From: a virus
IMG/VR virus record: IMGVR_UViG_3300009285_003486
Coordinates: 1-23,378 of that record
Length of the DNA stretch: 23,378 bases
Strand: one strand, 5' to 3'
The position numbers were made by a program, and so were the translations under genes. Each line of letters opens with the position of its first letter. Position 1 is the stretch's first letter. The notes under the pieces were generated by a model. The model did not search any database and was not told the DNA's origin. It saw only the letters and a list, made by a program, of their open reading frames with translations. This document shows, in pieces, positions 1 to 23,378 of the stretch.

Positions 1-359
1 CCCCCGCCCAGCTTGTCGTTCATGCCCACGATGGCGTCGCGGAGCGCGAACCCGCGCCGAGCAGGCACGAGGGCGGTGGCGTGAACCTGCCGCACGTCGT
101 TCCCGGCCGTCGCGTAGATCACCGGCTCCTCGGCGATCTCGCGGAGCAGGACGGCCAGCCCGCACGCCGCGTCGATGCGGTCGAGCGTGCTCTTGCCGGA
201 AAGCGGCCCGCGCATCGAGCCGCTGATGTCCACGACGAAGAGCGTCCGGCCCGGCAGCTTGGGCTGTTCGCCAAGGCATTTCATCATCAACGGCTCAAGC
301 ACATCTTCCCACTGCGGCACCATGCGGGCGGCAGTGATAAACCGGAACGGGAGCACCCG
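1..359 (-). CDS. TROVE/vWA (Ro60-like) protein, C-terminal fragment, broken at its 5' end
   Basis: Read on the minus strand, the frame gives RVLPFRFITAARMVPQWED, then FVVDISGSMRGPLSGKS, then RRGFALRDAIVGMND, running off base 1. The VDISGSM segment is the DxSxS metal-ion-dependent adhesion motif of a von Willebrand A domain. The preceding VLPFRF and the following RRGFALRDAI are characteristic of the C-terminal half of bacterial and phage TROVE proteins, relatives of Ro60, which bind Y-type RNAs. The N-terminal TROVE (RNA-binding) domain is missing. Upstream of the conserved Arg-Val the frame turns into low-quality Arg/Pro-rich sequence and hits a stop at 441-443, with no credible start codon. 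Everything else in the window is on the other strand. The fragment is therefore either a gene cut by rearrangement or one side of a chimeric contig end. Family assignment is fairly secure; whether it belongs to this phage is not. Confidence 0.7.
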
Positions 360-360
360 T

Positions 361-560
361 TGCCCGTGCGTTTGCGCACGGCAATTTCTGCGGTTTCGTC
401 GGGGATCGCGCGGGGGGATTGGGGGAGTGTGGCCGAGGGATTAGACCTGTTGCAAGCCGCAGAATGGGATTTGCGGGAGCGCCTCTTGGAGTTGCAACGG
501 GAGGATGAAGCGGACTCCGTGGGGTTTCAGGCGGAAGGCGAGGGGGGCAAGGGTGAGTGA
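361..560 (+). CDS. 3' end of an unrecognised phage gene (5' end missing)
   Basis: A plus-strand frame ending at the TGA at 558-560 reads LLQAAEWDLRERLLELQRED in its middle, a plausible charged amphipathic helix, and finishes GEGGKGE. Before about base 361 the same frame is simply the antisense of the TROVE fragment, so only the last 65 or so residues can belong to this gene. No ATG lies between the join and the stop. The stop overlaps the proposed GTG start of the methyltransferase gene (GTGAGTGA), the same coupling seen at 3499 and 4592, which is the main reason to believe it is a genuine upstream cistron. Its function cannot be guessed. It could also be non-coding leader sequence. Confidence 0.35.
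364..381. repeat. Small perfect hairpin at the gene-fragment join
   Basis: CCGTGCG and CGCACGG form a perfect 7 bp stem with a TTTG loop. It lies within a few bases of the point where minus-strand TROVE coding sequence stops and plus-strand phage coding sequence begins. Such a hairpin can cause fold-back during amplification or assembly, or a real inversion. Confidence 0.5.
540..547 (+). promoter_or_regulatory. Ribosome binding site deciding the GTG 553 start
   Basis: GAGGGGGG lies 5 bases before the GTG at 553. The alternative in-frame ATG at 505 has its purine run directly abutting the codon, too close for normal initiation, so GTG 553 is preferred. Confidence 0.45.
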
Positions 561-1866
561 ATTGGCTCTGGATTTTGGATTGGGCGGATCGTTGATCCCG
601 GAGAAGCGGATGATCCCGCTTTCACAGGTAATCTTTGACCCCAACGTTTATCCCCGAAAGAAACATGATCCCGCGCTGGTGCAACGGTATGCCGAGTGTC
701 TGGAAGTGATTGAAGCGCGGGGCAATTTTATTTGTGTGGCGAAAGACTTTCGCCTGATGGATGGACGGCACCGGATGCTGGCTTATCAGACCCGCTATCT
801 GAACCAGCCCCACCGGGAGATCCCGGTGCTGGTCTATCCGGTGGATGGTGACGACGCCATCTTCAATCTGGCCGCGGAGATTAATAGTGAAGGGCGTTGG
901 CAGTTGGTAGAGTCGGATAAACGGTCGGCGGCCATCGCGATGTATCAACAGGAGTCGCGGCCTTCGCAAGGGGAAATTGCCCAGCGATTACGGGTACGAA
1001 AAGAGAAAGTCAGTGATTGGCTGAAGGGGGTTTTGGAAGAGGAAGAGAAACAACGCAAGGAAACGATCTGGGAACTCTACCTCTCCTGCCATACGCAAGA
1101 AGTGATTGCCGAGGTGGTGGGATTAGAGCAGAATACCGTAAGTGACTTTCTGCGGGAAATATCGGAAAAGTTCCGGGGGAACGATACCGATATTTTCCGT
1201 GATTTCAAGCCCCAGGTCTACAAGCTCTGGAACTTCGCCAAAGCGACGAATGAGGTCAAACATTTCGGCAATATCCCCCCGGAGATTTTAGACAACCTGC
1301 TCTACTACTATACCCAACCGCTTGACGTGGTGTTTGACCCGTTCGCGGGTGGGGGTATGACGATTGACGTTTGCACGGCGCGGGCACGGCGGTATTACGT
1401 CTCCGACTTGACCCCCATTCCGGCGCGGGCCGAGGCGATCCGGGAATGGGACCTCACGCAGGGACTTCCGCTCGATCTGCCCGTGCCGGACTTTGTGTTT
1501 CTCGATCCGCCCTATTGGAAGCAGGCCGAGCAGAGGTATTCCCAGAAGCCGACGGACCTGGCGAACATGGACCTGGCCGGGTTCCTCAAGTCTATCGGGG
1601 AGATCGGGAAAGCGGTGAAGCGCAAGTGGAATAGCAGCCGCCCGAACGGGCGGCTGGCCCTGATTATCGGGGAATGGAAAGAGGAGGGGCGGTTCGTGGA
1701 TTTAGCGTTTCAGAGTTATACCGCCATCACGAAATACCTGTCCTGTTACAATCGGATTCAAGTTCCCTACTCGACGGAGGTGCATGGGGGGGCTTATGTC
1801 AAGCAGGCCCAGGAGAACAAAGAGACGCTCTATCTTTGCCGGGACCTGATGATCTTTGGTCCGTAG
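553..1866 (+). CDS. ParB-like domain / DNA methyltransferase fusion protein
   Basis: A 437-residue protein. The N-terminal part is a ParB/sulfiredoxin-type domain: IPLSQVIFDPNVYPRKKHD, then the DGRHR motif near residues 70-74. Two helix-turn-helix-like segments follow (about 137-160 and 181-205). The C-terminal part is an S-adenosylmethionine-dependent methyltransferase with DPFAGGGMT (cofactor-binding motif I, about 262) and DPPYW (catalytic motif IV, about 318), the signature of N6-adenine or N4-cytosine methylation of DNA. Motif I precedes motif IV, unlike beta-class enzymes. Phages use such proteins for self-protection from host restriction; the ParB domain and HTHs may help find the site. 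The start is ambiguous: ATG at 505 would add 16 residues containing a WGF triplet. The next gene, a nuclease candidate, follows after 8 bp. Confidence 0.85.
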   Translation: MSELALDFGLGGSLIPEKRMIPLSQVIFDPNVYPRKKHDPALVQRYAECLEVIEARGNFICVAKDFRLMDGRHRMLAYQTRYLNQPHREIPVLVYPVDGDDAIFNLAAEINSEGRWQLVESDKRSAAIAMYQQESRPSQGEIAQRLRVRKEKVSDWLKGVLEEEEKQRKETIWELYLSCHTQEVIAEVVGLEQNTVSDFLREISEKFRGNDTDIFRDFKPQVYKLWNFAKATNEVKHFGNIPPEILDNLLYYYTQPLDVVFDPFAGGGMTIDVCTARARRYYVSDLTPIPARAEAIREWDLTQGLPLDLPVPDFVFLDPPYWKQAEQRYSQKPTDLANMDLAGFLKSIGEIGKAVKRKWNSSRPNGRLALIIGEWKEEGRFVDLAFQSYTAITKYLSCYNRIQVPYSTEVHGGAYVKQAQENKETLYLCRDLMIFGP

Positions 1867-1874
1867 GAGATTTC

Positions 1875-2573
1875 ATGCGTGGCTACCAGGCGCGTTGTCG
1901 GGGCGGCGAAGTCTTTGCCCAACGGGTCTTTCGGGAATTGCAGGAGGAGGGGTTTACGGTGGTTTCATACGGGACGGAACATACGATCCCTGATTTCATG
2001 GGGGTGGTGCGCCAGTCTACCGATCCCGTTTCGTTATTCTTGCGTTTTGAGCCGGATGGGGTGATCGCCTATGGCGATCCCCCCGTGTCCTGGTACATTG
2101 AACTCAAGGCGTCCCTGAAATACGAACAGACGGCTTATCGGCAGGGGATGAAACGACATGACTTGGGGTTGACGGTGGCTTGTATTTTTAATTGTGAGGG
2201 GGAAATTCGGTGGGGGTTTATCGAGGAATTGCGTTTTCGGGATAGTGAGGCGATTGTGGGCCAGTACCAGGACCCGTTCCCGGTGATTGACGGGTGGATT
2301 TATCCCCGGCAAGCCTCTCACTGGGAACAGATCAAGTGGGACAATGCCCAGGCCAGTGGAACTCCCTATAAGGAGGTGGATGGGAAAAAACTCCGGGAAT
2401 GGTCGGGGTTCAAAAGGGTTTTTACGACTCGGGCCCCCCGCCTGGCGGTTGCTGGAGAAGTGAAAGTGGTTTCACGTAAGCGGGGGAAACCACTTTCTTT
2501 GAAATGGCCGGTTCTGCCTGGTTTTGGGGACGGCGAAGTCCACGACTCCCGCGCTGTCTATCGGACGAACTGA
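1875..2573 (+). CDS. Putative PD-(D/E)XK-type nuclease
   Basis: 232 residues, ATG at 1875 with AGGAGA 5 to 7 bases upstream. An N-terminal acidic helix (GEVFAQRVFRELQEEGF) is followed by EPDGVIAYGD and WYIELKAS. The spacing of Asp61 (in PDG) to Glu76-x-Lys78 matches the PD-(D/E)XK active site shared by many restriction enzymes, resolvases and phage exonucleases. After the core come a Trp/Tyr-rich region and a basic C-terminal tail (VSRKRGKP), which could contact DNA. It directly follows a DNA methyltransferase gene, so a restriction-modification or self/non-self pair is possible, but a repair or recombination nuclease is equally compatible. The motif is clear; the specific subfamily is not recognised. 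Confidence 0.6.
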   Translation: MRGYQARCRGGEVFAQRVFRELQEEGFTVVSYGTEHTIPDFMGVVRQSTDPVSLFLRFEPDGVIAYGDPPVSWYIELKASLKYEQTAYRQGMKRHDLGLTVACIFNCEGEIRWGFIEELRFRDSEAIVGQYQDPFPVIDGWIYPRQASHWEQIKWDNAQASGTPYKEVDGKKLREWSGFKRVFTTRAPRLAVAGEVKVVSRKRGKPLSLKWPVLPGFGDGEVHDSRAVYRTN

Positions 2574-2587
2574 AATTATACTTTTCG

Positions 2588-2609
2588 GCCCGAAACGATA
2601 ATTTCGGGC
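2588..2609. repeat. Perfect 8 bp inverted repeat
   Basis: GCCCGAAA and TTTCGGGC flank a 6-base loop (CGATAA). No T-run follows on the plus strand, so it is a weak candidate for a terminator of the upstream nuclease gene; it may instead be an operator. Confidence 0.6.
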
Positions 2610-2627
2610 GGGGGATTTATACTGAAC

Positions 2628-2685
2628 GATACTTTGGGGGGGCGAAAGTATCATTGCGCCGGGGGAATGATACTTGAGTATCATT
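2628..2685. repeat. Two adjacent perfect inverted repeats with a shared GATAC core
   Basis: GATACTTT (2628-2635) is mirrored by AAAGTATC (2645-2652). AATGATAC (2666-2673) is mirrored by GTATCATT (2678-2685). The four arms share GATAC/GTATC, so one dimeric DNA-binding protein could occupy two neighbouring sites. Confidence 0.6.
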
Positions 2686-2690
2686 GGGGT

Positions 2691-2756
2691 TGACGATTAA
2701 CCGGATGATTAACCGGATGATTATCGGATGATTATCGGATGATTCGTCGGATGAAA
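2691..2756. repeat. Iteron-like array 1 (11-12 bp period)
   Basis: TGACGATT at 2691 is followed by GGATGATT at 2703, 2715, 2726 and 2737 and by the variant GGATGAAA at 2749. Spacings are 12, 12, 11, 11 and 12 bases. The array opens with GTTGACGATTAACC, which recurs exactly 130 bases downstream at the start of array 2. Confidence 0.75.
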
Positions 2757-2809
2757 GAAAACTTTCATTCGCTCCGACGTAATGAAAGTTTTGAGGCAAA
2801 AACTTTCAT
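2751..2809. repeat. Overlapping CTTTCAT inverted repeats
   Basis: ATGAAAG (2751-2757) pairs with CTTTCAT (2762-2768). AAAACTTTCATT (2758-2769) is also mirrored perfectly over 12 bases by AATGAAAGTTTT (2781-2792). A third direct copy, AAAACTTTCAT, is at 2799-2809. These four sites lie between the two iteron arrays. Confidence 0.65.
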
Positions 2810-2820
2810 GAACCCATAGT

Positions 2821-2874
2821 TGACGATTAACCTGATGATTATCTGACGATTACCTGACGATTCACCTGATGATT
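2821..2874. repeat. Iteron-like array 2 (11-12 bp period)
   Basis: TGAYGATT units start at 2821, 2833, 2844, 2855 and 2867, giving spacings of 12, 11, 11 and 12 bases. The spacing pattern repeats that of array 1, although the unit has shifted from GGATGATT to TGAYGATT. Confidence 0.75.
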
Positions 2875-2876
2875 TC

Positions 2877-2891
2877 CGCGACACTGTCGCG
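2877..2891. repeat. CGCGACA palindrome
   Basis: CGCGACA and TGTCGCG are perfect mirror arms around a single central base. It sits just after the second iteron array and resembles a classic two-fold operator. Confidence 0.5.
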
Positions 2892-2909
2892 TAAATTCGA
2901 TCCGTGAAT

Positions 2910-2942
2910 GAGCCATTAATGAGCCATTAATGCGCCATTAAG
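2910..2942. repeat. Three tandem 11 bp repeats
   Basis: GAGCCATTAAT at 2910-2920 and 2921-2931 is followed by GCGCCATTAAG at 2932-2942, with no spacer. It lies 45 bases before the start codon of the RuvC-like gene, so it could be an AT-rich unwinding element or an operator for that operon. Confidence 0.7.
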
Positions 2943-2987
2943 CAACTCACGATTAGCCTACTTGCGAGTAGAAAGTGGAAAAAACGC

Positions 2988-3506
2988 ATGACCGCTTTAG
3001 GTTTTGATCTTGGCAGGCACACGGCGTTTGCCGTCCTGGAACATACCCGGAAAGGCTTTCGTCTGGTGGCGCTGGAGCGTTTCGACAGTGTGGATGACGC
3101 GGCCCGCTTGCAGGACGCGCTCCTGGCGCTGGAGCTTCCCGGTCTCGACGTGGTGGCCCATGAGGAAATCTACCATAGTCGCAAGCACCCCACGGCCCAC
3201 AAGGCCCGGGACGGCCTGGGGATCCTGCGCGTGGTGTGTCAGAAGCAAGGCTGGCCCGCGCCGCAGGCGACGGGCCTCCAGCCGCAGCACGTGAAGGAAA
3301 CCATGACCGGCGACCGCGCCGCGGGCAAGCCGCTGGTGGCGGCCTGTGCCCGGGGACTGGTCCGGCAGTGGGGGAATGGGTTGCCGATCCGGTGGCGGGG
3401 CCGGACGGCGGACGAGTTCGACGCGATTGCGATTGCCTATACGGGTTTGATTGACGCGCAGGTCGCCGCCGTTTACGGCGGCGAGAAAGGAGTCGGAGGT
3501 GAGTAA
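2988..3506 (+). CDS. RuvC-like Holliday junction resolvase
   Basis: 172 residues, the usual length for RuvC-fold resolvases. The start shows the first acidic motif, GFDLGRHTAF (Asp7). The second strand gives VVAHEEIY (Glu59/Glu60). The segment HVKETMTGDRAAGK matches the RuvC substrate-binding region, and ADEFDAIAIA (Asp142, Asp145) supplies the last catalytic acids. Such enzymes cut four-way DNA junctions made during recombination-dependent replication, clearing branches before packaging. It is the first gene after the repeat-rich region, which fits a replication role. The ribosome binding site is weak (GTGGAAAAA). The stop overlaps the next gene's GTG start. Confidence 0.82.
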   Translation: MTALGFDLGRHTAFAVLEHTRKGFRLVALERFDSVDDAARLQDALLALELPGLDVVAHEEIYHSRKHPTAHKARDGLGILRVVCQKQGWPAPQATGLQPQHVKETMTGDRAAGKPLVAACARGLVRQWGNGLPIRWRGRTADEFDAIAIAYTGLIDAQVAAVYGGEKGVGGE

Positions 3507-4080
3507 GGAGCGAGTGTTTATCCAGTGGGTTTGCGACCGACTGCAAGAGGTTGTTGAATCGGGGGTGAGGCTGTTGGAAACGGAAGATACCCCCCCCCTA
3601 CAGGTGCTGGAGTTTGTGGATCTGAACGGTCTGCTCCCTGGCCTGGCCTGTGCGATCTGTGGTCGGCTACTTTACCACCCCGAGGGAATGGTGCGGATCT
3701 GCCGGGGGGAGGTCCTACAACGGTGGTGTCTGCCCTGTCTGAACACCCACTTGACCGGGCTTGCGCCAGAGGCGCAAGTCTGGAATGCTACGCCGGACCC
3801 GCCGTCGGCAATCCGGGAATGTCTGCAAAACTTCGCGGAGTTCCTGGCCGAGAAGAATACACGCTATGGAGACAGCGCCTTGCATCCCGCGCAAGTCTTT
3901 TCGTCCACTCCCGCGCAGGAACAGATCTGCAATCGCCTGGACGACAAGCTGAGCCGGATCAAGCACGCTCGGGAAGAGGGGGAGGTGCTGCGCAAAAACG
4001 ACGTGGCCGACGTGCTCGGTTACGTGGCGCTGTTGTGCGTGGCGAACGGGTGGTTGAATTTCGAGGATTTGTTAGACTGA
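3499..4080 (+). CDS. Zinc-binding domain fused to an Nmad1 (DUF1599) domain
   Basis: 193 residues from GTG 3499, chosen because AAAGGA lies 6 bases upstream and the codon overlaps the previous stop by 8 bp. The N-terminal half has CAIC (Cys51, Cys54) and CLPC (Cys77, Cys80) plus Cys68, a likely zinc site. The C-terminal half (about 108-185) contains NTRYGDSAL, ICNRLDDKLSRIK and NDVADVLGYVALL. This is the pattern of nucleotide modification associated domain 1, found near phage base-modification genes and thought to act on or sense modified nucleotides. The biochemical activity of that domain is not established. The zinc-binding N-terminus is not something I recognise as standard for the family. 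Confidence 0.65.
   Translation: MSKERVFIQWVCDRLQEVVESGVRLLETEDTPPLQVLEFVDLNGLLPGLACAICGRLLYHPEGMVRICRGEVLQRWCLPCLNTHLTGLAPEAQVWNATPDPPSAIRECLQNFAEFLAEKNTRYGDSALHPAQVFSSTPAQEQICNRLDDKLSRIKHAREEGEVLRKNDVADVLGYVALLCVANGWLNFEDLLD
3760..3778. repeat. Hairpin inside coding sequence (8 bp stem, AGA loop)
   Basis: CTTGCGCC and GGCGCAAG form a perfect 8 bp stem with a three-base loop, within the zinc/Nmad1 gene. It is one of a family of such triloop hairpins across the window. Confidence 0.5.
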
Positions 4081-4095
4081 AAGGAAGGAAACAAC

Positions 4096-4386
4096 ATGAA
4101 GTATCGCAAGCGACCCACCGAAGTTGAAGCGTTTCGGTGGACCGGGGACGAAACGCAAACCGAGGACCCGGAATGGATCGTCGAAGCGTTGCGGGAGGGC
4201 CGGGCCCGGCTGGAGGGGGCGGGGACGGCGGAAGTGCGGATGTGGTTGCGCACCTCTAACCCGCTCTGGGAAAGGACCGCCCGCCCGGGGGACTACATTG
4301 TGCAGACTTATCCGGGGGAACTCTGGCCTCTCCCCTCCGACCTGTTTGAGGCGGAATGGCAACCTGCGGAGGAGGAAACGCCGTGA
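4096..4386 (+). CDS. Small conserved phage protein of unknown function
   Basis: 96 residues with AAGGAAGG about 7 bases before the ATG. The opening MKYRKRPTEVEAFRWTGD and the closing PGDYIVQTYPGELWPLPSDL are the two signatures of a widespread family of small phage proteins that begin MKYRKKPV-EAFQW and end GDWII-G-GE-YPCKPDIF. No biochemical role is established for that family as far as I know. The 3' codons GAGGAGGAAACGCCG double as the ribosome binding site of the next gene, whose GTG overlaps this stop by 4 bases. Confidence 0.7.
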   Translation: MKYRKRPTEVEAFRWTGDETQTEDPEWIVEALREGRARLEGAGTAEVRMWLRTSNPLWERTARPGDYIVQTYPGELWPLPSDLFEAEWQPAEEETP

Positions 4387-4595
4387 GTATTACCGATCTC
4401 CCGATCCCGGTCATCACGATCTGCGTAGATGGAAAACTCTGGCAGTTTACCCTGCGGGAGACCACCGCGCTGGAATGCGACCTGTGTGCTGGGCCGCTCA
4501 ACGGCCTGGCGTATCACCTAATCCCGAAGGGGTTGCTCGTGTGTATCCCCTGTATAAAAGAAGTCCAGGCGGAACTATTGGAGGAAACGCCGTGA
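4383..4595 (+). CDS. Small zinc-ribbon-like protein
   Basis: 70 residues from GTG 4383, which overlaps the previous stop by 4 bases (GTGA) and follows GGAGGAGGAAA. The C-terminal half has CDLC and CIPC about 22 residues apart, a probable zinc ribbon similar in layout to the zinc site of the gene at 3499. The N-terminal half is predicted beta strand (IPVITICVDGKLWQFTL). The role is unknown; such small zinc ribbons in phages often bind nucleic acid or host RNA polymerase. An ATG at 4356 would add nine residues of low-quality sequence and is less likely. Confidence 0.6.
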   Translation: MSITDLPIPVITICVDGKLWQFTLRETTALECDLCAGPLNGLAYHLIPKGLLVCIPCIKEVQAELLEETP

Positions 4596-5374
4596 GTGAC
4601 GAGCCGATCCTCCACGCCGCCGTTCGACCCGTCGGGCCGAGCGAAACCGACTTAGCGATAAACCTAAACGAAGCGTTAGTTCCGGTGCAACTGGTCGAGG
4701 ACCCGCCACTGAGCCTGGCGGCGCTGCAATACGTGGTATCGCGCGCGGGAGCCCTCCCGGAGCAGTTTGACTTCTTACTCGGTCAGTTCCAGAAGGGCCA
4801 GCACGTCGAAAGCGTGATCATGGGCCGGGCGCAAGACCTGTTAAAACCCGTCTTTTTCGCCCGCTCCCTGCTCGCGTGGGTGCTCAACCAGGCCGATCCG
4901 TTGGTCCGGCAAGAGTTCAAACACGAAGTGGGGATGGACAGCGACGCGGGCCGGGTCTACTGGTCCCGGCTGGTGTTGGTGTGGGAGGTGTTCGGGCCGG
5001 AAGGGGAAGCGTGCCTCGCGTCGCCGCTCTCGTTTTCGCACTACCTGGCGGCGGCGCAAGCCGCGGTCCGGATTCCGGAGTCCGGAGATCTGACTGATCT
5101 GACCAATCCGACTGATCCGACGGATCTTCGGAGATCCGGAAAAACACCGAGAAGCTACGATCCCGCGCCGGCCCGGGCGATTGTGCAACGGGCCGAATCG
5201 GAACACCTCAACGTGGCGGAAGTGAAACAGTTAGTCGTGGCCGCGCCCGGACGGGCGCAAGCCACCCCGGAAGAACGGATCGTGGAGCGGTTGGTGCGGC
5301 TACTGCAACAGCACCCACCGGAGTTGGTGGAAGAAGCCGTCGCCGAGTGGCGGCGGCGGCAGGAGGAAGCATGA
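4592..5374 (+). CDS. Hypothetical protein with an internal 9 bp tandem repeat
   Basis: 260 residues from GTG 4592 (VSDEPILHAAVRPVGP), coupled to the previous stop by a GTGA overlap, with GGAGGAAA upstream. The first 165 residues look alpha-helical (ALQYVVSRAGALPEQFDFLL). Then comes a low-complexity insert, GDLTDLTNPTDPTDL, encoded by a 9 bp tandem repeat. The last 90 residues form a second helical domain ending EEAVAEWRRRQEEA. No family is recognised. Position in the early operon suggests a DNA-metabolism accessory protein, but that is only a guess from context. Confidence 0.6.
   Translation: MSDEPILHAAVRPVGPSETDLAINLNEALVPVQLVEDPPLSLAALQYVVSRAGALPEQFDFLLGQFQKGQHVESVIMGRAQDLLKPVFFARSLLAWVLNQADPLVRQEFKHEVGMDSDAGRVYWSRLVLVWEVFGPEGEACLASPLSFSHYLAAAQAAVRIPESGDLTDLTNPTDPTDLRRSGKTPRSYDPAPARAIVQRAESEHLNVAEVKQLVVAAPGRAQATPEERIVERLVRLLQQHPPELVEEAVAEWRRRQEEA
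5087..5131. repeat. Five 9 bp tandem repeats within a gene
   Basis: Units GATCTGACT, GATCTGACC, AATCCGACT, GATCCGACG and GATCTTCGG run head to tail without gaps and stay in frame, giving D-(L/P)-T triplets. Imperfect inverted copies of TCCGGAGATC flank the array. The pattern is like simple GATCTGACT-type arrays found between genes in some bacterial chromosomes, so it may be an acquired host-type repeat. Confidence 0.65.
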
Positions 5375-5658
5375 ATCGCCCCTACCGGGTTCGGGTTGCC
5401 ACTTTCGCTGCTTTTGCCTCTCCCGAGGTCTGGCTTACCGGTTTGGAGGAATGGAAAGCCTACGTCCAGGCTTATCGCCTGGTGCGCCGGATCCTCGCGC
5501 ATCGCCGCAAGGCGGGGCGGGGTTGCGACTACACCTATGAGGGGCCCGGGGGGGGGCGCTGGGGAACCCGGACGGGACACTATTGGAAAATCTTCGATCG
5601 TCCTCGCCATCGGGATCGTGAAATTTATGTGATGGTCGAAGCGGAGGAGAGGCCATGA
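5371..5658 (+). CDS. Small basic hypothetical protein
   Basis: 95 residues starting at ATG 5371, which overlaps the previous stop by 4 bases (ATGA) after AGGAGGAAGC. It is rich in Arg, Tyr and Trp (AYRLVRRILAHRRKAGRGC) and has a glycine-rich turn (GPGGGRWG). No family is recognised. The strong positive charge would suit a nucleic-acid-binding protein or an inhibitor of a host enzyme. Its 3' end carries the ribosome binding site for the next gene. Confidence 0.6.
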   Translation: MNRPYRVRVATFAAFASPEVWLTGLEEWKAYVQAYRLVRRILAHRRKAGRGCDYTYEGPGGGRWGTRTGHYWKIFDRPRHRDREIYVMVEAEERP

Positions 5659-6215
5659 AAGCACACTGGAAGTATCTTCAGTATGTCCTGCGGCACAAGT
5701 GGTTTGTCTTTCTCGAAGCCTGCCGTCTGGGGATTCCCTGGCGGGGCTTCTGGCACGATTGGAGCAAGTTCCTGCCGTCGGAATGGTTTGCTTATGTCGA
5801 ATATTTTTATACGAACCGACGGCAAACGGAATGGTTTGATCTTTACTCGAAATACGGGGCGGCGGAATTGGCCCCCTACGGGGAAACGGTCCAAGACCAT
5901 TTCGATCTGGCCTGGCTCTTCCACCAAAAACGCAACCCTCACCATTGGCAGTTTTGGGTCTTGCGGAAGGACGACGGGAACACGAGGGTTTTGTTCATGC
6001 CCGGAAAGTACGCCCGGGAAATGGTAGCCGATTGGTGTGGTATGGGTCGCGCTGTGGGAAAACCGGATACGAGGACCTGGTATCAGGAAAACCAGGGGAA
6101 GATTCTGTTGCACCCCCTGACACGAAATCAGGTCGAGCGACTGTTGGGCCTGCGCCCTCGGCGCGGGTTCCCCTACGCACCCCGCGCCGACGGCACGGGA
6201 GAGGAGACGCCATGA
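5655..6215 (+). CDS. DUF5662-like phage protein
   Basis: 186 residues, ATG 5655, 4 bp overlap with the gene before, GGAGGAGAGG upstream. The sequence HKWFVFLEACRLGIPWRGF, then HDWSKFLPSEW, then QKRNPHHWQFW, shows conserved histidines and aspartate in the order H..HD-SK..N-HHW. This matches the phage and bacterial family DUF5662, whose layout hints at a metal site but whose function is unknown. The C-terminal tail RADGTGEETP is encoded by the next gene's ribosome binding site region and is unlikely to matter to folding. Confidence 0.6.
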   Translation: MKAHWKYLQYVLRHKWFVFLEACRLGIPWRGFWHDWSKFLPSEWFAYVEYFYTNRRQTEWFDLYSKYGAAELAPYGETVQDHFDLAWLFHQKRNPHHWQFWVLRKDDGNTRVLFMPGKYAREMVADWCGMGRAVGKPDTRTWYQENQGKILLHPLTRNQVERLLGLRPRRGFPYAPRADGTGEETP

Positions 6216-6544
6216 AAGCCCACTCGGCACAAGCGGTAGGTCTTGTCATCGCCCCCAATTATAATCAGTTCCTACTCTATTTGCGCTGGACCAACCAGAC
6301 CATCTCCCAGGCCCGCTATGTCGGATCTCTAGACCAACTCTACGGTTGGCCCGACCAGAAACCCCTGTTCATCGTCAATGCTGATTTAATAAACCTCTCC
6401 TTTCGCCACGCCCTGGTTGAATCAGGGATCCTCCAGCGTTTCGCCCTCCGCTATGTGAATTTAGATAATTTTGGCAGAAAGAAAAACACCCACGTCTGGC
6501 TTGACGAACCCTGCGCCGAGGGTACGGGGGAGGAGACATCGTGA
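6212..6544 (+). CDS. Small hypothetical protein sharing a C-terminal motif with the gene at 6936
   Basis: 110 residues from ATG 6212 with a 4 bp ATGA overlap and GAGGAGA upstream. The start region (GAGGAGACGCCATGAAAGCCCAC) closely copies that of the preceding gene. The body is beta-rich (GLVIAPNYNQFLLYLRW) and ends KNTHVWLDEPCAEGTGEETS. The THVWLDEP segment recurs as TRVWLDEP at the end of the 75-residue protein at 6936, suggesting duplication of a small gene cassette. No known family is recognised. Confidence 0.6.
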   Translation: MKAHSAQAVGLVIAPNYNQFLLYLRWTNQTISQARYVGSLDQLYGWPDQKPLFIVNADLINLSFRHALVESGILQRFALRYVNLDNFGRKKNTHVWLDEPCAEGTGEETS

Positions 6545-6939
6545 AGAAACGCTGGAAGATCGTCTGGTTCTGGTGGGTGGTGTTATTGTCTTTTCTGACT
6601 CGTGGGGGCAAGGATTGGGAGATCGTCGAGGGGGTGCCGGAGGACGCGAGACTCGTGGATTGGGGCCCCCATACTGACTGGGAAGAACTGGTCGGCTTAG
6701 TGATCGAGTCCGCGTCTTTCCCCGAAGTGGAAATTACGAGTGAACTCTGGGACGTGGTCCGGGACGAGGTTCCCGTCTTGCTTTTGAAAAGCCGGATTAT
6801 CCCCCAGCCCCTTTCCGACGTTCTCCCCGATGACGCGCGCGTGGAACGCGCGCTGACCGCGATCGAGGAGGCGGTGCAAATCCTGCGGGATCTCCGGGAA
6901 GAACCCCGCGCCGAGGGCGCGGGAGAGGAGGCCAGATGA
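6541..6939 (+). CDS. Hypothetical protein with an N-terminal hydrophobic segment
   Basis: 132 residues from GTG 6541 (GTGA overlap; GGGGGAGGAGA upstream). Residues 4-20 (RWKIVWFWWVVLLSFL) form one hydrophobic, Trp-rich segment after a basic start, likely a single membrane anchor or an uncleaved signal. The rest is acidic and soluble, with a predicted helix near the end (VERALTAIEEAVQILRDLRE). This is the only apparent membrane protein in the operon. A role at the cell envelope, such as exclusion of other phages, is possible but unsupported. Confidence 0.55.
   Translation: MKKRWKIVWFWWVVLLSFLTRGGKDWEIVEGVPEDARLVDWGPHTDWEELVGLVIESASFPEVEITSELWDVVRDEVPVLLLKSRIIPQPLSDVLPDDARVERALTAIEEAVQILRDLREEPRAEGAGEEAR
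6905..6923. repeat. Triloop hairpin just before a ribosome binding site
   Basis: CCCGCGCC and GGCGCGGG form a perfect 8 bp stem with a GAG loop, immediately followed by AGAGGAG, the ribosome binding site of the gene at 6936. Folding could affect how well that site is exposed. Similar but imperfect versions precede the start at 6212 (6181-6199) and 6541. Confidence 0.5.
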
Positions 6940-7163
6940 ACTACTTGACGATGGATGAACTCCAGCGGCTTCCCGAGGGGACCACGATTATGGTGGTCTG
7001 GTCGGGAGGAAATGGCCCTTACCGCTATACGCTGACCTTTACGCCCTTGGGGGCTTGCGCGCAAGCCCCCAATATTTGCTATCTCCTGGCGTTTGTGGGG
7101 AAAGCGCATTGCCATACACGGGTTTGGCTGGACGAACCCCGCGCAAGGGGTCTTGTCTTTTGA
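6936..7163 (+). CDS. Small hypothetical protein ending in TRVWLDEP
   Basis: 75 residues from ATG 6936 with a 4 bp overlap. It begins MNYLTMDELQRLPEGTTIMV and ends HTRVWLDEPRARGLVF, sharing the VWLDEP tail with the protein at 6212, of which it may be a diverged, shorter paralogue. Its codons 38-45 include a 26 bp perfect palindrome (7047-7072), encoding GACAQAPN. No family recognised; function unknown. Confidence 0.55.
   Translation: MNYLTMDELQRLPEGTTIMVVWSGGNGPYRYTLTFTPLGACAQAPNICYLLAFVGKAHCHTRVWLDEPRARGLVF
7047..7072. repeat. Perfect 26 bp palindrome
   Basis: TTGGGGGCTTGCG is followed directly by its exact reverse complement, with no mismatches. It can form a cruciform or, in RNA, a very stable hairpin. 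It lies inside a small coding region, where it fixes the amino acids encoded. Confidence 0.75.
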
Positions 7164-7174
7164 CGAGGAGTAAT

Positions 7175-7813
7175 ATGTGCAACGAAGAAGCAGTTTTGAT
7201 CGCGAAGGTCCAGGCCGGGGATCGGGAAGCGGGAGAGATCCTGGTTCGTATCCATACGGGATACGTGAAGAAGGTGGTCACGCATTGGGTCGCTCCCTCG
7301 GATCGGGATTACGAGGATCTTTTGCAAGCTGGATACGAGGGGTTATGGCGGGCCATGCGCGAGTATGACCCGGCCAAGGCGACCACCTTTCTGACCTGGG
7401 CACGGCACAAGATCCGTGATCGCGTCGAAACGGAGTTTCGGCGCTGCAAGCGCGGCCAGGACACGATCCCGTTAAACGGGCGCGAATGGGACCTGGCCCC
7501 GACCCCGGAAGAAGTCATCCTGGCCGAGGCGCAGGCGGAACTAGAGGGGTTGGAATGGCCCTACCCCCGCCGAGACGGGTTTGACGCCGCCTTCGGCGAG
7601 TATCTGCGGAGGCAGGAATTTACCGGGGCGCAATTGCGGGGTATCGCCGATTGTTGCGAGGTGACGGTGGAGGCCGTGGTCAAATGGTTTTCCGGGACGT
7701 CCCAGCCCATGTTTCTTGACGACGTGGCGATTATTGCCGAGAAGCTGGGGCTGTTGATGGACGAGTTAGTACGCCACTGGCGGCGGCGCAAGGGGACCGT
7801 CTCCCCCGCCTAA
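7175..7813 (+). CDS. Sigma-70 region 2 fused to a Cro/CI-type helix-turn-helix
   Basis: 212 residues, ATG 7175 with GAGGAG 4 bases upstream. Residues about 20-90 match sigma-70 region 2, the part that binds core RNA polymerase and melts the -10 element: DYEDLLQAGYEGLWRAMREYD, then TTFLTWARHKIRDRVETEFRR. A conventional region 4 is not apparent. Residues about 148-200 instead look like a Cro/CI (XRE) domain: LRGIADCCEVTVEAVVKWF, SGTSQP, then AIIAEKLGLLMDELV. It is the last gene of this operon and sits just before the terminase genes, which suits a late-gene transcription switch. The sigma assignment is good; the replacement of region 4 is my reading of the sequence pattern. Confidence 0.72.
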   Translation: MCNEEAVLIAKVQAGDREAGEILVRIHTGYVKKVVTHWVAPSDRDYEDLLQAGYEGLWRAMREYDPAKATTFLTWARHKIRDRVETEFRRCKRGQDTIPLNGREWDLAPTPEEVILAEAQAELEGLEWPYPRRDGFDAAFGEYLRRQEFTGAQLRGIADCCEVTVEAVVKWFSGTSQPMFLDDVAIIAEKLGLLMDELVRHWRRRKGTVSPA

Positions 7814-7829
7814 CCTGCGGTTAGGCGGG
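7805..7829 (+). terminator. Strong hairpin across the sigma-factor stop codon
   Basis: CCCGCCTAACC pairs perfectly over 11 bp with GGTTAGGCGGG around a TGC loop, and the TAA stop lies in the stem. It stands in one of the few intergenic gaps (51 bp) and separates the early-type operon from the packaging genes. No T-run follows, so it is not a textbook Rho-independent terminator; an RNA-stability element or attenuator is as likely. Confidence 0.4.
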
Positions 7830-7864
7830 AAACCTATATTCTTTAATGAGGAAGTTCAACGCAT

Positions 7865-8338
7865 ATGAAATCAACCTGCACGAGCAAAACGGGGGGGCGG
7901 CGCATCGGCGAAGCCGAGCGCGAAGCGAAGGCGGTCGAGTTGCGCCGGCAGGGTAAGAATTACGACCAGATTGCCGCCACGGTGGGGTTTGCCGACCGCA
8001 GTGGAGCGTTCCGCGCCGTGAAACGGGCGCTGGAACGCCTGCGCAAACAGACGACCGAGGAGGCGGTCGTGTTGCTGCGTCTGGAAAACGACCGTCTGGA
8101 CGTGTTGCAGGCGGCGATCTGGGAGCAGGCGGTGGAGCAAGGGGACCTGTTTGCGGTGGATCGCCTGCTGCGTCTGATGCAGCGGCGGGCGGCCCTCAAT
8201 GGCCTGGATCAGCCCACCAAAACCCAGGTCACCGGCGCGAACGGCGATCCCCTGACGGTGGCGCTGACGGCCCCCGACTTACTGGAAGAATTGCGAGGCT
8301 TGAAAGAGCTCTATGGACAACTTACCGGAGAAAAATGA
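7865..8338 (+). CDS. terS: Terminase small subunit-like DNA-binding protein
   Basis: 157 residues, ATG 7865 with GAGGAAG 10 bases upstream. An N-terminal helix-turn-helix (AVELRRQGKNYDQIAATVGF, then SGAFRAVKRALERL) precedes a helical segment (LENDRLDVLQAAIWEQAVEQ) and RLLRLMQRRAALNGLDQPTK. That order matches small terminases that recognise viral DNA and recruit the large subunit, and it directly precedes the large terminase gene with a 26 bp overlap. The annotation rests on architecture and position. A TATATT box at 7835-7840 in the upstream gap might belong to a late promoter, but no -35 partner is clear. Confidence 0.75.
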   Translation: MKSTCTSKTGGRRIGEAEREAKAVELRRQGKNYDQIAATVGFADRSGAFRAVKRALERLRKQTTEEAVVLLRLENDRLDVLQAAIWEQAVEQGDLFAVDRLLRLMQRRAALNGLDQPTKTQVTGANGDPLTVALTAPDLLEELRGLKELYGQLTGEK

Positions 8339-8978
8339 GGCCATTGTCCTGGCCCGGGGCATTTATGCGGCGGGCTGGGCGGGCGCGTGGGCCTTTCTCA
8401 CCCGACAAGTTTTCACCCGTGACGAGGCGGACCCGCAAGCACCGATCAAGCCCTTTCCCGACAAGGAATATTTGAGACTGCTCACCCAGCGCTGGGTAGA
8501 AGAGAAGCTATTAGCGGTGCCCAAGTCAAGGCGGATGTTGGTTAGCTGGGCCTTGACCGCGTTGCACCTCTGGGACGCGCTGCTCCACGAGTACCGCGCT
8601 ATTTACATCGGTGCGCGGAAGCTGGAAGGCAGCGAAGAACTGGTCGGGCGGTGCAAGTTTATCCATGAGCACCTCCGTATGCCGGGGTTATTCCCAGTGG
8701 TCAAGACGCGCGCGGCCCGGGCGTCTAAACACCCCGAAGCCGTCAACGCGCTGCACGTCCCGGAAACCGGCAGTAGTATTCAGGCCGTCGCCGAAGGCGC
8801 GGATCAAATGCGCCAGTATGCCGCCTCGCGGTATCTGGGGGACGAGTTCGCCTTCTGGGGGAAGGCGCGGGCCACCTGGACCGCGCTCAAGCCGGCTGTC
8901 GAGGGTGGGGGACAGATCTGTATCGTCTCTTCGCCCTCGCCGGGGTTTATGGAGGCGATTGTCCATGACCAGTTGTGA
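8313..8978 (+). CDS. terL: Terminase large subunit, ATPase half
   Basis: 221 residues. It contains the packaging-motor ATPase: Walker A variant VPKSRRMLVSW (about 69-79), Walker B with catalytic Glu in RYLGDEFAFW (Asp177, Glu178) and coupling motif III ICIVSSPSP (202-210). The ATPase hydrolyses ATP to drive DNA into the prohead through the portal. The protein stops at FMEAIVHDQL, exactly where full-length large terminases continue into the nuclease domain. That domain is encoded 1.3 kb downstream, at 10305. Joining the two at the shared Asp-Gln would give a normal-size terminase of about 550 residues. The next small gene starts 14 bases before this stop. Confidence 0.85.
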   Translation: MDNLPEKNEAIVLARGIYAAGWAGAWAFLTRQVFTRDEADPQAPIKPFPDKEYLRLLTQRWVEEKLLAVPKSRRMLVSWALTALHLWDALLHEYRAIYIGARKLEGSEELVGRCKFIHEHLRMPGLFPVVKTRAARASKHPEAVNALHVPETGSSIQAVAEGADQMRQYAASRYLGDEFAFWGKARATWTALKPAVEGGGQICIVSSPSPGFMEAIVHDQL

Positions 8979-9222
8979 ACCGAGACGTCCGTTCCTGGAA
9001 GAGTTTCTACGGATACAATCCGATCCGACGAAGGGATATTTTGAATCGGCGCGAGAGATAGAAAGGCTTTGTCCGGCCCTGACGGCCGCGCCGCAGCGTT
9101 ACGCCACGCCGGAGCAGGAGGTGCAGGCGTGGTGGGATTGGTTTGACCTGTTTTTACTGTCGATAACACGAAATCCCGCGCCGAACGGCGCGGGAAAGGA
9201 AAGGGAGGAAGCGCATGGATGA
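8965..9222 (+). CDS. Small acidic hypothetical protein inside the terminase gap
   Basis: 85 residues from ATG 8965, overlapping the terminase ATPase stop by 14 bases. It starts MTSCEPRRPFLEEFLRIQSD and has a Trp/Phe-rich segment AWWDWFDLFLL. The C-terminal GKEREEAHG is encoded by the AAAGGGAGGA ribosome binding site of the next gene. A hairpin (9175-9194) precedes that site. No homing-endonuclease, HNH or maturase motif is visible. Function unknown. Confidence 0.5.
   Translation: MTSCEPRRPFLEEFLRIQSDPTKGYFESAREIERLCPALTAAPQRYATPEQEVQAWWDWFDLFLLSITRNPAPNGAGKEREEAHG
9175..9194. repeat. Hairpin before a ribosome binding site
   Basis: CCCGCGCCG and CGGCGCGGG pair over 9 bp with an AA between them (8 bp with a GAAC loop is more realistic). 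AAAGGAAAGGGAGG follows at once, so the arrangement repeats the one at 6905-6923. Confidence 0.5.
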
Positions 9223-9445
9223 GGTGGGTATCCTGTTAGGGGGAGACGGAAAGTCGATGAGGCGTATGTCCCCGGGGGAGGTGGAGGGGTTCCGTCAAGG
9301 GTTGGCCACCATCCCGGATGGTCATAGCCTTTTTTACGACCATGACCTGAGTTTTGAGAGAGGGGTGCAGTTGGTGATGGGGTGGAAGCAACCCGTGTGG
9401 TCCAGCGCGGAAAAAGAAAGGGAGGAAACAAAAGATGGCGATTGA
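9215..9445 (+). CDS. Small hypothetical protein inside the terminase gap
   Basis: 76 residues from ATG 9215, 8 bp overlap with the gene before, GGGAGGAAG upstream. It reads MDEVGILLGGDGKSMRRMSP and ends SAEKEREETKDGD, the tail again reflecting the next gene's AAAGAAAGGGAGGAAA. The middle (FYDHDLSFERGVQLVMGW) suggests a small mixed alpha/beta fold. No family recognised. Confidence 0.5.
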   Translation: MDEVGILLGGDGKSMRRMSPGEVEGFRQGLATIPDGHSLFYDHDLSFERGVQLVMGWKQPVWSSAEKEREETKDGD

Positions 9446-9851
9446 CGATGAGGAAAGAAAGGAGTTGGAAGCCTTGCGTTTGTTGGCGCAAGGCCGAATC
9501 GAGTCCCTGGCGCAACCGGGAATGATCGTGGTGTTTCAGGGGGAGGAGATGTTTTGGCAAGTCTCCCTGCATGAGTTTGGGAAATGGATGGATCGGCAGG
9601 GGGTTCGGGATGTCTGTCTGGTCGTTATCGGGTCGGGGATCGATGCGGTGAGTTGTTTTCATGAAGCCGAGATGGCTAATCTTGGTTGGGTGCGCATGGA
9701 GAGGGCGAGGGAGACCGTTCTTACCGTCATCGAACACTTCAAGCCCCTGGCCCACCGGATTGCCACGGCGATCGAGGAAAAGATCCGGAAACTGCGTTTT
9801 CCCGGGGAACCGGAAAAAGAAAGGAAGAAGAACGATGGGTGTAACGATTGA
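9435..9851 (+). CDS. Hypothetical protein, paralogue 1 of a tandem pair
   Basis: 138 residues from ATG 9435 with an 11 bp overlap. The C-terminal part, TVIEHFKPLAHRIATAIEEK then IRKLRFPGEPE, recurs in the next protein, with matching DNA at a constant offset of 490 bases. The N-terminal parts differ: this one has GMIVVFQGEEMFWQVSLHEF. The shared module looks like one amphipathic helix with a basic end, which could be a docking tail for a common partner. Function unknown; the position between terminase halves is the main clue. Confidence 0.55.
   Translation: MAIDDEERKELEALRLLAQGRIESLAQPGMIVVFQGEEMFWQVSLHEFGKWMDRQGVRDVCLVVIGSGIDAVSCFHEAEMANLGWVRMERARETVLTVIEHFKPLAHRIATAIEEKIRKLRFPGEPEKERKKNDGCND
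9721..9815 (+). repeat. Direct repeat copy A (with 10211-10305)
   Basis: About 95 bases that align without gaps to 10211-10305 (offset 490), including 28 identical bases starting at 9781. It encodes the shared C-terminal helix of the two paralogous genes. Confidence 0.75.
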
Positions 9852-10308
9852 CGAAGGGAAAATAGTGGTGTTGTTTTTCCAGGAGGATCCGGGCGAACCG
9901 CCCAACCGCAAAGAGAACCCGGAGGCGTGGGAAGCCTGGCATCAACAGGCTAGCGTTTGTCTCGAGCCGAAATGGCGGTTGCTCAATACCATGTGGAATT
10001 CGGGGTATTGCGGGTATCTCTGCGCCCTGACTCCCGTGGAGGCCAAGGAGTCCCTGGCGGCTCTGGGACTTGACGTGGAAAAATATGCGGCGATGGAGTT
10101 GGAGCCCGACATCCAGAAGAATTTCCAGCGAGACCACCGTGATCTTTTCCGGTCGCCAGGGGGGATCTATGAGCAGAGAGATGGTTGGAACAAAGCCATC
10201 GCCGCCGTCCTTGCCGTCATCGAACACTGGAAGCCCCTGGCTTTTCGCGTGGCGACGGCCATTGCTGACCAGATCCGGAAACTGCGTTTTCCCGGGGAGC
10301 CGGAGTGA
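9835..10308 (+). CDS. Hypothetical protein, paralogue 2 of a tandem pair
   Basis: 157 residues from ATG 9835, 17 bp overlap, AAGGAAGAAG upstream. The unique N-terminal part includes GKIVVLFFQEDPGEPPNRKE and EAWEAWHQQASVCLEPKW; the C-terminal part, AVIEHWKPLAFRVATAI then IRKLRFPGEPE, is shared with the previous gene. The two were probably made by duplication of the 3' segment or of a whole gene followed by divergence. The final codons overlap the GTG start of the terminase nuclease half by 4 bases, so translation of the two is coupled. Function unknown. Confidence 0.55.
   Translation: MGVTIDEGKIVVLFFQEDPGEPPNRKENPEAWEAWHQQASVCLEPKWRLLNTMWNSGYCGYLCALTPVEAKESLAALGLDVEKYAAMELEPDIQKNFQRDHRDLFRSPGGIYEQRDGWNKAIAAVLAVIEHWKPLAFRVATAIADQIRKLRFPGEPE
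10211..10305 (+). repeat. Direct repeat copy B (with 9721-9815)
   Basis: Second copy of the 95-base repeat. Its right edge falls on the GTG start codon of the terminase nuclease half, so the repeat boundary coincides with the resumption of terminase coding sequence. Confidence 0.7.
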
Positions 10309-11315
10309 GCGTTGCCCTCACAGACCAAACGGGCCTGCGCGAGTGGACTACGGACGCAGGTTTCCACGTACTGCAAATCCACTACACCGCCGACCCCGAC
10401 AAGCGGTCGGAGGAGTGGAAACGGCAGGCCCGGCAGGGATTAGACGACCTGGGTTGGGATCGCGAGTTTGAACTCAACTGGTCGTCAGTGGAGGGGTTGC
10501 CGGTGTTTCGCCACGCCTGGGAAAGCGAAGTCCACGTGGCGAAAACGCCGCTGGCCTATCTCCCGGAAATTCCCGTAGTACGGGGATGGGACTTCGGCTT
10601 GATGCCGGCCTGTGTGTTCTCTCAGTTTACCCCCGGGGGGAGGTGGAACGTCCTGGCCGAAGTCCAGGGTCTACACACGGGTATTCGCTCGTTATGTCGT
10701 CTGATCAAAGCCGAGTACCTGCCCCGGTTTCCCGGGGCGAAGTATGAGGACTACTGCGACCCCGCGGGGTTTAGCCAGTCGCAGACGGACGAGAAAACCT
10801 GCGCTGAGATCATGGCCGAGGAACTCGGCCAATGGCCCAATCGCGGCATTCAGACTTGGACCGAACGCTATGACGCGGTGAGCGAATGGCTGCGCGGCGA
10901 GACCGAGGACGGCACGCCGCTCTTCCAAATGAACTCCTGCTGCCATATCCTCAAACAAGGCTTTGAGGGCGCGTACCATTACCGGGAAATGGCCGAAGGC
11001 CGTTTCAAGGAAGAACCGGAAAAGAACCGCTTCTCGCATTTGCAAGACGCGCTGCAATACCCCGCGACCTGCAACCGGCTCGGCCAGGGGTTGGTGCTGC
11101 ACCCCACGCCCGAACAGCGCGGGAAAATAGACTGTCCGCATGAGTGGGTCGAGTCCGGTGCGGTGGCCGGAATGCGGGTCTGCTGGCGTTGCGGTCAGGC
11201 CGAGAAGAATGAGGCGGATCTGGAACTGGAAGCGTTGGCGCAACGCGCCGACCGTTTCGGGGAGATCGGCGAGGACGTGATTGACCACTTGCGAGAATTA
11301 GGAATCTATCGCTAA
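10305..11315 (+). CDS. terL: Terminase large subunit, nuclease half
   Basis: 336 residues from GTG 10305 (GTGA overlap, GGGGAG about 5 bases upstream). After a short lead (VSVALTDQTGLREW) it continues as the second half of a large terminase: HYTADPDKRSEEW, then the RNase H-fold nuclease with VVRGWDFGLMPACVF (Asp96), EDYCDPAG (Asp152) and FSHLQDALQY (Asp248), probable metal-binding acids. The nuclease cuts concatemeric DNA at the start and end of packaging. The C-terminus has a Cys/His cluster (CPHEW, then CWRCG) like a small zinc knuckle, not usual in terminases as far as I know. The two-polypeptide arrangement with the gene at 8313 is unusual; splicing has not been excluded. Confidence 0.82.
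   Translation: MSVALTDQTGLREWTTDAGFHVLQIHYTADPDKRSEEWKRQARQGLDDLGWDREFELNWSSVEGLPVFRHAWESEVHVAKTPLAYLPEIPVVRGWDFGLMPACVFSQFTPGGRWNVLAEVQGLHTGIRSLCRLIKAEYLPRFPGAKYEDYCDPAGFSQSQTDEKTCAEIMAEELGQWPNRGIQTWTERYDAVSEWLRGETEDGTPLFQMNSCCHILKQGFEGAYHYREMAEGRFKEEPEKNRFSHLQDALQYPATCNRLGQGLVLHPTPEQRGKIDCPHEWVESGAVAGMRVCWRCGQAEKNEADLELEALAQRADRFGEIGEDVIDHLRELGIYR
10813..10831. repeat. GAA-triloop hairpin inside the terminase nuclease gene
   Basis: TGGCCGAG and CTCGGCCA form a perfect 8 bp stem around GAA. GNA triloops closed by a G-C or C-G pair are known to be unusually stable in DNA. Confidence 0.5.
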
Positions 11316-13267
11316 TGCATAACGGAATTTCCAAAGGCGCACGCTTTGAGCTATTGATGGACGAAGTGGAGTCCCGGATCGCGAACGGGAACGGGAACGT
11401 TCCTGTCCCGGAACTGTGGCTGCCCCCGGCGGTGCAGTCGCAGTTGGTGCAGAAAGCGCTAGGGGACCTGCGCGGTCAGGTGGTGCGGCTGCCCAACGGC
11501 GAGCAAGTCGCCGTCGTTCAGGCCGATGAGGAACTGGTGAAGTCACTCTCCGGCGGGCAAGCGCAAGCGCAGCCCTACCGGGGTACGCCGGGCCTGCTGG
11601 AAATGGGTGCTGCGCCGGGGATTGTGAACCCTCCCGCGCGCGAGCGCATCACCTGGGAAGCGCTGCGGACCGTGCCGCAGCGCAATCCCGTCTTCGCGGC
11701 CATTGAGCAGCGTTTCCTGAATATTCTGGCGCGGTTTAGCCGACCGAACCCCGAAAAGCAGCAGGTCGGGTTTGAGATCGGGTTGCGTGATCCGAAGCAG
11801 AACATGACGTCGGCGGCCCAGAAGAAAGCCACCTGGATTCAGCAATTGCTCTGGCATGGCGGGTTGGTGCGCGAACACCCCCGGACCGGTGAACCGGCGG
11901 TGTGGTCGGCGGACTTCACCGAAGCCGCCGACGACTTCCCGACCTTCCTGCGGAAGGTTTTTACCGACCGTCTGCGTTTCGATCATGCGGCTATTCGCTT
12001 CGAGGTCGGCGAGAACGAGAAGAAATACCCGATTGTTTTCTTCAAGTCCGTGGACGGGGCGCGGGTGCGCCGCGCCCGTCCGCAGCAGCCCGGCAAGGAC
12101 GAGGTGAAAGCGCCCTTTTTCTTCCGGCAGGGAGGGTATATTCCCACTATCCGACCCGAGTTGAAGCACGTCAAATACGTCTTGGTGTTGCCCACCACCG
12201 AAAACCAGGTCGAGCGGGAGTTTCAATGGGACGAGTTGACCGTGCTGGTACAGAACCCGTCCAACGACCCCACCCGCAGCGAGATCGGCTATCCCGAAAA
12301 CGAAATGTGTCTGGACTTGATTACCGGGATTCTCTACGGGATGGAAACGAACCTGGAAAAGTTCGACAGCAACCACATTCCCCGGGGGTTTCTCGTTGTG
12401 AAAATGCGTCAGATCCGTGAGGGAATGTCGGGCGCGGAGGATACCCGGATCGCCTCGTTTCGCAAATACCTGCGCCTGAGCGTTGGGGGAATGGGACAAC
12501 TGTGGGCGCTACCGATTATTAGCGTGGACCCGAATCTTGGCGAGGATGTGCCGGAATACATCAAGATGGACGAAGACCCCTCGGCCGGCATGTATTGGAA
12601 GGAGTGGATGATCTTCTGTGCCAGCGTTGCCGCGGCGGTGCATGGCCTGCAAGCGGGAGAGTTGAACTTCGCTCACTTCGGGCAAAGTTCCAATGCGCTG
12701 AGCAGCGACTCGCTGGAAGAGCGGATTGAGTATAGCGCCTCTACTGGCGTGGTTCCAAAGATGCAATGGCTGGGCCAAAAATTGGACACGGCCAGCGTCG
12801 CCCGGATCGATCCTGATTTCTGCTTCCGGTTCGTTAACCTGGAGCCTCGGTCGGAGGAGGCGGAACAGAAAGCGGACGCCCATTTTCTGAGCAATGGGAT
12901 TAAATCCGTCGCGGAAATTCGTACCGAGAAGGACCTGTCGCCCGTGCGCGATCCGTTGGATCGCGACCTGTGGCGGCAGGTGTGCAAGCAACGCGAAGAG
13001 TCCGAGGCCAAACTCAAAGAAGAGGACGAGGACGCCTGGTGGGAGATGGTGGCGAATACCTACGAGGAGTCGGGCGGGGAATTTGCGCAATGGCCCACGG
13101 CCCCGCAGGGGCCCCTCTTGCAGGTATGGATGGCCGAGCATGGGATCGGGGGGATGGGGGGACCGGTAGGGCCGGAAGGTCCTGGTGGGGAACCGGGAGA
13201 AGAGGAAGAAGAAGAAGCGCCGCCGCAGGCGGCGCAAGGGGAAGAAGAAGGAAGGAAGGAAGCGTGA
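11315..13267 (+). CDS. Portal protein
   Basis: 650 residues from ATG 11315, sharing one base with the terminase stop (TAATG). Size, position after the terminase and before a minor head protein, and internal sequence (ERITWEALRTVPQRNPVFAA near 110-130; HIPRGFLVVKM and an acidic, helical C-terminus) fit a tailed-phage portal, the dodecameric ring at the capsid vertex that DNA is pumped through and to which the tail is attached. The final 50 residues are a low-complexity Gly/Pro then Glu-rich tail (EEEEEEAPPQAAQGEEEGRKE). There is no single diagnostic motif that I can point to, so the call relies on context, length and overall pattern. Confidence 0.78.
   Translation: MHNGISKGARFELLMDEVESRIANGNGNVPVPELWLPPAVQSQLVQKALGDLRGQVVRLPNGEQVAVVQADEELVKSLSGGQAQAQPYRGTPGLLEMGAAPGIVNPPARERITWEALRTVPQRNPVFAAIEQRFLNILARFSRPNPEKQQVGFEIGLRDPKQNMTSAAQKKATWIQQLLWHGGLVREHPRTGEPAVWSADFTEAADDFPTFLRKVFTDRLRFDHAAIRFEVGENEKKYPIVFFKSVDGARVRRARPQQPGKDEVKAPFFFRQGGYIPTIRPELKHVKYVLVLPTTENQVEREFQWDELTVLVQNPSNDPTRSEIGYPENEMCLDLITGILYGMETNLEKFDSNHIPRGFLVVKMRQIREGMSGAEDTRIASFRKYLRLSVGGMGQLWALPIISVDPNLGEDVPEYIKMDEDPSAGMYWKEWMIFCASVAAAVHGLQAGELNFAHFGQSSNALSSDSLEERIEYSASTGVVPKMQWLGQKLDTASVARIDPDFCFRFVNLEPRSEEAEQKADAHFLSNGIKSVAEIRTEKDLSPVRDPLDRDLWRQVCKQREESEAKLKEEDEDAWWEMVANTYEESGGEFAQWPTAPQGPLLQVWMAEHGIGGMGGPVGPEGPGGEPGEEEEEEAPPQAAQGEEEGRKEA
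13217..13235. repeat. GCA-triloop hairpin near the portal gene end
   Basis: GCGCCGCC and GGCGGCGC pair over 8 bp around GCA. It lies about 30 bases before the next gene's start, followed by AAGGGGAAGAAGAAGGAAGGAAG. Confidence 0.5.
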
Positions 13268-13497
13268 CAGACGTGGATCCGGCGCTGGTTCTGGGGGGGG
13301 TTCGCCTCCGCAACCTGATTTTTGCGGAGGCGTGGCGAAGACACTGCGGGTATCCCGAAGAGATACCCCTGAAGGATCGGGCCTATCGGCTGTGGGAGCG
13401 AGGCGGGATTGATTTCGGCGCCTACCAGGAGGTTGCCGCACTGCCGCCGCAGGCGACGGCAGACGAAGAAACGGAGACGGAAGCAGAACATGCGTAA
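13264..13497 (+). CDS. Small protein between portal and head-morphogenesis genes
   Basis: 77 residues from GTG 13264, overlapping the portal stop by 4 bases, with GGAAGGAAG upstream. It contains RLRNLIFAEAWRRHCGYPEE and YRLWERGGIDFGAYQEVAAL, then an acidic tail (DEETETEAEHA). It has no recognised family. Its position suggests a head-completion or portal-associated protein, but a small chaperone is also possible. Confidence 0.55.
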   Translation: MTDVDPALVLGGVRLRNLIFAEAWRRHCGYPEEIPLKDRAYRLWERGGIDFGAYQEVAALPPQATADEETETEAEHA

Positions 13498-14314
13498 AAT
13501 CCCCTTGAACGAAGCGCGTAACTTCCAACTCGGCTACATCGAAACCATTCCCACGCTCCGGGAGGCTTTGGAGAAAGCGGGTCTGGGGGCCTGGGGCCAG
13601 GAGCAAGCCGCCCGTAACCTCGGCGAAGCCGAGCTGGACCGGGCCACGGCACAACTGGAAGCGGTCTGGGCGCGGTCGTTGCCGTCCACGCCCGCGGGGT
13701 TGCTCACGGAAGAACGGGGCCTTTACCAGGCCGAGTTCCACGCGCATCTCCAACACCACATCCGCGCCTATCGCGCGGGATTGCGCCCGCGCGGGAGCGC
13801 GGAATGGTGGCTGAAGAAAGAGATCCGTGACTCGTATGAACGGCTCTTCGTCACCGGACGCGAAGCGGCCGGGAAGTTCGGGGAGTTGACGGAAACGGAA
13901 GTCAAGTTGCTCAGAAAGTTGCGGTATCAAGACTTCAAATATCTCCGTAAGTTCCTCGACGACCTGGACGCGGGACGCGGCGTCATGGACTATGCTCGCC
14001 GCATGGCGTTATACGCGGCGGCGGGGGAACAGGCCTACTGGGCCGGGTATCTCTGTGGTTTACCGCAGGGAGCGGCGGTACAATGGGTGCTCGGCGAAGC
14101 CGAGCATTGCGAGTCCTGCCCCGAACTGGCCACGGGCGGGCCGTGGAAGAACGGGATCTATGAGCCGACCGATTTATTGTCGCGGGGGCTTTTCCCGAAG
14201 TCGCTGAAACTCGCCTGTAAGCGGGGGTGTCAGTGTTCCTTAAAGGCGGTACGCCGTCCCGCAGGGCGGCGGCCGCCGTGGAAGGCGGGGGTCGGGTCAA
14301 CGACCGTCGGCTAA
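13490..14314 (+). CDS. Head morphogenesis protein (Mu gpF / SPP1 gp7-like)
   Basis: 274 residues from ATG 13490, 8 bp overlap with the gene before. The N-terminal two thirds are helical. Near residues 200-255 comes the family hallmark: AEHCESCPELATGGPW, then LFPKSLKLACKRGCQCSLKA, that is, His-Cys-x2-Cys followed by Cys-x3-Cys-x-Cys. Minor head proteins of this type bind the portal, enter the prohead in a few copies and help DNA ejection. The C-terminus ends in a basic, Pro-rich tail, where the usual family domain would already be complete. A hairpin encloses the stop codon (14304-14324). Confidence 0.72.
   Translation: MRKIPLNEARNFQLGYIETIPTLREALEKAGLGAWGQEQAARNLGEAELDRATAQLEAVWARSLPSTPAGLLTEERGLYQAEFHAHLQHHIRAYRAGLRPRGSAEWWLKKEIRDSYERLFVTGREAAGKFGELTETEVKLLRKLRYQDFKYLRKFLDDLDAGRGVMDYARRMALYAAAGEQAYWAGYLCGLPQGAAVQWVLGEAEHCESCPELATGGPWKNGIYEPTDLLSRGLFPKSLKLACKRGCQCSLKAVRRPAGRRPPWKAGVGSTTVG
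14088..14106. repeat. GAA-triloop hairpin inside the head-morphogenesis gene
   Basis: TGCTCGGC and GCCGAGCA pair over 8 bp around GAA, just before the codons for the first Cys pair. A shorter version of the same element (CTCGGC, GAA, GCCGAG) occurs at 13619-13633, earlier in the same gene. Confidence 0.55.
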
Positions 14315-14324
14315 AGCCCGACGG
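14304..14324. repeat. Hairpin enclosing a stop codon
   Basis: CCGTCGG and CCGACGG can pair over 7 bp, with CTAAAGC as loop; the TAA stop of the head-morphogenesis gene is in that loop. An alternative fold extends the stem with GGC and GCC and bulges one C. Confidence 0.5.
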
Positions 14325-14339
14325 CTGGCGGAGCGATCC

Positions 14340-14528
14340 GTGATAATGCCGATTGGTTTACCAAGGTCCTTTACCCTCTGGCTGGACAACGGCTTTCCGG
14401 CCCGGCCCGTCCGGGTTCTTGGGGGGGGCTTTACTCTTCGGCTTCCCCGAAAGTGGGAAGATCCGGAGCGGAAGAGGCACTGGATTTACTGGGAGGAATT
14501 GCCCTTTGTGGTTGATTTTGGACATTGA
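14340..14528 (+). CDS. Possible small protein upstream of the HAD gene
   Basis: A 62-residue frame starting GTG 14340 or ATG 14346 (MPIGLPRSFTLWLDNGFPAR, ending RHWIYWEELPFVVDFGH). The composition is protein-like, and its end overlaps the proposed start of the HAD gene by 23 bases, so translational coupling would make sense. A GGCGGAG stands about 8 bases before the GTG. No family is recognised. It could also be untranslated leader. Confidence 0.4.
   Translation: MIMPIGLPRSFTLWLDNGFPARPVRVLGGGFTLRLPRKWEDPERKRHWIYWEELPFVVDFGH
14491..14496 (+). promoter_or_regulatory. Ribosome binding site deciding a TTG start
   Basis: GGGAGG lies 9 bases before TTG 14506. This places the start directly before the LILDIDDT motif, where HAD proteins of this type normally begin. 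In-frame ATG at 14353 lacks such a site and would add 51 residues of Gly/Pro/Arg-rich sequence. Confidence 0.45.
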
Positions 14529-15021
14529 CGACACCCTGGCCGATCCGGCTCATCGCCGTGGGGTGGTGCAGCGACCAGACGGAAGTTACGACTGGGATCG
14601 CTTTATCGGCCCTGCGGCGATTCTTCGCGACCCCCTCGTGAGCGAGTGGGTCTGGCCGTGGGAATACAACAAAACTGTCTTACGTCAGTTTTGTCTTACG
14701 TCAAAAGTGTTGTATTTGACCGGTCGGCAAGCCAAACATGCCGTCGTGACGGAACGCTGGCTCTGGCGGCAGGGGTTCCCCACGGGAACCCTGCTTTGCC
14801 GGGACACGGACGAACCTGACGACGTTTTCAAGGAACGAATCCTTGCGCCGTTGGCGCGGGAAATTCGGCTTGCGGTGGACGACTGTGGCGTTGCTTATAG
14901 GGATCCCTGGCCACTGGTGCGAGTGTATGAGCGGCTCAAGATTCCCCTATGTTCTCCGTATGAAGCGTTCGGACTGGGGAAACTGGCTCAGCGGTTAGGG
15001 TTGGAAGAAGCCGCGCCGTAG
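14506..15021 (+). CDS. HAD-superfamily phosphatase
   Basis: 171 residues from a proposed TTG start. The haloacid dehalogenase motifs are in order: LILDIDDTLADP (DxDxT nucleophile, near the N-terminus), VLYLTGRQ (motif II Thr) and RLAVDDCGVAYRD (motif IV acidic pair), with a basic residue in the linking region. Family relatives in phages include the phosphatase part of polynucleotide kinases, which repairs 3'-phosphate ends; no kinase P-loop is present here. Substrate cannot be told from sequence. Its C-terminus is unusual only in that the stop codon lies in a hairpin loop (15010-15028), 18 bases before the next gene. Confidence 0.75.
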   Translation: MWLILDIDDTLADPAHRRGVVQRPDGSYDWDRFIGPAAILRDPLVSEWVWPWEYNKTVLRQFCLTSKVLYLTGRQAKHAVVTERWLWRQGFPTGTLLCRDTDEPDDVFKERILAPLAREIRLAVDDCGVAYRDPWPLVRVYERLKIPLCSPYEAFGLGKLAQRLGLEEAAP

Positions 15022-15028
15022 GCGCGGC
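15010..15028. repeat. GTA-triloop hairpin enclosing a stop codon
   Basis: GCCGCGCC and GGCGCGGC pair over 8 bp around GTA; the TAG stop of the HAD gene overlaps the loop. AAGGAG, the next ribosome binding site, follows at once, as with 6905-6923 and 9175-9194. Confidence 0.55.
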
Positions 15029-15039
15029 AAGGAGCGCGT

Positions 15040-15543
15040 ATGCCAGCGTTTATAAAAACAGCGAAAGACGAAGCGGCGTGGGCGGAGGCGAAAGCCGCCG
15101 TCCGCAAGCAATACCCGGACCTCTCCGAGGACGACGACCGTTTCTGGCGGCTGGTCAACGCCATTTACCAGAAAATGGCCGGGAAGGTGGCGAAAGCTTT
15201 GAGTGCGACGCAACAGGCCGACTTTGACCGGGAAACCCAAGCAATCCGGGAACACGCCAAAACCGCCGTCGCGAAGCGACGACACAAATTCCAGAGAGCG
15301 AAATGGACCCATCCGAACGGCCATCCCCGTTGTCGGATCTGTGGGGACGAGCAGCCCGTGGGGGGATACTGTGAGCCAGAGCCGCAGCCGGTGAAAAAGG
15401 CGGTCTGGGGGTTCCGGGTGAACCGCGCGGCGTTGACGCCGCAACGGCTCTGGGGGTGGACGCTGCGCAAGAGCGCGGCGCGGAAAGAACGGTTCCCGCA
15501 GGAGATTGTGGAAGCATCGCAAGAGGCGAGGGAAAGGGGTTAG
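15040..15543 (+). CDS. Virion-block protein with two WGW/WGF motifs
   Basis: 167 residues from ATG 15040, AAGGAG 6 bases upstream. The N-terminal 50 residues (FIKTAKDEAAWAEAKAAVRK, then SEDDDRFWRLVNAIYQKM) form a helical module recognisable from other phage structural-region proteins, where K-D-x-x-x-W-x-x-A-K and F-W-x-L-V-x-x-I-Y-x-K-M patterns occur. A CRIC...GDE segment could bind metal. The C-terminal half has two copies of the W-G motif: KKAVWGFRV and RLWGWTLRK. Function is unknown. Location between head and topoisomerase genes suggests a minor virion or assembly protein. Confidence 0.6.
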   Translation: MPAFIKTAKDEAAWAEAKAAVRKQYPDLSEDDDRFWRLVNAIYQKMAGKVAKALSATQQADFDRETQAIREHAKTAVAKRRHKFQRAKWTHPNGHPRCRICGDEQPVGGYCEPEPQPVKKAVWGFRVNRAALTPQRLWGWTLRKSAARKERFPQEIVEASQEARERG

Positions 15544-15545
15544 AC

Positions 15546-16466
15546 ATGCTCTGGGGTTGGCTGATCAAAGGTCGGCGGGCGTCCTCTCGGAAGGACGCCT
15601 GGAAAACAGAGCCGCGCGACGAGTCCGGGCGTTGGACGATTCTCGGCGAGTCGTCCACGGGACCGCTCCGCAAGGAAAGCGGCGTATCGCTCACGGGAGA
15701 GGAAGAAATTCGCGCACGGCACTATCTGAAGGGCCGTCCCGATCTGGTCAAGGTCCGTATCAACCCCGATCCCGACGCGGATCTACAAGGGATCGGGTTT
15801 GACCGCAAGGGGAAACGGGTCTACTTGTATACCGCCTCGCACAAGACCGCCTCCGCCGAGGAGAAGTTTACCCGCGCGAAAGACTTCGCGCGGGTATTGC
15901 CCCGGTTGCGACGTGAAGTCAAAGCGGCCGCGCCAGCCGGGGATGAAGTAGCGTCCGTGGTGCTGTTGATCGACCGGACGGCGTTCCGCGTCGGCTCGAC
16001 CCGGGACACGCAAGCGGAGAAGCAAGCCTTTGGCGCGACCACGTTGCAAGCGCAGCATGTGCGGATCGAAGGGGATACCGTCCACTTCGACTTCACCGGC
16101 AAGAAGGGGGTGGCGCAAAAGCACTCCATCCGCAGTCGGGACCTGGCTCGGGTGATGACCCGGCAGTTAGCGGGGAAAGCGCCGGAAGATCGTCTCTTCT
16201 CGGTCTCCGAAATGCAAGTCAACAAGTATCTCGCGCGTTTCGGGGACTTTACCGCGAAAGACTTTCGGACCTATCACGCCTCGCAACTGGCGCGGGAGCA
16301 AGTGGAGAAGCTCCCCGCTCCGGCGACGCCGAAAGCGTTTCAGAAGTTACAAAAGCAAGTGGCGGTGCTGGTCTCTCAATTTCTGGGGAATACCCCCCAG
16401 ATTGCCTTGAAGGACTACATCGATCCGACGGTTTTCGCTCCGTGGGAAATTATGAAGGGAAATTAA
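15546..16466 (+). CDS. DNA topoisomerase type IB
   Basis: 306 residues from ATG 15546. The full type IB catalytic set is visible: Arg148 (LLIDRTAFRVGS), Lys186 (FTGKKGVAQKH), Arg241 with His244 (FRTYHAS) and the nucleophile Tyr291 (LKDYIDP), in the same order as poxvirus and bacterial enzymes. It relaxes supercoils by a transient 3'-phosphotyrosine link. Residues 2-8 are LWGWLIK, the motif repeated in neighbouring proteins. A normal topoisomerase N-terminus starts only near residue 45 (SGVSLTGEEEIRARHY), so the first 45 residues are an added segment. Placement among structural genes, away from replication genes, is unexpected. The 12 bp hairpin at 15869-15896 lies within the gene. Confidence 0.88.
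   Translation: MLWGWLIKGRRASSRKDAWKTEPRDESGRWTILGESSTGPLRKESGVSLTGEEEIRARHYLKGRPDLVKVRINPDPDADLQGIGFDRKGKRVYLYTASHKTASAEEKFTRAKDFARVLPRLRREVKAAAPAGDEVASVVLLIDRTAFRVGSTRDTQAEKQAFGATTLQAQHVRIEGDTVHFDFTGKKGVAQKHSIRSRDLARVMTRQLAGKAPEDRLFSVSEMQVNKYLARFGDFTAKDFRTYHASQLAREQVEKLPAPATPKAFQKLQKQVAVLVSQFLGNTPQIALKDYIDPTVFAPWEIMKGN
15869..15896. repeat. 12 bp perfect hairpin within the topoisomerase gene
   Basis: TACCCGCGCGAA and TTCGCGCGGGTA pair over 12 bp around an AGAC loop. It is the longest of the coding-region hairpins seen here. Confidence 0.6.
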
Positions 16467-16468
16467 CA

Positions 16469-19400
16469 ATGGTCCCTGTTCACATAAAAGACTCCGAAGA
16501 GGCGCAAGTCGCGCGGGAGAAGTTGTACTTACAGCATTTGGACTCGGTGGTGTTTGTGCCGCCTCCGGTCAAGAAGTCGGTCTGGGGGTGGCTGATCAAG
16601 TCCACCATTCACGGGCATTGGATGACTACACGTAGTGGCAAGCGGGTTTGGGTCAAAGAGCACAGTGATAAGCGGGTCAAACACGCACCGCAGGCGGCGC
16701 TGTTAGACGTCTCCCCGACGGCGAAGCCGTCCGGGAAGGAACGGGCGGCGCAGCCGTCCGCAACCCCGGTCAAGCCCCGTCCACTGAGCCTCTGGGACGT
16801 GGTGGAAGCGCCGGGGACCGCGCCCAAGAAGCCGGAGGTCAAGCCGGAACCCGCGCCGCAGGCGCGGGAAGAGGAGCCCGCTTCGCCGACCGATCAGGTT
16901 TATGCGCTCCTGAAGCAACCCGGCCTGATTTCCATGTCCGATCTCGCGAAGGAGATCGGTTCCCTGGACACGGTATACCGCGCTTTCGCCGAGCTCAAAG
17001 CGCGGGGGACCCCGGCCTATCACCACGGTGACGCCCTCTTCTCGCTGGAGCCGCCGTCAAAATCGGGACGACGGAAGGTAAAGAAGGGACTCTGGGGCTG
17101 GACATTTACCCTGCCCCGAACGCTGTATAAAGCCCATCCGCCGGTGCAGCACACGGGGGAGAAAGTCCCCGTAAAGCAACTCGATCCGGCTCTGCGCAAG
17201 AAGGTTTCGACGGGAACCCACTTTACTTCCGATGAAATGAAGAAACACGGCCTGGTCTGGCGTACCACTGAGGACGGTCGCCATATCATCGTTAAAGACC
17301 TGGGGAATGATGAAGGAGTAGTGGTCGGTGGGGCCGAGGGTAAGATGAATTTTGCCCGGATCAAGCTGAAGGGTGGGAGTTCCGCCGAGGCGAAGCCGCT
17401 GAAAGAAAAGAAAACGACCCCGGAACTGACGGAAAAGGAACATACCGAGGCGGAAGAGAAGCAGAGGGCTATGGTCTCGCGCAAGCAGGAACTCAAACAA
17501 CAGGCGCGGGACCTGGTGCGGAACAAAATTGCTGCGGTGGGCCAGTTGGACCTCGACGAAAAGCAACTACAAAAGGTCCGGGACCTGGCGAAAGACAAGG
17601 CGAAGGCGCAAGGGGTCTTTGGTGAAGCCGCCGACGAATTTGTGAAGCACACGGAACAACAATTCCAGGCCGATCACGCCACGGCGCTGCGCAAAATCCA
17701 ACAGGAGGCGTTAGACCGGGCCTTAAAGAAACATGCGCGGGAACACCAGACCGGGGTAAAACATGAAGCCGAGGCGATTACCGCGGAAGAGGTGGCCGAG
17801 CATGCGGCGAAGCCGCGCGAAGGCAAGGAAGAAGCCACGCCTGACGACATGGTGGCCTACCTGAAGGAACTCCTTCCCGAAAAATTGCAACTCTCCGATG
17901 AAGAAAGCCAACAACTCGTTTCTTCATTTATCGAAGAACGGGAGTTGGACGCGCAAGCGCGGACCTTGCGCCGCGCGCTCAAACGGGGCGAGGCCGAAGG
18001 GATTCGCGCGGTAGACCTGGCAACCCGCGCCTTGACCCCTGAAGAAATGCGGCAATATGCCTCGGAAATGCAGGTTCGCAAGGAAGAAGTCCTGACCAAC
18101 CTGCAACTTGTGCAAGCCGCCGAAGCCGTTCCGAAGTCGATCCGGCAGGAACAGTTGCACCACGGCCTGGCGGATACCGCGGCCGGTCTGGGCTATGAAC
18201 TGTTAGGCGAAACCCTCATGGATACTACGTCGGTACGCAAACTCGGTGCGGCGGCCTCGTCGCGATTAGTGGCCCAGTCTATTTTAGATCGCTATGGAGG
18301 GAATGCCCGGAAAGCCGCGGCCGCGGTGCGCGAGTATGTGGCGCAGCATTCCAGCGCGGTCGCCGCCGCCGCCATGCAGCGGCACGACGACCTCCTGCAG
18401 CGGGCCGGTGAGTTTGAACAGTTCGCTGGAAAGAATGCCAGCAGTCTCTTAACCGCGCAGCAGGCGCGGGCCTATGCGCTGCAATACACCAATGAAGCCA
18501 AGCGCGTGGTCGCCCGCAGTCTGGGCAGTCTGGAAATGGCCTCGTCCGTGGCGGAACTATTGTCACAAGGGCCGATTACGGACCCGCTCTCCCTGCGGGG
18601 CCGGGGAACCCTGGTGGGAACGCATGAAATGGCTGGGGAAATGGGGTTAAGCAAGGGCGATTATACCGTTCAGAAGGAACAACGGCACTACAATCTCCAA
18701 GTGAAACCCGAAGCGATGTCCAAGTTGGTCAAACGGCGCAAGGTCGAAAGCTTGGAACGGGACCGGGAAGTGCAACGGATCAAGGACCTCGGGCAACAGT
18801 CCGAAAATCTCGACCCGGCCACGGGTCGAGAATACCGCGCCCCGGGCCAGCAGGGAAACATTATGCTGTCCGCGCCGCAGGCGGCGGACATTCAAATGTG
18901 GGAGCGGCAGAAGAAGATCCTCGTCACCGACGAAGCGGGTCTGGGAAAAACCGCCGTGGCCATCCTGGGCGCGACCAACCTGGTCGAGCAGGGGCTGGCG
19001 AAGAAGGTCCTGGTGGTCGTGCCGTTGTCCGTGCAACAGCAGTTCAGTGGGGAAATCGAGAAATTTGCCGACCCGAAATACCACGATTCCTACACCGTGG
19101 CCGATAGCCGGGACAAAATGCGCAAGGCGGGAAAAGGCGATCAGGTCTTTACCATCGTCACGCGGGACGCGCTCCGTAATTGGGAGGGAGACATTAAGGA
19201 GGGGGGGTTTGACGCTGTGGTCGTAGACGAGGCGCATGAGTTTACCATTCGCGGCGAGGCCTCCGGCAGTGGGCGTTCGCAGGCCCTACGCCGGGTCCTG
19301 CCGGACATGGAATACGCACTCTTAATGACCGGAACTCCGGTGAAGAATGACCTGACCGAGCTCCATTCCCTGGTGGACAGTCTCCAACCGGGGGCGTTGG

Positions 19401-20359
19401 GGTCCCTGGCGAAGTTCAAGGAACGCTACGGGGGCCTGGAGCGGCGACGGGGACTGTTTGACCAGTCCCTCTTAAATCAATTGCAGCACGAATTAGATGG
19501 GGTGGTGGTGGGCCATTCCCTGCACGTCGAGAAAGACGGATCGCTGGTCATTGAAAACGCCAAGAACCGCTCGGGCAACCCGGTGGAACTGAAGGAACAG
19601 ACGCTCTATGTGGACCCGACCGAGGCGCAAACGCAGCAGATCGCCGAGAATAACGAAATGTATCTGACGGCAAAACGGGCGGGGGTCGCCGGGGTTTCGC
19701 TGGCGAAACACGGCCTGGATAAGAAGGCGGTCAACAATATCAGCGCGGAGGCCAACTCCAAGTCCCAACCCGTGGCGAGTTGGCTCCAGGAGAAGGGCTA
19801 TCCCCAACGGAAGGCGATAGTGTTCTCGGACAGTCCCGAAGTCATTCGCAGCACGATCCTTCCCGCGATGGGGGTGGACCCGAAAGACGCGGTGATTATC
19901 GAAGGAGACGTCAGCGAGTCCTGGCAACGAGACGCGATTGCGCGGTGGTACAACGAGGACGAGGGCAAGCCGCTGGATGAGCGGCAAAGGAGGTGGATTG
20001 AACGGCAGGGATGGGCCGTGAACAAACCGCCGAGAATGCTGTTTGCCACGGATGCGGCGAACTATGGAATGAACCTGCCCGGGGGTTCACTGATGGTTGA
20101 GTGGGACACCACGGACACCGCCGCGACCTCACGGCAGCGCATCGGGCGCGAATGGCGCACCGGGCAGAACGCGGCGACGGTGGACGTGCTTCACGTGCGC
20201 ACGCGCACGCCGCACGAAATGCGAGCCGAGGATCGGCTGAAGAACAAGGCGGCGAGCATGAAGATTGGCGAAGAAACCCGCCACGTGGACGAAAGCGGGT
20301 TTGCGCCGATAGTGGCGGCGCATTTGGGGAAACTGAAGGAAGAGGGCTACGGTGATTAA
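16469..20359 (+). CDS. SNF2-type DNA helicase with N-terminal WGW and winged-helix segments
   Basis: 1296 residues from ATG 16469, 3 bp after the topoisomerase stop. Order: WGW motif 1 (KKSVWGWLIK, near residue 40); a GHW...GKRVWVKEH segment; Pro/Lys-rich linker; winged-helix-like domain (about 140-196); WGW motif 2 (KKGLWGWTF, about 207); a long charged helical region likely to be coiled coil (about 310-560); then the superfamily 2 motor: DEAGLGKT (Walker A, about 821), VVVDEAHEF (about 918), LMTGTPVKN (about 952) and QRIGREWRTGQ (motif VI, about 1223). Motors of this type move along double-stranded DNA and displace proteins. A large SNF2-like protein in the head region recalls phage P1 DarB, an injected antirestriction protein, though no methylase domain is present. 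The ATG at 16442 is an alternative start. Confidence 0.85.
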   Translation: MVPVHIKDSEEAQVAREKLYLQHLDSVVFVPPPVKKSVWGWLIKSTIHGHWMTTRSGKRVWVKEHSDKRVKHAPQAALLDVSPTAKPSGKERAAQPSATPVKPRPLSLWDVVEAPGTAPKKPEVKPEPAPQAREEEPASPTDQVYALLKQPGLISMSDLAKEIGSLDTVYRAFAELKARGTPAYHHGDALFSLEPPSKSGRRKVKKGLWGWTFTLPRTLYKAHPPVQHTGEKVPVKQLDPALRKKVSTGTHFTSDEMKKHGLVWRTTEDGRHIIVKDLGNDEGVVVGGAEGKMNFARIKLKGGSSAEAKPLKEKKTTPELTEKEHTEAEEKQRAMVSRKQELKQQARDLVRNKIAAVGQLDLDEKQLQKVRDLAKDKAKAQGVFGEAADEFVKHTEQQFQADHATALRKIQQEALDRALKKHAREHQTGVKHEAEAITAEEVAEHAAKPREGKEEATPDDMVAYLKELLPEKLQLSDEESQQLVSSFIEERELDAQARTLRRALKRGEAEGIRAVDLATRALTPEEMRQYASEMQVRKEEVLTNLQLVQAAEAVPKSIRQEQLHHGLADTAAGLGYELLGETLMDTTSVRKLGAAASSRLVAQSILDRYGGNARKAAAAVREYVAQHSSAVAAAAMQRHDDLLQRAGEFEQFAGKNASSLLTAQQARAYALQYTNEAKRVVARSLGSLEMASSVAELLSQGPITDPLSLRGRGTLVGTHEMAGEMGLSKGDYTVQKEQRHYNLQVKPEAMSKLVKRRKVESLERDREVQRIKDLGQQSENLDPATGREYRAPGQQGNIMLSAPQAADIQMWERQKKILVTDEAGLGKTAVAILGATNLVEQGLAKKVLVVVPLSVQQQFSGEIEKFADPKYHDSYTVADSRDKMRKAGKGDQVFTIVTRDALRNWEGDIKEGGFDAVVVDEAHEFTIRGEASGSGRSQALRRVLPDMEYALLMTGTPVKNDLTELHSLVDSLQPGALGSLAKFKERYGGLERRRGLFDQSLLNQLQHELDGVVVGHSLHVEKDGSLVIENAKNRSGNPVELKEQTLYVDPTEAQTQQIAENNEMYLTAKRAGVAGVSLAKHGLDKKAVNNISAEANSKSQPVASWLQEKGYPQRKAIVFSDSPEVIRSTILPAMGVDPKDAVIIEGDVSESWQRDAIARWYNEDEGKPLDERQRRWIERQGWAVNKPPRMLFATDAANYGMNLPGGSLMVEWDTTDTAATSRQRIGREWRTGQNAATVDVLHVRTRTPHEMRAEDRLKNKAASMKIGEETRHVDESGFAPIVAAHLGKLKEEGYGD
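16717..16731. repeat. GAA-triloop hairpin in the helicase gene
   Basis: GACGGC and GCCGTC pair over 6 bp around GAA, in the sequence coding for the Pro/Lys-rich linker. Confidence 0.4.
16850..16868. repeat. GCA-triloop hairpin in the helicase gene
   Basis: CCCGCGCC and GGCGCGGG pair over 8 bp around GCA. Its arms are identical to those at 6905-6923, although the genes are unrelated and the reading frame differs in meaning. Confidence 0.5.
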
Positions 20360-22310
20360 GCTGTCTTTGAGTCAAGCCAGGGAATATTTGGAACTGTGTA
20401 AGTCCCGTGTTGCGGGTCATTATAGCACCTCCGGGAAGGGCAAACGGTATTGGGTGGCCGAACACGAGGACCAGCGCACCAAACGGGAACCGGGCGCGTC
20501 CGTGACTGCCCCGCGCGCGGCGGCGAAGAAGGAGACGAACCCGGCCACGTCCTTTTGGGCGAAGGTGGGCGAAGACGCCAAGAAGATTGACGCGGCCAAG
20601 GAAACGGAAACGAAACCGGCTCCCAAGCCAATCGCGAAGCAACCGCTGGAAAAGAAACCGTCCGCCGCGCCGAAGAAGCCCGTTACCGCGAAACCGTCAC
20701 AACCCAGTCAGGAAGAACTGAAAGCCACCGTGTTGCAGGTACTTCAAGCGGCGAAGGGGAAGCGAGTTCACCTCGATCAAATCATCAAAAAGACCGGGTT
20801 AGAGGGGGGACAGGTGAACGCCGGATTGGTGTTGTTGGAGTTGAGCAATCAAATCCTACGCTATCCCGGTGGGGAATTTGCGCTTGTGATCGCGAAGAAG
20901 CCGGCGGCAAAACCGCCGGAAAAGAAACCGCTCGCCGCGCCGAAGAAGCCCGCACCCGCAACCCCGAAGGAAGGGTTGTTTGCACCACGGGCCACGGAAG
21001 GGAAATTTGCCGGGCGGCCCTTGCGCCCGGACGGGCGCTTAGAGCCGCAACCGGGCGATCAGGTCTATATGGTCTTTGCCGGTTTTGGGGGGATGCCTGC
21101 TTCGGTGAAGGGGGAAGTCTATTCAAGTAAAAAGGGGTTGCGGGTGAAAATCACCGGATCTCATTCCGCGTTGGGTGGCGAGGGGGGGGTGTCCGGCCCC
21201 AAGGCGATGGACCTGGACGAAGAATGGACGGTCGAGGGGGACCCGGAAATCAATCGGCGCGTGGCTGCACAGAACGCCAAACGCGAAGCGGGGGCGAAAG
21301 CGAAGCAGGAAACCGCAGCGAAACGGGAACAGGCGCACCAGGAATGGATGAAAGAAACCCGGAAACGGGGCAAGGTCACACCGGAAAAGGTGAAACCCGG
21401 CGATATTGTGCAAGAGTTTCATCCGGCCTATGACGAACCCCATTATTCCGTTGTGCATGGCATGGAGGAGCGGGGAATCCAGGGTCTTAGCGAGGGAGAC
21501 GACCCGACCGAGAGGCGTCCCTATGATCTCGGCGACCCGGTAAACATGCGTCTCCTCAATCGCCAGGAAATCGCCAAGTTGCCCGATCCACTGAAAGAAC
21601 ATGCGAAGCAGGTTCGCACGGGCAAGGTCGCGCAGCACTGGGAAAAGGTGGAGCGCGAATACCGGGAAAAGGAAGAGTCCCAGGAACGGGCGCAAGCGGA
21701 ACTCGCGGCAAAGCATGGGGGCAAGACCGTGGGGGACTTGGTGGGCGACGCGAAGTCGGCTCCCTTGGGGGTTATTTCCTCGAAGGATCTTTCCTTGAAA
21801 GTGTCCCTGCAATGGCGAAAGAACGAGTCTCGTATTGCGGGAGGGCATTATGAGGTTGTCTTGCACGACGAGGGGAAAAAGGTTCCCTTGCACCTCTATT
21901 TTAGCAAAGAGGATAGTTTGGGGAAAGTGGAAGAGGACATTAAGGGGGAACTGGCCGAGGGCGCAGTGCTCCAGATCGGAGCGAGCCTTCCGGCGAAGCC
22001 GCCGGTTTCCCGTTCAGCAACGCCCCGGAAAACAGAACAACCGAAAGATATTCCCGACGTATCCCAGGAACACTATCCCGGCATGCTGTTTCCGGGAAGC
22101 GGAAATGCTCGCTTTAACCAGGAGGCATCCTTACGATTGGGGCATCAGGTCTATACCAAGCAAATGACGCCTGCCGATGCGGTAGACCTACTAAAAACCA
22201 TAGGACAGACCGGAAACTATTATGCCCAACAGGAATTAAAGACGATGGTGTCCTACTGGCGCAAGAAACTCAAAAAGTCCTGGGGCTGGACGATTAGAAA
22301 GGTGGCATAA
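20352..22310 (+). CDS. Winged-helix, Lys/Pro/Ala-rich protein ending in a WGW motif
   Basis: 652 residues from GTG 20352, 8 bp overlap with the helicase gene. Residues about 22-38 (GHYSTSGKGKRYWVAEH) repeat the GHW...GKR-WV-EH segment of the helicase. Lys/Pro/Ala-rich linkers (KKPSAAPKKPVTAKP and a near copy later) flank a winged helix (about 121-180; VHLDQIIKKTGLEGG, then LVLLELSNQILRYPGGEFAL) that resembles the DprA C-terminal DNA-binding domain. A helical, charged middle follows, then a C-terminal KSWGWTIRKVA. The composition is like histone H1-type DNA condensers. I infer a DNA-binding virion or packaging partner of the helicase; enzymatic motifs are absent. Confidence 0.65.
   Translation: MIKLSLSQAREYLELCKSRVAGHYSTSGKGKRYWVAEHEDQRTKREPGASVTAPRAAAKKETNPATSFWAKVGEDAKKIDAAKETETKPAPKPIAKQPLEKKPSAAPKKPVTAKPSQPSQEELKATVLQVLQAAKGKRVHLDQIIKKTGLEGGQVNAGLVLLELSNQILRYPGGEFALVIAKKPAAKPPEKKPLAAPKKPAPATPKEGLFAPRATEGKFAGRPLRPDGRLEPQPGDQVYMVFAGFGGMPASVKGEVYSSKKGLRVKITGSHSALGGEGGVSGPKAMDLDEEWTVEGDPEINRRVAAQNAKREAGAKAKQETAAKREQAHQEWMKETRKRGKVTPEKVKPGDIVQEFHPAYDEPHYSVVHGMEERGIQGLSEGDDPTERRPYDLGDPVNMRLLNRQEIAKLPDPLKEHAKQVRTGKVAQHWEKVEREYREKEESQERAQAELAAKHGGKTVGDLVGDAKSAPLGVISSKDLSLKVSLQWRKNESRIAGGHYEVVLHDEGKKVPLHLYFSKEDSLGKVEEDIKGELAEGAVLQIGASLPAKPPVSRSATPRKTEQPKDIPDVSQEHYPGMLFPGSGNARFNQEASLRLGHQVYTKQMTPADAVDLLKTIGQTGNYYAQQELKTMVSYWRKKLKKSWGWTIRKVA
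20901..20919. repeat. Hairpin in a Pro/Lys linker
   Basis: CCGGCGG and CCGCCGG pair over 7 bp around a CAAAA loop, within codons of the second Lys/Pro/Ala-rich linker. Confidence 0.4.
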
Positions 22311-22712
22311 ATGAAACGCTTACTCAAGAACCCCCTGCCTCATCCCGACGAAATCCGCACCCGTCATCACCAATCGCTGGCGGCGATTTCTGTCATGCAA
22401 ACACGGCTGGTTGCCGCGCTCCAAGACGGCCAAGCGGAAACGCTGAAGCAACTGAAGGACGCCGAAGCGACGGCTTCACGGTTGCGCCCCGCGATCAAGC
22501 AGTGGGTCGAGGGGGGACTGAAGGACGAAGACCGTCCCCCGGACAAGGACTTGCAAGCCTATCTGGACGCCGTACACCAGGCGCATGAACTGCGTCTGGC
22601 TGATAATGCCGCATACCAGGCGTTGCGGGACCACGAAGAGACGGCGGACGAGGAACCGGAACCAGGGAAAGAGGACCATCAACATGCTCCGTTTCAGCTT
22701 ATCGGACTTTAG
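22311..22712 (+). CDS. Small helical hypothetical protein
   Basis: 133 residues from ATG 22311, directly after the previous TAA with no overlap; no strong ribosome binding site is visible (AAAGGTGG is 7 bases upstream). Almost the whole sequence looks alpha-helical and charged (AALQDGQAETLKQLKDAEAT; VHQAHELRLADNAAYQALRD), with an acidic His-containing end. Small helical proteins in this position are often scaffolds or head-tail accessories, but no family is recognised. Its 3' end overlaps the next gene by 29 bases. Confidence 0.6.
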   Translation: MKRLLKNPLPHPDEIRTRHHQSLAAISVMQTRLVAALQDGQAETLKQLKDAEATASRLRPAIKQWVEGGLKDEDRPPDKDLQAYLDAVHQAHELRLADNAAYQALRDHEETADEEPEPGKEDHQHAPFQLIGL

Positions 22713-23378
22713 CGCGTTAATGAAGAGTCTGGTCCCGTCGCCGGAACCCCCGACCCCCGTGACGCAGGCGTGGGGGTTCCTGGTCAAGGGCACGCAACGC
22801 AAGTATACCGATCCCGGCGAAGGCAGTTCTCACAGTGGCGGTCATTGGGCCATGATTGGCGGGGCATGGGGCAAGCCCCACAAGGCGAAACTGGCTCCCG
22901 GCATGAAGGTTCATTATAAACATCCGGGAACGGAGCGCAAAAAAACCGCCGAGGTTCACCAGATCCACAAAAACAAACAGGGAGAGGTTATGGGGGTGAC
23001 GGTGGTAAAACGCCATTCTACGACGGGGTCGGAGATTGCCCGTCACCGTTTAGATCCGGCGGTGATTATGGGGAAGGCCGACCCCACGGCCGAGGGGCAA
23101 TTCGCGGGAAGGGAGGCTGTGGCAAAACAAAGGCAAGCGGCGCAGGAGCGAGAACAGACGATCAGAAAGGAATTGGAGGAGGCGAAACAACAATCGAAGG
23201 AGCGGATTGCGGCGGCGGTCGCCGCAGAAGAAGCCAAGATCCAGGAGTTCACCTCCTCTCATGCGCGTAAGCAAGCACGGATCAAGGCTAAGGCTCGTCT
23301 CGATCAACTCCGGAAAACGGAACAGACCCGATTAAAGGAAATGACCCAGGCCGCTCGAAAATTCGTGGAGGCGGGTTA
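22684..23378 (+). CDS. Hypothetical virion-block protein with a WGF motif (3' end outside window)
   Basis: 231 complete codons from ATG 22684 with no stop before the window edge. Residues 27-36 are TQAWGFLVKG, the motif seen upstream, followed by GSSHSGGHWAMIGG, similar to the GHW segment of the helicase. A beta-rich region (AKLAPGMKVHYKHPG; GEVMGVTVVKRHS) looks like a small SH3-type barrel. From about residue 135 to the end the sequence is a long charged helix (REQTIRKELEEAKQQSKERI), probably a coiled coil. Function unknown. Start ATG overlaps the previous gene by 29 bases, with GGGAAAGAGGA upstream. Confidence 0.65.
   Translation, partial: MLRFSLSDFSALMKSLVPSPEPPTPVTQAWGFLVKGTQRKYTDPGEGSSHSGGHWAMIGGAWGKPHKAKLAPGMKVHYKHPGTERKKTAEVHQIHKNKQGEVMGVTVVKRHSTTGSEIARHRLDPAVIMGKADPTAEGQFAGREAVAKQRQAAQEREQTIRKELEEAKQQSKERIAAAVAAEEAKIQEFTSSHARKQARIKAKARLDQLRKTEQTRLKEMTQAARKFVEAG

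Follow-up and report, generated by a model that had tools for sequence, protein, structure and literature searches.

Region 4 of a sigma factor normally reads the -35 element and binds the beta flap. In phage T4 the late sigma gp55 has sigma similarity in domain 2 only, and the beta flap is taken by gp33, which does not read DNA sequence (PMC2988020). This is the case that tells that domain 2 alone can work given help. The Herelleviridae phage SPO1 uses gp28 and gp34 as the middle and late sigma factors that program the infection (PMC9429907). A different kind of late regulator is found in the staphylococcal phage phi13, in which Ltr, encoded before the late genes, switches on the packaging and head genes and needs for this a set of repeats located within its own coding sequence, at the 3' end; the related situation is that of RinA, located 5' of terS (PMC13123087). 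As to DNA recognition by the regulators of the XRE type, they commonly bind palindromes as dimers (PMC12565409).

Here we describe a 23,378-base stretch taken from an IMG/VR virus record (referred to as the window, Table 1), likely a fragment of a phage genome, that carries a gene for a 212-aa protein with a sigma-70 region 2 followed by a domain that resembles those of the Cro/CI (XRE) repressors. Compared to the sigma-70 factors of the SigH/FliA type, the protein is alike in region 2, where the identity to a Clostridia-type SigH reaches 42% over 100 aa, and in the PEE linker, but neither region 3 nor region 4 was found in it and the XRE-like domain is there instead. Like in the case of T4 gp55, its sigma similarity is confined to domain 2; however, gp55 relies on gp33 and the sliding clamp, whereas the window protein has a putative DNA-binding domain fused on. 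The portal protein of the window is SPO1-like, and gp28 and gp34 of SPO1 are likewise phage sigmas, although the Herelleviridae sigmas that we examined (BSP38, Moonbeam and Goe8) keep region 4. With RinA and Ltr the gene shares its location directly upstream of the packaging genes. These are, however, small regulators of ca. 130 aa for which no similarity to known bacterial factors has been described and which are not presented as sigmas, while the window protein carries Sigma70_r2, and none of the RinA, ArpU and Ltr-type families matched it in Pfam, PHROGs or NCBIfam. The counterpart of their binding repeats would be one candidate palindrome at the end of the sigma gene. Finally, RstR and the CI-type repressors have, as the window protein does, an HTH and then a G-x3-P turn and IA..LG..DEL helices, but in the window protein this domain is C-terminal, scores below the curated cut-offs and is fused behind a sigma region 2. 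The parallels with phi13 Ltr, with RinA and with the binding of palindromes by XRE proteins are to be taken as analogies for the operator reading developed below.

Table 1. Coordinates of the window and of the features considered in this work.
Feature	Position	Strand	Basis or remark
Window, IMG/VR virus record IMGVR_UViG_3300009285_003486	1 to 23,378		23,378 bases
Second perfect palindrome, 13-bp arms, no loop	7047..7072	.	Terminator-like; inside ORF 6936-7163
Short terminator-like hairpin, then CTTGTCTTTT	7136..7151	+	Just before the ribosome site of the sigma gene
ORF, sigma region 2 and Cro/CI-like C-terminal domain	7175..7813	+	Intact, 212 aa
Sigma-70 region 2, residues 23-90	7241..7444	+	Pfam Sigma70_r2, PHROG 351, FliA
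Linker with 'TPEEVILAEAQAELE' stretch, residues about 103-128	7481..7558	+	Sole part of the tail touched by a region-4 profile
Cro/CI (XRE)-like DNA-binding domain, residues about 129-205	7559..7789	+	RstR, own XRE profile, hhalign, Foldseek
Perfect inverted repeat CCCGCCTAACC-TGC-GGTTAGGCGGG, 11-bp arms	7805..7829	.	Candidate operator or RNA hairpin
TATATT box	7835..7840	+	Sequence; one mismatch from TATAAT
HTH-bearing gene, probable small terminase subunit (TerS)	7865..8338	+	PHROG 645 (E 3e-27); directly before TerL
Large terminase (TerL), ATPase part	8313..8978	+	tblastn to annotated TerL (E 3e-5); PHROG 2
Large terminase (TerL), nuclease part	10305..11315	+	tblastn to annotated TerL (e.g., E 3e-22)
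Portal protein, SPO1-like	11315..13267	+	tblastn to Herelleviridae portals (7e-31); PHROG 11117

Region 2 and the C-terminal domain

The gene has an ATG start with a GAGGAG ribosome site upstream, and its GC3 is even along the length (0.71, 0.79 and 0.80), so that there is no sign of a patched frame. The match to Pfam Sigma70_r2 had E 9e-11 with the whole protein and E 1.2e-11, above the curated cut-off, with the N-terminal 100 aa. The sigma factor family PHROG 351 matched at 3e-12, the solved FliA at 5e-6, and the NCBIfam sigma models concur. A previous inspection of the letters and open reading frames (the sequence-only reading) had called this region 2 convincing, and these matches bear it out. 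By eye, the usual pattern for clamp binding and melting is preserved in the core segment DLLQAGYEGLWRAMREYDPAKATTFLTWARHKIRDRV, and the retention goes beyond clamp binding alone, including the -10 and melting segments (DLLQAGYEGL...YDPAKATTFLTWA). Region 2 is predicted to bind the beta-prime clamp, to recognize the -10 element and to take part in melting.

No region 4 was detected in the rest of the protein. The Pfam models Sigma70_r4 and r4_2 (PF04545 and PF08281) matched neither the whole protein nor pieces of it, in searches in which the HMMER filters discard most weak matches, and with PF04545 a search of all six frames up to E 10 gave no region 4 match either. A region-4 profile of our own, built from 92 sigma tails, gave 2.0 bits on the tail, restricted to residues 107-122 ('LAPTPEEVILAEAQAE', within the linker), a value equalled by 46 of 5000 shuffles. 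The comparison to region 4 with hhalign had a probability of 1% over 15 columns, all of them linker. None of these profiles (Pfam, own or hhalign) reaches residues 130-205. As a control, divergent phage sigmas retrieved in the same searches do match region 4. Therefore, the result that the sequence-only reading had named as contrary to it, a profile placement of residues 110-200 in region 4, was sought by the three approaches and was not obtained.

The best library match of the tail was NCBIfam RstR, a phage repressor family (E 7e-4, 19.8 bits vs. a cut-off of 80), and Pfam HTH_3 gave no match, i.e., no curated XRE family cut-off is passed. With our own XRE profile, built from 30 phage Cro/CI-type domains, the tail scored 9.7 bits over profile positions 28-70, which correspond to the HTH plus the two helices that follow. 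This score was reached by none of 5000 shuffles and by none of 2275 reversed natural pieces, the best of which had 9.0, a narrow margin. The same profile cross-matches an ordinary sigma tail with up to 14 bits, and so the XRE score by itself does not separate XRE from region 4; what carries the argument is how differently the two profiles score the tail, together with the residues that come next to the recognition helix on its C-terminal side. The pattern in question is literally present, an HTH, then a GTSQP turn and then IAEKLGLLMDEL, with about 35 residues beyond the recognition helix that carry the XRE pattern G-x3-P...IAxxLG...DEL. The comparison to XRE with hhalign covered 54 columns (probability 37%, E 3.6e-4), and CI-like repressors were among the best annotated phage tblastn rows, at E 0.3 only. 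The single-sequence AlphaFold models have low confidence (mean pLDDT 52 and 63). In that of residues 129-212 (mean pLDDT 63) the HTH is internal, and its Foldseek matches were mostly XRE proteins (AcrIIA15, HipB, HigA, DdrO and YdaS), all with E >1 and Z of at most 4.3, with sigma region 4 absent among the 50 matches listed; at these values the matches are no more than supportive. For the whole model, VIA-align retrieved designed proteins and long-helix ones, matched to residues 2-99, and was uninformative. We consider it probable that the tail is XRE-like, the similarity being distant, and the Cro/CI-like C-terminal domain originally proposed stands as the best reading on the RstR, XRE profile and hhalign matches. 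At the level of sequence comparison the observation of a sigma factor with a repressor-type tail in place of region 4 is confirmed.

This reading of the tail comes from one sequence on one contig, for which we found no orthologue. Peptide-pattern scans of IMG/VR and GTDB, which detect close relatives only, gave no fused relative, and neither did tblastn, a more sensitive search, against 50,697 records of phages and 72,556 of plasmids. When GTDB was searched with a three-sequence alignment we retrieved 80 loci, with matches rarely extending beyond region 2 and tails that score as region 4. The first three phage tblastn matches (human faecal "Bacteriophage sp.") were ordinary SigH-like factors beside bacterial housekeeping-type genes, and are probably bacterial contigs. 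The sigmas of BSP38, Moonbeam, Goe8, S-B68, phiRTG5 and Cr-LKS4 were also discarded as fused relatives, all of them showing region 4 (weakly in Cr-LKS4). Near the portals of 80 loci related to the SPO1-like portal there was no region-2 match to the window sigma, a chance 19-aa C-terminal match being the only one, and peptide patterns from the SNF2 piece or the portal alone found no relatives. In the open-licence literature we found no description of a fusion of sigma region 2 with XRE or with KilA-N.

A candidate target site before the packaging genes

The sigma gene is located immediately 5' of the TerS-like gene, after which come those of the terminase and the portal, in agreement with the position just before the packaging genes that had been assigned to it in the sequence-only reading. 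The TerS identity is probable, judging from the match to PHROG 645 (a family named "RNase E" in PHROGs) and from the position before TerL, and this gene is presumed to be the first of the late block. The stop codon of the sigma gene falls inside the perfect inverted repeat 7805-7829, just 5' of the terminase genes. The TATATT box is found 5 bp past the palindrome and 24 bp before the packaging gene, and a 17-bp spacer counted from it puts the -35 position (7812-7817) at the palindrome centre. The box is weak alone and a consensus promoter scan does not report it. Perfect repeats of this kind (arms of at least 11, loops of at most 4) are present in three places in the 23 kb, vs. 0.03 per dinucleotide shuffle, and two of the three flank the sigma gene, the other one (7047-7072) being ca. 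100 bp 5' of it. As for terminator-like sites of the kind found before the ribosome site of the sigma gene, their count in the region is not above that of shuffles. No second copy of the 7805-7829 palindrome was found in the window at up to 3 mismatches, and its half-sites are no commoner than chance. It had been suggested that the protein could act on operator-like sites before the late genes. Of this there stands one perfect palindrome at the -35 position of a TATATT box before the packaging gene, present as a single copy in the window and next to a weak box, and that may be an RNA hairpin. It is a candidate operator or a candidate hairpin, and the evidence collected here fits both alike.

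We propose that the protein is a phage-specific two-domain sigma-like factor, with a Cro/CI tail for region 4, that is aimed at the promoter of the packaging genes. For this reading taken as a whole we see the balance of probability as about even; the alternatives discussed below do not exclude each other, and that of a hairpin concerns the target site only. Region 2 would dock on the beta-prime clamp of the host RNA polymerase and would read and open the -10 box, while the Cro/CI-type HTH domain, replacing region 4, would bind an operator-like sequence upstream. The polymerase would thereby be directed to one or few phage promoters, the simplest candidate being the one in front of the genes for packaging and for the head, and the palindrome at which the sigma gene ends would serve as the target of its own product. 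We infer that the product of 7175..7813 would bind both RNA polymerase and DNA, would use the palindrome as operator and would activate the late genes.

Competing readings of the protein and the palindrome

The tail could be an ordinary, very diverged region 4 and the protein a normal ECF/SigH-like phage sigma. Region 4 and XRE have the HTH fold in common, ordinary phage region 4 cross-matches HTH_3, MAFFT can align the HTH of the tail with that of SigH, and the linker keeps the "PEE" stretch, the 'TPEEVILAEAQAELE' of Table 1, which in ordinary sigma factors is found just before region 4. However, the region-4 profiles leave residues 130-205 untouched, whereas the SigH-like tails of the set score at least 63 bits and most of the divergent phage tails at least 30. 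In addition, region 4 terminates soon after its recognition helix, whereas the window protein continues with the XRE pattern. We regard a diverged region 4 as quite unlikely. Still less credible, and in our opinion very improbable, is that two neighbouring genes, one for a sigma and the other for a repressor, have been fused by an assembly or sequencing error. The contig is single and an independent relative with the same fusion was not found, but there is one open frame with even codon composition, one ribosome site and a sigma-type linker between the domains, and near residue 125 there is no well-placed start with a ribosome site.

Accepting a sigma region 2 joined to an XRE domain, the protein might be a repressor or a tether of RNA polymerase, with the XRE domain on the 3'-end palindrome and region 2 holding or blocking the polymerase until the late switch. 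XRE proteins are usually repressors and often autoregulatory (PMC12565409 for autoregulation), and the palindrome sits between the sigma gene and the packaging genes. On the other hand, the -10 and melting segments of region 2 are kept, as in initiating sigmas, and autoregulation usually acts from the 5' side of a gene, whereas the palindrome best placed here lies on the 3' side. We hold this role as doubtful. The palindrome could also act in the transcript, as the hairpin of a terminator, an attenuator or a processing site, and not be bound by the sigma-like protein, which would act at other sites or at host promoters. The hairpin would be stable (-23.4 kcal/mol, z -2.9) and is placed right at the stop codon, but the stem is followed by AAACCTAT, which is not T-rich, and we have set aside a canonical intrinsic terminator for this reason. 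A hairpin is a real possibility, if somewhat short of an even chance, and it touches the target site only, leaving the two-domain sigma-like factor intact.

Parallels and further features of the window

One parallel case was found in a 70.8-kb record (IMGVR_UViG_3300044712_002068, L111), where positions 1358-2233 code for a protein of 291 aa in which region 2 (9e-17) is accompanied by a KilA-N domain (7e-6, over the gathering score). Region 4 was not detected in it, and the gene adjoins, by eye, head protease, decoration and capsid genes. The two proteins are alike in having region 2 without region 4, another phage DNA-binding domain instead, and a position next to head genes; however, the tail of the L111 protein is KilA-N and not XRE, unrelated to the one described here, and it is a parallel and not a relative of the window protein. 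Near relatives of the L111 protein were not found. In the sigma of another locus (L117) region 4 was likewise not detectable. As both L111 and L117 are also without detectable region 4, its replacement may not be confined to the window, and may be a recurrent phage device. Tentatively, we suggest that phages build operator-addressed sigmas, in which region 2 is kept and region 4 is swapped for an available phage DNA-binding domain (Cro/CI-type here, KilA-N in L111), so that the choice of promoter would follow a repressor-type operator and not the -35 element. If this were true, the polymerase would be addressable by an ordinary operator via a natural protein without region 4, and repressor-type and sigma-type control would be joined in one chain. 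It would also offer a simple test of how much sigma is needed when another fold contacts the upstream DNA. With the DNA-binding domain fused on, a gp55-like factor would be self-contained, and it would be a useful model for orthogonal promoters.

All the clearly assignable genes of the window are on the + strand. By Pfam and PHROGs, those found 5' of the sigma gene are a DNA methylase, a RuvC-like gene and small ORFs. In the methylase ORF (505-1866) an N6/N4 DNA methylase is combined with HTH stretches and with a part that is weakly ParB-like. Before the RuvC-like gene there is a non-coding stretch of ca. 350 bp (2600-2950) in which GATGATTAACCGGAT and its variants form two clusters of iteron-like direct repeats (2692-2754 and 2822-2882), together with inverted AAAACTTTCATT/AATGAAAGTTTT and AGTATCATT repeats and TGAGCCATTAA repeats. 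This stretch has the appearance of an origin of replication or of a control region with several operators. Three of the small upstream genes end in a similar 38-nt unit (6179-6216, 6508-6545 and 6903-6940) that codes for C-termini resembling one another (GTGEE or GAGEE) and includes the ribosome site of the next gene, and a stretch related to this unit is located at 7122-7151, just before the sigma gene.

On the 3' side, the large terminase is split, with ca. 1.3 kb of small ORFs between the ATPase and the nuclease ORFs. A 100-nt direct repeat (9715-9814 and 10205-10304, 81%) ends exactly at the start of the nuclease ORF, and there was no intron match in Rfam. Farther 3' than the portal a topoisomerase IB domain is encoded, as well as a SNF2 helicase protein. 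Several ORFs of this late region (15040-23376), among them those of the topoisomerase IB, SNF2 and a DprA-winged-helix protein, have a short motif like KKxxWG[WF]xxK, and the stretch 'GH[WY]..(x)GKR.WV.EH.D.R.K' is common to the SNF2 ORF and the 20352 ORF. These recurring motifs may tag injected polyvalent proteins for packaging or processing.

Follow-up and report, generated by a model that had tools for sequence, protein, structure and literature searches.

A recurrent WG[WF] peptide beside lysine junctions in five proteins of a virus contig: a candidate removable capsid-targeting sequence

Gene content of the contig and the five motif-bearing proteins

The stretch of DNA analysed here, hereafter called the window, is a virus contig of 23,378 bases, which is the whole record in itself and ends before any recognisable head protease, scaffold or capsid gene. 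Its terminase is encoded by two ORFs, the large terminase being apparently split (8313-8978 and 10305-11315) with small genes in between, where Rfam did not reveal an intron; two of these small genes (9435-9851 and 9661-10308) have the C-terminal sequence IRKLRFPGEPE in common. Several successive small proteins at 5655-6939 have a common C-terminal tail (RADGTGEETP, CAEGTGEETS, RAEGAGEEAR). Neither Rfam families nor tRNAs have been detected in the window. After a SPO1/Herelleviridae-like portal protein follow, in this order, a MuF-like protein, a HAD-like protein, the small protein p15040, a topoisomerase IB, a SNF2-type helicase, a winged-helix protein and a last protein (Table 1). The gene product after the portal is taken by us to be MuF-like from its cysteine motifs as judged by eye, with a family search retrieving only phrog_24776 of unknown function, while the protein upstream of the five motif-bearing proteins, equally identified by eye, is presumably HAD-like.

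The N-terminal module of p15040, MPxFIKTxxDExxWxxAK..FWxLVNxIYQKM, is also present in phage proteins of five other loci (L136, L022, L017, L019 and L009). In an AlphaFold2 model based on a shallow alignment, the pLDDT is about 93 at residues 11-40 and lowest (<50) at residues 119-129 and 138-149, where both WG[WF] copies of this protein reside; such a region of predicted flexibility fits a linear motif. The topoisomerase IB possesses the catalytic core domain of its class (PF01028) and starts probably with the ATG at 15546, which makes the motif residues 3-5 of the protein. The helicase, with a probable start at 16469 in an ORF extending from 16442, combines a SNF2 domain with additional domains, is encoded beside the portal and the MuF-like gene and is homologous to the polyvalent helicases of three loci (L038, L045 and L054); a methyltransferase (MTase), ART or peptidase domain has not been found in it by Pfam. 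An intein-like insertion seemingly interrupts the L045 polyvalent helicase (1725-7649, minus strand) at its Walker A motif (..GAGCVYGGTRLHC ... VNHNSGKTG). For the last protein, the start lies probably at 22684 or at 22720, which places the motif at residue 30 or 18, respectively.

Table 1. Coordinates of the portal, the five motif-bearing proteins and their tags and junctions in the window; a slash marks a candidate cut.
Feature	Position	Strand	Remarks
Portal protein, SPO1/Herelleviridae-like	11315..13267	+	phrog_11117 1.3e-11; matches to SPO1-type phages
Candidate cut site LVK/S, portal N-terminal region	11534..11545	+	relatives also have xK[SA][LM] there
p15040, cargo candidate	15040..15543	+	167 aa; N-terminal helical module, then flexible C-terminal third
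p15040 tag segment VKK/AVWGFRVNRAALTPQRLWGWTLRK/S	15391..15474	+	two WG[WF], enclosed by candidate cut sites at both ends
Topoisomerase IB	15546..16466	+	Pfam Topoisom_I PF01028 8.4e-31, residues 127-303
Topoisomerase N-terminal tag MLWGWLIK/G	15546..15572	+	
SNF2-type helicase, polyvalent/DarB-like	16469..20359	+	SNF2-rel_dom 9.8e-20, phrog_62 1.4e-52
Helicase tag A, VKK/SVWGWLIK/S	16568..16603	+	motif at residue 39
Hairpin-like module STIHGHWMTTRSGKRVWVKEHSDKR	16601..16675	+	directly after tag A; also in L038, L045, L162, L190, L058
Helicase tag B, VKK/GLWGWTFTLPRTLYK/A	17078..17134	+	between winged-helix-like and helicase-N regions
Winged-helix protein	20352..22310	+	652 aa; Pfam DprA_WH 1.8e-9
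Winged-helix N-terminal candidate cut site LCK/S and module SRVAGHYSTSGKGKRYWVAEHEDQR	20394..20477	+	no WGW
Winged-helix C-terminal tag LKK/SWGWTIRKVA-stop	22269..22310	+	WG[WF] in the last 9 residues
Last protein, cargo candidate	22684..23376	+	cut by the window end
Last protein N-terminal segment LMK/SLVPSPEPPTPVTQAWGFLVK/G	22717..22791	+	
W codons of the seven WG[WF] copies	15406, 15451, 15552, 16583, 17093, 22281, 22771		in five proteins
Exact matches to [KR]xxWG[WF]x[IVL][KR]	16574, 22272		helicase; winged-helix C-terminus
Example junction peptide SVWGWLIKSTIHG			candidate S78 protease substrate

Recurrence of the WG[WF] peptide and the adjoining lysine junction

A preliminary description of this DNA had counted the pattern [KR]xxWG[WF]x[IVL][KR] seven times. 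The exact pattern matches at only 2 places and it is the core WG[WF] that occurs seven times; the proposed consensus was too strict and had overlooked the junction of Lys with a small residue, which is the informative part. In the five proteins, which together comprise 2694 aa, the seven copies of WG[WF] compare with 0.105 expected, and the maximum reached in 20,000 shuffles was 2. The other window genes counted contain 2 copies in 4354 aa with three times as many W, the motif not being common in the non-head proteins of the window, and non-redundant proteins from related loci contain 8 in 151,910 aa, equivalent to 0.14 per 2694 aa. Equally, an unbiased all-against-all comparison of the window proteins placed the tag segments near the top, with scores of 49, 46 and 40 at a shuffle maximum of 41. 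The same peptide is carried by five otherwise different proteins of one phage, as is demanded from a capsid-targeting sequence. Most copies are unlike one another in codons and in the DNA around them, which indicates that the repeat is conserved at the peptide level, with selection acting on the peptide.

The location of the motif at chain ends or between domains is seen at the N-terminus of the topoisomerase, at the C-terminus of the winged-helix protein and in the helicase, whose tag B lies within the chain and not near a terminus. Its hosts are mostly unrelated in fold, as had been stated, but the helicase and the winged-helix protein both possess a GKRxWVxEHxDxR module. An eighth WGF, N-terminal in a ParB/DNA-methylase-like ORF (505-1866; MKRTPWGFRRKA at 505, ORF start MKRTPWGFRRKARGAR), is devoid of a flanking LxK site; this ORF could encode a further cargo protein or the match could be due to chance.

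The junction [LIVM]-x-K/[SAG], with its hydrophobic residue at P3, touches all seven WG[WF] copies, before the tag, after it or on both sides. Next to the tags, 8 such junctions were found versus 0.29 expected upon shuffling of the 12 flanking residues, a number not attained in any of 20,000 shuffles. Gly at P1' had been admitted after inspection of the window, and the figure restricted to [SA], with 5 junctions versus 0.23 expected at four of the seven copies (P=1e-4), is the fairer one; the control LxK[DETLV] was found once around the tags with 0.35 expected. All site statistics, here and in the relatives, were designed after the data had been seen. In four of the seven copies, a candidate LxK[SAG] site, a predicted cut, follows downstream within 5 residues.

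Junctions and tags in phages with SPO1-like portals

The relatives used for comparison were gathered by portal and helicase similarity, not at random, and their portals are about 25% identical to the portal of the window. In these distant relatives with SPO1-like portals, LxK/[SA] marks processing by the head protease. The full-length deposit of the phage 812 capsid protein (5lii) has DVVK24-SFQTGYG and the chain in the virion (9row, 9rox, 9roz) begins at S25, directly after VVK24; a mature capsid protein starting after Lys was found in phage 812 only. In SPO1, the annotated scaffold gp3.3 has 11 LxK[SA] sites versus 0.95 expected, the capsid protein exactly one, at K23/A24, and the tail sheath none. 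Richness of the scaffold in LxK[SA] extends to the relatives, as 33 non-redundant ORFs located just upstream of capsid genes harbour 233 sites versus 40.5 expected, an about sixfold excess in a set consisting mostly of scaffolds, in which a few other proteins lower the ratio and do not raise it. In those relatives that were tested, the head protease is a S78 serine protease. In some loci (L202 16859-19847, L094, L053 and L156 11490-12251), the N-terminal arm of the capsid protein, K[SA]LxAGYGTD...TGGxALRIQSL, is found again at the C-terminus of the protease.

In the other proteins of the loci with SPO1-like portals, LxK[SA] is 3.4x enriched in the first 60 residues and 2.8x in the last 30 versus 1.16x in the middle, with values of 1.7x, 1.3x and 1.2x for the same regions in control loci. 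LxR[SA], LxE[SA], LxK[DE] and LxK[LV] remain near 1x over the N-terminal 60 residues of these proteins and LxK[TG] reaches only 1.5x there. Furthermore, one large group of portals has ..xK[SA]FG[LM]Pxxx at the C-terminus, with a hydrophobic residue behind it. This portal tail, K[SA]FG[LM]P with a hydrophobic end, is seen after an acidic linker in L162 (9890-11584), L190 (9701-11401) and L054 (1777-3543) and equally in about 25 further divergent portals. A published statement of an LxK/S rule was not found in the open literature; for the Listeria phage A511, Lys-Ser cleavage has reportedly been observed.

In none of the other viruses sampled was the tag seen in its WG[WF] version. Searches with DNA patterns for KKxxWGWxIK or an N-terminal M-phi-WGW-x-phi-K tag gave chance matches only, tblastn with the tag region or with p15040 against phages gave no match, single-protein 8-mer searches of viral contigs recovered no relatives of the helicase or the portal, and scanning of bacterial genomes with a portal alignment yielded 7 loci only, all distant, so that no close relative of the window phage emerged from the 8-mer, DNA-pattern and portal-alignment searches. 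Absence from related phages had been regarded in the preliminary description as an argument against a role of the motif. WG[WF] is absent there, but several relatives possess a different recurrent peptide of their own in the same position, beside the same junction. A [ML][DEN]LYIDL[GEA]K/[GAS] tag occurs in seven loci (L142, L143, L146, L154, L156, L167 and L170) on one or two cargo proteins per locus; the two cargo families share homology across about their first 100 residues and the instances of the tag are therefore not fully independent. In the loci searched, no scaffold was found to carry the LYIDL pattern, which argues that the tag does not simply reflect a cleavage consensus. In L058, three proteins start with xQF[DT]LLK/SHIDAYTRKDGAVVxAHDDxR, two of them being highly identical over only about 28 residues, at the tag, and the module after the cut matches the one behind helicase tag A. 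In L154, L156, L170 and relatives, three proteins encoded upstream of the portal have the module DGRT[FI]TR[MK]QWV in common.

A tentative generalization, to which we give less than an even chance, is that phages with SPO1-like portals, among them many metagenomic ones with polyvalent cargo, use a general packaging code consisting of a short, lineage-specific hydrophobic or aromatic address joined to LxK/[SAG], whereby any gene gaining such an element would become cargo. The divergence of the addresses between phages (WG[WF], LYIDL, QFDLLK) perhaps keeps the cargo sets specific to one head.

A putative removable capsid-targeting sequence in the light of known systems

The motif had been suggested to be either a docking tag or a prohead protease site. 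With a short tag lying directly beside candidate protease sites, both together are favoured: with a probability that we place slightly above even, WG[WF] combined with LxK/[SAG] would be a phage-specific removable capsid-targeting sequence (CTS), which loads cargo enzymes into the head. This reading builds on what can be extracted from sequence comparison, the recurrence of the peptide, its position, the flanking junctions and the tie of the junction to head processing in relatives. The aromatic part would attach to the scaffold core, the shell or the portal while the prohead assembles, and thereby bring topoisomerase IB, the SNF2 helicase, the winged-helix protein, p15040 and the last protein into the head; upon maturation, a S78-type protease would cut after Lys and free the enzymes from the core, to be ejected along with the DNA. 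Processing is better supported than docking. As the contig ends ahead of the protease, scaffold and capsid genes of this phage, the LxK rule is borrowed from distant phages, and by analogy the protease of the window phage is expected to follow it; equally, WG[WF] would be the putative docking part, and the five tagged proteins would presumably reside in the virion. The homology of the helicase to the DarB class, with an N-terminal CTS demonstrated for P1 DarB, supports the CTS reading. Against it count the internal location of helicase tag B, where cutting would split the chain, and the N-terminus of the winged-helix protein, which has a junction and a module, but no WG[WF].

Among the alternatives, WG[WF] might be only an extended recognition element of the head protease, with docking performed by something else. 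We consider this unlikely: no copy is more than a few residues away from a candidate cut site, and the scaffolds of SPO1-like heads are probably cut at many LxK[SA] sites, but LVK/SL occurs in the portal of this phage without WG[WF], LYIDL-like tags mark the cargo of relatives while their scaffold sites occur without them, and the tags vary between lineages, whereas the junction does not. A reading of the motif as a generic cleavage consensus is also disfavoured, because the cargo tags are missing from the scaffold sites of relatives. A role of WG[WF] as a docking peptide that stays uncleaved, binding for instance to the portal or the shell interior, next to Lys-Ser junctions that are basic linkers, appears improbable, as the flanking junctions exceed shuffles of the local composition and the junction tracks head processing in relatives; the location of tags at the ends of chains and within a flexible stretch, and the resemblance of the winged-helix C-terminal tag to the tails K[SA]FGLPVxxI at the C-termini of portals in relatives, would nevertheless agree with it. 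Still less credence is given to a small linker element through which polyvalent-type proteins would bind DNA or a partner, with no role in packaging. The motif is indeed basic and aromatic and adjoins short modules (GKRxWVxEHxDKR, GSSHxGG, PRDExGRW) that recur in several phages; its strict placement at a processing junction and on residue 3 of the topoisomerase, and the unrelated sequences in the same place in other lineages, speak against such an element. Chance or recent DNA duplication is very improbable, as, although 19 of 24 upstream bases are alike between p15040 copy 1 and helicase copy 1, seven copies stand against 0.1 expected and duplication is rejected for most copies, which differ in codons and flanks.

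The way in which large polyvalent enzymes are selected for packaging has been established in very few phages (T4, P1). If the CTS reading holds, a rule of tag plus cut site would allow the prediction of virion cargo from metagenomic phage sequence, the question of packaging would become testable with one reporter fusion and more short addresses would be usable for protein delivery by phage.

In phage T4, the CTS of IPI/II/III and Alt is a 10-residue N-terminal peptide that binds the core, and gp21 cuts at L/I-x-E; the targeting residues lie ahead of the cut motif and are separable from the processing residues, and gp21 also cuts the scaffold into multiple fragments (PMC9026906). The window tag is alike as a short peptide on different proteins next to a candidate hydrophobic-x-charged cut motif, but it consists of WG[WF] with a predicted cut after Lys (LxK/[SAG]) and is found also at C-termini, between domains and on large nucleic-acid enzymes. 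In phage P1, the SNF2-containing polyvalent antirestriction protein DarB is packaged via its first 30 residues, the Dar proteins have no common consensus and the capsid protein is cut after Glu120 (PMC9024508). The window equally encodes a SNF2-type protein with an N-terminal candidate packaging tag, but has one tag on five proteins, beside Lys junctions. With SPO1 and 812 of the Herelleviridae, the window shares the SPO1-like portal, and the relatives have LxK/[SA] in the portal, the scaffold and the capsid N-terminus; unlike in those phages, the protease, scaffold and capsid genes lie outside the contig, and the identity of the portals is low. In SPN3US and phiKZ, with AxE as the cleavage motif, propeptides of ejection proteins are cut by the head protease and two diverged paralogues have identical N-termini (PMC5694885), but in contrast to the window tags these propeptides are mostly long and cut after Glu. 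Polyvalent proteins have been predicted to be packaged, as stated in passages of Iyer et al. (2017; PMC5512222), where targeted text searches did not retrieve a discussion of short motifs. In common with the proteins described in these passages, a SNF2 ATPase is encoded beside a portal and a MuF-like gene in the window (PMC5512222), whereas the window activities are spread over several genes bearing one tag. We conclude by analogy that the WG[WF] tag may work like the CTS of T4, but on polyvalent-type cargo.
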